Origin: Eutreptiella sp. 'Long Island Sound 2002'
Lineage: Eukaryota > Euglenozoa > Euglenophyceae > Eutreptiales > Eutreptiaceae
Direction of reading: 5' to 3'
Length of the DNA: 64,000 nucleotides
Assembly: GCA_964036045.1 (NCBI GenBank)
Contig: OZ038382.1
Span: forward strand, 129,456,556 to 129,520,555
Shown: piece by piece, positions 1-64,000 of the stretch
Position numbering within the stretch: the first letter of the stretch is position 1
Layout of the letters: every line of letters starts with the position of its first letter
The notes under the pieces: model-generated
What the model was told of the DNA's origin: nothing
Seen by the model: the letters and a program-made list of their open reading frames with translations, nothing else
Database searches by the model: none
Program-made: the position numbers and the translations under genes

Positions 1-1716
1 GTGGTGTGTTGGTGGGGTTGTGGCTGGTGTGTGGTGCGGTTGGTCCCTCGCCACTCCTGGCGGAGGTTCCCGTGTGCTACTCCCCGCCACTCCTGGTTGG
101 GTTTCGCTGCCGGTGGTGGTGGGCGGTCCTCGCCACTCCTGGCTGAGGTCTCCGGGCGGCGGTGGTGTGTGGTTGGGTTGTGGCTGGTGTGTGGTGTGTT
201 TGGTCGCTCGCCACTCCTGGCGGAGGTTCCTGTGTGCTACTCCCCGCCACTCCTGGCTGGGTTTCGCTGCCTGTGGTGGTGTGCGGTTCCCCGCCACTCC
301 TGGCTGGGGTCTCCGGGCGGCGGTGGTGTGTGATGGGGTTGTGGCTGGTGTGTGGTGTGGTTGGTCCCTCGCCACTCCTGGCGGAGGTTCCTGTGTGCTA
401 CTCCCCGCCACTCCTGGCTGGGTTTCGCTGCCGGTGGTGGTGTGCAGTTCCCCGCCACTCCTGGCTGGGGCCTGCTGGCGGCGGTGGTGCGTGGCGTGTG
501 GTGTGTGGTGTGTGGTGTGTGGTGTGCGGCGGTGGTGTGTTGGTGGGGTTGTGGCTGTGGTTGGTCCCTCGCCACTCCTGGCGGAGGTTCCTGTGTGCTA
601 CTCCCCGCCACTCCTGGCTGGGTTTCGCTGCCGGTGGCGGTGGGCGGTTCCCCGCCACTCCTGGCTGGGGCCTGCTGGCGGTGGTGGTGCGTGGTGTGTG
701 GTGTGTGGTGTGTGGTGTGTGGTGTGCGGCGGTGGTGTGTTGGCGGGGTTGTGGCTGGTGTGTGGTGTGGTTGGTCCCTCGCCACTCCTGGCGGAGGTTC
801 CTGTGTGCTACTCCCCGCCACTCCTGGCTGGGTTTCGCTGCCGTTGGTGGTGGGCGGTCCCCGCCACTCCTGGCTGGGGTCCGCTGGCGGCAGTGGTGTG
901 TGGTGTGTGGCGGTGGTGTGTTGGTGGGGTTGTGGCTGGTGTGTGGTGTGGTTGGTCCCTCGCCACTCCTGGCGGAGGTTCCTGTGTGCTACTCCCCGCC
1001 ACTCCTGGCTGGGTTTCGCTGCCGGTGGTGGTGGGCGGTCCTCGCCACTCCTGGCTGAGGGTCCCGCGCGCGGTTCCCCGCCACTCCTGGCTGGGGTCCG
1101 TTGGCGGCGGTGTGTGGCGTGGTCGGTCCCTCGCCACTCCTGGCGGAGGTTCCTGCGTGCTACTCCCCGCCACTCCTGGCTGGGTTTCAGTGCCAGTGGT
1201 GGTGTGTGGTCCCCCGCCTCTCCTGGCTGGGGTCCGTTGGCGGTGGTGGTGTGTGGTGTGTGGTGTGTGGTGTGTGGTGTGTGGTGTGTGGTGTGTGGTG
1301 TGTGGTGTGCGGCTGTGGTGTGCTGGTGGGGTTGCGGCTGGTGTGTGGTGTGGTTGGTTCCTCGCCACTCCCGGCGGAGGTTCCTGTGTGCTACTCCCCG
1401 CCACTCCTGGCTGGGTTTCGCTGCCGGCGGTGGTGGGCGTTCCTCGCCACTCCTGGCGGAGGGTCCCAGGCGCGGTTCCCCGCCACTCCTGGCTGGGTTT
1501 CGCTGTCGGCGGTGGTGTGTGGTGTGTGGTGTGTGGTGTGTGGCGTGTGGCGTGCGGCGGTGGCGTGTGTGGTGGGTTTGTGGCTGGTGTGTGGTGTGGT
1601 TGGTCCCTCGCCACTCCTGGCGGAGGTTCCTGTGTGCTACTCCCCGCCACTCCTGGCTGGGTTTCGCTGCCGGTGGTGGTGTGGGGCTCCCCGCCACTCC
1701 TGGCTGGGGCCAGCCG
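1..1716 (-). repeat. GC-rich satellite of about 190 bp carrying the CCAGCCAGGAGTGGCGGGG core (VNTR type 1, array 1)
   Basis: Tandem units of roughly 190-200 bp. Each unit holds about three copies of the core CCAGCCAGGAGTGGCGGGG (read on the minus strand; the plus strand shows CGCCACTCCTGGC) and a GT-rich stretch of variable length. The array enters from the left edge of the window and degrades near 1,716. The same unit, at high identity, forms the arrays at 41,963-43,345 and 60,225-61,340. In both of those cases it is the internal repeat region of a (CCTA)n-tailed mobile element, so this is probably part of another such element whose 3' end lies outside the window. The long open frames here come from a stop-poor repeat and are not genes. 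Confidence 0.9.
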
Positions 1717-2815
1717 GTTGTGGTGGTGTGTTTCGCGGGCGGGGGTGTCCTTTGTTGTGTGTGTTTGTGGTGGGTGTGGGTGTGCGCGGTGGCCGTGGTG
1801 TGTTGTGTGTTGCGTGTTTGTGGTGTCTGTGTTGTTGGTGGTGTGGTGTGGTGGTGCGGTGGGTGTGTCTTCCGGGTGCCCTTCCCCTTGGCCCTGGTGT
1901 GTGTGTGTGCGCTGTGTGGCCCTTCGTGTTGGTGTGGGTGGCGTGGGGGGGGGGGTCGTGCGCGGTGTGGCTGTCGTGCGTGCGCGTGTGTGTGCTCGCG
2001 GTGTGTGGTTGGTGGGGTGGGGTGTGTCATACCTTGGCTGGTTCTCGTCGTCGGTCGTCGGCATGTTTCAAAAGGCAGAAGAAGAGGTCCTGTAGATGCG
2101 TAGCAGAAATGCGTGGCATGCGTGATGCGTAGCACATACCTTTGCTTTTGTCCCATCATGTTTTCTTCCCCTGTTGAGAAAGAGCGTGCGCAGGTCCTTT
2201 TTTTTTTTTTTTTTTGCGTGTTGTGTTTTGTGTCGGCTCCCTTGTGTTTTTTTTTTTTTTCCTCGCTGCGTCTTCGATAACATACCTCTTTGCATTGCTT
2301 TTTCCCTATAGATGATCATATGGAGACACCCAATGTCGCGCGATCGCAGCAGAAGAATAATACAAAACTAAGAAAACGACGCACCGCCAGCAAAAGTAAA
2401 GCGAAAAATCGTTATTTCCGACCTCAGAAACCCCCCAAAAAATTTTACGCCGCTGTTTGGCGAGGTCGCAAAAATTGAGGACACTCACATAAAACAAAGA
2501 CGAACAATAGAGTCGCGACGGCGAAGAACCTGAGCGTTGCATGCTCCAAAACACCTAGCAAAGTGCGTGTCCTAGGCGCTAGGGACTTGTGCGCGCTCCA
2601 CCAACAAAGAAGAAGAAAAGGGGGGAACACCAAAAACAAGCGAGCCACGACGACAAAGACAAGAACAAAGCGAGCTCCGAACCACCTAGCAAAGTGAGTG
2701 CCATAGGAGCTAGGCGACTTGTGCGCGTCAAAAAAAAAAAAAAAAGGGAGAAGGAAACGCAACAAAAAGAGAAACACCAAACCACAAACAAAAGAGACGC
2801 GACCACGGACCAGGG
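1717..2815. other. low-complexity GT-rich and poly-T DNA, no gene seen
   Basis: From 1,717 to about 2,040 the sequence is GT/GC-rich without a clear period, resembling the DNA next to the related array at 61,341-62,050. Two long T runs lie near 2,197-2,215 and 2,246-2,261. From 2,290 to 2,815 the DNA is A-rich with short paired phrases but shows no convincing coding frame. Confidence 0.6.
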
Positions 2816-3640
2816 GAAAACGAGGTATGACAACCAAGTATGTTACGGCCCCATGCGTCCTACATATCGTATCCACCGCTACACATACGTGGATGAGAAA
2901 ACCAAGTATGTTGCCAAGGAGGGCGCCCAAGGGACAACACCGCACGCAAGAAAGGACGACGAACCGCCACGCACGTCAAAAGGCATGCCCGCAAACACAA
3001 ACCACAACCATATATCCCCCACATTTCTTCCTCCATAGGCCCCGACCGCCGCGAGATACACGAAAAAAGAAAATTTAACAAAAGCGCAAAAGGTATGGGG
3101 GGGCCACGGACAAAGGGGAAACAATGAAAAGGCGAACAAGCGAAGCCCACCAACCACGGGGAAACAACGGTATGGCGAGCAAGTATGTTAACAATGCGAG
3201 GGAGGGCGCCAAAGGGACGGACCACGCACACACGCACACACATAAACAAGACCGCAAGGAGCGAGAAGACGGAGACAAGAGCAAGGAAAAACAAGGTATG
3301 AAACCCCACACCGCCCCGCCCGCAAACACACACACGCTCTCGCTATAGGGAATGGCCACGTACCACGGGGAAACAATGGTATGGAGGTATGACGAACAAG
3401 TATGTTAAAAATGCGAGGGAAGGCGCCAAGGGGACGAAAACACAAACGTACACAAGGCCGCAAGATGCACGAAGACGGAGACAAGACAAAGGAAAGACAT
3501 GGTATGCAACCCCACCCCCGCCCCACCCACAAACAAGCACACGCTTTGTCTATAGGGGACGGCAACAAGAAGCGGCACAAGGTACGACAAGTATGGTGAA
3601 AAAAAAAGAAACACGAAACCGCCTTCCACGGGCGGGGTGA
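2816..3640. repeat. degenerate tandem repeat marked by AAGTATGTTA
   Basis: The phrase AAGTATGTTA followed by a GGCGCCAAGGGGAC-like phrase recurs near 2,839, 3,181 and 3,399, with A-rich spacers rich in CACA runs. Spacing is irregular (about 340 and 220 bp), so this is an old or partly deleted array. No coding signal was recognised. Confidence 0.55.
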
Positions 3641-4732
3641 ACTGGGAGCCCGGCGGGGCCTGTGGAGGGAGGGGGAGGTGGACGTGGGGCGGCAGTGGCG
3701 TGCCTGGCGGTGCCGGGGGGAGCAAGAGCGGTGGTGGCGGGGGCTTGGGGTGGGGGTCGTGTACAGCCTGAGGGGGGAGGGGGAGGTGGACAAGGGGCGG
3801 CGGTAGCGCTCGTGGTGGTGCCCGGGGGAGTGAGAGCGGCGGGAGCGGGGTCCCGGGCGGTCGTGGTGGCGCCTCGGGGAGCAAGATCGGCCCGAGTGGG
3901 TGGTTGAGGCGCGGTGGCGGTGTGGGGATTGTGGGCACTGGGGGCAGGTGTGCCGTGCTGGGGGGGAGCGTGAGCGCCGCCGTTTGCGGGACCGGGCCTC
4001 ATCGCTCGAGTCGGGCCAGTCAGGAGGCGTCGGCGGGTCCTGGGGGGCCTCGCGTGGTGCCGCCTGGTACTGGGGGAGGGGGGGAGGGCCCCCATCGTCC
4101 ATGGATCCGCCACGTAGGGGTGTGGTGGCGCCAGCGGCTGGTGGTATGGGTGGAGTGACTGTCCCTGGCAGGGTTGGGCCTGGGGGGCCCCTTCGGCGTG
4201 AACGTGGTTACCGGGGGGATACGGTTCCTGGTACGGGGGGGGTGGCTGGTACCGGGGGGTTGGCCCCTGCTGGTAGGTGGGGTAAGCGGGTGGAGTGCTC
4301 GATGACTGCCATCCCATACGCTGGTGCTGTTCGTGCACGGGGGGTTGTGGCCTGGTGGGGTAGGGTGGTGGGCAGTGGTAGTGGTGGTGGTGGTAGCGGT
4401 GGTGGTGGGGCCGCTGGTGGTGGTGGCGTTGGTAGTGGTGCGGTTGGTGTTGCGGGTAATTCCCTAGGACCCCTTCTGCGTATTCCGGTCTGCCTTGTGG
4501 GGGTTGGGGGTCGGGCATCGTGCGTAGCCCCTGGGGCTGTACTATTTGGTGGGCAGGGGGGGCGAGTCGGGGGCCGGGCTTGACGGTGACGGTGGTCGAG
4601 GGGTCCCACGTCGCTTGGTCGGTTTAGCCGGCGGTGGTGGTGGTCTGTGGGAGATGGGGAAGTTGACGATGGTTTGGACGGGGTCGTGTTGGGTGGCCGC
4701 CTCTGCGGTGGCGGTGGCTGCTGGTGGGAGGG
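3641..4732. other. GC-rich low-complexity block, coding status unclear
   Basis: On the minus strand the block reads as frames rich in Pro, His, Thr and Gln, with a histidine-rich patch from a GGTGGT run near 4,375-4,440. On the plus strand it reads as Gly-rich. Such open frames are expected in GC-rich DNA poor in stop codons. No domain, start context or splice site supports a gene. It could be the 5' part of the composite element whose 3' end is at 8,017, but no junction is visible. Confidence 0.4.
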
Positions 4733-7580
4733 GGGCACACGAACACACACACATCCCAACACCCCAGCCAGGAGTGGCGGGGCGCAGCCGAAACCCGAGC
4801 CGGAACACACACAAACACACCACACACCCCAGCCAGGAGTGGCGGGGTACCAGCGGAGGGCGCACACAAACACACACACGCCCCAACACCTCAGCGAGGA
4901 GTGGCGGGACGCAGCAAGAACCCGAGCCCAAGCACACACGCCCACACCACACACCCCAGCCAGCAGTGGCGAGGTACAACCGGAGCAGGCACACCAGCAC
5001 ACGCACACCCAAACATTCCAGCCAGGAGTGGCGGGGCGCAGCCGAAATGCAAGCCAAAGCACACACAGCCAGGGCGCACACCCCAGCCAGGAGTGGCGGG
5101 GTACGAGCGGAGCGGGCACACGAACACACACATACCCCAACACCCCAGCCAGGAGTGGCGGGGCGCAGCCGAAACTCGAGCCCAGACACACACACACGCA
5201 CCACACACCCCAGCCAGGAGTGGCGGGGAACAAGCAGAGCGGGCACACGAACACACACACACCCAAACACCCAAGCCAGGAGTGGCGGAGCGCACCCGAG
5301 ACTGAAGCCCAAGCATACACACCCACGCCACAGACCCCAGCCAGGAGTGGCGTGGTACAAGCAGAGGGCGCACAAGAACACACACCCAGCCCAACACCCC
5401 AGCCAGGAGAGGCTGGGCGCGGCCGAAACCAGAGCCGAAACACACCCACCCACACCACACAGCCCAGCCAGGAGTGGCGGGGTACAAGCGGAGCGGGCAC
5501 ACAAACACGCACACACCCCACCACCCCAACCAGGAGTGCCGGGGCGCAGCAGAAACCCGAGTCCGAACACACACACACACACCACACACCCCAGCCAGGA
5601 GTCGCGTGCACAAGCGGAGCGGGCACACAAACACACACACACCCCAAAACCCCAGCCAGGCCTGGCGGGGCGCAACCAAAACCCGGGCCCAAAGACATAC
5701 CCACGCGGCACACTCCAGCCAGGAGTGGCGGGGTACAGGCAGAGGGAGCACACGAACACACACACGCCCCAACACCCCAGCCAGGAGTGGCGGGGCGCAG
5801 CCAGAACCCAAGCCCAAGCACACACACCCACACCACAAACCCCAGCCAGCAGTGGCCGGGTACAAGCGGAGCGGGCACACGAGCACACGCGAACCCCAAC
5901 ACCCCAGCCAGGAGTGGCGGGGCGCAGCCAAGACCCAAGCCAAAGCACACACACCCGCGGCGCACACCCCAGCCAGGAGTGGCAGGGTACAAGCGGAGCG
6001 GGCACACAAACACACACACACCCGGACACTCCAGCCAGGAGTTGCGGGGCGCAGCCGAACCCGAAGCCCAAATACACACACACGCACCACACATCCCAGC
6101 CAGGAGTGGCGTGAACAAGCTGAGCGGGCACACAAACACACATACACCCCAACACCGCAGCCAGGAGTGGCGGGGCGCAGCCGAGACCCAAGCCCAAGCA
6201 CACACACCCACGCCGCACACCCCAGCCAGGAGTGGCGGGGTAAAAACAGAGGGCGCACAAGAACACACACACACCCCAACACCCCACCCAGGAGAGGCGG
6301 GGCGCAGCCGAAACCCAAGCCCAAGCACACACAACCACGCCGCACACCCCAGCCAGGAGTGGTGGGGTACAAGCGGAGTGGGCACAAGAACACGCACACA
6401 CCCCAACACCACAGCAAGGAGTGGCGGGGCGCACCCAAAACCCGGGCCCAAGCACACACACCCACGCCGCACACCCCAACCAGGAGTTGCGGGGTACAAG
6501 CGGAGCGGGCACACGAACACACACAAACCCCAACGACCAGCCTGGAGTGGCGGGGCGCAGCCGAAACCCGAGCCCGAGCACACACACGCACGCCGCACAC
6601 CCGAGCCAGGGATGGCGGGGTATAAGCGGGGCGCGCACACAAGCACACACACACCGAAACACCCCAACCAGGAGTGGCGGGGCGCAGCCGAAACCGGAGC
6701 CCAAGCACACACACTGACGCCGCACACGCAAGCAAGGAGTGGCGGGGTACAAGCGCAGCGGGCACACGAACACGCACACACCCCAACACCACAGCCAGGA
6801 GTGGCGGGGCACACCTGAAACCCGGGCCCAAGCACACACACCCACGCCGCACACCCGAACCAGGAGTGGCGGGGTACAAGCGGAGCAGGCACAAGAACAC
6901 AGACACACCCCAACACCCCGGCCAGGAGTGGCGGGGCGCAGCTGAAACCCCAGCCCAAGCACACACACCCACACCACACACCCCAGCCAGGAGTGGCGGG
7001 GTACAAGCGGAGCGGGCACACAAACACACAAACACCCCAACACCCCAGCCAGGAGTGGCGAGGCGCAGTCGAAACCCGCGCCCGAGCACAGACAGGCACG
7101 CTGCACACCCTAGCCAGGAGTGGCGGGGTATAAGCGGGGCGCACACACAAGCACACACACACCCCAACACCCCGACCAGGAGTGGCGGGGCGCAGCCGAA
7201 ACCCGAGCCCAAACACACACACACACACCACACACCCCAGCTAGGAAAGGCGGGGTACAAGCAGAGCGGGCACACGAACACACACACACCCCAACACCCC
7301 AAACAGGAGTGGCGGGGCGCAGCCGAAACCCGAGCCGAAGAAAACACACCCACACCACACACCCCAGCCAAGAGTGGCAGGGTACAAGCGTAGCGGGCAC
7401 ACAAACACGCACACACCCCAACACCCAAGCCAGGAGTGGCGGGGCGCACCCGAAACCCAGGCCCAAGCACACACACCCACACCGCACACCCCAGCCAGGA
7501 GTGGCGGGGTACAAGCGCAGCGCGCACACAAACACACACCCACCCCATTATCCCAGCCAGGAGCGGCCGGGCGCAGCAGA
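4733..7580 (+). repeat. CA-rich satellite of about 126 bp carrying the same 19-bp core (VNTR type 2)
   Basis: About 22 units of roughly 125-130 bp. Each unit contains two copies of CCAGCCAGGAGTGGCGGGG, one followed by CGCAGCCGAAACCC-like sequence and one by TACAAGCGGAGCGGGC-like sequence. They are separated by CA-rich spacers with ACACACAC runs. The core lies in the same orientation relative to the downstream (CCTA)n module as it does in the type 1 array at 41,963-43,345. Outside the core the two satellites share little. The giant minus-strand open frames here (up to about 1,000 codons) are artefacts of the period and composition. Confidence 0.92.
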
Positions 7581-7624
7581 AACCCGGGCCTAAACACAAC
7601 CTGGACCCACACACAAACACCACA

Positions 7625-8017
7625 CAACAGTAGGAAACCCAGTGTCGTTAGCCCGGGCGGAGAGTGCGACATTCAAGCGCCTCGGAACCCCAGTACCAAG
7701 AACATGCATGCATGCCTTTGGAACGGGATACGCCAGGAAGTCCGGTGAACCTCTAGGGTTCCGCCCAAAGGAGGGGATGTGCGCAAGCACGGGGGCACAC
7801 CCTCCCGGTGAGACAAGCACGTCACGCTCGCGGCGATCAGCCCTCCCGGTCTTGCCTGGGGCTGGTTTGTTTGGGGCCAACAGTCAGGTCTAGCGGGAAG
7901 TAAGCCGCCTCCCCTCCTCACGCGCGGAACCTCTTCCGGTTCGGCACGGGGGCGACGCCAGGGGGAACCATGGGGCGCCTCTCCACGACCGAGTGCGCCT
8001 ACCTACCTACCTACCTA
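7625..8017 (+). mobile_element. 3' module and (CCTA)5 tail of a composite retroelement, copy A
   Basis: This segment matches 43,489-43,983 (same strand) and 59,013-59,490 (opposite strand) nearly base for base, except for a deletion of about 100 bp near 7,645. All three copies end in a CCTA microsatellite, here five units at 7,998-8,017, and all have a core-bearing satellite upstream. The tail abuts the coding sequence of a LINE reverse transcriptase on the opposite strand, at a site that itself reads CACCTAGG. That suits target-primed reverse transcription primed at a short TAGG match. I could not find the matching 5' target-site duplication, so the 5' limit of this copy is open. Confidence 0.8.
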
Positions 8018-8205
8018 GGTGCAGCGCCTGGAACCCTATAGCTGTTTTGAGTACGGCTTGTAGGAAGTACGCCAGGGCCTGGGTGGAGAGTGCCGGGATG
8101 CGCGCTATGACTAGCGTCCGCGTCAGCGGCCGTATCAGGTTAGGTGGTAGGGTGACCCTGCTGGCGGTGGCCGCTTGTTGCACCCCTAGGTAGGTAACCG
8201 TGCTT
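8018..8205 (-). pseudogene. LINE reverse transcriptase thumb fragment
   Basis: The minus strand encodes about 60 residues containing TYLGVQQAA and, later, FQALHL. The YLGV motif follows the catalytic palm in LINE reverse transcriptases. The fragment is in the same orientation as the RT palm at 9,772-10,564 and appears to be its continuation, split by the repeat block 8,206-9,771. It stops where the (CCTA)5 tail of copy A begins. No coding sequence C-terminal to it is recognisable further left. Confidence 0.65.
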
Positions 8206-9040
8206 ACTGGGTTCATGGGCCGTTTTTTTGTCAAATATTGATTTTTTGGCTTTGTACAAGCAGTTGAAGGACCCCCCCCCCCTATTTTGAGGGTGCTGGA
8301 TGCAAAAAAGCAAGTTGTGGTCACACAAGGATCACGAAAACACATTTTGTAGCATCCGTATGCACCACAATTTGCCATTTCTCATGGAAAAAACGGCTAA
8401 AAATGGCCATTTCTTGGTCAAAAACTCAGACAAGCGGTTGAAGACTGCCCCCCTATTTTGAGGGTGCTGGATACGAAAAAGCAGATTGTAGGGACACACA
8501 GATCACGCAAACACAATTTACAGCATCCGTACGCACCAAAATTTGCCGTTTTTCACGAAAAAAAACGGCCACAAATGGCCCTTTTCTGGTCACATATTGA
8601 TTTTTTTTGGCTTCGTACAAGCAGTTGAAGGATCCCCCCCCTATTTTGAGGGTGCTGGATGCAAAATAGCAAGTTGTATGCACACACGGACTACGAAAGC
8701 ACAATCTACAGCATCTGTATGCACCGAAATTTGCTATTTTTCATGGAAAAACTGCCAAAAATGGCCGTTTCTTGGTCAAAAATTGAGTATTTTGGCCTCA
8801 GACAGGCAGTTGCAGAGGCCCCCCCCCCCATTTTGAGGGTGCTGGATGCAAAAAAGCATGCTGTGTGGACACACCGATTGCCCAAACACAATTTACAGCA
8901 TTCTTATGCCACAAAATCTGCCATTTTTCAACGAAATCGGCGAAAAATAGCCATTTTTTTTATCAAAAATTGTTTGTTTTTTTTAGCCTGAAACAAGCAG
9001 TTGAACCAGCCCCCCTCCCGATTGGAGGGTGCTCGTTGCA
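8206..9040. repeat. 188-bp satellite, five copies
   Basis: The marker AGGGTGCTGG recurs at about 8,290, 8,461, 8,649, 8,836 and 9,026, giving periods of 171, 188, 187 and 190 bp. Each unit also has a run of C followed by CTATTTTGAGGGTGC, and a phrase resembling ACAATTTACAGCAT. The block lies between the palm and thumb of the LINE reverse transcriptase, so it arrived after the LINE. No clear target-site duplication was seen at its edges. Confidence 0.85.
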
Positions 9041-9771
9041 AAAAAGCGAAATACGCCAAGGAACTACTTAAAATATGATACTATGTGCATAAGAATGGGA
9101 TGAGCGATGAACATTTGAGGTGTTTTTGGCCCTATTTTGCACCGTTTGTGGTCCGTTTCCATATGGTTCATAGGTAGGCTTTTGCGTGCCTATCACCGTA
9201 CACACACATGTTTGGGGCTTAGGTTGTTATTTTTGGGGAACAATGGGGTAGGAGGAACGCCCCCCCCCCTGCTATTCGGGGTATAATTAAAACAAAAGGT
9301 TACTTTTGGTCTTTTTGGGTACAAAACCTTTTTTCATGTTTTCCCGTGCCTATATTATACTATACAGGTACACCGGTGTGCAGCACTGTTCTGCTGCACC
9401 ACCCCAGAGCAGACAAAAATACTCCAAAATAGGCCGAATTCCAGGGTTTTTGATGGTTTTTGATGGTTTGGGAGAAAGCTCGGGTGGGAGGAACCCCCCC
9501 ATCCCTATTTTGGGGCCAGAGAATCCAAAGAAAATTGGAATTTCTGTCGAAAATCCTCTATAGGCAGGTACACTGGTGTGCAGCACTGTTCTGCAGGACC
9601 AGCCCAGAGCAGGCAAAAACACCCCAAAATAGGCCAAATTTCAGGGTTTTCAATTTTTTTGGACAAAATTCGGGTAGGTGGACCCCCCCCTCCTATTTTG
9701 GGGCCGTAGAAACCAAGTAAATAGGTCATTTCCCGCGAAAAACCCCTTTTTGCTGACTTGTTGAATTTTGG
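9041..9771. repeat. unique spacer followed by a 208-bp repeat, two copies
   Basis: 9,041-9,300 holds no recognisable feature. From about 9,300 a second repeat begins: the phrase GTGTGCAGCACTGTTCTGC occurs at about 9,376 and 9,584 (period 208), and each copy ends with a C run and CTATTTTGGGGCC. The CTATTTTG-GGG phrase is shared with the 188-bp satellite before it and with the repeat at 44,401-45,060. Confidence 0.75.
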
Positions 9772-10564
9772 GAAAAAACAGCTGCTAAAATCATAGGTGC
9801 GGGGCGCAGGGGCGGCGGTGGTGCGTTGTGCACCATGGTGGCAGATTTGACGTTGTGCACCAGTACCTTGTTGCCCTCCAGATAGTTGGTGACAGCGTGG
9901 AGTACTTTGGTGGCCCTGGTGGTGTCCGGGGTAGTGAACAGGGGTTGAGGGGCGTTGGCGGTCACCACTTCCATGTCGTCCGCAAATGGCAGGAGTGTGG
10001 TCCGTAGGGGGTATGGTGCCACGTCCAGGTATGTGCGCTGGATGTAACATGCCAGCGGGAGGGTGACGAATAAGAAGGGGAATGGACCTTCGGCACCCTC
10101 TTTGCGGGACTCCACTGGCGGGGTGGACCCATGGAGTGGTGCCCACATCCGTTTTCACTGCATACATGCGTGTGCCGAGGTACTGTTGTAGGAAACCCTG
10201 GAAGGGAAGTCCCATGTGTTTCCAGAGAGCCTGTAGGAGGCGGTGCGGGGTGTTGGGGAAGGCCCCCTCGACATCCAGGGACGTGATGATGAGGCATTCG
10301 GGTCCATGTCTACCACGGCGTCTGCATAAATATGGCCTCCAACGGCGACCTACCCGGTATGGCTGCCCAAATTGTGGGCGGTATAGCTCGGTACACTGCC
10401 GGGGCCACATGTTTGAGGATGAGCATCCATATGAGTTTGGCTTCCGTCGTGGCGCATACTAAGGGTCTCCTGTTGTCTTGGTTCGCCCAGTCGTCTTTCT
10501 TATACAGCGGGTGTACCAGGTTCGCCCAGTCGGGTGGTACGTCCGTTTTCCCGATGGCGATATT
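9772..10564 (-). pseudogene. LINE reverse transcriptase palm (catalytic part), frameshifted
   Basis: Read on the minus strand after the frame of the upstream endonuclease ORF, this segment encodes consecutive RT blocks: the RPLVCA and IPGRSPLEAI region, the catalytic LDVEGAF block near 10,270, the SGVPQ block near 10,110, and the catalytic FADD box near 9,980 (PFADDMEVV). The pieces sit in different frames, so at least two indels and stops interrupt the product. It would polymerise cDNA at nicked target DNA. The orientation and order EN-RT are those of L1-like non-LTR elements. It ends at about 9,772, where the tandem-repeat block begins. Confidence 0.85.
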
Positions 10565-12231
10565 TCACAGGCGCGCAGCCAAGTGTCTCTTTAGGTTGAG
10601 TGGGAGCCTGCGGTAGAGTTTCGCGGGGAGTCCGTCCACCCCCGGGGTTTTTCCCGGTTGTAGTTTGTACAGCACTTCATCGAGTTCCCGAATGGTGAAC
10701 GGGGCTCTGTCCATGTCTCGTCGCTGTGTTCGGTTGTAGAGGTTCGGCAAGTGCGATATCAATTCCTCCGTGTACGCTGATAACTCACCATCCTCCGTGT
10801 TGTGTTGGCGTTGGAAGCTGTTGAAGACTTCCTCCAGGACCACTTTGGGATCGTTGGTCACTGTGCTGTCTTGCAGGCGTACCGCCTGGATGTCTCGGTG
10901 GCCTGTTTCTCCCAGGACCTTGTCCACGTGTTCTAAAGACTTGTAGGGTTGGGGGTTTTGAAAGTACGGTTGCTGTTCTTGTGCCAGCTCCTTTGCCCGG
11001 CGGACGTGCCACTCCCTAAGTTGCCGGTGTGTGGTGTCCAGCCGTGCGGCAATGTCCTGGCCGTCATGCTGGGCTTGCGGGTCATCAGAGTGCACTGCTG
11101 TATGTAGTGCCCGCTTGTCGCGCCATATGGCTGTAACCAAGTATAGTAGGTCTTGATGTGGGGTGGCGTTGTCCTGTGCGCATCGGTGTCTTCCGTGGAG
11201 GCCGCACGCCGTGGCTGCTTGTCGCATTGCGAGGTTGAGGTCTGTCTCGTCTTGTTGGCCCAGGATGCGCTGCACCATGGGGTAATACACCATCCCTCTG
11301 TGTGTGTCGTGCTCGTCTGGCTGTCTAATGGGTGGTTGTTCTTCGTGGACCATGTCTTCCGTGGAGGCCGGGGGTACTTGGAGGACCTTGATTTGTACCT
11401 CCAGGGGCCAATGTCGGGTTACCTTGGAGGGCAGGTCGTGGTATCGCGCCCGTGCTACCTCGACATGTGCCGAGTTCGTGTAGCAGAGGTCGATGCGGGA
11501 ATCTGCCGAGCCAGGTTGCGCCGGTCGGTGCGAGGGCTGGCCTCGCAGAGAGGCTGTGAGGTCCTGCAGGCCCATGTGTTGCATGGCCGTTTCCACCGCT
11601 GTGTCCCCGGGCGTTTGCCGCCCTCCGCGATCGTCCGCTGATGGCGCCGCGTTGAAGTCTCCTATGATGACAGTCGGGCCCATCATGGCAAGTTGCCAGC
11701 AGGCCTCCATGAGTTGTTCGATGAATGTCTCCGTGGCTTCTCCAAAGGGGACATGTACGTTGATGACATTCAGCTGCCACTTTGGGCAAACCAGTTCATA
11801 TGCTGCCAGGCGGCCTTCTACGCCCTGGTGGTGGTGGACGTGTACTTGGACCTCACGGTTGTGGGATATGGGCACTCCCTTGACCCACGTGGTGCGGTAT
11901 TGGTGTCCTGTCCTGTGAGGATGGCGGTTTGGCTGGGGTGGGCTGCCTGGGTTTTGAGGGCCTGTTCCTGCCACACCATGGCGTCTGGGTCGCACCTCGT
12001 CATGACAGGCACGTCCTGCAGGTCTGGTGCTTTGGTCGCGCTGTACAGGGTGCCTGGTTCGTTGAGGGACATGAGAGTGACGAGCGCATTGGTGACTTCG
12101 TGGGTGTGCGCCTCTGTGGCCCCTGGGGGTCGCTTGCGCAGCGTGGTAGTAGTCATTGTCCCAGGCGCAGGTTGAGGTTGATCGCTGTTGCACCCTTTTG
12201 CTCTTCTGGTACATTCGGCTCCTTCAGCCAT
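10565..12231 (-). pseudogene. LINE ORF2 N-terminal half: APE-type endonuclease plus start of reverse transcriptase
   Basis: The main open frame (10,565-12,214) contains hallmarks of an apurinic-like endonuclease: VIIGDFNAAPS near 11,665, SRIDLCYTN near 11,490 and a degenerate SDH-like motif (TRHWPLEV). The N-terminal part of the domain reads better in the overlapping frame 11,818-12,231, so one frameshift is needed. A linker of about 230 residues leads to the first RT block (PGKTPGVDGLPAKLY) near 10,640, and the frame stops soon after. The endonuclease would nick chromosomal DNA for target-primed reverse transcription. This copy cannot make an intact protein as read. Confidence 0.85.
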
Positions 12232-13400
12232 GCCTGTCGAACGTCACCTGTCCAGACGGTGCCCGGCGGTACTTGGTTGGCTCGTGTGCGGAGCTATACC
12301 GGGCACTCCAGGAACTGCCTGTCGTCCCAGAGTTCAAGGTTTGAGGTCTCCGCTTTTTCGCCCCCTCCGGGAGTTCCTGCCATTTGCTCTTCAGCTGCAG
12401 GTTGCCATGTTGGCCGGGAGTGGCCAGTCTGCCCTGTATCTTGCCCCGGAACCATACAAATTGCTTCGGTTGTCCTTTGAGCGTGGCCCCGAATACCCCT
12501 TGTACTTCAGCGCCGTCTCGCCTTTCGGGGTGCATGGCGGCACGTTCCGCCACCGTGAAGAATGGGCACGTCTGGGCCTTTGGCTTCAGCTGTGGATCGG
12601 GCAGTGGTGGCACTGGGGCCGCTTTCGGCTCCGGCTTGGGCCGTTTTGCCCGACGGGCCGAGATGCCCGCTCCCCCTGGACGAGGCCTCCGTTTGCGCCG
12701 GGGTTGTTCTGGCGCTGGCTTGGGGGCTGGCTCTGGCGCGTTGCGGTTTTGAAAGATGCTGTATCCCGGTCCTTGTCCCGCACCAGGTTGGTGCATACCT
12801 CGGAAATGGTTCGCGTGTTCTTGTAGGTTGGTGGTGCGAAGTTTGAGGGTTTATTCCGTGTCCGTGGGCCAGGACATCCAGCGTTCCGCCCGTGATGTCC
12901 CGTGTTTTATTATGTAGGCTGCCAGGTTGCGAGTGAGTGTGAGCCACGTCGCGGGCAGCGTGGTGTCTGTGGCTGGGGCATCCACCGCCCACTGCATAGC
13001 CCTCTTGAAGGCTAACGAGTGCCCATTACAGTCGAACAGTTTGCGACGAAGGTCCAGGTTTTTGAGGTGAATGTTGACTTTGATACTCAGTCCAGGGTCC
13101 TGAGACTGAGGTCCAGAGGGCTGGACGTCCACACAGGTGCGGTGTCAGGGGTGGTTCGATGGCCTGACTGTTGGTCGACCAACACATCTGTTTGGCGTTC
13201 CTTGGTCCCAGGCCTATGTGTGAAATGTGGAAATTGTTCGTGGTCCCATGGGGATATTGATGAAAACGTTGTTCTGGGTGTGGTGGATTTGGGTCACAAG
13301 GATGTCCTTCAGGGACACTGGCGGACCCGAGTCCTGAACTTCTGCAAGGAAAATCAGATCCCCGTTGGCCCTTCTGAATTAATGTTGATGTAAGATTGTG
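12232..13400 (-). pseudogene. basic, proline-rich region upstream of the endonuclease, possible LINE ORF1 3' part
   Basis: Two overlapping minus-strand frames look protein-like: 12,224-12,796 has a cluster of basic residues (RKRRPRPGG, then RRAKRPKPEPK) typical of nucleic-acid-binding tails, and 12,851-13,132 has a mixed hydrophobic composition with LRRKLFDCNGHS and WLTLTRNLAAYI. They sit directly upstream of the endonuclease on the same strand. An ORF1-like chaperone or linker is plausible by position only; no RRM or CCHC knuckle is visible. Confidence 0.45.
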
Positions 13401-14000
13401 GTAACTTCTTACGGTGGGGATAACCACTCCGTCTCATATACTTTGCCACGCATGGGCCACTGTCCGGGGGTGGGTGGGTCAATGACAGTGGCTGTGATTT
13501 GCTTTGATTCGCTATCTGAATTTCCATTTCTTTGATTGAACCGCATGCCTTACGCGTTGGAACATGCGCGCGCATATACATGCTGTCGTGTTGAGTTCTA
13601 ATTTTCTGGTTGTATGGGTTTTTGAGTATTAGTTACATCGATGAACAGGTGGAATGAGATAGCGAAATTCGTAATCTGCCGCACACGATTTCAGTTGCTT
13701 GTAGCATTACATAGCTCAAGAATTTGTGTTCCTCACAAACACGCTTTCTACTGATTTCACGTGCTTCAGAATCGTACTTGATGAGTTCTCTTCCGTGAAT
13801 TGCCTGTTGCTTTGCTTCTCTAGCGCCCGGGGGTGGTTTTTGTGGTGGGTGGAGTGTTTAAAGCGGTCCCTCAGTGCCGGTGGGGTTGCTGTCTTTGTTT
13901 CCGGCGTGAATATGTGGACTCTGTCCGTTGTGCCCGTGGCGTTCCATTGTGCTACCCGCCAGGTGTGTTGGTGGCATGTTAGTGTCACCAAGGGGGTATC
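13401..14000. other. AT-richer interval without a recognised gene
   Basis: Composition drops from the GC-rich LINE to AT-richer DNA between roughly 13,440 and 13,830, then rises again. Short frames on both strands show no motifs. It may be an insertion in the LINE or its 5' leader; no terminal repeat or duplication was seen. Confidence 0.4.
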
Positions 14001-16480
14001 TGGGGGCTTTTAAATAAAGGTCTCCCAATCAGTGACCTTCAGACCTTCCGTTTGTTGGTTGTGCTGCTCTGCTGCGCTGGTTAGGTTCACCAGATGGTTC
14101 ACAAGATCTGGTGTCAGGGTGTCTTCCGTATCCTGCACCCTGTCCTTACGTGCCGTGGGGTGTCCCATGGCATCGTTCCAGGCGTCCGTGGTTGCCGCCA
14201 GGGTCTTGGGTGATGATATCGTCCGTTAGGCCTTCCATGATGAAGTGTCTTTCTCCCGCCAGGGTGGTCGGGATTGGGCCGTCCGTTTCATGGTGAGGTG
14301 TAGCAGCGTTCGGGTCCGTGGGCCTGAGGTTGCGTGCGCCGTGTCTCGCCAGCAGGTGCCGTGGTTTGTCGGTGTAAGGTAGTCGTGGTCTCATGGCCAT
14401 GTGGTGCACCCGATGGAGGGGGACGGCTTGGTCCGTGGTGTCTCCCGCCGGGAGGTACACTCCTTTGGCGCCTGTTACCGTGTTTAGGTAGATACCTGGG
14501 AGTGGGACGGTCTGTCGGGGGAATGGCTCGAACAGGGCGTGGGGGCAGGGGTGCCCGCAGGAGGGGTCCCCAGGCCGGAGCCCTGGGCAGTGGTCATCCA
14601 TGCCGTGGGGCACAGGGTGTAGTATGTAGGGACCCGCCACCCTGCGCAGTTTTTGGGAGGTCAGGATGATCACCCACCCCCCCACCCTGATGGTGACAGA
14701 GCCTTAGTGGATCCAGGTGGCTTCGTCTCGGTCGTTGTTGTGGTGCAAGGCCTTTTTGATGGTGCCCCTGGTTCTGCGGTGGGTGGTGTCATCTTGGGTG
14801 GGGCATCCCGTGTCAACGAGGAGCTTCCTGGCGTTTGCGAGGGCGGAGTTAATGATGTTAGGTCGGGGCGGGTTGCCGTGGGCACCGGTGGTGCTGCTCC
14901 CCACGGGTTTGATGCCTTAGCGGGGCACACGCCTCCCATGGAGGGGTTGGTGCCAGGACGGGTCTGGTTGCCAAATGGGGGCTGGCAGTGCCCATTATCG
15001 TGCCGAGTTGTACACCGTGTATGCTGTGCCTTCGCTGTCCGCCAGCAATGTGTACGTGAACTTCCGTGCTTCGCCGTAGGTGACGAGCATATTTGAGGTG
15101 GAGACGGTGTAGTTGAGGTGCGTGTGCGCCAGGGCGTGTGCGATGTGCACTTCTGTGCCTCTCCGATTGTGACCGTGGTCTTCCAGTATGAAGTGTACCA
15201 TCCACTGGCTGTGGGGCTGGAGTTTGCCATCCTTGTCGCGTATCAGTGGGTGTATTTGGCGCCCTGCCTGCTGTGCTTTGTCTGCGTTGTGGTGGGCGCG
15301 TTGCTCGACGAGGATGTTTGGCGTCCAGTCCTGTGGGGCACCCTCCCTGTGCGCAATGGCTTCAGCCGCCTTGGCGAGTGCCGTGACGGTGGGCGGCAGT
15401 GTGGGTTCAGCGACCTCGGGTACCATGCCGGTGTCTGTGGAGAAGTTCCAGTATATTGTGCACGTTCCCGGCTGGTGGGCGTTGTGGGTGTCCGCAAGCG
15501 TCAGAGAGTGTGCCTCTTTGATCTCGGTTACTGCATCTGGGTGTATGGTGGTAGGGTAGTGCTAAAGGGTGTGCTTGGTGGGGTCCCGGTGTGTACGGGC
15601 GGCACGTCCCGCGGGCTCCATGGTCTGCGGTGTGAGGGTGTTGTCGAGGGTGACATCTTCGAGGCGGTCGACTTCAGGGGCCCACCTTGTCCGCCAGTCC
15701 GTCAGCGTGAGGTCGCTCCCGGCACAGTGCAGGGTATAGTGGACAGCTGTCCACTCCAGTTCAGGGTCAACGGCAATGTCGTTGACTGCTGTCGCGTTTA
15801 CCCCGACAGTTTGTGTGGGTCTCGCCTGGGGCGTTTGGTCGTCTCCCAGGGCTGTGCTTTCAATGGTGGCCGTGCCCTGGGTGGTTATGAAAAGGTGCAT
15901 GGCCTGTGTTAGTTGTACTTGGTGTGGCGTGCGGAGGCCGATTACTTCCATCGTTGTTACCCCTGGGAGGAATCCCTTCCAGTCGATGGTGCCTGTCGGT
16001 AGTCGCCATGTTGTTGCCGTGCCCCTTGTGTGGTTCCCCCCTCGGGGTAGTTGGTAGTTGTCCGGGATGTGGCGCGAGGTGAGGGGCTTGTCGAGTTGTT
16101 GGACAGTCGTGGTGGCGCTGGGAGGTTCGGTCCCTTTGAAGGCTGGTGGGCTGTGCCCCGTTTGTGGGAATTCGTGTTGCGGGGGCGTATGGGGTTTTGT
16201 TCGGCTCGGGGGTATGTGTGGCTCCGGTATCGGTTGCGGCGCTGTCGGCCGAACGCTGGTAATGCTGCCTGCCCCGGTGGTTGCATCTTCGTGCAGGTAG
16301 AACTCCTGCGCTCTTGGTCCGAAAGGGTGCCACTCGGGTGGGCCATTGTGCGGGGTGTGGAGGTCGATGCTTTGCTGAGTGGACCAGCTGTGGTAGGCCA
16401 AGATGGCGTTTGTGATGGTGCGGTTGGTGTCGTCCCCAAACCGGTGGTCGGGCCTCGAGCGTGGTGCGAACGGTCTTAGC
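14001..16480 (-). pseudogene. 5' coding region of the minus-strand LINE, unidentified protein
   Basis: Three minus-strand frames look like real protein rather than low complexity: 15,562-16,401 (279 codons), 14,995-15,426 and 14,146-14,685. They include stretches such as GRNLRPTD-like and IRDKDGKLQPHSQW. Each is in a different frame, so at least two indels separate them. They are colinear with, and upstream of, the endonuclease-RT of the same strand, giving a total element length near 8.5 kb without the inserted repeats. I recognise no domain. It may be ORF1 or a long N-terminal extension of ORF2. Confidence 0.45.
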
Positions 16481-16482
16481 CA

Positions 16483-16770
16483 GTGCCCCGATTTCTCCGT
16501 CTGGCACTACGTTGTCCCATGTTGTACGGGACGTGGTATCCGCCAGGCCTGTGTGTCCCTCCCGGACCTCCGTTTCGTACTTGGTTGGTACAGGGTTGGA
16601 AATTCCTCACCCTTTCGGAGGGCTATGGGGTTTCTGAGGCAACCTGGGAACCCATGTCCGCCTTCATCCAACCCAAGGGAGGTATCAACCCCGTGTTTCG
16701 TTCCTACCTCGTTGACAGCAACGTGGGACAACTTCTAACCCGCGCTGAGACTTCTGTCCCAGCGTAAGGA
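16483..16770 (+). pseudogene. chromodomain-like C-terminal remnant of another Ty3/gypsy element
   Basis: The plus-strand frame encodes about 94 residues with WLVQGWKF followed by EATWEPMSAFI and GGINPVFRSYL. The (x)TWEP ending after a hydrophobic beta strand is typical of chromodomains at the C-terminus of chromovirus integrases; the integrase of the big LTR element on the other strand has the equivalent DSWEPPSSLV. No integrase core precedes it, because the LINE begins at once on the left. It is therefore a truncated relic, and its strand is opposite to all neighbours. Confidence 0.45.
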
Positions 16771-17394
16771 GAAAACCTAATGTTCTTGTGCCTATCTCTT
16801 GATTGTTCCGGACCAAACCGAGGAGGTTGCAAGCTTCAGGGGACGGTGGTAAGCCCCACACATCCCCTGCTCCGGTTGAGAGTCACCTTCTGGCCACTCA
16901 TGCAGGAGTATAGGCTCCGCCTGGAGGTACACTTCCCCTTCACCGAGGAGAGCAACACTGCAGATCATCAGAATACCACCAGGCCGCTTACCTTGTTTGC
17001 AGCTGAATGGTCAGTGAGTCCTATTGCCCTAGCCTTCGACCGTGCCATCATCTTAGCCCACGCAAACTGCACCCTATTTCGGAAGAGGAGGACCCAAAGA
17101 ACGACAGCCGGAAAAACTATTCTTTTTGAACATTTGCAGCACACATGAACCAGACACCACCAAAAAAATACAATTTTACGCGATTTGCTGCTTGTTTTCA
17201 GTTTTTGTTTACTGAAATAAACTATTATTTTGTCTGATTTGAAGGGTGTGTTTTACCAATGTTGTCGTTTTCGTATTTCGAAATCCCATCAGCGCGTGCC
17301 TCTTCAGGAGCTCATTTTCTGAAATGACATTCTGCGGGTCTCGAGTTGTACCTAAGTTTGTCCTTCAAAACAAATTGCTCTTTTATGCCCCTCA
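16771..17394. other. no identified gene; 122-codon plus-strand ORF of unknown status
   Basis: An open frame at 16,780-17,148 (+) has ordinary amino-acid composition but no motif I recognise. It follows the chromodomain-like relic and may belong to the 3' end of that element. 17,149-17,390 is AT-rich. On the minus strand it would be downstream intron or UTR of the host gene. Confidence 0.35.
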
Positions 17395-17559
17395 GTACGC
17401 GAGGCCTCGAGCACTCAAGGTCGCGGAAACAATTGTGTACCGAAGACATCAAAAACAGGACACGAAATGCACATAGTACAAGCTCGGCGAAAATGTACAA
17501 GCCCTTAAGGGCATATCATTGCATTCGCGTTGAAGGCGAGTGTGCAAGGCCTCGCGCAC
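17395..17559. repeat. two copies of the GAGGCCTC-centred palindrome
   Basis: Copies at 17,395-17,414 (GTACGCGAGGCCTCGAGCAC) and 17,540-17,559 (GTGTGCAAGGCCTCGCGCAC). The consensus over eight copies is GTGCGCGAGGCCTCGCGCAC, extended by a further GA and TC on the two sides. Both lie downstream, in minus-strand transcription sense, of the GTAAGT donor at 17,605, so the second is probably intronic. The acceptor could not be fixed. Confidence 0.8.
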
Positions 17560-17605
17560 ACTTGACTGCAAAAAAGACAAATAACTCGGGTTAATGGTGA
17601 CTTAC

Positions 17606-17911
17606 CTCTTCTCCGGTCCTGCAACCTTATCCAACCTGGAACATAGGTTTCTTGCCACCGTACTTGTCCCACTTGGGGAGGGAATGGTACCACATGATGG
17701 CTGGGCACCAGAACGCGAGGGCGCCTTGAACTCTGCACTAGCAGTCGCGGCAGTCTTTGCTTCCTTCTTACGCAGGTCCTCCCCGAAATCATCGGGACTC
17801 GCATCGAAGTGAGCTGCGGGTGCCCGCTTGCGCTTTACCTGGGTCTCTAGTACTTTCTCTGGATCCTCTTCTTCTCTCCTCGTCGGATTCACCGTCGTCT
17901 GATTCTCCGGG
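17606..17911 (-). pseudogene. host gene, C-terminal-side exon fragment cut off by the LTR element
   Basis: Minus-strand reading begins with PGESDDGESDEE. This continues, across the inserted element, the frame that ends KEKKSDK at 31,033. After a one-base shift it gives a lysine- and glutamate-rich stretch (EDPEKVLE, then VKRKRAPAAHFD and DLRKKEAKTAATA) ending at a strong splice donor, AG then GTAAGT, at 17,605. The protein is unknown. This part looks intrinsically disordered and charged. The Ty3/gypsy element separates it by 13 kb from the rest of the gene. Confidence 0.6.
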
Positions 17912-17916
17912 CTTGT
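17912..17916. repeat. target-site duplication CTTGT, left copy
   Basis: CTTGT at 17,912-17,916 is repeated at 31,029-31,033, just outside the two LTRs. If the final T is counted as LTR sequence, the duplication is CTTG (4 bp) and the LTR would be TG...TA instead of TG...TT. Joining the flanks at this duplication restores a continuous host reading frame. Confidence 0.85.
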
Positions 17917-20276
17917 AAAGAAGGTCCCTACCAGGACCGGCCCCCGCTGTGCCCCTTCCGCCTGTTACCCCTGCAGACTTACTCCGGATCAGCGATTGCG
18001 TTTCCGAAAACTCCAGGGTCCAAAATCAAAAAATATAGAACATAAAATCCTCCTTCAACCCTGAACAGCAGCCAGATCTCACAAATACAGCAGTAACCCA
18101 ATTCACAATCCAATCCACGCTGCGGGCTTCCGTTCAGCATACCAGTCGTCCCACGGTGGCGGGCATGTACAAGAATTGCACGGAAGAGGAAAGCCGTGAA
18201 ATTGGCATATGAACACAAATAAAGCAAAGTTGGGGAAAGATGGAAACGTACACAATCACAGCCATAGACCCCTCATTCCCTGGACTCAAGACCTTCTCTT
18301 GACTCACCAACGTGATGCCTTGAACCCAATCAAATAAGATGGCTGAATGCCATGTGTTAAAAGTCACTACACAAACCCCAAGAATGTGTTCACCCCCAAG
18401 CCTATAAATCCTAGCCCAATAGGGGAGGTGGCGTGTCATGGCCTAGAGTGGCACTCAGGACAATGCCCTACCCTGACATAACCTTGGTTGGACCTGGGGT
18501 CGAGTTGGCTTGGAGAACTGCCCCATGAGAATGACCCTCATAACATAGCAAAATCAGGCCAATCACACCATAGTGCCCAAAATTCAATTATATACTCAAA
18601 AATGCATACGGCAAACATCCAAATGCTCCATGCATGTGTCAAACCGGAAAGTAGTATACAAGGGTGATATAGACCAAAGGTACATGCGCAAAAATATCCC
18701 ATCATTGCCTCCGAAACCCCTCCGGTTATGTACATGACATGCTTCAGAAGTCAGCTCATGAGTTTGAGGCCTGATTTTGTGAGGCCTCGTGTGCCAAGCC
18801 AAAGTGACCACGTGATCCGGCATATGTTGAGGTACAACACCAAAGCATATGCCAACATATAAGCAACATACCATAGTTCACGAATCTCTAGTCACTTTAC
18901 TGTTAGTCGACCAGTTGAGCACATAAAACACAAAAATGAGTATAAAATGAGGTCACAAACATGAAAATATGTCCAAATACAAAGTTGTCATGATAGTATA
19001 TCTCCATGCTCACCCATGATATCTGCTCATGGTTCAATACACAAATGATTGGAACCATTTGCAAACAATTCCGCCACCTGGATCCCCAATCAGGCGCATG
19101 GAGATACCTTCTCCACTCATATCTACATGCCCCATGAAAATGGGAGTGCACTCATGGATCTCTTTGCCAAACATACCATGAGCAATACATACGCGGTAGA
19201 CTTAGTCTAGCGCTTTGAATTCCACAATTGAGACATGGGCAAGGCCCTTGTCACGTGTGGCTCCCCATCTCTTTGGCCCCACGAAGATATATAACATGGG
19301 CGTGAGCATATCGAAGCACATACCATGCATATAACACATACCCTGGAAAAGTGGCTCCCACCATGGTATGCCATGCCCCTCCATGGACATAACTTCACGT
19401 TAAAAATGCGTGGGAACCCAAAGAAAAGTATCTATGCAACCCCAACACTCATGCGGTACACTCGAAAGTCGCAATAGAACATTCGGTTGCACGGTTCAAG
19501 AGTTATATATCACATTCTACCCTCTTGACAATCATCCCTTGCTACAGAGAACATGTGTACACACCAAAGGCGTTCGATGCTCCCTAAATTAAGTTGAGAC
19601 GAAGGCGGTCCCAACCCAATTCTCGAAATTGGGACTACTCGCAGTGAGCCGGAGATATGACCCTTCAGAGTGGCCTCACGAATCAACTTTGTTTCACCTA
19701 TATCTCCAAGCAAAACGAAGGGCATTACACAAGGAAGGTTGATTCGTGATCGGAAAAAGATGTAGGACCACTCGGGACTCGTCATATCAAGTGCGGCGAT
19801 GTCGAAGTCGAAAATCCGATTCTGAAAGTCTGAAAAAATCAGATTAATTTTGCGAGTGTACAATTTGAAAATTGCGGAAGCAACGAACCCTTTACTGATG
19901 AAATCTGACCAATCATCCGGGTTTCCGCCAAAATATCTGTAAATAACAGTTAACTATTCCGTTACCGCAAAATCGCGAGCCAACTGACAGTCGCCGATAC
20001 ATTGACCATCAGAACGGAAGGCTGAAAAATTACGGAAACATTATGATAAAAAAAACCCTGTTGATTCCTGATATTCTGATATATAGATCCCCGCTGGCGG
20101 CGCCTCAGTACTGAATATGGCCGCTCATAGATGGAATGGCCAAACCTTTCACACTATCACATCAGGTTAGGTCAGGTGGATGGAAGAGTATGATGTCAGC
20201 CAATGGCGGCTTGCCGGCACATAGATACACACCCCAAGTGACCGAATGATGGCCACGGGGGTCCGAACCGGCTTCA
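17917..20276 (-). repeat. 3' LTR (2,360 bp)
   Basis: Matches 28,706-31,028 along its full length. On the element strand it starts TGAAGCCGGTTCGGAC and ends GGGACCTTCTTT, a non-canonical 3' end in place of CA. It carries about 34 bp absent from the 5' LTR near 20,120-20,160. At 2.3 kb it is long for a gypsy LTR. The small frames inside are mirrored in both LTRs and show no protein-like constraint. Confidence 0.93.
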
Positions 20277-20287
20277 CCCCCCTTCTC
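20277..20287 (-). promoter_or_regulatory. polypurine tract
   Basis: Immediately upstream of the 3' LTR on the element strand lies GAGAAGGGGGG, directly followed by the LTR start TGAAGCC. A purine-only run in this position is the expected primer for plus-strand DNA synthesis. Confidence 0.85.
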
Positions 20288-20671
20288 AGAGCGTTGTTAC
20301 CGCTCGGAAGTCATTGAAGAGAGGACGGGAGGACCCCAATGGGCTCCAACCCCCCCCCCCATGTCCCAGGGACACATGGAGGCCCCACACACGTCGTAGG
20401 CGTCCCCCACGCCCCAAAGGGAGGGGTGAGGACACTGATAATCGGTGCCCTACGCCATATCCCGTCTCCTCCTGATCTACAACATGGACCAAGGGGATCA
20501 AAGATAGAGAAACGTCGTCGATCGATCTAAATACGTATACCACGATGAAATATATATGTGGAGATCGAGTGAAGGGGGTATATGGCCAATCAAGGCCCAA
20601 AAATCCCCAGATGGACGTCCTCACCCGTCTCCCAAGCACAGAAACAAACAAAGATGCCAAAGGGGAATCCA
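20288..20671 (-). other. 3' untranslated region of the LTR element
   Basis: Lies between the integrase stop and the polypurine tract on the element strand. A short C-run-bearing stretch at 20,347-20,360 is the only notable feature. No gene is supported. Confidence 0.6.
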
Positions 20672-22461
20672 TTACGGTGCTACTGCAGCCACCAAATGGA
20701 CCAACACGTCCTTGATATCAAAAGAAATGCTCTTTTTCTTCAGGTAGTCCATTCGGACCGTGGTGTACCTCGGCACGAGACTGCTCGGAGGCTCCCACGA
20801 ATCCCTGGACGCGGCGAATCTCTTCCAACGGACTTTATAAAGCATACCCCCAGGCGGCCCCGGGTCCGGCTTGTCCGCCAGGATCCTCTCAGCGGTGAAG
20901 TCGTCGTCCGCACCCTCGTCGTCTGAGTCCACATCTCCGGCCGTGAACTCGAAGGTGACGGGACGTCTGCTGGGGTCTGGTGCTCGGGGATGAAGCTGGG
21001 TATGGTCGCGGTCCAGGATCTTGTTATCCCCCACACGAACCGCATACACATCCTGCCCGACCTTCCGCACGATTACCCCCGGCACATACCAGGACGCCTG
21101 CCGATGCCTGGACAGGACATCCTTGTGGTGCCGCTCCACCCACACGGTGTCCTGGAGAGCATACTTCTGGACCTTTCCCTGCTTGAAGTACTTGGCCCTC
21201 TTCTCATGCCCGTCATGAAGTGCCTTGCACACCTTGGCCGCCGTGTCGTCCGCCTCAGCCATCATAGCGTTCGCATCCCGGGCCACTTTGCCATGGTTCA
21301 ACCACGGGACAGTGCGTGACACTCGATCCCGTAGGAACAGGATGCGGTGGGGCGACAGTCCAGTGGGTCCCGGAAGGTCGTGATACGCTTGGAGTACTCT
21401 CCACAGCGAATTATACCAATTCCGGCCCGGTTCGTCGATGTGCGGCTGACGGAACTTTTCGAACATCTGCTGCCCGGCAACCTCAGCCCGGCCATTCGAC
21501 CGGCTGTGGTACGCCACGGTCTTGGCGTGCCGAATCCCCATGTGCTTACACATCGTCTAGAACCACGTCCCCACAAACTGACTGCCCCGATCGCTGCAGA
21601 TGACAGCTGGGACATCAAAAATCGTCAGCCAATGCCTGATCATGGCATTAGCGACGGTCTTGGCCTGCAGCCCCACTCCATGCTTCTCCTTCCTGTCCTT
21701 CTTCTTGGACTTCTTGCCAGGTACCCGCTGTGCCTATCCACCGCCAGGATGACACAGTCGTAGGTCTCTCCTTCCACGGTGACCTAAGGCATGGCGAATA
21801 CATCCATGGCCACGGACCGCATAGGGGCCTCCGGTATAGCCGTGTACACCGGGTTGCCCGCTGTGGAGTGGTTGGGGCTCTTCATGGCCCGACACACGGC
21901 GCAGTCGCTGCAGTACTTGTCCAGGATGGCGTAGTACCCTGGTGGGAACTTGAGACGCCACTCCAGGTCCTGCTGCATCTTGTCCCGACCAGGATGCATG
22001 AGCTGGGCGTTGTGGCAGTGGTCCATGAGCTCCTCCACTCGGTTCTCAGGGACCAGTAGCTTGTCCTTGAGGAACAGTTTGTCCCCATCCTCGGTCAAGC
22101 CCTCAGGCCACTCGTCGTCCCACAGGGCGCTCACGGCATTCCAGTACTTGCTCCAGTCCTCGGATGCCGCGTAGTCATCCGACCAGTCCTCTGTGAGCAC
22201 CGACCTGACTAGCTCTACAGGGGCCACCATCCATTGCTCGAGGGTTTCCTCTCGAATAGCTTGGACGCGGGCACCCCGGTACTTGGGCAGGTCCGTACGG
22301 TTTGCCATCACCACAAAGCACTTGACCCCCTCTTGCTCCATGGCCTTCTCCATCTCGATGATGCGCTTGGCCTCCTCGGTTTCCTCGGCGTCCCCATGGC
22401 TGGATATGTCCATCCAAGCCTTGCCCGCGGGATAGGCCCATCGACTGAGGCAATCTGCCAC
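20672..22461 (-). pseudogene. integrase with C-terminal chromodomain (pol 3' part), broken
   Basis: Order on the minus strand: an HHCC zinc-binding module near 22,020-21,880 (H..H..C..C with LMHPGRDKM and CSDCAVC), the first catalytic Asp in MDVFAMP, VILAVDRHSG, the second Asp in ICSDRGSQF, and the Glu in SNGRAEVAG. Next come a C-terminal beta region and a chromodomain of about 50 residues (AERILADKPD, LYKVRWKRF, DSWEPP). Integrase would join element cDNA to the chromosome. Breaks: TAG after FAMP (21,784), a one-base shift near 21,715, and TAG after GTWF (about 21,554). The DDE residues themselves survive. The C-terminus ends at a stop at 20,672. Confidence 0.92.
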
Positions 22462-23588
22462 AGTGTTGTCCTTCCCCGGGACGTATACGACGCTGAGGTC
22501 GAACTTGGCGAACGTCTCATGCCATCAGGCCCTCCTTGCCGCCCGTCCCGAGGGGGTGTCGACGTGCTCCTTGTGCCAGCTCTGTAAGGACTGATGGTCC
22601 GTACAAACCACCACCGGTTGCAATCCGATGTGGCCAGACCACTTCCTGAGCGCACAAACAATGGCGTACGTCTCCTTCTCCCTCGCGGTCCAGGTCCGGC
22701 GTTGGCCCTCGGCCAGGATCCGGCTCCAGAACGCCACGGGTACATGTGACCTGTCGTCTCGGATCTGCTCGAGGACTGCCCCTACAGCATAGTCCGAGGC
22801 GTCCGTCCGTAGCACGAATCCCTTGTCAGGGTCCACCAGGAATAGCCCCAGTTGCCCCAGGAGTCGCTCCTTCAGGCGGCTGAACGCATCTTCGGCCTCA
22901 GGGGTCCAGGCAAGCTTCTTCTTGCTCCCCTTCCGGCCATCGAACTTGCCCACTTGCAGCATCTTGTGCAGCGGCCCCGACAGTTCTGCATACATCCGGA
23001 CATAGCTCGAATAGTAGTTGCAGAACCCCATGAAGGACCGGAGTTCGCTGATGGTCTGGGGCTTCTCCCAGTGGTGCAGGGACGCCAGCTTCCCAGGCAT
23101 GGGAGGGCGTTGCCCATGACCAACCACGTGACCCGCGAACTCCACTTCCTTGACGAAGAGTGAGGCTTTGGTGGGCTTGCACACCATGTTGTGCTTGTCC
23201 AGCTCGCTGAGCACTCGGCGCAGCTCCTTTTCATGCGCTTCGATAAGCTCATCCTCGGTCATGTTCTCCGTGTCGGACCCGATGATGATGTCATCCACGA
23301 AAGGGGTCGGCACAGTCACGGACAGGAGCGAGTAGGTCCTCCATCATGCGCTCGAAAGCGGCGTTGCCATTCTTGGCGCCCATAGGCACAACTTTCCACT
23401 GCATGAACCCCAGCAGCGTCGACATCGCTGTGCCGGGCCTGGAGTCCCGGTGTAGCGGCATCTGGTGATAGCCGTGTTTCAGGTCTTACACTGTGAAAAT
23501 CTGCTTTTTCTGTTGTTTTTGGAGGATGGAGTCGATCAGGGGAAGCGAGTACGAGTCGTGCTCGGTCTGCTCGTTCCCACCTCTCCAA
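22462..23588 (-). pseudogene. reverse transcriptase palm and RNase H, broken
   Basis: Continuing the RT after the TAA at 23,486, the minus strand reads DLKHGYHQMPLH, then PMGAKNGNAAF and the catalytic FVDD (PFVDDIIIGSDTE) near 23,290, reached through a one-base insertion in a T run. RNase H follows with the active-site motif TDASDYAVG near 22,790 and later YAIVCALRKW and TDHQSL. A TGA at 22,525 interrupts the sequence before the conserved WHE..FDL..VYVPGK..T.AD.LSRW segment, which is otherwise intact down to about 22,430. These domains copy the RNA genome and degrade its template strand. Confidence 0.92.
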
Positions 23589-25724
23589 TCAACCACCAAC
23601 CTCCACTCGCCCTTCTCCTTCTTGGGCACGATGAAGGCTGGGTCGGCCCACTCACTGTTGGAGGGTTCGATCCATCGCCGCTCAATGAACTCGGCCAACA
23701 GCTTCTTCATGGCCTCGGCCCGATCGCCCTGAAGTTGGTACTCCTGATGACGATAGATCTTGGGGTTCGGCTTCAGCTTGATCCTCGCGATGCCAAACCT
23801 CCCACGATCTGGAGGGTTCTTGTTGGCGACGCCACTGGATAGCCGCGGATAGGCCTTGATCAGCCTCTCCTTCAGCTCGGCGACCTTCGGGTTCTCCTGA
23901 GCCTCTTCAGCAGCTTGCTTCTGTATCAATACAACTGACCGCACTGCGGTATAGGCCTCTTCTGGGTCTGAGTTCGACTTCTCCTCGTCTGATATGCCGT
24001 CCTCATCGTCGTGGGTCGCGATTCCCACCGATGATTTTCGAAAATTTGCGGCCTCGGGCTGGTGCTCGTCGCTAGGGGTTCCCACTCTTGGGAAACCCCA
24101 CGTTGGTGGGTCCGACCCAACCGGACCATCGTATTGGTCCGCGATGTGATCCATGACCCTCGCCACGAACTCATCCCTCTCGTACTTGCCGGTGACCAAC
24201 ATCTTGTCATCCCACCAATGCGGAGATGTGACCATGGCCCGCCTCTTCTTGGCTGCCACATGGTCGTGCATCCCCATCCGCATGTAGTTGACGACGTCGT
24301 CGATCTCGGCGTGGGACAGGACGTCAATGCCATCAATTGGCTGATCCGTCCCCTCCTTGGGCTCAAACATGACCTTCATTAGCACCGCCTCCACCCTACG
24401 GATGAATGCTTCATCAACCGTGGGCTGGGCCTGCGCCCCATCCACCAGGAAAGCCTTGGTACCCCACGCTTGACCCAGGAAGGGCATTGATACACCCTTG
24501 GCGTCGATGAACAGCTCCTCTTCTGGCCTGAATGACATCTCGTTCAGGGTGATGGAGTCCAGCTTCGACTTGAGACCTTCCAGCGGACATGAAGTGGATC
24601 CTATGCCAGTTATGACCAGGATCCCCTTCGCCCCATCCGCGACAATCTTCTCCACCGTACGTCTGGTGTTGTCCAGGGAGCCATGCCAATACATGGGCTC
24701 CCACTCCTTCAAACCCAAATGCCTGTGCCAGGCTGAGTCTCCTCGATGCCAATGCCTCCTACACTTCCGCAAAAGTGGGGCATCCCGGGAAGCGAAGACG
24801 TCCGTCTCGGGCGCTTCGGCTCCCAGCGTTTGGAGCATCCTGTCGTACACCTGCGGTGCCATTCCATACTCCGTGACTTGAACTCCGCGGTCTCCTCTGG
24901 ACTTGGCACCCACAGCTTGCACCGCTTTGACGATTCGATCCTCTTCCTCAGCATTCCATTGGGTTGATCCGCATGCATAGTCCGTGGACAGCCATGTGAG
25001 GCATTCATCATCCTCCCGGACCAGCGTTGCACGATGGGGAAGGGCTCCAATGGCATTTGCCACCATGAAGTCATACCCCATGATCATGTCCCAATCTGTA
25101 ATGTCGGCCACATAAAAGTTCCCGGATAGAGTGCTTGTCTTCGCCAAATCAGGGCGGTTCAAGCGCTCATGCTCCCAGAATTCCATACTGATAGTGGCCT
25201 CATGGGTACCACCACCCATAATCTCTCCATTGGCCACCTTCAGGCGCACCGGTCTACGACTGGGCTGCAGGGATTCCTCCTTAAACAACCTCCTCCGGAC
25301 CAGGCTCACCTGGGCACCCGTATCCACCAAAACATCCACCACCAGCTCCTCTTGTCCGCACCGTACACGCACCTTCAAGTGCAACTGCCGCTCATCACCA
25401 TGCGGTGTATGGACGACTCTCACGGCATGCAACTAGCACGTCCGGGTGGATCAGGACTTTGACGGTATGATCACGGATGGTGTAGATCTTGGGTTGGTCT
25501 TGCCCGTCCACGGGGCTCTCCGTGGTCGCTCCTTCCTTCTTACCACGACCCTTGCCCACATAAACTTCCCTTGGCAGGGCGCTCCAGGGGTTGGGAGTGG
25601 CGAAGCTCAGTGGTTTTGGCTCTTCTGGAGCCTTCTTCGGCACCCGATGTGCCTTCGCTTTCTCTGGGATTCCACTGATTTTTGGAGGAGAGACCTCTGA
25701 GGTCCCACTCCCGTGGGGGCTCCT
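23486..25724 (-). pseudogene. pol N-terminal part: aspartic protease, an extra RNase H-like domain, RT fingers
   Basis: From the gag stop, the same frame stays open to 25,395. A one-base shift near 25,435 leads into 23,486-25,432. Protease: VDVLVDTGAQVSLV near 25,330, the catalytic DTG. Then, before the RT, comes about 330 residues with PETDVFASRDAPLLRKC, a conserved W-rich stretch, and TVEKIVADGAKGILVI near 24,650. This pattern resembles the RNase H-like domain usually found after the RT in DIRS and some other retroelements. RT fingers follow: IERRWIEPSNSEWADPAFIVPKK and the RLVVDWRGGN block, ending IFTV then TAA at 23,486. Confidence 0.85.
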
Positions 25725-28367
25725 CTAGACTTGGCTTCCCGCAGCCCCTTCCGACTGCGATCCGCCAGGACCTTGTCCACCACGTTGCTGGGCTTTGAGT
25801 TCCTCCAACGTCCTCAACATGTCCTCAGCAACCTCCTCGATCGACCTCACTCGTCGGTCTTGGCCAGGTCCACCACCATAGCCTCTTCCTCCGCCTTTTC
25901 CTTGGCCTTTGCCTTGGCTATTTCCCCCGTCTCCGCCCTTCGCCTTCCAATCGGAAATCCGCTGCTCCTTGGGCTTATTCTCGGGGTGGGCGGCGAAGTA
26001 GGCTTTCTTGTCCGCCTCATACACCTTGCACTGACGGTGGTTGTGTGCATGGTTGTTTCCCTTGCCATAAAAGACACAGCACCCGTCGTGCTGAGACCTG
26101 TACTCCCCGAACGAGAGATGTGGGTTCCTGATCCTCCTTGGCTCATTGCTCTTCTTGGGTCCCAACGGGCTCCATCTGGACCGATCCTGCCCATGGTCCC
26201 TCACGTTGTGCGCCACAAACGCGGAGAAGTGGGCCTCCTGGTGATCCTCCCGGGACCATGTCGAGTGGTCTTGGCCACTTCCACTACCATTCTCCGCGGA
26301 GTTGGCCGTGTCCTCCTGGATCTGCCGATGATGGCGGTCTTCTCGGTGGCCTCGTTGTCCATGACCATGTCGATCCTGCACGTGGGCCTTGTTCTTCGCA
26401 TTGAGCTTCAACTCCACCGTGATGTACTTCACGATCTCGTCCAGGGTCATGCGGGCGAAGATGACCTGCATCTTCAGCGGCTCCCCGCGCCTCCACTCCA
26501 CGTTGTTGAGGCGCAGCAACCTTTGCCCCATGGAGTCTCCAAATACCTCCACGTACACGGCGTTCTTCAGTCCCAACATCCGGTTGGGCTCGCCCAGGTT
26601 CCTCCTGAAGAACTCCATGATACCCGCATGGGTATCCTCTGCCGCCATGATCCTCACCGCCACCCGCTTCTTGGCTCTCTTCTTTTCCTCGTCCTCCACT
26701 CGCCTCTTCCAATGGCCGGGGAGGATGTCCTTCAGCAGGTGGCGGATCTCACTGGACTCGTTCCAGTCTCCCACCAGCTGGACGCTCCGTCGGTACTTCC
26801 GCGGGTACCGGTTCCACTCCCGGACTGGCAACTCACCGCGGTCGAGCTGCAGCGGGATGGACCACAAGTCCTCAAGCTTCTGGTTCGGAGCGTCCACCCA
26901 CTCCTGATCCTCCAACCACTGGATGCTGGCCTGCTCCGTACGGATCAGTCCTTCCCGGATCTGATCCCGCAGCTCCTCCTTCAGGTCCTGCGCCAGCCGG
27001 TGTGGGAATGTCCGGCATACCCACTTGTCCCGCGGCGCTCCCCGCATCTCACCGACGACCTCCTCGGCAAAGTCCTCCCAATCCAGGATGAAGTCATCCA
27101 GGTTGGAGGGGTTGCCATCGTAGTAGGGGATTTCGATTCCCCTGAGGTCGTCAATCCTGATGGCGTCTCCGACGTCCCCGGCCACCACTCCACCGAGACG
27201 GATACCACCTGTGGCCGGGGGGTGTGAGTACACTCCCCGTACATCCCTCTCCTCCATGGAGTGCGGTCCAGTTGAGCCTGAACCCATGGGGTTTGGAATG
27301 AAGGAAGGACTTGCTCCATCGGCCGTCCATATCCCCGTATTGGGGTCCTTCGCCCACAGGTTTCCGCTGGGATGACCTCGACCATGTCTGTCGGCGCTTC
27401 CCATGGTTCGCCCCTGCATAATCTGGCTCCGGATCTCCTCTTCCGCATAAACTGCGTGGGCAGTCGTAGTGATCGGTAGATCCCGGGCGGCATGGGACAT
27501 CTGTACCGTCAGGCTCCTCGGGTCCGTGGTTACGTGCCCTTCCCGCATGGACCCAGCCGGTGCCGTGTGTTCCCCGAGCATTGTGGATCCGCTGAACATG
27601 GGAACAAACGGCAGCGCACCCGGGTCAACACGCGGAGGCGCATAGGGTGCCTCTGCAGGGCCGCCCATGGGTTTATCCATGGCGCTCCTGAGGCTCTTAA
27701 TCCGCTCCACCAGCTCTGGTGCTGCCGGCTTTGCCGGGAGCTCAGGACCCGACGCCAGGGGTTGTGACTCCTCTAGCCTTTTCAGGTGTCCTGACATGTC
27801 CTCCACCAGGTGGAGGAGGCTGTCCACCACTCGCTGCTGCTTCGCCAGGGCCAGCTCCAGCTTGTTCCGGTACCGGTCCTGTTTCGCTCGCAGCTCCGTC
27901 ATGTCTCTCTCCGCGGCCGACTGGTCATCCAGGATCCCGGTGACGTCCTCATCTAGGCCGTCTCTCGCGTTGTCCAGGCGGTTGATGCGATGCACGATGG
28001 CGTCCATCCCCATCTTTGGGTACTTGCCCATGAGGAAGGACACGTGCTCGCAATGGCACTCAGCGTGCTTTCGGCCGGATCCGGCGCATCCCGCGGTTCC
28101 GAGCCCCTCGGACTCCTCTGCCATGGGTGTATCGCCCATGCTATCCCGCGATGGCTCCGTGTGCCGAGCCACGAGCGCCGTCCTGGCTCCGGCGGGCCTC
28201 TCCAAAGCCTCGGCGTCATGCTCCAGGCTGGGTTCTGGGGCTGTGTTTGCCCTTGTGGGCGGTCTGGCCGTCTCCTCCGACTCCGAAGGTTGCTCATAGG
28301 CTGTCCGATAGCCCTCAGAGTGCCCCTCGGAGTCCCACAGCCTGACCGGGCTGGGGTCCGTATCCAT
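25725..28367 (-). CDS. gag: gag polyprotein, 880 codons
   Basis: Open from ATG at 28,367 to TAG at 25,725. The N-terminal third is acidic and Ser/Thr/Pro-rich. Residues about 125-205 are charged and heptad-like (probable coiled coil around DMTELRAKQDRYRNKLELAL). The middle is a capsid-like helical region with FILDWEDFAEEV and WNRYPRKYRRSV. Near the C-terminus a CVFYGKGNNHAHNHRQC segment resembles the C-x-x-H/Y...H....C knuckle of plant-type gags, followed by Gly/Lys/Gln-rich RNA-binding sequence. It would form the virus-like particle. The downstream pol frame is the same frame after this single TAG, which suggests read-through or a CAG-to-TAG change rather than frameshifting. Confidence 0.85.
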   Translation of the reverse strand: MDTDPSPVRLWDSEGHSEGYRTAYEQPSESEETARPPTRANTAPEPSLEHDAEALERPAGARTALVARHTEPSRDSMGDTPMAEESEGLGTAGCAGSGRKHAECHCEHVSFLMGKYPKMGMDAIVHRINRLDNARDGLDEDVTGILDDQSAAERDMTELRAKQDRYRNKLELALAKQQRVVDSLLHLVEDMSGHLKRLEESQPLASGPELPAKPAAPELVERIKSLRSAMDKPMGGPAEAPYAPPRVDPGALPFVPMFSGSTMLGEHTAPAGSMREGHVTTDPRSLTVQMSHAARDLPITTTAHAVYAEEEIRSQIMQGRTMGSADRHGRGHPSGNLWAKDPNTGIWTADGASPSFIPNPMGSGSTGPHSMEERDVRGVYSHPPATGGIRLGGVVAGDVGDAIRIDDLRGIEIPYYDGNPSNLDDFILDWEDFAEEVVGEMRGAPRDKWVCRTFPHRLAQDLKEELRDQIREGLIRTEQASIQWLEDQEWVDAPNQKLEDLWSIPLQLDRGELPVREWNRYPRKYRRSVQLVGDWNESSEIRHLLKDILPGHWKRRVEDEEKKRAKKRVAVRIMAAEDTHAGIMEFFRRNLGEPNRMLGLKNAVYVEVFGDSMGQRLLRLNNVEWRRGEPLKMQVIFARMTLDEIVKYITVELKLNAKNKAHVQDRHGHGQRGHREDRHHRQIQEDTANSAENGSGSGQDHSTWSREDHQEAHFSAFVAHNVRDHGQDRSRWSPLGPKKSNEPRRIRNPHLSFGEYRSQHDGCCVFYGKGNNHAHNHRQCKVYEADKKAYFAAHPENKPKEQRISDWKAKGGDGGNSQGKGQGKGGGRGYGGGPGQDRRVRSIEEVAEDMLRTLEELKAQQRGGQGPGGSQSEGAAGSQV

Positions 28368-28692
28368 AGCCCCGGCGTCCTCTGCCGCGGGCTTGGGTGA
28401 CCCGCGCTTCCGGTAGCGCCAGGTCCGTCCTCAGCTGCTGCCTGAATGGCAGGTCTCCTCAGAGTCCTCCGCGGCGGAGCGGAGGTTGCATGCCTTTCGG
28501 CAGTGACGCTGACACATGGAGACCAGGTCCTCCATGTCAAGTCCTCCTCTTCCCGAACGTCGTACTTCTCTTCGGGCTTCCACTTCCGGCGTGGTCTCCA
28601 CCGAGTCCACAATACGCACCCGGGGCGTACTTGGGCAGGGCTCATAGGGGCCCAAGTCCCCGGGTCGGCGGTAGGTAGGGGCAGCAGGCACG
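28368..28692 (-). other. leader between primer-binding site and gag
   Basis: GC-rich leader of about 325 bp on the element strand. It would hold the packaging signal; no specific structure could be identified. Overlapping short frames are not supported as genes. Confidence 0.55.
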
Positions 28693-28704
28693 CCTCTGCT
28701 ACCA
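28693..28704 (-). promoter_or_regulatory. primer-binding site for initiator tRNA-Met
   Basis: One base downstream of the 5' LTR, the element strand reads TGGTAGCAGAGG. This is complementary to the 3' end of eukaryotic initiator tRNA-Met ending CCTCTGCTA-CCA. Position and sequence both fit the priming of minus-strand cDNA. Confidence 0.88.
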
Positions 28705-28705
28705 T

Positions 28706-31028
28706 AAAGAAAGTCCCTACCAGGACCGGCCCCCGCTGTGCCCCTTCCGCCTGTTACCCCTGCTGTCTTACTCCGGATCAACGATTGCATTTCTCAAACT
28801 CCAGGGTCCATAATCCAAACATATAGAAAATAAAATCCTCCTTCAACCCTGAACAGCAACCAGATCCCGCAAAAACAGCAGTAACCCAATTCACAATCCA
28901 ATCCACGCTGCGGGCTTCCGTTCAGCACACCGGTCGTCCCACGGTGGCAGGCATGTACAATAATTGCACCAAAGAGGAAAGCCCTGAAATTGGCATATGA
29001 ACACAAATAAAGCAAAGTTGGGGAAAGATCGAAACATACACAATCACAGCCATAGACCCCTCATTCCCTGGACTCAAGACCTTCCCTTGACTCACCAACA
29101 TGATGCCTTGAACCCAATCAAATAAGATGGCTGAATGCCATGTGTTAAAAGTCACTACACAAACCCCAAGAATGTGTTCACCCCCAAGCCTATAAATCCT
29201 AGCCCAATAGGGGAGGTGGCGTGTCATGGCCTAGAGTGGCACTCAGGACAATGCCCTACCCTGACATAACCTTGGTTGGACCTGGGGTCGAATTGGCTTG
29301 GAGAACTGCCCCATGAGGATGACCTCACAACATGGCAAAATCAGGCCAATCACACCATAGTGCCCAAAATTCAATTATATACTCAAAAATGCATACGGCA
29401 AACATCCAAATGCTGCATGCATGTGTCAAACCGGAAAGTAGTATACAAGGGTGATATAGACCAAAGGTCCATGCTCAAGAATATTCAATCATTGGCTCCG
29501 AAACCCCTGCGGTTATGTACATGACATGCTTCAGAAGTCAGCTCATGAGTTTGAGGCCTGATTTTGTGAGGCCTCGGGTGCCAAGCCAAAGTGACCACGT
29601 GATCCGGCATATGGTGAGGTACAACAGAGAAGCATATGCCAACATATAAGCAACATACCATAGTTCACGAATCTCTAGTCACTTTACTGTTAGCCGACCA
29701 GTTGAGCACATAAAAAACAAAAATGAGTATAAAATGAGGCCACAAACATGAAAGGATGTCCAAATACAAAGTTGTCATGATAGTATATCTCTTTGCTCAC
29801 CCATGATATCCGCTCATGGTTCAATACACAAATGATTGGAACCATTTGCGAACAGTTCCCCCACTTTGATCCCCAATCTGGCGCATGGAGATACCTTCGC
29901 CACTCATATCTACATGCCCCATGAAAATGGGAGTGCACTCATGGATCTCTTTGCCAAACATACCATGAGCAATACATACGCGGTAGACTTAGTCTAGCGC
30001 TTTGGATTTCACAATTGGGACATTGGCAAGGCCCTTGTCACGTGTGGCTCCCCATCTCTTCGGCCACACGAACATATATAACATGGGCGTGAGCATATCG
30101 AAGCACATACCATGCATATAACACATACTCTCAAAAAATGGCTCCCACCATGGTATGCCATGCCCCTCCATGGACATAACTTCACGTTGAAAATGCGTGG
30201 GAACCCAAGGAAGTATCTTTGCAACCCCAACACTCATGCAGTACACTCGAAAGTCGCAATAAAGTATTCGGTTGCACGGTTCAAGAGTTATATATCACTT
30301 TCTACCATCTTCACCATTATCCCTCCCTACACCAGGCATGTGTGCACACCAAAGGCGTTTGATGCTTCCCCAATTAAGTTGAGACCGAGGCAGTTCAGAC
30401 CCGATTCTCGAAATTGGGACTACTCGCGGTGAGCTGGAGATATGACCCTTCAAAGTGGCCTCACGAATGAACTTTGTTTCACCTATATCTCCAAGCAAAA
30501 CGAAGGGCATAACACAAGGAAGGTTGATTCGTGATCAGAAAAAGTTGTAGGACCACTCGAGACTCGTCATATCAAGTGCCGCGATGTCGAAGTCGAGAAT
30601 CCTATTCTGAAAGTCTGAAAAAATCGGGTTAATTTTGCGAGTGTACAATATGAAAATTGCGGAAGCAACGAACCCTTTACTGATGAAATCTGACCCATCA
30701 TCAGGGGTTCCGCCAAAATATCTGTAAATAACAGTTAACCATTCGGTTACCGCAAAATCGCGAGCCAACTGACAGTCGCCGATACATTGACCATCAGAAC
30801 GGAAGGCTGAAAAATTACGGAAACATTATGATAAAAAAACCCTGTTGATTCCTGATATTCTGATATATAGATCTCCGCTGGCGGCGCCTCAGTACTGAAT
30901 ATGGCCGCTCATAGCCGGAATGGTCAGGTGGATGGGAGAGTATGATATCAGCCAATGGCGGGTTGCCGGCACATAGATACACACCCCAAGCGACCCAAAG
31001 ATTGCCACGAGGGTCCGAACCGGCTTCA
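28706..31028 (-). repeat. 5' LTR (2,323 bp)
   Basis: Partner of 17,917-20,276, similar throughout, with scattered substitutions and small indels that indicate an insertion old enough to have diverged by a few percent (judged by eye). It would hold the promoter for the element's genomic RNA; I cannot point to a TATA box with confidence. Confidence 0.93.
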
Positions 31029-31033
31029 CTTGT
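31029..31033. repeat. target-site duplication CTTGT, right copy
   Basis: Second copy of the 5-bp duplication that flanks the LTR element; see 17,912-17,916. Confidence 0.85.
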
Positions 31034-31662
31034 CCGATTTCTTCTCCTTTCCTTTCGCCAGCTTCTTGCGACTCGAGGCGGTTCCTTTTCTGGCTGCAGT
31101 ACCGTGAGTTGGTACAACGTTGGCAGTCTTCTTCACCTTGGGTTGGCGTTGCCAGGTAGTTGCAGGAGCAACAGGCTCAGTGTCGTCAGCGGGAACCTCA
31201 ATCACGTTCTGCTCTTGGACCGCCTCTGCAGCATGCAACTTCTGGTGCCCTTCGAACCCTCGGCTGCTGTCCAGAACACAAAGTGGAATGCCACACAGAA
31301 CCCACTCTTCTTGAGTGTCCCAAGTTGCAGCTGTTGCTCCCTGCTCCGTCTGATCGGCTTCTAACATGTACCGGTTGATGATGGCATGCTGCAGAGCACC
31401 TCCAACGGCATTCGCAAGGTCCTTTTTGCCTGATCGCTGACACAGCCAGAGAGGCCACTTTAGTCCTCCACGACTCGTCCGACATCGCAATCTTTGCGGC
31501 CTTGGCAGGCGGGTCATCAACAACAACCACTGCATCAGCATGCCCACAGTCCGAACGATATTTGTCACGGTACCACAGCACGTGAATCAGAGGCTTGAAA
31601 CCACCAAGGTTCTTGTTCTGCATCTCTTCGAAATGTCCAGCGGAATACTTCACATAGTTCGG

Positions 31663-31762
31663 CTACTGCAAATGCGAGGAATAAAGACAAATAACGGAGA
31701 CAGCAGTGCGCGAGGCCTCGCGCACACAACGGCATCGAATCTGGTGAAGGAAGCAGATATAC
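31663..31762 (-). other. intron with palindrome (copy 3) and CAGTAG tandem acceptor
   Basis: Donor GTATATCTGC at 31,762, acceptor ...TTTGCAGTAG. Using the first AG would put a TAG stop in frame. Using the second AG joins YWDKQ to PNYVKYSAG in frame, so the distal AG (intron end 31,663) is preferred. The palindrome, GTGCGCGAGGCCTCGCGCAC, is perfect at 31,706-31,725. Confidence 0.75.
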
Positions 31763-32460
31763 CTGCTTATCCCAGTAACTCATTGTTTGGATCCAGATAC
31801 AGTGCTCGTCAAACTTATACATGTTGCTGGTCACGGAACCAGACAACAAGGAGTGTACTGGCAACCAGGCATGGTAGAAAGGCGCTGTAGTTGGATCCTT
31901 GTCCTTCTCCACACGCCACAGCCTCTGCATGTCGCGGCCAATATGGTGCACCACATCAGCATCACCATCGAAAATTACGTCCTTCCCTAGCATCATCACA
32001 TCGAACAGCCACTTCCGAACAAATCCTGCAGAGTCATCTTCCACGAAAAGGTCAGCATTGAGAACCCACAACGGGTACTGCAAATCCCGGAAACGGGCTG
32101 GTGGTGTCTCTTCGATATCCTCAATACGGCATGCTGTCAAAGTGCATTCGTTCCCTTTGTTGTCCTGCTTGGAAACATTGATCACTTCTCCAGTACTCAT
32201 TCGTGTCTGTGTCGGCGCCCATGATGGTGCCTCAGCCTTCCTTTGAAGTTGTTTCCGCACGGCCAGCGTCTGCGGTGATGGAGGTGCTCCCTTGTCCCCA
32301 GTCCGCCATGGAGGTGCACCAGTCAACGTTTTCCACTTTGGCCACGGCGACCGGTACCTGGAACTTTTTGCGTCTTCCCAATAACCCCAATTTCCGAGGC
32401 AAATCTTCAGTTGCGGCGTGCCCAGAGCTGCGACTTCTCCTCCAATCTTCGCATCACCAG

Positions 32461-32531
32461 CTGTGCAGATGTGAAAAACGTGGTTGAGTGCGCAAGCCCT
32501 CGCGCACTCAAGCTGCAAAACTGAGGCATAC
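32461..32531 (-). other. 71-bp intron with palindrome (copy 4)
   Basis: Donor GTATGCC at 32,531, acceptor TCTGCACAG at 32,461. The frame is preserved across it (NQTA joined to AGDAKIGGE). The palindrome at 32,488-32,507 has two changes, AAGCCCTC replacing GAGGCCTC, and its outer arms extend it to TTGAGTGCGC...GCGCACTCAA. It takes up about a third of the intron. Confidence 0.8.
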
Positions 32532-32835
32532 CTGCGGTTTGGTTGACAAAATCCTAGTTGTCCGGATGGTCAAGATGGAAAGTAACCCATTGTTCCGTAA
32601 TCAGCGCATCGATGTAGTTCTGGGTGGTGCGTAAGTTCCAGTCCTCCACGGCCATATGCGCACGGATGTTCTGCAATATACTTGGAAGATGCAGCCCCTC
32701 CAGCTTCTTGAAGGCATTACTTGTAACATCCCCTTTCTTGCTCTTACCCTTGAGGTTCTTCATACCAGTAACCGCCTCAGGGCCGCAGTAGTACGCCAGG
32801 AAGAAGGTGTCCCTCCAGTGTTTGAATGTCCAGTT

Positions 32836-32908
32836 CTACGAGGGAAAACAGTGGCATGGAGTGCGCGAGGCCTCGCGCACTGCGAGGGTGTGACACACGA
32901 ACACATAC
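32836..32908 (-). other. intron of about 70 bp with palindrome (copy 5)
   Basis: Acceptor TTTTCCCTCGTAG at 32,836. The donor is either GTATGTG at 32,908 or, to keep the frame (EGTQY joined to NWTFKHW), GTGTTCG at 32,904. A perfect GTGCGCGAGGCCTCGCGCAC lies at 32,861-32,880, near the middle. Confidence 0.75.
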
Positions 32909-33261
32909 TGTGTGCCCTCCAAAGACTCGGGTGCAAGAAACGCAGTGTTGACGGCGGCCTGGAGTACATCAGTTTTGAACCGTCGAAATCCTGTGATTCC
33001 TTTCCCTGCTTCTGGTCCTCAATGTACACCAACATGCTGTCCAGCGCCTCAGACAGCGGAATCCCCGTCACAGACTGGCTACCAGCTTGCTGCAATCCTG
33101 CACCCTTGGCCCGGATCCTCAAAGGCGTTTTGTACTTAAGAACGTCAACGTAGCAAAACTCTTGCAAGTCCTCCATTTCTTTCCCTTCTGCGAGCTGCAT
33201 TGCTGAATCCTTCTGCATGTTTGTGTCCCATGTTGACCATTCAGAAATTAGAGCGAGCCAT

Positions 33262-33330
33262 CTGCAACGCAAATCATGTACCACAGCAAAGAGAAGAAAT
33301 GTCGTTGATCGATTGCGAAGAGACTCATAC
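33262..33330 (-). other. 69-bp intron without palindrome
   Basis: Donor GTATGAGTC at 33,330, acceptor GATTTGCGTTGCAG at 33,262. The phases of the flanking frames do not match as read, so one indel is implied. It shows that not every intron of this gene carries the palindrome. Confidence 0.6.
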
Positions 33331-33803
33331 CACTATCCTCCCATGTCGTTAGGCAAAACGGTCCAGGTGGTGGCAGTGCTTGGTATCCGACCACTTTCTT
33401 GGCAACGTTGTCGCGGTCGATCTGTTGGGTCTGTCCACGCTCCTTGGTCTTGTCAATCTTCAAATCAGTAATCATTACCTTCACTTTTCCTGTTTGGTAC
33501 TGCCCGCTGACACATCAACAGGAACAGGTTCCAGCCCTCCTGTCGTAAAATGCGCATGAAGCGCTTGTCCTCCTGCCTTTTTGCTGCTCGTAAACTGTGT
33601 CGCGTTCTTTTGATGTACCTGAGGCGCTGTGCAAATGTTAACACCAGTTGCACCGCCAGGTCGTTCCGTTTCAGTCCGTTTCACAAGTCGTCTGCTGTTT
33701 GGTATGCGGGTTCTGCCGCGCATGCCTCTCTGAGTGCTGCTGCTCCTTTGCTTACTTCTGCAATCATTCGATGCGTTACAAATTTTCTGGCTCGAAATGG
33801 CAT

Positions 33804-35199
33804 TTTGCGTCTTTCTGTGTTAAATTGAATTTGCGCACATATTTTCTTTTTTTTTTCGCACAGCGTTCTTTAACAAAAGCCTCTATGAAAAAATCTGGCC
33901 TTTTTCTGTCGTCATTTCTGGTGCGCACGCTGCCGCCGCATTTTGTATTTGGTGTCTGCGTGCGCTCCGTTCCCAGTAACCAATAACGGTTTCCCCAACC
34001 ACAATTTCCTGTTCTGTTTCCGTCCTTAAACGCAGTTAAAAAAAATCCTATCTTTCGGCCAGCGAAGGCTACGGCCGCTATTAGAACTGGACACGTCTGC
34101 CAGTGAGTCGCTGTTGGAGAAAAGCAAATCATTCCTCTGATCCCCTGACAAAAATGACGAAGGTTACAGATGTATAATTGACAGTCACCAGTGGTAGCCT
34201 TGAAAAGGGAATGTAAATACCGGCGTAGCCTGACCTGCCTGCTTCTTCATTTTCTTGTGTGGTTTGAGTGCGCGAGGCCTCGCGCATTGATTTTTTCTGT
34301 CGGACAATGACCTGTGCCGTGTTATATGTGACCAAAACTGTGTCTTCACACACATACACTGCAAAAATCAAATGTGTTTGTCCGTCTGGTACTGTACCTG
34401 CAATGGTACGCGTCATATCGTTCCCCAAAATCAATACATTACGTGACCTGAGTGCGCGAGACCTCGCGCACTCCGGGTGCCTAAATTTGTATTTTATTTT
34501 TACTTTAGAGTATATGTGTTTCACGTAACATCGGAAGTCCGGACATCATTCATTTTCAATGCTCCTTCGTCAACACAACCTGATTTTTAATAACATGTGG
34601 GAGCTGTGTATTTTCACAAGGGCCAGTCCCTAGGGCTTTTATGTTTCGTCACAACCTCTACTTGGAATATCTTGAGTGCGCGAGGCCTCAAGCACTCAGA
34701 ACGCCGTAAAACATAAAACGTTGCAGCCTTTAGGAACAAGGAGTTGTGCAAGACTAAGAAAAGCAATTTGTTTCACTACGCCGAAAAACACTTTCATCAT
34801 ACATGCAAAAAAAACGTTTTTATGCCCTGTTGTGAACCGCCCCTTTTCTGCGCGTTCGACGCGCAAAACAGGGTGCAGTTTGCGTGGGCTAAGATCATCT
34901 TCCACACCTAGGATTTTATGAGGTACGGGAATCCCGTAACTGAACCGTCCAAAAACTGCCGCGATTGCAATTTACGGCCCGCCGCAACACAATTTTGCCG
35001 AGGTTTTGGTGAGTTGTGCCAAATCTGTGCGCATCTGCCCGGATTTAGATAGCGCAATCAGTAAAATACGATGTTATCTAGTTGCTGTATTGAAATAACG
35101 TCAATTGCATTACCAGATGTCCAGATAAGCCTAAAATAAGATCATTTTTGCCCATTGTTGCCACTTTTGGGCCACAAACGGTCATTTCAATGATGTCCT
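33804..35199. other. upstream region with three further palindromes, no assigned gene
   Basis: Palindrome copies lie at 34,268-34,287, 34,452-34,471 (GAGACCTC centre) and 34,676-34,695 (AAGCAC right arm). A minus-strand frame at 34,129-34,524 contains intron-like acceptors (CCATTGCAG at 34,399, TTTTTGCAG near 34,358), so this may be 5' exons and introns of the same gene or a neighbour. 33,776-34,132 is an open minus-strand frame, rich in Lys and Arg, of unclear status. 34,930-35,199 shows nothing recognisable. Confidence 0.5.
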
Positions 35200-36890
35200 C
35201 GTGGTGTCACGAGATTGGTAGATGATAAAGTTTGTCCCTAGTGCCCTGTGAGGCTAGGCAAGCAATGATCTGTGCCCGTGCCTGCCCTATACCCAAAATA
35301 ATAATCCGGAGGGTGCCAAGAAGCGCCCAAACTAGGTATGTTTGCACTTTTGCACACATAAATGTTGATTAAAGTGATACGGTCGTGCTTTTGTGTGATT
35401 TCAAATTGATCACCTTTGTCGCCTGTGCTACGTGAGGCTTGGCAAGCAACAATTTGTGACCGTGCATGCCCTTTACTCAACGTTATGGCCCGGAGGGTGC
35501 CAAAAAAGGCCCCAAACAGCCATATTTGCACTTTTGAACACAACAATGTTGATTAAAGTGATACGGTCGCGCTTTGGTGTGATTTCAAATTGATGAAATG
35601 TGTCCCTAGTGCTAGGTGAGGTTTGGCAAGCAATGATTTCTGCCCGTCCATGCCCTTTACTCAAGATAATAATCGAGAGGGTACCAAAAAACGCCTCAAA
35701 CGGCTACCTTTGCACTTTTAAACACATAGATGTTGATTGAAGTGATACGGTCTTGCTTTTGTGTGATTTCAAATTGATCAAGTTTGTGCCCTCTGCTACG
35801 TGAGGCTTGGCAAGCAACAAATTGTGACTGTGCATGCCTTTTACTCAAGGTTATGGCCCGGAGGGTGCCAGAAAAGGCCCCAATCAGCTATATTTGCACT
35901 TTTGAACACAATAATGTTGATTAAAGTGATACGGTCGCGCTTTGGTGTGATTTCAAATTAATGAAATGTCTCCCTAGTGCTAGGTGAGGTTTGACAAGCA
36001 ATGATTTCTGCCCGTCCATGCCCTTTACCCAGGATAATAATCGAGAGGGTACCAAAAAATGCCTCAAAAAGCTACCTTTGCAATTTTAAACACATAGATG
36101 TTGATTAAAGTGATACGGTCATGCTTTTGTGTGATTTCAAATTGATCAAGTTTGTGCTCTCTGCTACGTGAGGCTTGGTAAGCAACAAATTGTGACTGTG
36201 CATGCCTTTTACTCAAGGTTATGGCCCGGAGGGTGTCAAAGAAGGCCCCAATCAGCTATATTTGCACTTTTGAACACAATAATGTTGATTAAAGTGATAC
36301 GGTTGCGCTTTGGTGTGAGTTCAAATTGATGGAATGTGTCCTTAGTACTAGGTGAGGTTTGGCAAGCAATGATTTGTGCCCGTCCATGCCCTTTACCGGA
36401 GATATAAATCGAGAGGGTAACAAAAAACGCCTCAAACAGCTATCTTTGCACTTTTGAACACATAAATCTTGATTAAAGTGATACGGTCATGCTTTGGTGT
36501 GATTTCAAATTGATCACGTTTGTTCCCTGTGCTACGTGAGGCTTGGCAAGCAACAATTTGTGACCGTGCATGCCCTTTACTCAAGGTTATGGCCCGGAGG
36601 GTGCCAAAAAAGTCCCCAAACAGCTATATTTGCACTTTTGAACACAATAATGTTGATTAAAGTGATACGGTCGCGCTTTGGTGTGATTTCAAATTGATGG
36701 ATTGTGTCCCCAGCGCTGAGTGGGGCTTGGCAAGCAATGATGTGTGCCCCTGCATGCCCTTTACCCAGGATAATAATCCAGAGGGTGCCAAAAAACGCCC
36801 AAAACAGCTATATTTGCACTTTTGAACACAGAAATGTTGATTAAAGTGATACGGTCATGCGTTCGTGTAATTCCAAATTGATCTTGTTTG
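35200..36890. repeat. 186-bp satellite with strictly alternating A and B monomers
   Basis: The phrase GTGATACGGT recurs at about 35,374, 35,559, 35,741, 35,926, 36,111, 36,294, 36,476, 36,662 and 36,848 (period 182-186 bp). Two types alternate without exception. Type A has GATCA(C/A)GTTTGT, GCTACGTGAGG and CAACAA. Type B has GATG(A/G)AATGTGTCC, GTGCTAGGTGAGG and CAATGAT. The higher-order unit is therefore a dimer of about 370 bp. The array ends sharply at about 36,890 and resumes at 40,985. Confidence 0.92.
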
Positions 36891-38079
36891 TCCCCTCACC
36901 TTTGATTTTACCGGGCACAAAGTGGCCAAAACCCGGATTCTATCCAAATGGTTGACAAAATTGACACATCTTTGTTGTGTATTAAGCTTGTTCTGAAGGT
37001 TTTGTGGTTTTTGCCTATCATTCATAATAAGAGTTGACGCATGGCTCATTTTGAGTGCCAAGATGTCATGCACATCCAATATTTCGGGCAAAACAAAAAC
37101 TCAATTTGTGTGGAGAAATGAATTACTTACTTCCTCCAACACAATACAAAATGGAAACCATTGCAATGTATGTAGACAACATAGATTGACCCTGATCTAC
37201 ACACGATCCAGATTGTCCTTGTGCTTTTTGTCTTGCACCATGCAGTTATAATGTGATATGCTCGTCAATACCCCAACTTTTCATAACAAACATTTCACCA
37301 AAAAAATCATACAGCTGCACGATGCACATTCGAGCTTCAAATTATTGCTGTGTGCTGTACCTTCAGTTCAGGGTTCAAAAACAGCTGTAATCAGTTTACT
37401 GACATATGCAGAACAGACAACTAGCTGCACCGTACCACCTACACAGCTGCAGAGCTGCACAGCAATCTGCACAGCTGCACGATGCACATTCGAACTTCAA
37501 AGCATTGCTGTGTGCTGTACCTTCAGTTGAGGGTTCAAAAAAAGCAGCAATCAGTTTACTGACATATGCACACCAGACAACTGGCTGCACCGTACCGCCT
37601 AACTACCATCAACGAATCGTAATATGCAAAATGAGTCTTGCACATGCAAAACCACTGCATGTCAGCATAACAGCAACAACTAATGGATGCAGGAAATGCC
37701 TGTGCTGCCATCAATTATTGCCAAGCACGCAGTGGGTTGTTGCACTTCAGCGGGTTGCTGATAAATATTAACTGGTGAAGCAACAGAAAAATTGTCATCG
37801 CTGTGTGGTGTACCTTCAGCAGATGGTTCAAAAACAGCTGTAATCAATTAACTTACAAATTCAGAAGAGGCCACTGATTGAACTGTAACTCTGACTACAA
37901 TCAACGAATCGTAATATGCAAAATGAGTCTTGCAGCTGCAAAGTCGCTGCATTTCAGCAACAGCTAATGGATGGAGGAACACAAAAAAACATGCAGTGCG
38001 CTCCATGCCTCTGGTGTCAGCAAACTTGGCACAATGTGCAGTGGGTTGTTGTGCAGCATTGGTTTGCTGAGAAATAATC
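36891..38079. repeat. spacer with partial repeats around GCTGTGTG-TGTACCTTCAG
   Basis: 36,891-37,290 has no recognisable feature. From 37,300 a unit with CTGCACGATGCACATTCGA and TGTACCTTCAGTT...GGTTCAAAAA occurs twice (period about 160 bp) and a partial third copy lies near 37,800. The phrase ACGAATCGTAATATGCAAAATGAG is present at about 37,610 and 37,907. No coding frame is supported on the plus strand. Confidence 0.6.
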
Positions 38080-39004
38080 ACTGATCGCTGTTGCTGCTGC
38101 ATCCTTCTTCGGCACCACCATGCTCCCTTCATCGCCCACATCTCCGCTGTCGCTGCTCACATGGATGTCCGCAGCACTATCGAGCCTCCGATTGCCTTTG
38201 GCCTGAAGACGACACAAAGCGAACAATGACGGGCAGGGCGCAATTTGTGTATCGTGTATGAAAATGGATAGGCGGGCAAACACCAAGCAATGTATGTAGC
38301 GCGTGTGATGAGAAAAAAGGTGGGGATTCTGCATTGCTTGTGTGGCTATCATGAGAAGAGGAGGGGGGGTGCGGGTGGTTGAGGTTGGGACAAACCTACA
38401 GTGATGGTGTGATCACACCCCGTGCTGGGCACCTGGTGGCCCTCTGCCCATAGTGCCAGCCCTAAGGCAGAATCCTCCACACCGATCTCCATTCCTATTG
38501 GACACTTCCAGTGGGGCGTACTAGGGCAACGCATCACAAATTCCTTGTCGTGCCCATGGCAATGTTCGCCCCCCTCCGTGTTGAGGCCTTGCAAATTCCC
38601 ATGCCACTCCAGCCAGGACTGGTAGTGGCAGAGAAAATAGCGCACTTGCGCTGTAATTCGTTCCTTCGGGAGACCCAATTGGATATACAATGCATGGAGC
38701 CGGTCACAATCAGCATTGCGAGTGCTCACTCTAGATGGATTCCATGATCTGCCAGCCGGCGGAGCTCACTGACATAAAACACCAAATCATCAACTACATG
38801 TGCACAAGCACGCCCAAAGAGCCCTGCTAAAGCAACCCAGAACTCCTCCGTGTCCAGCAATGCCTTTGCTTGGTTATTGGACAGCTTCCATCCAAATCCA
38901 CCACCAGCAGCACAGATCTCCACTTGCAGTTCAAGAATGACGAAGTCAACTGAAATCCACCAAAACCAGCAGCCCCAGGTCACGGGAATCAGAGTGAAGC
39001 CCAA
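38080..39004 (-). pseudogene. unidentified minus-strand coding remnant, two or three exons
   Basis: Reading on the minus strand: 38,726-39,004 gives DTEEFWVALAGLFGRACAHVVDDLVFYVSELRRLADHG; a one-base shift near 38,728 leads to 38,349-38,729 with RLHALYIQLGLPKERITAQ and CHYQSWLEWHGNLQG. After a gap, an acceptor CGTCTTCAG at 38,203 opens an exon with AKGNRRLDSAADIHVSSD and GSMVVPKKDAAATA. Composition and phase suggest a true protein. I recognise no domain. The 5' end runs into the 430-bp duplication at 38,893. It could be a host gene fragment or a DNA-transposon relic. Confidence 0.4.
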
Positions 39005-39722
39005 CCAGGATGCCCAAAACGACCTCGGAGGTCACGAAACCCAGAGTGGAATCCAAAAAGCAGGCCCAAAAGGACCTTCAGTGAAGCCTGTTGCGCAGCG
39101 CCAGAGTGCAGCAGCCCATTGCAGAGCACCACGGTGCAGAAGTGGAGGGCAACGCGAAGCAGGTGAAGAATGCCCGTAGGTGGAAGGTCATCGAAATCAG
39201 GCCCATGCCCTAAGTCAACTCGAAGTATACTGTGCACGGAAGTGGAAAACCAGGAGTGACACAAAACAGGCAGCAGCAGCATGCCGTTCACCGGAGTGTG
39301 GCAACACAAAACGCACTTGCTGCAAATCCACCACCAGCAGCACAGATCTCCACTTGCAGTTCAAGAATGACGAAGTCAACTGAAATCCACCAAAACCAGC
39401 AGCCCCAGGTCACCGAAATCAGAGTGAAGCCCAACCAGGATTCCCAAAACGACCTCGAAGGTCACGAAACCCAGAGTGAAATCCAAAAAGCAGGCCCAAA
39501 AGGACCTTCAGTGAAGCCTGTTGCGCAGCGCCAGAGTGCAGCAGCCCATTGCAGACCACCACGGTGCAGAAGTGGAGGGCAACGCGAAGCAGGTGAAGAA
39601 TGCCCGTAGGTGGAAGGTCATCGAAATCAGGCCCATGCCCAAAGTCAACTCGAAGTATACTGTGCACGGAAGTGGAAAACCAGGAGTGACACAAAACAGG
39701 TAGCAGCAGCATGCCGTTCACC
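38893..39722. repeat. 430-bp direct tandem duplication
   Basis: 38,893-39,322 is repeated at 39,323-39,722 or slightly beyond, with only a handful of differences (for example GTCACGGGAATC against GTCACCGAAATC). Near identity points to a recent unequal exchange. The first copy overlaps the 5' end of the coding remnant to its left. Confidence 0.9.
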
Positions 39723-39749
39723 GGCAGTACACATCCAGTTCCTTACAGC

Positions 39750-40310
39750 AGTTCTCACCCATTCAAGACAGCTTGAACCACCACTGCACCACAAACCGAG
39801 TTCTCAGTTACCCATTCACCTCAATTCTCAACTTAATTTCAAAAACCTGGGCCAACCTTTGTGACACGAAGTTCTTTAGCGCCTTGTACGCTGCGACCAG
39901 TTCAAACCGAGTTCTCAGTTAACCACACACCTTAGTTCTCAGTGTCATTTCAAAAACCTTTGTGACGCGAAGTTCTTTAGCGCCTCGTACGGTGCGACCA
40001 GTTCAAAACGAGTTCTCAGTTAACCACACACCTCAGTTCTCATCGTCATTTCAAAAGCCTGTGGCAACCTTTGTGAAGCAAAGTTCTTTGGAGCCTCGTA
40101 CGCTGCAACCAGTTCAAGCCGAGTTCTGAGTTACCTGCACACCTCAGTTCTCAAAGTCAGTTCAAAAATCTGTGCCAACCTTTGTGAAGCAAAGTTCTTT
40201 TGAGCATCGTAGGGTGGGACCAGTTCAAACTGATTTCTCAGTTAACCACACACCTCAGTTCTCAATGTCACTTCAAACACCTGCCAACCTTTGTGAAGCC
40301 TAGTTCTTTT
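39750..40310. repeat. 110-bp tandem repeat, five copies
   Basis: The marker AGTTCTTT occurs at about 39,870, 39,971, 40,082, 40,193 and 40,301 (periods 101-111 bp). It is followed in each copy by CGTACG-TGCGACCAGTTCAAACCGAGTTCTCAGTTA and TCATTTCAAAAACCTG-like segments. Confidence 0.85.
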
Positions 40311-40984
40311 GAGCATTGTGCGGTGCAAAGGGCCCGTGCCTGCAAGTTTGAGACTATTTGCCAAAGATGAGCTACAAAGCCTGACCGTTGGAATGGGTAC
40401 TTCTGCACCACAGGAGATCCCTTTTCAGGGAGAGTCAAGGGTTGCAGAACAGGCTTTGCAACAAATCAGGCAAATAGTAAACTCACAGAGCCAAGACTGG
40501 GCAAAGAAGGCACAACACAAGCAAGTGCACAGCACGTCAACTGTCAACTGTTCCGAAACCTTGACCAGCAACACAAATCAAGTCCCAGGGACCTCAGTTC
40601 AACGTTGTGTTTGCAAGCAAAGCAAAACAAAGGCAATTGCAAAGCATTAGTCAGAAATGTTGTGTCAAAATTTAGCAGTCAATAGCCGGAAATGTCCGGA
40701 TCGATCTGCACTACAGCTGAGCAGCACAAAAATAGCAGAACAACAATATTAAAACGACTTTTGGCAGGCATCTTTAGATTCAACCACAGCATTGTAATGT
40801 TTTGACACATCCACACTTTTGTGCCAAGGAAGCAAATGTATTCAAGCAATGGATTTTGCAAAAATTCATGTTTGAACGACAAATTTTTGGCACCGCGGCC
40901 GTTTCAGATCCAGTGGGCCGTTTCAGATCCAGTGCGGTAGCGTAAATGCGGTTTTGGCCGCAGAATGCCCCACAAAATCATAGG
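40311..40984. other. no supported gene
   Basis: A 113-codon plus-strand frame (40,309-40,650) has no motif, and its start lies inside the last unit of the 110-bp repeat. The rest is AT-rich single-copy sequence within the window. Confidence 0.4.
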
Positions 40985-41800
40985 TGCTGTGCTACGTGAG
41001 GCTTGGCAAGCACCAATTTGTGACCGTGCATGCCCTTTACTCAAGGTTATGGCCCGAAAAGTGCCCAAAAAGTGCCTGAAGTGCCCAAACAGCTATATTT
41101 GCACTTTTGACCACAATAATGTTGATTAAAGTGATACGGCTCCGCTTTCGTGTGATTGCAAATTGATGAAATGTGTCCTTAGTGCTAGGTGAGGCTTGGC
41201 AAGCAATGATTTGTGCCCGTGCATGCCCTTCACCGGAGATAACAATCCGAAGGGTGCCAAAAAACGCCCAAAACAGGTATGTTTGCACTTTTGAACACAT
41301 AGATGTTGATTAAACTGATACAGTCATGCTTTCGTGTGATTTCTCATTGATCACGTTTGTCGCCTGTGCTACCTGAGGCTTCGCAAGCAACAATTTGTGA
41401 CTGTGCATGCCCTTTACTCAAGGTTTCTGGCCCGGAGCGTGCCAAAGAAGGCCCCAAACAGCTATGTTTGATCTTTCGAACACAATAATGTTGATTGAAG
41501 TGATACGGTCGCGCTTTTGTGTGACTTCCAATTGATGAAATGTGTCCATAGTGCTTGCTGAGGCTTGGCAAGCAATCATTTTTTCCCGTGCATGCCCTTT
41601 ACTCAATGTTGCAGTCCGGATGGTGCAAAAGAAGGCCCAAAAAAGTTATTGTTGCACCTTGGAACACATAAATGTTGATGAAAGTGCTATCGCGGCCCGT
41701 GTGTGTGATTTAAAGTTGTTCAAGTTGGTCCCTAGCGCTAGGTGAGGCTAGACAATGAACAATATGTGCCTATGCATGCTCTTTACTCCAGAATGCCAAC
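40985..41800. repeat. second block of the A/B 186-bp satellite
   Basis: Begins with a type A half (GCTACGTGAGGCTTGGCAAGC) and continues B (about 41,130), A (41,317), B (41,500), ending with a diverged unit near 41,690. Same orientation and same alternation as 35,200-36,890. The intervening 4 kb may have been inserted into one array, or the two blocks may have separated by rearrangement. Confidence 0.85.
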
Positions 41801-41948
41801 CAGAGGATGCAAAGAAAAGCTCAAAACAACTGTATTTGCACACACACCATCATTAGATTTGCAAATGCTGTAATCGTCAGAGCCACACTCCTTTGGCACT
41901 GCCTGTCAGAAAAAAAAGGAATCTGCCTTGTACCTGAGCGCATACAAG

Positions 41949-41957
41949 CTGCGTTTG
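41949..41957. repeat. target-site duplication CTGCGTTTG, left copy
   Basis: CTGCGTTTG here is repeated at 43,984-43,992, directly after the (CCTA)4 tail of the composite element. Confidence 0.82.
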
Positions 41958-43983
41958 CACACAGGAACCTCCGCCAGGAGTGGCGAGGGACCAACCACAC
42001 CACACACCAGCCACAACCCCACCAACACACCACCGCCACACACCACACACCACACGTCACCGCCGCCAGCGGACCCCAGCCAGGAGTGGCGGGGACCGCC
42101 CACCACCACCGGCAGCGAAACCCAGCCAGGAGTGGCGGGGAGTAGCACATAGGAACCTTCGCCAGGAGTGGCGAGGGACCAACCACACCACACACCAGCC
42201 ACAACCCCACCAACACACCGGCGCCACACACCACACACCACACACCACACACCACACACCACCGCCGCCAGCGGACCCCAGCCAGGAGTGGCGGGGACCG
42301 CCCACCACCACCGGCAGAGAAACCCAGGCAGGAGTGGCGGGGAGTAGCACACAGGAACCTCCGCCAGGAGTGGCGAGGGACCAACCACACCACACACCAG
42401 CCACAACCCCACCAACACACCACCGCCACACACCACACACCACACACCACACACCACCGCCGCCAGCGGACCCCAGCCAGGAGTGGCGGGGACCACCCAC
42501 CACCACCGGCAGCGAAACCCAGCCGAGAGTGGCGGGGAGTAGCACACGGGAACCTCTGCCAGGAGTGGCGAGGGACCAACCACCCCGCACACCAGCCACA
42601 ACCCGACCAGCACACCACCGCCACACACCACACACCACACACCACACACCACACACCAACGCTGCCAGCGGACCCCAGCCAGGAGTGGCGGGGACCGCCC
42701 AGCAACCCCCGGCAGCGAAACCCAGCCAGGAGTGGCGGGGAGTAGCACACAGGAACCTCCGCCAGGAGTGGCGAGGGACCAACCACACCACACACCAGCC
42801 ACAACCCCACCAACACACCAGCGCCACACACCACACACCACAAACCACACACCACACACCACCGCCGCCAGCGGACCCCAGCCAGGAGTGGCGGGGACCG
42901 CCCACCACCCCCGGCAGCGAAACCCAGCCAGGAGTGGCGGGGAGTAGCACAAAGGAACCCGCGTCAGGAGTGGCGAGGGACCAACCACACCACACACCAG
43001 CCACAGCCCCACCAACACACCACCGCCACACACCACACACCACAAAGCACACACCACCGCCGCCAGCGGACCCCAGCCAGGAGTCGCGGGGACCGCCCAC
43101 CACCACCGGCAGCGGAACCCAGCCAGGAGTGGCGGGGAGTAGCACACAGGAACCTCCGCCAGGAGTGGCGAGGGACCAACCACACCACACACCAGCCACA
43201 ACCCCACCAACACACCACCACCACACACCACACACCACACACCACACACCACACACCACCGCCGGCAGCGGACCCCAGCCAGGAGTGGCGGGGACCGCCC
43301 ACCACCAGCGGCAGCGAAACCCAGCCACGAGTGGCGGGGAGTAGCAAAAAGAAAAAAAAAAAAAAAAAGAGCCAGCAAAGGGACAACACCACAAACCGCC
43401 CCCAAACACACCCACCCAGGACCCCAGCCAGGATTGGCAGGGTTAAAAAAACCCACACCCAACCGCGAACCGGACCCAAAGACAAACGCCGCACAACAGT
43501 AGGAAACCCAGTGCCCACAGCCCGGGCACTGAGGAAGCCCGTGCCATGCAGGTGACCCGGCCAAACGAGATCGGGAGACCGGGGGTAAGGCTGCATCCTA
43601 AGGCCTGCGCTGCTTTCTGACATGAGGCGGAGCGTGCGACACGCAAGCGCCTCGGAACCCTAGTACCAAGAACATGCATGCATGCCTTGGGAACGGGATA
43701 CGCCAGGAAGTCCGGTGAACCCCTAGGGTTCCGCCCAAAGGAGGGGACGTGCGCAAGCACGGGGGCACACCCTCCTGGCGAGACAAGCACGTCAGGCTGG
43801 CGGCGATCAGCCCTCCCGGTGTTGCCCGGGGCCGCTCTGTTGGGGGCCAACAGACAGGTCTAGCGGGACGTAAGCCGCCTCCCCTCTTCACGCGCGGAGC
43901 CTCTTCCTGTTCGTCACAGGGGCGACGCCAGGGGGAACCATGGGGCGCCTCTCCACGACCGAGTGCACCTACCTACCTACCTA
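41958..43983 (+). mobile_element. complete composite VNTR retroelement, copy B (2,026 bp, 5'-truncated)
   Basis: Bounded by a perfect 9-bp duplication (CTGCGTTTG). Internal order: about 1.4 kb of the 190-bp core-bearing satellite, an A-rich run at 43,347-43,367, a core variant CCAGCCAGGATTGGCAGGG near 43,422, the conserved module 43,489-43,967 and (CCTA)4 at 43,968-43,983. It starts inside the satellite, so compared with copy C it lacks the 5' region, the usual result of incomplete target-primed reverse transcription. No coding sequence for RT or endonuclease is present, so it needs another element's machinery. This layout mirrors the SINE-VNTR-Alu (SVA) design of hominid genomes, without sequence kinship. 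Confidence 0.85.
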
Positions 43984-43992
43984 CTGCGTTTG
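43984..43992. repeat. target-site duplication CTGCGTTTG, right copy
   Basis: Right copy of the 9-bp duplication; see 41,949-41,957. It lies immediately after CCTA unit four, so element and tail are inserted as one piece. Confidence 0.82.
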
Positions 43993-45060
43993 TATGGGTT
44001 GTAAGGTGTGTCCTCCTCATTTAAATGACCCACCATGGGGTAACAAAATGCCCCAATAGTAACAACTTGCTGGGCCGCTGTGTGATTCGGGTCCACATGA
44101 TCTACCTGTTTTACGAGGTCACTGAGGGTGTATTTCTGAAAGGAAGTACGCGTCTGCAATAGGCATGATGGTATTATCTTCACTAAAAAGACATGCAGTT
44201 GGTATGCAAAGGAACCACTGAACGTTGTTACCCCTCCCATGCATTAACACACTGCACCAAACAGAAGCAAGCCACAAATGAGTTCCGAGTTCTGTAATAG
44301 GCATGATTGTATTATCTTCACTAAGGAGACATGCCGTCAGCGTGCAAAGGAACCACTGAAAATTGTTACCGTTCCAATGCTTTGACACACTGCTGCAAAC
44401 AGATGTAGGGCCCCCCACCCTATTTTGCGGGTCTTGAAGTCAAAACAAACGTGTGTTTTGCAAGGTTTGGGAGCAAGTTATTGAGCGTTTCGGAGCCGCC
44501 ATCACCAAAAAAACCGCAATTTTTGCCGAAAAATCGAGGAAAAAAAATGCTTTTTTGTGGCCTAAAACAGTGTTTTTCGGCCCTGAGTGGTCATTTGTAG
44601 GGCCCCATACCCTATTTTCAGGGTGCTGGACTCACAAGAACGTGTGTTGCAATTTTCTGGAGCGGATAATGAAGGCTTTCAGGGCCGCGATCACCAGAAA
44701 ACCGCATTGTTTGGCCAAAAATGGCCGAAAAATGCCATTTTTTGGCCTAAAACAGTATTTTTCGGGCCTGAATGGTCAGAGGTGGGGTCCCATACCCTAT
44801 TATGAGGGTGCGGGAATCAGGAAGGCGTGTATGGCAGGGTTTTGGAGCAAATGATCAAGGGTTCGGGAGCCACCATCACCAAAACACTGCATTTTGTTCC
44901 CAAAAATACCAATTTTTGGCCCAAAACAGCATTTTGGGGGCATGAGTTGTCAGTTGTAGGGCCCCATACCCTATTTGGAATGTGGTGGACTCAGAAAAAT
45001 GTGTTGTGCAAGGTTTTGGAGCAATTTATCCAGTGTTTTGGAACCAGCATCAGCAAAAAA
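43993..45060. repeat. two tandem repeats: 138 bp x2 and about 188 bp x4
   Basis: A 138-bp unit with AATAGGCATGAT and GCAAAGGAACCACTGAA occurs at about 44,158 and 44,296. It is followed by a unit of 170-190 bp whose marker GGGCCCCATACCCTATTTT starts at about 44,407, 44,598, 44,786 and 44,956. Each of these also has an AAAACCGCA...TTTTTGGCC phrase. The CCCTATTTTG-GGG phrase is shared with the repeats at 8,206-9,771. Confidence 0.8.
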
Positions 45061-47637
45061 GTGTATTTTTTGCACAAAAACGAACACGTATGGTTTGAGC
45101 TATACAAAAGCTGCTATTCGCAACTAGGTGGTGAATCTCATATTTCTCGCATACGGCCGATTTCGGATGGAATCAAGCCTGCATTGTCGATACAGGGGCT
45201 GGGAATTTCCAAATTTGAAGGGTGGGGGAGGGGATAACTCCGGAAAACATACTCTTTGTGGTATAGTTTGAAAAAAAGATAGCATTTTTGCGTGTAGCTG
45301 GTTTCATGATGTTTGGACCCCATAACATCCTAGGTGAGGCAAAGTGCCACAGCGTACCAATGCCGAGATGAGGCACATGCATCGCGAGCACAGCGCACAC
45401 TCTATCCCCACGTGCGCGCTGCGTGCACCATTCCTCTGACATACCTGTGTTTCTTGGTTTTAGCTGTGGAGAGCAAGAAAGGTGAACAACCATACCCCCA
45501 ACAAACGCAGCGGTGACAACCCTAGCGTTTTAACGAAATAAATCACACAAACACAATGCAAAAGTGTGTCATGACAGTAACATACCTGAGAGGCGGGTTG
45601 TCCGCCTGCTCTGTTGTTTGGCTACTTGTTACACTGTTGTTCCTAATGTTGGGTCCTAATGGGTTGGAAAAGCCTAGCTTTTTGTAGAGAACCTCTAGCT
45701 TATTGTACTTTAGAAAGCGTAAGCCAATAACTTGCAACATTGTTCACGAGACCAAACGCTTCAGACGATATGTGAATTTGCAGCTAACTCAAGGATGGCT
45801 CCACGCAATTGAATTCCTTTTGAATCATGGTTCGGTCATTTTACGCAACATTTTGAATTTTGGCCAAAACGGCCGTGTCGTAAAACGCCGTGCTCGAAGC
45901 TGATGAGGACTTGGTCTGGGAACCAAGGCATTATGAAATTAAAGACCTTGGAGGACATCCTGCATTGATTCTCTTATTTTTCAAGCTTATCCTTTATTTT
46001 ATATAATATTATCTTGTGGGCACACGACACATATTTTGATTTTGCAGACGCGTTCATGCATATGGGTTTGCCATGGGATCCAAGGGATATGGGCGCTGGA
46101 TTATCAACATTGTGGCCTAATTTTGACATTTTCCCCACTCCATGGGCAGTTCACATATGCCCCATTCTTCGTGTAGGAAGAGACCTGACCTGGCCTGTTG
46201 GAGTTTGTTGAGGAATGGTGCTTAGAGCGGCCAAATGTGCTTTTTTCCTTTTGTCTCTCTGTGGATATGGTGCTGCAGCCATATTCCCATGTTGTCCTTG
46301 TGTCCTTCTCACGAATTTTGCTGCTATGATCTTTGGTTGTGGCCTTTGTTGATTGGCTTGAATGAAATGAATTTCAAGTTAACTTAATGGCCGGGAGTTA
46401 ACTTGTACATCAAAGGTTTCACGTTAGATTACACGGAGGATAGGTGTACAATTTTGTGTGCATTTGCTGCCGTCGTCTTGCCTCACGGAATAGTGTGAAA
46501 GGGTGCAAGGGTTCACTAGATAGAAGCCCGTTTTGCCCATTCCCCACAAGAAGCTAGCGGATTGTTGGAGATTTGTAATCAAAAACCTGTGCATACATCC
46601 GGCAACAAAAAGCCAAAGAAGGTTGATAGCAGAGGTGTTCTTGCAAACCCCACACGCGAGTGTTGCGGAAGTTCTCCTAACATAAAGTGGACTAGTATGC
46701 ATAATGGATTGTTGATTGAGAAATACACAGAAAAAATCAGGGTATTTTCCAAAATATTAATTTGCAAAACGGAATGCCTTCGGAAAACAAATTCCTAAAG
46801 ACAGGTCATTTCCACAACTACCAGCTTCCCAACCCTGCACTGCCACCAGAAAGAATATCGAAAGTGATATCTAAGACCCCAAAAGACCTAACAACTTCTT
46901 GCTATGGGAGACCTGGAAACGTTGCGTATGAAGGCACTTGATGGGTACACTTTGCTCCACTAGCGGTTTTGAAAACAAAATCTATATGTTATTTGAAATA
47001 CCTCCTGGTGTAGAGTATCGGTTTCTTTGAAATGAACAAAACCTATTTTTGACGCATTGTATTGTAAAATGACTTAGAGTAAGAAAACGTCACTACCATG
47101 TCTTCCTTGGAGGACTTGATCCAGGCCAAGCCCGCCCTAAAAGCTTTTTGATGATGTGGAGACTAACTTAATCATTTTCATCACTCTTTTGAAGTTTAAA
47201 GTGCACTTTCTCAAAGTAACTAGGGGTCTAACCCTAGCCCCTCATGAAGCTCACCCCTACCAGTCAACTGAGCGGAGGTATCTTCCTTCATGGCGGTAAT
47301 ACCAAAATAAAGTAGGCACTTCATGCCGAAGGCCTTGTAGGTTAAGCCCAGTGGTCCCCCACCTCAAGAACCCTATACTCAACTGGTTCTACCACTTATT
47401 GTGGTTCTACCTTCTAAATGATTCTGAGTTCAGTTGCTTGGCCATGCTGGCCAAGCCATATCCTGTGTCTGGGCTAATTCCTATGCCCCAGAGTCCCAAC
47501 CAACTCCTTCTTATCCAAAAGAGTGCACATGAAGTGCTTGGTGCTACCTTGGAAGCCTGAGTCATCCAGGTTTTCACACAAAAATCATTTGTTTTATCCA
47601 TTTGTGATTGAATCTTTGTACTTAAGCCTACTTTGTA
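45061..47637. other. AT-rich single-copy DNA, no gene seen
   Basis: No open frame over about 130 codons, no recognisable motif, tRNA or repeat. A frame at 46,014-46,211 (+) and several on the other strand are not supported. Introns of an unseen gene cannot be excluded. Confidence 0.45.
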
Positions 47638-48833
47638 TAGGTAGGTAGGTAGGTCATCTCAGGTCTGGGATTGCCACCCAAGGGGCTCTTACCAAGGGAC
47701 TTTTGCTCGCCCACCAACAGGCCTACTTCACGTGCCCCCACAAAGCGGCTTTTCCACATGGGGGAAGGGCGTGGTTGCCGCGAGCAGTACCCTACTGCGG
47801 GTTCTGCCCAGAGAGGTAATCCATGTTCGACCAACTTCTCACATTCCTCTCCTTCGGCTGGATGATACGTGGGGGAGGGTCCCATAGCACATCCTCATCA
47901 GCCTCCGGATTCTGGGGCCCAGGGGCCAAGAGCGAGGCGAAGGCTCTGTCCTGTGGGCACCCCCACCTGGGTTGGTTTTCAGTAGGCGTGAGACGACTTG
48001 AAGAAGCACGGGCTACGGGACTCCCATGCCGCGACGTGTATTCACGCCTCCTGACTCGGTCGAGCTTGCGCTCTCTCGGGGGGCCAGGGGTGCGAAGTAG
48101 TTCGTTGCGGTTGGTTGGTCATTTGTATAATGGTAGAGTTGCGGCGTTGTGTTGTACCCGTTGGTATGGTCGTCAGGGGGCGTGGCGCACCATGGTGTCC
48201 CCCACCCGTGGGACGCCGTCCCCGTTTGAACCCTTGCATGTCCGGCTGGTTTGGTGTTGGCCGGCTTGCGTGTGGTCTGTTTATTGTCGGGTCGTTTTCT
48301 CTGCAGCAGTTTTGTTGGTACATGGTTGTGTTGGCCGCCTTACAGCCGGCTGGTTCCTCGTGCGGTCTATCGCGCTGCAGCCCGCGCCAGCGCAGCTGGA
48401 TGTTGTCCTGGTTGTCCTCTCCGTTAGTTCTGAGGTTTGTTGCGGCCGGCCTGTCCGATATGGCGGTCATTGTGTTGCGACCGGGGCGTGCCCGGCAAGT
48501 TGTTTTGGTTCGCTGTTGTCGTAGCCGCCAGTCGTCGGCTTGTCTGGGGTCGTGCGGTGGATCGTTTGGGCGTGGCTGGCCGCGTTTGGTCGCTGTATGC
48601 CGTCCCCTACGCTGTTTGTTTTCTGTTGGGTGTGTTTTATCGTGGCTTGTTTGTTTTTTAGGTTTCCAAAAACCAAAGGAGAAATGACAAAACAGGCACA
48701 ACAGGAAGAATCCTGCAGGCCACACGATGCAATTAAACGCTTAGGGTTGTTTATAACTCGCAATAGGGTTGTTGAAACGCTTAGGTTTGCTTTGCATTCC
48801 CTTCACTTCGGCATTCACACGATGAATGGTGAG
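47638..48833 (-). mobile_element. (CCTA)-tailed element D, about 1.2 kb, no satellite
   Basis: On the minus strand this segment ends in (CCTA)4 (plus-strand TAGG units at 47,638-47,653), preceded by a 3' region unlike the module at 7,625-8,017. It abuts the tail of composite E at 48,834. A minus-strand frame at 48,042-48,725 is rich in Arg, Thr, Gln and Pro and shows no domain. The tail and strand match the other composites, so a shared retrotransposition machinery is likely. No target-site duplication was found, and the 5' limit is inferred from the neighbour. Confidence 0.5.
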
Positions 48834-49424
48834 TAAGGTAGGTAAGCTCAGGAGGAGCACACCTTCTCGTTGAGTCAGTGTGGTTACACTGGTATAGATC
48901 TCGCCTCCCTTCCCTGCATGCGTGCACACGATGCAGTAAATGGATTTGACAGTAGGCCACGCGCTGTGCACGCGGTATGAACCCTTGCCAGGTTACCCAG
49001 GGCTTCGCCCTACGTTCCATAAGGGAACGGGCGGAGTCCTTAAGCTTGCTTGCTTGAAACTGGGTTCAGGAACAGTGTATTATAGGGCACACCAAGAAGC
49101 GTATAATACGTGGAGTGTGTCTTGGTTCCTCCGTCTTGAACCCAGTTCATTGGCCTCTGTTGTACGGGTGGGAGTGTCAGGGTGAACTGGTGCAGTCCCT
49201 TGAGCCGTGCTAACACATACGGCGCTGATCACACAATTAATTGACTGCGCCTCAGCCAGGAGTCGCGAGGGCAGTTCGACTCCATCGACATATGCGCTGT
49301 GCATGCCATATGTGCGCCCTTCCCCTCAAAGCCCTAGCAGGGAAATGTGTCGTGGCGTCCCTGTTAGGCCACAGTTGCTTAGCAGCGCTGTGTTCTCTTG
49401 TCCTCTTCACAGGGGGGTCATTAG
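48834..49424 (-). mobile_element. 3' module and degenerate CCTA tail of composite E
   Basis: On the minus strand, the 420-bp satellite is followed by about 575 bp of unique module and a short tail reading TTACCTACCTT (48,834-48,848). The module contains an inverted pair around a CTGGGTTCA-GAACCCAG segment near 49,063-49,150, and a core-like CAGCCAGGAGTCGCGAGGG at 49,253-49,271 on the plus strand. The layout satellite-module-CCTA tail matches copies A-C, with unrelated satellite and module sequence. Confidence 0.6.
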
Positions 49425-50643
49425 GACCCCACACCCACACACCCGCGCCCAAGGCATGTGGGTGACGGACCCCAACAGAACGCCCAGAGGGCGGGCAGTC
49501 GGGGGAGGGGGAGCGCCTGACCACAGACGCCCCTCACAACGGCGGAAGGCACCCCCCCCAGGGACACCCTTCCTCCACCCCCACAGCGAGCAACGCCGGC
49601 CCGCAAGGGCGCACCCTGTGGGGATTGGGCTGGGTCCCCACGCCCGCACCGACCGCACCCGGGACACACGGGTCGCGGAGCCCAGGCCGCCCGCTCCAGG
49701 GGACGGGTGGCCGGGTGAGGGACAGCGCCTGACACCAGACGCCCCTCACAACGCTGGCAGGCCAGCCCCCCCCCGGGGACAGCCCTCGTCCACCCCCGCG
49801 GCACGCAGCCCCCACAGGGCATGCAGGCCAAGGGGACAGTGTTGGGCCCCCACACCCACACACCGACGCCCACAGCACGTGGGTGGCGGACCCCAACAGC
49901 CCGCCCAGTGGGCGGGCAGTCAGGGGAGGGACAGCGCCTGACCTCAGACGCCCCTCACAATGGTGGAAGGCACCCCCCCCGGGGACGCCCTTCCGCCACC
50001 CCCACAGCGAGCAACGCCGGCCCGCAAGGGCGCATGCTGTGGGGTTGGTGCTGGGTCCGCATGCCCGCACCAACCGCACCCGGGACACACGGGTCGCGGA
50101 ACCCCGGCTGTCCGCTCCAGAGGACGGGCGGCCGGGGGAGTGACAGTGCCTGACACCAGACGCCCCTCACAACGGTGGCAGGCCACCCCCCCTGGGGACG
50201 GCCCCCAACGACCCCCGCGGCACGCAGCGCCCACAGGGCATGCATGCCAAGGGGACAGTGTTGGGCCCCCACACCCACACACCCGCGCCCACAGCAAGTG
50301 GGTGGCGGACCCCAACAGCCGGCCCAGTGGGGGAGGGACAGCGCCTGACCTCAGACGCCCCTCACAATGGTGGAAGACACCCCCCCCGGAAAGCCCTTCT
50401 GCCAACCCCACAGCGAGCAACGCCGGCTCGCAAGGGCGCACACTGTGGGGTCGGTGCTGGGTCCCCACGCCCGCACCGACCGCACCCGGGACACACGGGT
50501 CGCGGAACCCTGGCTGCCCGCTCCAGAGGACGGGCATCCGGGGGAGGGACAGCGCCTGACACCTGACGCCCCTCACAAGGGTGGCAGGCCTACCTCCCCG
50601 GGAACGGCCCCCCACCACCCCCGCGGCAGGCAGCCCCTACAGG
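49425..50643. repeat. 420-bp satellite made of two related halves, block 1
   Basis: The phrase GACAGTGTTGGGCCCCCACAC recurs at about 49,838 and 50,257 (period about 419 bp). Each unit has two halves of about 210 bp marked by GGGAGGGACAGCGCCTGAC, one followed by CTCAGACGCCCCTCACAATGG and one by ACCAGACGCCCCTCACAACGG. The array breaks at 50,643 and resumes, in the same register, at 62,851, with the LINE between. The long frames on both strands are artefacts. Confidence 0.9.
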
Positions 50644-50667
50644 TTTGAGGTTTGAGGTTTGATTTTG
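50641..50667 (-). repeat. LINE 3' tail of heptamers (CCTCAAA)n
   Basis: Plus strand reads three AGGTTTG units then ATTTTG. A short repeat at the 3' junction of a LINE is the usual mark of target-primed reverse transcription. It differs from the CCTA tails of the composites, so this LINE is not obviously the one that moves them. Confidence 0.6.
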
Positions 50668-53010
50668 CGGGTACTAGACGCCTTTCGGCCCCGGGGGGCC
50701 ACCTGGTCGGGCCAGGTGATATCCTCCCCACCGGGTCCTAGTGGGGGGCCCTCAGAGACGCACCTTCTGCCTGGTGGCGGAGTCCCCTGGGTTCACAGAG
50801 CTCAGAGCCCCGTCCTTCCCCGGCGTCCCCGTTTCACCACTCCCCGGTCAGTGCATCAATTCGCAGCTGTGGCTGCGGGCGCTTACCCACTGCGTCGCCC
50901 CCCTAATGCGTGGTCGCCCGGGGCGCTGGCGCCGCCGGGCCCGTGCTACTGGCTTGTCGCCAGTGGGACCCCCTTGGGCTGACGCGGTGGCTGCCTAGCC
51001 TAGGGGTTGGGGTGTGGCGCTGTGCGCCACTACTGCCTTGGCGGGTGCAGTGCCACGTCTGTGTGTGCGCGGCGCTCGCGGCCGGTTCGGGGGGTTCGGG
51101 CCGGTACCTGGCGTCGTGTCTCTCCCGTTTCCCCCTCCCCGCCCCGCGTGTTCCGCGCTGCGTGTGGCGGGCCGTCCTGTCCGGGTGTCCCTTACCCTCG
51201 CTCGCTGGTACGCCACTCCACGCGGTCTGTGCGTTCCGCGCGCTCGGTCCGGTTGCTCTTCCGGTAGTCCCCGCGTGTCCTCCTCGTGTGTGTGCGCTCG
51301 CGCTCTCGCGGTGTCCGCCCCCCCCGCCGGGTGGTGTGGCGTGCGCATCTCGCGTGGTCCCGGCACTGGGCGCTGGTAGGGCCGTTCCACGTGGTCCGTG
51401 CCCCTCCGCGTGTCCTGCCCCGGTCCCTTGCACCGTCTGGCGTGCTTGGGGGCGGAGTGGACCGGTCCCGTTTCCCCCCTACTTGGCTTGGGGTTGTGGG
51501 GGTGGCGGCAGGGCGTCCCCGGGGGGGGTGCCTTCTACCGTTGCGTGGGGCGTCTGGGGTCATGCGCTCCCCCTCCCCCGGCTGCCCGTCCACTGGGCGG
51601 GCTGTCGGGGTCCGCGATCCACGTGTTGTGGGCGCGGGCGTGCGGGTGTGGGGGTCCTGCTCTGTCCCTGTGGGGGCTGCGCGCCGCGGGGCGGGTCGGT
51701 GGCGTTCATATGCTGGGGGGCGGGCTGGGGGGGGGGGGGGGGCGCCGTACCCCCCGTTTGTGCGGCCGGGGCGGGGCCTGTAGGGCGGGGGGTCGCTCTG
51801 CCTCATTCCGTCCCTCTGCCTTCCCTGGGCAGGCAACAAAGCGGGCGTCACTGGCGTTGTGCTGTCCATGGGGGGCGTGGCCCCCCATACCGCTCCGGTT
51901 CGTGCTCACCCGGCTTCTCTGGGTACGATCTGTGCGGCGTCCCGGTGCGCAGGCCCGGGCTTGCTTGTTCTTCGCGGCCCCCATGGGAGCCGGCGGCTGG
52001 GGCGGGGGGGCGGGTCGCACTCCGGCTCCCCTCTCGGGCGGGGGGGACCACCCCCCCTGCCTTGGGGGGTGGGGGCCGGGGCCCCCGCGGCTGGCGGGCC
52101 AGTGGGGGGGCGTGGGGGGGGGGGGTGTCGCGCCGCGGCCTCCCTGCTCTCCTCCCGGGCGGCGGCCTGCGGTACTCCATCCTGGCCCTCTCCGTGTCGC
52201 CGACGCGTTCCCTTCCCGCGTGCGCGTGCGGTCGGGGCTGAAGCGTTGCCCCGGGGTGGGGGGGGGTGAGGGGCGGCCCGTGGACCGCTCCCCCGGGGGC
52301 CCCAGCAGACCTGAACCCCCCCCCTGTCATCCCGGAGTGGGCTGTGGTTACGGGAGCGTCATCTGGGGCGCGGCCTCCTTCCTGTTCCGCTGTGCGCGTT
52401 GCTCCGGCATGCCGGTGTGGGGTCGCGGGAGCAGGTCCAGCCGCCGTTCCCCTTACCGCGTCGCCGTCCCTTCTGGGGGGGGGGGCGCCCCCCCGGCCCT
52501 GGGGGGGCGGAGGGCCGCGCCTGTGGCTCCCCAGCTGGGGTGGATGCGGGGGGGGGGGTGGGGGGGCCGCCCCTCCGCCCGCTCTCGGGCCTGTGTGGGA
52601 GGGGGGGGGGGGAGTCGGGGGGGCCCTTTGGTCCCCTGGCGACGCCTCTTGACGGCCGGGGGGGGGGGCGGCATGGCAGTCCTGGCCCCGGGGGCCAGCC
52701 ACTGGCTGGGGGGTCGCGCCCTTCCCCCGCCCCCCTCTACTTAGAGCCGGATCCTCGTGCAGGCCCTCGCTGGGGCCCCTCATCCCCCGGCCGTTGTCGC
52801 GCGGCGCTGGCCGGCCGCGGGTGGCCGTGAGGGTTAGCGGTCAGTGGTTAGCGGGCTGCGAGGCAGCAGGTTCCCCCCCGCGCTCGTTGTCTCCGCACTC
52901 CCTTTCGCGGGAGGTGGCACGCCCTCTTGCGTCGTGCCGTACCGTGGGGGGGGCGTGGGTCGGGGGGCCCAGTCCCCCCCCCGACTCTCTCGTATCTGCC
53001 GTCTGGGCCA
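50668..53010. other. very GC-rich 3' region of the LINE with one inverted satellite half-unit
   Basis: Long G and C runs (for example near 51,731, 52,110 and 52,540), and no domain on either strand. At about 51,490-51,670 the minus strand carries one unit related to the 420-bp satellite (the plus strand shows the reverse complement of its GACGCCCC..CAACGG..GGAAGGCACCCCCC core), inverted relative to the two main blocks. The rest is probably 3' untranslated sequence. Confidence 0.5.
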
Positions 53011-54250
53011 TCACCTGCGCCGCCGCTTGTGTGGGGGCTGGGGCTGTGGCGGCAGCGGGTTGTGCCGGCGGTAGCGCCAGTGGGCGAGGGCGCTGCGCAA
53101 AGCCCGGGGGAGCCAGTTGTTGGCGTCCGCATCCGTGATGCGGAGCACCGCTTTCCCATCCAGGAGGGCCGGCCACGTCAGCTCCCTGTCGGGCCACGCC
53201 GCCCGGATCACTGACCTGAGGACCCTCTCATGGTCCTCTGGGGCTGCCCACCCCCCCGGGGGTACCTCTCGGTTTCCTCTTTCTCTCCGGAGGAGCACGG
53301 CATTGAAGGGCGGGTTCCTCGACCTCCTGGAGGTCCCCTGGTTGGCCCAGCACAACCACCCGTACACCTCCCCCACCAGGGGGAGGGTCTCCTCCCCGAG
53401 AGGGTCTCGGACCGCGCCCCAGTCCCAGTCCGATGGCCGGCTCTCCTCTGCCCCCCGTGCCGGCCCCCCTCGCTGCCCCTGCGCCTGCGGCGCCGATGCC
53501 GCGCCCCGTCCCCCCTTCGCCGAGGCCATCCGCGCAGGCTCCGCCCTCGGCGCGGGGGGGCTGGCTGTTGCTGGTGTTGTGGGGGTTGGGGGGGGACGAG
53601 CTCGCCGGCGTCAGGGTCCATGTTGTAGAGGTGGTGGTGGTGGTGGTGGTGGTGGTGGTGGGTGTGGTGTGCCGGCATCTGTTGGATGCCGGGGGGGATG
53701 CACCTCACCGGCTGCATATCCGGCTGCGGGGGCGCCCCGCCCTCTGCCCCCCTCCCTTCGTCCCGTCCTCCCCCCTTGGCTCCCATGCCCCGTCCCGCCT
53801 GTCCCTTGGGGCCCGCGGCGCCCTTGCCCTTGCCCTTGTGCCCCTTTCCAGCCCCCTGCCCGTGTCGCGGGTCCCGCCTCCTGTCCCCCACGCCCTGGCC
53901 CTGCCCGCTCTCCCACCTCCCCTCGCCCTGCCCCCTGCGCCTGGGCTCCCTGCCCGTGTCCCTGCGCGCCCTTCCCGTGCCCTGGCCCCTTCCTGGCCCC
54001 CTGCCCCGAGTCGCGCCGTCCGCTGCCTGCGCTCTGCTCCCCCCCGCTGCTGCGCCCTTCCTGGACCACTCGCCGGGCGTCCTGCTGCCTTTGCAGCTGC
54101 GGCAGCGTGACGCCCGGCCCCGAGCGCTCGCGCGTCGGAGGGCGGACGTGCCGCTCCCGCCCCGGGGGGAAGGGCTTTGGGGGGAGCGGCTTTGGGGGGG
54201 CTGGTGTGGGTGTGGGTGGGGTTGGCGTCGGCGCGGTACTTCGCGATCTC
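53011..54250 (-). pseudogene. LINE C-terminal coding region ending in a basic tail
   Basis: 53,011-53,529 is a convincing protein segment: VYGWLCWANQGTSRRSRNPPF, HERVLRSVIRAAWPD, and a C-terminus QPPHKRRRR followed by a stop. Upstream (53,530-54,250) lie Gly/Lys/Gln-rich low complexity and a run of His codons from the GGT repeat at about 53,629-53,660. It is colinear with the RNase H and zinc finger further upstream, though frames change. Function unknown; the basic end suggests nucleic-acid binding or nuclear targeting. Confidence 0.5.
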
Positions 54251-55060
54251 CCTGCCCACTGCTGCTGCTGCGGCGGCCGCCGGCAAGGCGTCCGTGGCCC
54301 GTGCGGGGTTCTCCCCCCGCTTGCTCGGCGTGCTGGGGGTCGCGGCGTGGCCGGCCGAGGCGGTGTCGCGGCCCGCCGGGGTCGCGGCCGCAGCCCCTCG
54401 CGCGCCCTCCTCGCTCTCCTTCGCTGCTGTGGCGGCCTCCGACGGGGCGCCTGTGGCCCGTGCGGGGTCCGCCACCCGCTTTCGCGGTGTGCTGGGGGCC
54501 GCGGCGTGGTCAACTGAGGCGGTGGTGCGGCCCACCGGGGCCGCGGTTGCAACCCCTCGCGCGCCCTCCTCGTTCTCCTCTGCTGCCGCGGCAGCCGCCG
54601 GCGAGGCGCCCGTGGCCCGTGCGGGGTCCGTCTCCCGCGTTCGCGGCGTGCTGGGGGTCCCGGCGTGGCCAGCCGAGGCGGTGTCGCGGCCCGTCGGGGT
54701 TGCGGCCGCAGCCCCTCGCGCGCCCTCCTCGCTCTCTCTCGCTGCTGTGGCGGCCGCTGACGAGGCGCCCGTGGCCCGTGCGGGGTCCGCTCCTCGCTTT
54801 CGCGGCGTGCCCGGGGCCGCAGCGTGGTCGGCTGAGGCGGTGGTGCGGCCCGCCGGGGCCGCGGTCGCCATCCCTCGCGCGCCCCTCTTGCTCTCTTTTG
54901 CGACTGCGGCAGCCCTCGGCGATGCGCCCGGTTCCCGCGCCGGGGCTGCCCCCCGTGTTGGCAGCGTGCCGGGGGCCGCGGTCGGGGCCGCGGCGTGGCT
55001 CGCTGGGGCTGCGGTCTCCGCTTCCTGCGCGTCTGGGGCCCCCTCTCAGGGCGGGGCGGC
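54251..55060 (-). repeat. 159-bp in-frame repeat, about five copies (53-residue protein repeat)
   Basis: The phrase GTGGCCCGTGCGGGG recurs at 54,293, 54,452, 54,611 and 54,770, exactly 159 bp apart each time, and a diverged fifth copy lies near 54,929. A period divisible by three keeps the minus-strand frame, which reads as a repeat with ADPARATGA, SEEGARG and a basic STPRKR patch resembling an AT-hook-like or linker sequence. Odd and even copies differ in the same positions, so the real unit may be a dimer. Confidence 0.75.
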
Positions 55061-56600
55061 GGGGCTGGCTGCTTGGGCGGCGGAAGCGGTCATCTCGGCT
55101 GGCTCAGGCTCCCGGGCCGGCGGCGGCGGCCCGACCAGCACCGCCGCCTCCGCCAGCCTCTGCTCCTCGCGCTCCGCGAGGGTCTCCCCCGTCCACTCCG
55201 GGGAGGAGACGGGGGAGCGGGAGCGGGACCGGCGGTGGTGGCGGTCGTCCCGCTGTGGGGACCCATCGGAGTCTGCCATCACTGTTACCCTGGTAGGCAT
55301 GCGTGGTGGCAGGCGCGCCCTTCCCACTACCTCCTGGTGCATCAGTGCCGTGCCGTGGGCAGTGCCGTGTGGTGCTCTGCGGGGGGGAGGGGGGGAGGGG
55401 GAGGGGGGCCGGCTGTGGCGTCAGCCCCGCAAGGCCGGGGGCCTGCGGCCATCCACCGGCACCCGGAGGGGAGGCGGGGGAGCCATGCGGCCCACGCGTT
55501 GCGCCATAGCTCCCAGTCTGGGGCGGGGCCCAGGGCCCTGGGCCCCAGGGGGTCGTCGAGCGGTGTCGGGGGCAGCCGCACCAGGTGGACCCCCGTAACG
55601 GCGGTGACCTCCTGTGTTCGCAGGAAGGTGTGTACTCCGTCCCGCGCCGCGGGCGCCGGGAAGGGGGGGCGGGGTACGGGTGTTGCCCCATAGAGGTGGG
55701 TGGGGGTGATCCCCAGGATCCGCCCCGGGTCGCCGCGGGTCGCGACGACGAGGAGGAGCGGGGGGGTGCCAGGGCACTCTTGCCAGAGGACCTGCCCCCT
55801 GTGGTGGGCACCCCTGGTTCTGCAGAGGGGGGGGGACAGGTTTGGGTTAGCCCAGCCGCGGGGCGCGTGCGTCGCCGGCGCGAGGGCGGGGCACCAAGTG
55901 GGCTCCCTGGAGAACGCCTCGCAGACGACGGCGTACGAGGGGGTAGGCCTGGTGCCGTCATCCACCGGGTTGGTCGACCGGGAGCAGCAGACGCCTCGTC
56001 CGCGCCTTCCACGAACACCGTGACCTCGCCCACCTCCCGGTCCTCGTCCGCCGGGTGTAGAAGGTGGAGCGCCGCATCCAGCTCGGACACTCCTCCCGGG
56101 TACGTGGCCCGCGCCTGGTTCAGGTACGGGGCCGTGTCCCCGGGGTAGCGCGTCCTGAGGGCGTGCAGCAGGGCTGGGGCGCTGCTGCGGAGGAACATGG
56201 CAGACCCTGCTCCCGTCAGCCGCAGGGCGTCCCCCATGGACAGGGGCCGGCCCGACCGATTGGACTCGCGCCACTCCATCCAGTGCCCATAGAGGGCCGC
56301 CTCCGGGCTGATGAGCCGCGGCTGGACAACGTTCACGATCCGGTGCATTGCCGGGAGCAGCGTAGGGGCCCCCGCTCCGTTCAGGGCGCGGACGGCCGGG
56401 AGGGCGGTCTCGTTGAGGAAAGCCCTCGCACTGCCCTCCAGGTCACACCGTGCGGCAGCGTGTGCTTCGTGTGCCCCCCCCACCGCGTCCGCCACCAGGA
56501 CCCGGACGGCCGCCTCCTGCGCTCTGCGGCGGGCCCCGGTGTGTCCCGGCCCATCCCCCCGTCGGCGTGGCATGGTGCTGCGGGCTCTGCAAAGGGCGGC
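55061..56600 (-). pseudogene. LINE-encoded protein segment of unknown function
   Basis: 55,104-56,573 reads LNETALPAVRALNGAG, ALYGHWMEWRESN and APYLNQARATYPGG. A second frame (55,342-56,274) then gives VVCEAFSREPTWCPAL, GRILGITPTHLYGATP and LWRNAWAAWLPRLP, so one frameshift lies near 55,990. Composition is that of a folded protein rather than a random GC-rich frame. No family recognised. It follows the zinc-finger domain on the same strand and may be an additional C-terminal domain of the LINE or ORF1 of a second element. Confidence 0.5.
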
Positions 56601-57504
56601 GGCGGGTGGGGGTTAGGGTGCGAACACGTGCGACAGGTGCGCAACGGATGTGGGGTCCCGCAGGTGCACGTGTATCCACAGAAGGGCAGCGCCCGCGGGG
56701 CCCGCTTGTTCGTGCGAGGGGGTGTGTGCCCCCTCGATGCGCCGGCGCAGGGCCTCCTCCTCTGTGCCCCTGCGCGGGCCTGCGGGAGGTTCGGGCCAGG
56801 GGCACGCGGCTACCTGGGCGCACCGCGCGCACCTGTTGGCGCCTGTCGATGCTGCGGAGGACACCGTGTCACATTCCCCGCAGAGTCGGCAGGTGTGTGG
56901 AAGGTGGGAGGGCGGCGACCAAGGGTCGAGATGGCGGAGCCACAGGTCGTCCCACCTCCGTCAGAGGGGTTCCCGGATCTCCAGCAGGCGGGCGCGGACG
57001 CGGCACCGGTAGTCCTTGCCAAGCGTCTTCCGCTGGACCTCCTGCCACGTGTCGTCGGGGAGGATCCCGTGGTCGTGGAAGGCGGCGATGAGGTTGTCCC
57101 ACGCCAGGCGGGGGTGCCCCTGGGGGGGGCTCGCCATGTACACGTGGCGCCCAGTGAGGTGGGGCGTCAGCGCATCCCATCGGCACCCGTTCGCGGTGTC
57201 TCTGTGGAGGAGGGCCAGCAGGGTGCCGTCCGCGACTGCCTCCCACCCAACTCGCAGCCCTTCGCAGCTGTCTAGCTCCCAGTCCCCAGTCCCCAGTCCA
57301 TCCCGTTTGCGGCCCCGGGGCCGCCTGCAGCCATTCCCCCGTCGCCGCGTCCCACGGGTGGTCAGGCCCCGCCCCGCGGATCATGGTGGGACTCGGCCGG
57401 GTGTCTGGCCCCCATCCCTGGAGCGGGATGGCGGCGTATCGTTGCGCACGGGTCTCCGGGGCGCGCGTGGCGGCGCACCACCGGCTCCACTTGCGCACCC
57501 ACTC
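56601..57504 (-). pseudogene. LINE-encoded region with a cysteine-rich motif
   Basis: After an in-frame TAG at 57,505, the same frame continues EWVRKWSRWCAAT and PLQGWGPDTRPSP. Another frame gives HVYMASPPQGHPRLAW, ILPDDTWQEVQRKTLGKDYRC. Near 56,860 comes a cysteine-rich stretch, CRLCGECDTVSSA then CARCAQVAAC, spaced like a zinc-binding site. At least two indels are needed to join the pieces. Role unknown. Confidence 0.5.
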
Positions 57505-58430
57505 CTAACCCACGATGCGCGCCTCCCATGCGGTCATGGAGCCGCGCCCGATGATCGGCGGTCGGAAGGGGGCGTCTTGTAGGTGCCTCGAGAACCCCCC
57601 CGGCAGGTCCTGGTACGGGTGGGGGCTCTCTTGGGGCGGGCACTCCAGAGTGCCATTCACGACACGGAGGGAGGCTACGAAGTCCTTGTCAGGGCGCGGG
57701 GGAGGGGGAGGGTGGTCGCCCTCCGCCGCAGTGAGCCGCCGGTGCGCCCAGGCCGCTGCGCTCTGGGGCCCGCGGAGGAGTTGCTCCAGCCGGTGGTTGC
57801 GAAGCTCCCATGCGAAGTCCCCCAGCCGGAGCATGTGGTGGAGGAAATCGTCCACCGAGGTCCCTCCTGGCGGGTCGTATCGGGTTATGGCGCGGAGCTG
57901 CGCCTCCGCGTCCTCGGGCACCAGTCCGAAGCAGAACACCTCCGTCCATGTGGCGCCTGCGCAGCGCCACGAGGCCACCCACAGGGCTTTGTCCCCAGGT
58001 GGGAGGTGGCGGGCCGCCTCGTCTACCGCCTGGCGGTAGTGGGGCCAGAGGAGCCGTGAGTGGGCGCATCCCACGTGCATGTGCAGCAGGGTCTCCTCCG
58101 GGCCGCCGCATAAAAGGCACGGTTGTGGGACGATGGCGACGCCGGAGAGCCGCTCCTTCCGGACGCGGAGCCTGCGCTGCACCGGTGTGTGGCCGTCTCG
58201 GGCCCGCAGCGCCCGGCAGTTGGTGGCCGCCGCGGTGAGGTCCCGGGCGTGGACATAGGCCGTGGCGTGGGCCGCGCCCAAAGGTGTGTGTCCCCGGTGC
58301 GTCAGCGCATGGTCCGTCTGCGCCTCTTGCGCGACCTCGCCGAGCACCCGCATCGTGGGCGGCCGTAGATCGAGATGGCCGTCACGGCCGGCGACAATGA
58401 GTTGGGCGTGGCCAGGGTCCGGGGGCGTGT
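57505..58430 (-). pseudogene. zf-RVT-type zinc finger and C-terminal region of the LINE
   Basis: The frame 57,505-58,353 (283 codons) contains QPCLLCGGPEETLLHMHVGC near 58,110: C..C, then H and C at the spacing of the zinc-binding domain found after the reverse transcriptase and RNase H in plant and algal LINEs. Upstream is a helical segment with HATAYVHARDLTAAA; downstream are FLHHMLRLGDFAWELRN and PGGFSRHLQDAPF. It ends at TAG 57,505, but the same frame stays open beyond, so that stop is likely a mutation. Confidence 0.8.
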
Positions 58431-58997
58431 TCTGCAGGACGGTGTCCTGGGACGCCGCCCAGTCCGCATTGTGCAGTAGGGCGTCACTGTGGTGCGAGGT
58501 GGCTCAGACATACCAGAACGGGTGCCCGGCATGTTGCCCTCGCGCGTACAGGCTGTCCTGGAGCCACCTCAGGGGCATCTGGTTGACCACCTCCGCTGCG
58601 CCCGCGGGGACCTCCGTGGTCCGCTCGCGATCTGCGTGCCGCAGGAGGTGGAGGATGACTTCGGCGTCCACCGTGTGGACCCATGGTCGGTGGGCACCGT
58701 ATTGTAGGGGGAGGGAGGCGGCCACCCCCCCCCCTGTCGGGCACCGTGCCCGAGATTACCACCGCCGGCGTGCGGGTGAGGTCGGCGGCGAGAGCGACGC
58801 TGGTGGCGTGTCTGCAGGGTCCGCCCCCGGACGCGTCAGAGGAGGTGTGTCCCCAGGCCTCCGGGATCCAGTAGTATCCGGTGGGGCTGAGCCACCCTGC
58901 GTTGAGGTCGGCGGAGTGCCATCGGACGTCAGGGTGGCTGGGGGTCAGTTGGTCCACGCTCAGCGCCCTGGTGTCGCCTGGGCTGATCGCCGGGTGG
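58431..58997 (-). pseudogene. LINE RNase H domain, frameshifted
   Basis: On the minus strand: YYWIPEAWGHTSSDASGGG near 58,850 carries the first catalytic Asp. After an indel in the G/C run at about 58,710-58,738 come TVDAEVILHLLRHA and, past a TGA near 58,504, ATSHHSDALLHNADWAAS with the final Asp in the usual H...N.AD context. RNase H of this type lies between RT and the zinc finger in I/L1-like elements and removes the RNA strand. Frame and sense continue into 62,182-62,850 once the nested copy C is removed. Confidence 0.75.
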
Positions 58998-59009
58998 TCG
59001 TGCAGCCGG
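58998..59009. repeat. target-site duplication TCGTGCAGCCGG, left copy
   Basis: Perfect 12-bp match to 62,170-62,181, flanking composite copy C. Confidence 0.88.
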
Positions 59010-62000
59010 GGGTAGGTAGGTAGGTGCACTCGGTTGTGGAGAGGCACCCCTTGGTTCCCCCTGGCGTCGCCCCTGAGACGAACAGGAAGAGGCTCCGCGC
59101 GTGGAGAGGGGAGGCGGCTTACATCCCGCTAGACCTGTCTGTTGGCCCCCAACTAAGCGGCCCCTGGCATCACCGGGACAGCTGATCGCCGCCTGCGTGA
59201 CATGCTTGTCTCGCCGGGAGGGTGTGCCCCCGTGCTTGCGCACGTCCCCTCCTTTGGGCGGAACCCTAGAGGTTCACCGGACTTCCTGGCGTATCCCGTT
59301 CCCAAGGCATGCATGCATGTTCTTGGTACTTGGGTTCCGAGGCGCTTGGGTGTCGCACGCTCCGCCTCGAGTCCCAAAGCAGCGCTGGCCTTAGGATGCA
59401 GCCTTACCCCCGGTCTCCGGATCTCGTTTGGCCGGGTCACCTGCATGGCTCGAGCTGCCTCAGTGCCCGGGCTGTGGGCACTGGGTTTCCTACTTTTGGC
59501 TTGCGTTTGTGGTTGGGTCCGGGTTGCGGTTGGTCCTGGGTTTTGTTAACCCCTGCCAGTCGTGGCTGGGGTCTTGGGTGGGTGTGTTTGGGCTCGGTTT
59601 GTGGTGTTGTCCCTCTTTTGCCGGCTGTTTGTGGTGTTCCTGGTTGGGCTTTGGTGTCGGCCTGCTTTCGGGACGTGTGTGGTTTCGTGCGCGTTTCCCT
59701 TGCCCCCCACCCTTTCCGGTTCTGGTGTGCGGTGTGGGCGTGCGTGCTGGGCCCAGATCTCGGCTGTGCCCCGCCCTTCCTGGCTGGGTTGTCGGTGTGT
59801 TTTTTTTGCGCCTTTTTTTTTTCCGGTTGCTGGTCGTCCCTGTCCCGGGCCTTGTGGTCTCTCCCCCCTTTTCTTTTCTTTCGGGCCGGGCTTCCGGGCT
59901 TTTTTTTTTTTCCGTGGTGTGTGTCTGCTTGTTTCGGTGCCCCTTTTCCCGATGGGCCGCCGTTCCTGGCTTGGTGTTCCCGGTTTCTGGCTGGGTTGTC
60001 CCCCTCTGCCTCTTTGGGGGTCCTGTCTTCGGTGCCCTCTCGGTGGGGGGTTTGGCCATCTGCTGCGTTGTTCGCGGGCGGTTTGGTGGCTGTTGGCTTT
60101 TTTCGCGCGCCCCCCCCCTCCCCCCCCCTTTTGGTTTTTTCTTTTGGGCGGGGGGATGGGCGGCCTGGCTGTTCCTCCCTTTGCCTTTCCTCGGCTGGCG
60201 CTTGCTCTGTGGCTGGTGTGTGGTGTGGTTGGTCCGTCGCCACTCCTGGCGGAGGTTCCTGTGTGCTACTCCCCGCCACTCCTGGCTGGGTTTCGCTGCC
60301 GGTGGTGGTGGGCGGTCCCCGCCACTCCTGGCTGGGGTCCGCTGGCGGCGGTGGTGTGTGGTGTGTGGTGTGTGGTGTGTGGTGTGTGGCGGTGGTGTGT
60401 TGGTGGGGTTGTGGCTGGTGTGTGGTGTGGTTGGTCCCTCGCCACTCCTGGCGGAGGTTCCTGTGTGCTACTCCCCGCCACTCCTGGCTGGGTTTCGCTG
60501 CCGGTGGTGGTGCGCGGTCCCCGCCACTCCTGGCTGGGGTCCGTTGGCGGCGTTGCTGTGTGCTGTGTGGTGTGTGGCGGTGGTGTGTTGGTGGGGTTGT
60601 GGCTGGTGTGTGGTGTGGTTGGTCCCTCGCCACTCCTGGCGGAGGTTCCTGTGTGCTACTCCCCGCCACTCCTGGCTGGGTTTCGCTGCCGGTGGTGGTG
60701 GGCGGTCCCCGCCACTCCTGGCTGGGGTCCGCTGGCGGCGGTGGTGTGTGGTGTGTGGTGTGTGGTGTGTGGCGGTGGTGTGTTGGTGGGGTTGTGGCTG
60801 GTGTGTGGTGTGGTTGGTCCCTCGCCACTCCTGGCGGAGGTTCCTGTGTGCTACTCCCCGCCACTCCTGGCTGGGTTTCGCTGCCGGTGGTGGTGGGCGG
60901 TCCCCGCCACTCCTGGCTGGGGTCCGCTGGCGGCGGTGGTGTGTGGTGTGTGGTGTGTGGTGTGTGGCGGTGGTGTGTTGTTGGGGTTGTGGTTGGTGTG
61001 TGGTGTGGTTGGTCCCTCGCCACTCCTGGCGGAGGTCCCTGTGTGCTACTCCCCGCCACTCCTGGCTGGGTTTCGCTGCCGGTGGTGGTGGGAGGTCCCC
61101 GCCACTCGTGGCTGGGGTCCGTTGGCGGCGGTGGTGTGTGGTGTGTTGTGTTCGGTGTGTGGTGTGTTGGTGGGGTCCCTCGCCACTCCTGGCGGAGGTT
61201 CCTGTGTGCTACTCCCCGCCACTCCTGGCTGGGTTTCGCTGCTGCTGGTTGTGGGCGGTCCCCGCCACTCCTGGCTGGGGTCCGCTGGCGGCGGTGGTGT
61301 GTGGTGTGTGGTGTGTGGCGGTGGTGTGTTAGTGGGGTTGTTGCTGGGCGCGCACTCGTCCATCCGGACGGCGGCTGGTGTGCGTGTGTGTTCGTGTGCG
61401 TGCTTTGCTTGGCCGGGTCGGGCGGGCCGGCCTCCCGGGCGCGTTCTGGTGCGCCTCACCTTCTCCTTTGGCCGCTTTGTCTTTCTGCTTTGCTTGGCCC
61501 CCTCCGGGCTGGGGTTGCCCCCCTCTCTTTCGCTGCTGTTGCCGTTCCTCGTTGGTTGTTTTTCTCGGCCTCCCGCTGCCTGGCTCTCCGTGCGCTCGCG
61601 CCTCGTTTGTGTCTCCCGCTTGGCTGTTGGCTGCCCTTTGGTGTTTGCTCCCCCGCCCCCCTCCTCTTTTGTGTCTCGCGGTATTCGTCGCTCCTGCTTG
61701 GTGCCTTGGTGTTTTCCTCTGTGCGCCCCCGTTGTCTCCGGCTTTCTCTGGTTTGCGGCCCCGGGTGCCCCGGGCCTCGGCGCTTGCGTTGTTTACTTTG
61801 TTGGCCTTCCGCTTCTCGGCTCTCCGTGCGCTTGTCCCTCTTTTGTGCTTTCCGCCTGGCTGTTAGCTGCTCCCGCGTGGTTGGTTCCCCCCCCCCACTC
61901 TCCGTGTCTCGCGGTTTTCGTTCCTGCCGCTCGGTGCTGTGTGCCCTGTTGTGCTGTGCGTCCCTGGGTGCGGTGCTGCGCCGCGCTGCTGCGCGTTGTG

Positions 62001-62169
62001 TCGCCTGGTGTTGTGCTGTCGTGTGCTGTGTTGCGCTCGTTGGTCTGGATGTGGCCCATCAAACTGAACGTTCGCTCGACATGGCAAGCAGAGCGTGGTC
62101 GTCGGACAAAGAAAACAGCAATGCTACTCAACACAGGAAAATCGTCTTTTTTGGCATGCCACCATCGTT
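59010..62169 (-). mobile_element. composite VNTR retroelement, copy C (3,160 bp), nested in the LINE
   Basis: Bounded by a perfect 12-bp duplication. On the minus strand the order is: 5' region of about 830 bp (62,169-61,341, GC- and CA-rich, no domain), the 190-bp core-bearing satellite (61,340-60,225), a Lys/Pro-rich low-complexity stretch (60,220-59,580), a core variant near 59,565, the module (59,490-59,025) and (CCTA)3 at 59,013-59,024. Removing it joins ...STIT-stop-AEIRLH to DHPAISPGDTRALS in one frame. No RT or endonuclease is encoded. The 1,024-codon plus-strand frame across it is a composition artefact. Confidence 0.9.
60225..61340 (-). repeat. 190-bp core-bearing satellite inside copy C (VNTR type 1)
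   Basis: Five to six units; GGTCCCTCGCCACTCC recurs at about 60,433, 60,621, 60,817 and 61,011 (period 188-196 bp). Unit length varies mostly through the number of TGTGGTG steps. Near identity to the arrays at 1-1,716 and 41,963-43,345 indicates recent spread. Confidence 0.92.
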
Positions 62170-62181
62170 TCGTGCAGCCGG
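62170..62181. repeat. target-site duplication TCGTGCAGCCGG, right copy
   Basis: Right copy of the 12-bp duplication that defines copy C; see 58,998-59,009. Confidence 0.88.
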
Positions 62182-62850
62182 ATCTCCGCTCAGGTGATCG
62201 TGCTTGCGCAGGACCGTACTGCCGTCACATGTACCTTGAGCCACGCCGGGCCCCCGCGCTGGTGCACCACCAGGTGTCCCGTGTCCTCCGGCTGGTCCTC
62301 CAACGCGTGTACTGCCATGTGTGGGTCGTGCGGCACCCCCGTAGCCACCAGCAGGGCGGTGCCACGGGGGAGCCCACGGGGTTCGGGCTGGCCTGCCCCC
62401 ACCTGCACTATTACCCACTCAGCCCGGAGCTGCGCTTGCCCCGTCGCTTGGGTGCATTGGTCGTCCGTGGTCACCAACCACAACGGCGTCAGTGCGTGGG
62501 GCCGGGGGCGCAGGGGCTCTGGCCATGCCACGTCGACGTTAGGCTCTTGGTGCTCGCTTTCCGCGAGTACGTCGCGGAGGATGTACATGAGGGCTGCTGG
62601 CGGGTGGTACGCCGCCCCCCGCGTGGGGGGGGATAGGCCGTCCCGGCGGCGGTAGCCCCCGACGTGGAGGTGCAGGCCGTCCGGTGTCACCAGTGGACCG
62701 ATGTGGGCGTCCTGCTTAGCCCTCGTGGGGTGGACGAGTCTCAGGCGGGTGTTCCGTGTGCCGGTGGTGTGGAAGAGGTGGGCCAGGGCGTCGCGCCACC
62801 CGGGGTGGTTGGTGGGCTCCTGCTCACAGCGGCACAAGTCCCCAATCAAC
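62182..62850 (-). pseudogene. LINE protein segment between reverse transcriptase and RNase H
   Basis: The minus-strand frame reads WRDALAHLFHTTGTRNTR, YHPPAALMYILRDVLAES and TALLVATGVPHDPHM, then stops with TGA just before the nested copy C. The same frame resumes beyond copy C in AEIRLH-DHPAIS and the RNase H. The TGA is one C-to-T change from CGA. This is the 5' limit of the truncated LINE: sequence further upstream is satellite. Confidence 0.65.
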
Positions 62851-64000
62851 CCCGCGGCACGCAGCCCCCACAGGGCATGCAAGCCAAGGGGACAGTGCTG
62901 GGCCCCCACACCCACACACCTGCGCCCACAGCACGTGGGTGGCGGACCCCAACAGCCCGCCCCGTGGGCGGGCAGCCGGGGGAGGGACAGCGCCTGACCT
63001 CAGACGCCCCACACAATGGTGGAAGGCACCCCCCCCGGGGACGCCCTTCCGCCACCCCCAAAGCGACCAACGCCGGCCCGCAAGGGCGCACGCCGTGGGG
63101 ACGGTGCTGGGTACACACGCCCGCACTGACCGCACCCGGGACACACGGGTCGCGGAACCCTGGCTGCCCGCTCCAGAGGATGGGCGGCCGGGGGAGGGAC
63201 AGCGCCTGACACCACACGCCCCTCGCAACGGTGGCAGGCCACCCCCCTGGGGACGGCCCCCCAGCCGGCCCCGCGGCAGGCAGCCCCCACAGGGCATGCA
63301 AGCTAAGGGGACAGTGTTGGGCCCCCACACCCACACACCCGCGCCCACGGCACGGGGGTGGCGGACCCCAATAGCCCGCCCAGTGGGCGGGCAGTCGGGG
63401 GAGGGACAGCGCCTGACCTCAGACGCCCCTCACAATGGTGGAAGGCACCCCCCCCGGGGACGCCCTTCCGCCCCCTCCACAGCGAGCAACGCCGGCCCGC
63501 AAGGGCGCACGCTGTGGGGCCGGTGCTGGGTCCCCACGCCCGCACCGACCGCAGCCGGGACACACTGGTCGCAAAAGCCTGGCTGCCCGCTCCAGAGGAA
63601 GGGCGGCCGGGGGAGGGACAGCGCCTGACACCAAACGCCCCTCACAACGGTTGCAGGCCACCCCCCCCGGGGAGGGCCCCCCACCACCCCCGCGGCACGC
63701 AGCCCCCACAGGGCATGCAGGCCAAGGGGACAGTGTTGGGCCCCCACACCCACACACCCGCGCCCAAAGCACGTGGGTGGCGGACCCAAACAGCCCGCCC
63801 AGTGGGCGGGCAGTCGGGGGAGGGACAGCGCCTGACCTCAGACGCCCCTCACAATGGTGGAAGGCACCCCCCCCGGGGACGCCCTTCCGCCACTCCCACA
63901 GCGAGCAACGCCGGCCTGCAAGGGCGCACGCTGTGGGACCGTTGCTAGGTCTCCAGGCCCGCACCGACCGCACCCGGGACACACGGGTCGCAGAACCCCG
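62851..64000. repeat. 420-bp satellite, block 2, running off the window
   Basis: Same unit, orientation and register as 49,425-50,643. GGACAGTG(T/C)TGGGCCCCCACAC occurs at about 62,890, 63,311 and 63,730 (period 420 bp). It continues to the window edge. Together the two blocks form the VNTR of composite E, split by the LINE. Confidence 0.9.

Follow-up and report, generated by a model that had tools for sequence, protein, structure and literature searches.

Satellite arrays in a euglenid genome appear to travel within non-autonomous retroelements that share the 3' end of a LINE

Near-identical satellite arrays lie dispersed in the genome of the euglenid Eutreptiella sp. 'Long Island Sound 2002', and the 64,000-nucleotide stretch analysed here (the window; contig OZ038382.1, positions 129,456,556 to 129,520,555) raises the question of how such arrays spread. 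A reading of the sequence alone had described one array, copy B, as a satellite followed by a module and (CCTA)4, the whole bracketed by a perfect 9-bp repeat, and this arrangement was borne out at 41,958-43,983 (Table 1). In a search of the whole window, CTGCGTTTG occurred on the plus strand only at 41949 and 43984, and its complement occurred once, at 45502. Tandem Repeats Finder placed the start of the array at 41957 (in a row of period 397) and reported 6.6 copies of period 202 with 91% matches at 42025-43346. The array contains 12 perfect hairpins of the form CCCC.A.GCCA[GGAG]TGGC.GGGG or CCTC..GAGG. Homology of the module to other copies begins near 43390, about 100 bp to the left of the start first assigned to it, and the module opens with an imperfect copy of the satellite hairpin. 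An A-tract like that of the copy B junction is present in the LINE-type copy L007, beside GAGCCAGCA. Rfam returned no match in the window at the gathering threshold. The comparisons reported here suggest that copies A, B and C of the window (winA, winB, and winC) are very probably members of a large non-autonomous retroelement family, parasitic on a euglenid LINE through a shared 3' end, with satellites being spread along with it.

Table 1. Features of the three window copies, and target-site duplications of copies here and elsewhere in the genome
Feature	Position in window	Strand	Length	Basis or identity
Copy A: LINE coding segment, inverted, directly left of satellite	3633..4736	-		86% to L009 LINE
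Copy A: 127-bp satellite array, 22.6 units	4733..7598	+		Tandem Repeats Finder
Copy A: shortened module and CCTA tail	7599..8017	+		BLAST
Copy B: target-site duplication, left copy, CTGCGTTTG	41949..41957	+	9 bp	sequence match
Copy B: ~200-bp satellite array, about 7 units	41958..43350	+		Tandem Repeats Finder, hairpin count
Copy B: A-rich junction	43347..43389	+		sequence
Copy B: module (LINE 3' end)	43390..43967	+	~580 bp	95.7% to LINE copy L009
Copy B: (CCTA)4 tail	43968..43983	+		sequence
Copy B: target-site duplication, right copy	43984..43992	+	9 bp	sequence match
Copy C: module and (CCTA)n tail	59011..59600	-		BLAST
Copy C: LINE 3' region upstream of module ('mid590')	59601..60205	-		80% to LINE copy L009
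Copy C: ~200-bp satellite array, 11 hairpins	60208..61350	-		Tandem Repeats Finder, hairpin count
Copy C: 5' domain of non-autonomous family, truncated at about 62041	61399..62041	-		87% to L069
Short duplication, winB			9 bp	
Short duplication, L078			12 bp	
Short duplication, L017			14 bp	
Short duplication, L048			14 bp	
Short duplication, L061			15 bp	
Short duplication, L075			17 bp, 11 exact within it	94%
Long duplication, L003			51 bp	94%
Long duplication, L043			161 bp	99.4%
Long duplication, L014			348 bp	98.3%
Long duplication, L013			966 bp	96.8-98.7%
Long duplication, L054			about 1,806 bp, left start not seen	99.4% over 174 bp compared
Long duplication, L011			3,254 bp	99.8-100%

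The module was claimed to occur three times in the window, at about 7.6, 43.5, and 59.0 kb, and BLAST found all three. The query 43489-43985 matched 59498-59011 on the minus strand (copy C, 94%) and, in copy A, 7620-7658 (87%) and 7656-8014 (93%), with 98 query bases missing between them. The three copies were also said to encode no reverse transcriptase (RT), in agreement with the absence of Pfam matches in the part of all frames that was tested, namely, 10 long frames, 7 from the window copies and 3 from the genomic copy L002. For copy A, the module had been recognized correctly while the adjoining inverted LINE segment had been missed; this segment may have arisen through a 5' inversion of the twin-priming kind or may represent an insertion of its own. 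No target-site duplication was found in the flanks of copy A. For copy C, a 12-bp candidate duplication (62170-62181) was rejected because family homology stops at about 62041, leaving 128 nt unexplained. Another satellite array of the kind seen in copies A to C occupies window positions 1-1709 on the minus strand, with no module in view and its 3' end beyond the window, and its C/A-rich neighbor at 1710-2040 did not match the 5' domain.

The sequence-only reading treated the module as an orphan, which it proved not to be. Judged from the alignments, copy B's module is the 3' terminus of a LINE that resides in the same genome and encodes RT. Many other module copies are preceded by a kilobase-scale common sequence unlike the satellite, and the L009 locus, which matches both the copy B module and mid590 of copy C, contains an RVT_1 domain (Pfam, E 1.5e-15) and a match to the APE-type family Exo_endo_phos (E 3.6e-5; 24.1 bits, just under the Pfam cut-off of 24.5). 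The endonuclease and RT lie in successive open stretches of the same frame, separated by one stop codon in the sole copy read. Among PDB structures, LINE-1 ORF2p chains match the RT (E about 1e-10), and of the 7,995 candidates scored in the protein collection, 137 were matches. Downstream of the RT is a stretch that resembles RNase H and zinc-knuckle regions by eye and has no Pfam match, followed by further frames, the 3' region, the module, and the CCTA tail. No intact autonomous copy of the LINE has been found so far, as L009 is interrupted by the stop codon and its 5' end was not located. Elsewhere in the window (10565-12223, minus strand), a frame with an Exo_endo_phos match (E 1.6e-8) apparently belongs to another LINE.

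With the 497-bp module as query, a first look at the 2.28-Gb genome produced 1,645 candidates, and the 40 that were scored had 96-100% identity. The last 100 bases of the module produced 412, again with 40 scored; neither figure is a verified copy number. All copies were retrieved via the module or the end of copy B and ranked by similarity to it, a biased sample, and the second query included the first two bases of copy B's own duplication. The sample comprises 67 distinct places, 58 of them from 60 loci after removal of two repeats plus 9 more; since their flanks agree, L035 and L041 could be a single locus. Upstream of the module, 24 places carry the ~200-bp satellite, 1 a 127-bp-type array, and 33 LINE-type sequence, and 9 are truncated or untypable; as copies were fetched via the module, this typing is silent on satellites elsewhere. 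Among the satellite copies, the junction with the LINE 3' region falls at any of three positions. A common 5' start, based on two copies, was seen in the independent insertions L034/L002 and L070; the 5' domain after it is CA-rich, with no match in the LINE pieces read. The longest non-autonomous form seen runs from GGGGTWTTTAGCAAAGG through the 5' domain, a CA-rich stretch, the ~200-bp satellite, the LINE 3' part, and the module to (CCTA)n. The complete 5' domain was traced through to the tail in one copy, L002 (about 3.2 kb), which is without a clear duplication. A search with the 5' domain of copy C gave 3,370 first-look candidates genome-wide, and among the 43 matches listed, 40 were at 93-100% (one being copy C itself) and 3 at 75-77%. 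The predicted variable 5' truncation was confirmed: the shortest copy, L061, starts about 0.16 kb before the tail and the longest, L011, about 7.1 kb before it. Because the searches used the 3' end, its constancy is in part built into the sample.

Target-site duplications flanked 12 of the 23 copies with a mapped 5' end. The expectation of flanking duplications around a single mobile unit was therefore upheld, although narrowly, in that most copies do not lack them. Five copies proved to be truncated within the satellite (winB, L017, L078, L014, and L013), and each of them carried a duplication. In the short test, none of 506 mismatched flank pairs had an anchored match of at least 9 nt; in the long test, 2/506 passed at 70-85% identity and 1/506 at 90%. 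Right flanks in the duplication test were mostly no longer than 1.4 kb (longer for L011 and L054), and the long test left out L078, which has little left flank. The 5' ends were set by BLAST limits, two of which were moved on inspection (L053, from 403 to 388; L080, from 204 to 94). The 11 copies without a duplication (L002, L016, L022, L024, L025, L040, L053, L059, L079, L080, and L083) were searched over 0.9 to about 4 kb of 3' flank. An 8-nt match in L016 was left uncounted as borderline, 8 nt being reached by 1/506 mismatched pairs. L002, counted as negative, can be read as a duplication of CCATGG or as a loss of 6 nt from the target: a related unoccupied site, a paralogue in the window (26775-27670 and from 27677 on, within 26775-29123), reads CCATGG GTTTAT CCATGG, and in L002 the element sits between both CCATGG motifs. 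Outside the 23, winA, winC, and L007 showed no clear duplication, and the LINE-type copies L007 and L009 had none in the flanks examined (the latter with its 5' end not located). Helitrons and Helentrons are not known to make target-site duplications, and a carrier of that type was rejected on the basis of the 12 duplicated copies.

The presence of duplications had been anticipated, for a range of 7-20 bp, whereas lengths of hundreds to thousands of base pairs had been missed: 5 of the 12 exceed 100 bp. This spread, from about 10 bp to more than 3 kb, is an unexpected and unusual result. Human L1 duplications are usually 5-30 bp, and those above 100 bp make up at most 10% of recovered HeLa events, while large ones accompanied 4/7 inserts in XPA- and 21/23 in XPC- cells, for which a distant second nick was proposed (excerpts of PMC5223499). 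The euglenid insertions are like those of human L1 in cells deficient in nucleotide excision repair (NER) in their very long duplications but differ in being natural insertions rather than products of a repair defect in cultured cells. Kilobase-long duplications are rare for L1 in repair-proficient cells (excerpts of PMC5223499), and the long flanking repeats could instead be older tandem duplications or assembly errors; the calling of 5' ends from BLAST boundaries and the unseen left start of the 1,806-bp case leave room for this. Such an origin is nevertheless unlikely, as the limits of the duplications coincide with the element ends at left and right wherever a case of at least 51 bp was seen in full (five cases: L003, L014, L043, L011, and L013), and the identities, about 94-99.9%, are those of events of different age. 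Either the LINE enzyme or host repair may be responsible for the long duplications made by insertion.

The L011 target also carried ACCTACCT at the tail junction, which suggests priming by base pairing between target and tail, with weaker cases in L017 and L003. A host membrane-protein gene (L032, 6281-7333, minus strand) lies inside the 3,254-bp L011 duplication, indicating that the insertion duplicated a gene. It is 100% identical to a transcriptome-derived protein over 80% of the query and 65% identical to a Eutreptiella gymnastica protein (62% of the query), with four protein matches in all, as would fit a euglenid host near Eutreptiella. An interspersed repeat beside CCTACCTACCTA (window 47077-47639, minus strand) is shared at 81% with the L007 5' flank, L025 lies directly after a CCTA run, and in L008 another module end follows some 260 bp downstream; these three cases possibly reflect a target preference.

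Human SVA had been offered as the precedent for these elements, and the analogy holds for the layout, a 5' domain, VNTR, and 3' domain moving as one non-autonomous unit, but fails for the 3' part, which is LINE-derived. By organization the elements are VNTR-composite retroelements, with a 5' domain, a central VNTR, and a 3' domain; strict SVA membership was rejected on account of the LINE-derived 3' part and the (CCTA)n tail, against the CT hexamer, Alu-like, VNTR, SINE-R, and poly(A) parts of SVA. A true SVA-like composite of unrelated parts, having no sequence in common with its helper and mobilised only via a simple tail, would share this layout with its short-repeat tail and the lack of RT in the frames tested, but it is very improbable, being contradicted by a 3' domain that is the LINE's own 3' end for about 0.5-1.2 kb. 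Since the module is the LINE 3' end, the closest model is a LINE derivative with its partner's tail, and SVA is a structural analogy. In SINE-LINE pairs, the non-autonomous element ends in the 3' sequence of the partner LINE. The euglenid element likewise shares its 3' tail with a LINE but, unlike those SINEs, is about 3.2 kb long (L002) and has a satellite inside. The kinetoplastid LINEs SLACS, CZAR, and CRE are autonomous and site specific in spliced-leader genes, with tandem repeats near the 5' end. Both groups are LINEs of Euglenozoa; in contrast, the euglenid insertions are scattered, and their LINE has an endonuclease of the Exo_endo_phos (APE) type.

The hominoid SVA, LAVA, PVA, and FVA elements are non-autonomous, consist of a 5' domain, central VNTR, and 3' domain, and are mobilised in trans by a LINE, the SINE-R part at the 3' end of SVA being of retroviral origin (excerpts of PMC4432496). 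The euglenid elements have the same non-autonomous three-part plan, with mobilisation in trans presumed here, but share their 3' end with an RT-encoding LINE, end in (CCTA)n, and have a VNTR made up of hairpins that resemble one from the LINE's 3' region (the primate parts were not compared by sequence). In the oyster, Cg_HINE Helentrons disperse satellite-like arrays inside non-autonomous DNA transposons (excerpts of PMC7492417). Satellite-like arrays are spread within non-autonomous mobile elements in both cases; the 5' truncation, CCTA tail, and target-site duplications in the euglenid point to reverse transcription, unlike DNA transposition. Microsatellites of lepidopteran RTE elements belong to the related literature (excerpts of PMC2887409). 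Titles and opening lines of abstracts on retroelements of Euglena, euglenids, and Eutreptiella, under the wordings used and in open journals, held nothing on satellite-carrying LINE derivatives, and a search for duplication terms found none in PMC10584689.

The satellites themselves resemble the LINE to different degrees. The best matches of the 127-bp unit of copy A to the L009 LINE 3' region (oriented 1203-1336) are 74-78% identical, as if a segment from that region had been amplified to form this array. Against the LINE pieces, the ~200-bp unit gave only short matches (54-71 bp, 76-78%, E 3e-6 to 3e-5). The longer hairpin is repeated in both satellites, and the second unit type, with CCTC/GAGG, is a matched change, amounting to a covariation of one C-G to T-A exchange between the two unit types. 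Exact hairpins numbered 12 in copy B (mean of 50 shuffles, 0.00), 11 in copy C (0.06), and 16 in copy A (0.06), with none in the copy B module or the L009 3' part; pair counts over both strands were not used because the palindromic core is counted twice. A script located the module-start hairpin site in 46/60 loci (two repeats included). The hairpin was perfect with the loop GGAC in 22 of the 46 and mostly imperfect or altered in the rest, copy B and L009 among them. When parts of satellite units were folded as RNA, their stability did not stand out significantly from that of shuffled sequences (z -1.84, 6/200 shuffles as stable; z -0.82, 35/200). Our guess is that the hairpin may serve as a signal for the LINE protein. 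Two further tandem arrays in the window, at 49427-50643 and 62850-63998, have periods of 421 and 419 bp. Ordinary tandem repeats spread by recombination or rolling circle, with the module adjoining by chance, would suit the differing unit numbers of the 127-bp and 200-bp arrays, as in ordinary satellites, the array at the start of the window, and a sample retrieved via the module that says nothing of arrays elsewhere, but this is scarcely credible given that satellite, 3' part, and tail lie jointly inside target-site duplications in five independent copies. A long fixed satellite array with a chance neighbor was rejected because the duplications enclose satellite, module, and tail.

Most likely, then, the satellite and tail move as one unit by target-primed reverse transcription in trans. 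5' truncation, target-site duplications, and inverted segments are hallmarks of this process, and the grounds at hand are the shared 3' end, the RT-encoding relative, the truncation, and the duplications outside the satellite. Satellite, module, and tail had been proposed to be a single RNA-copied unit; the single mobile unit is upheld by those outlying duplications, while we infer the RNA intermediate, as we do the action in trans, the distant second nick, and the twin-priming inversion of copy A. The LINE protein should bind the non-autonomous RNA in trans because that RNA ends in the LINE's own 3' end. It would then nick the target and copy the RNA from the CCTA tail by target-primed reverse transcription; copying would often stop early, giving 5' truncation, sometimes inside the satellite. 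A second-strand nick about 10 bp to more than 3 kb away would yield duplications of that length. The satellites would originate by tandem amplification inside the element and then disperse with it. It is possible, though rather doubtful, that the LINE machinery works without the usual close coupling of the second nick, so that insertions duplicate ~10 bp to several kilobases and seed segmental duplications, and also that the satellites are arrays of the LINE 3' hairpin offering many landing sites for the LINE protein, hence the success of the parasite.

Mobilisation by the LINE would provide a concrete, testable route by which near-identical satellite arrays disperse through the genome of a protist, and the elements extend the plan of a satellite-bearing retroelement beyond primates. 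Should the kilobase-long duplications hold across the genome, many new insertions would duplicate host DNA as well, which would be a natural parallel to human L1 activity without nucleotide excision repair. Among other repeats of the window, 17916-21108 and 28705-31029 match sequence upstream of the L070 insertion, and pieces of a Ty3-like LTR element (RNase H, integrase zinc domain, and protease, with a chromodomain just under the cut-off) are present at 20672-25432 on the minus strand.
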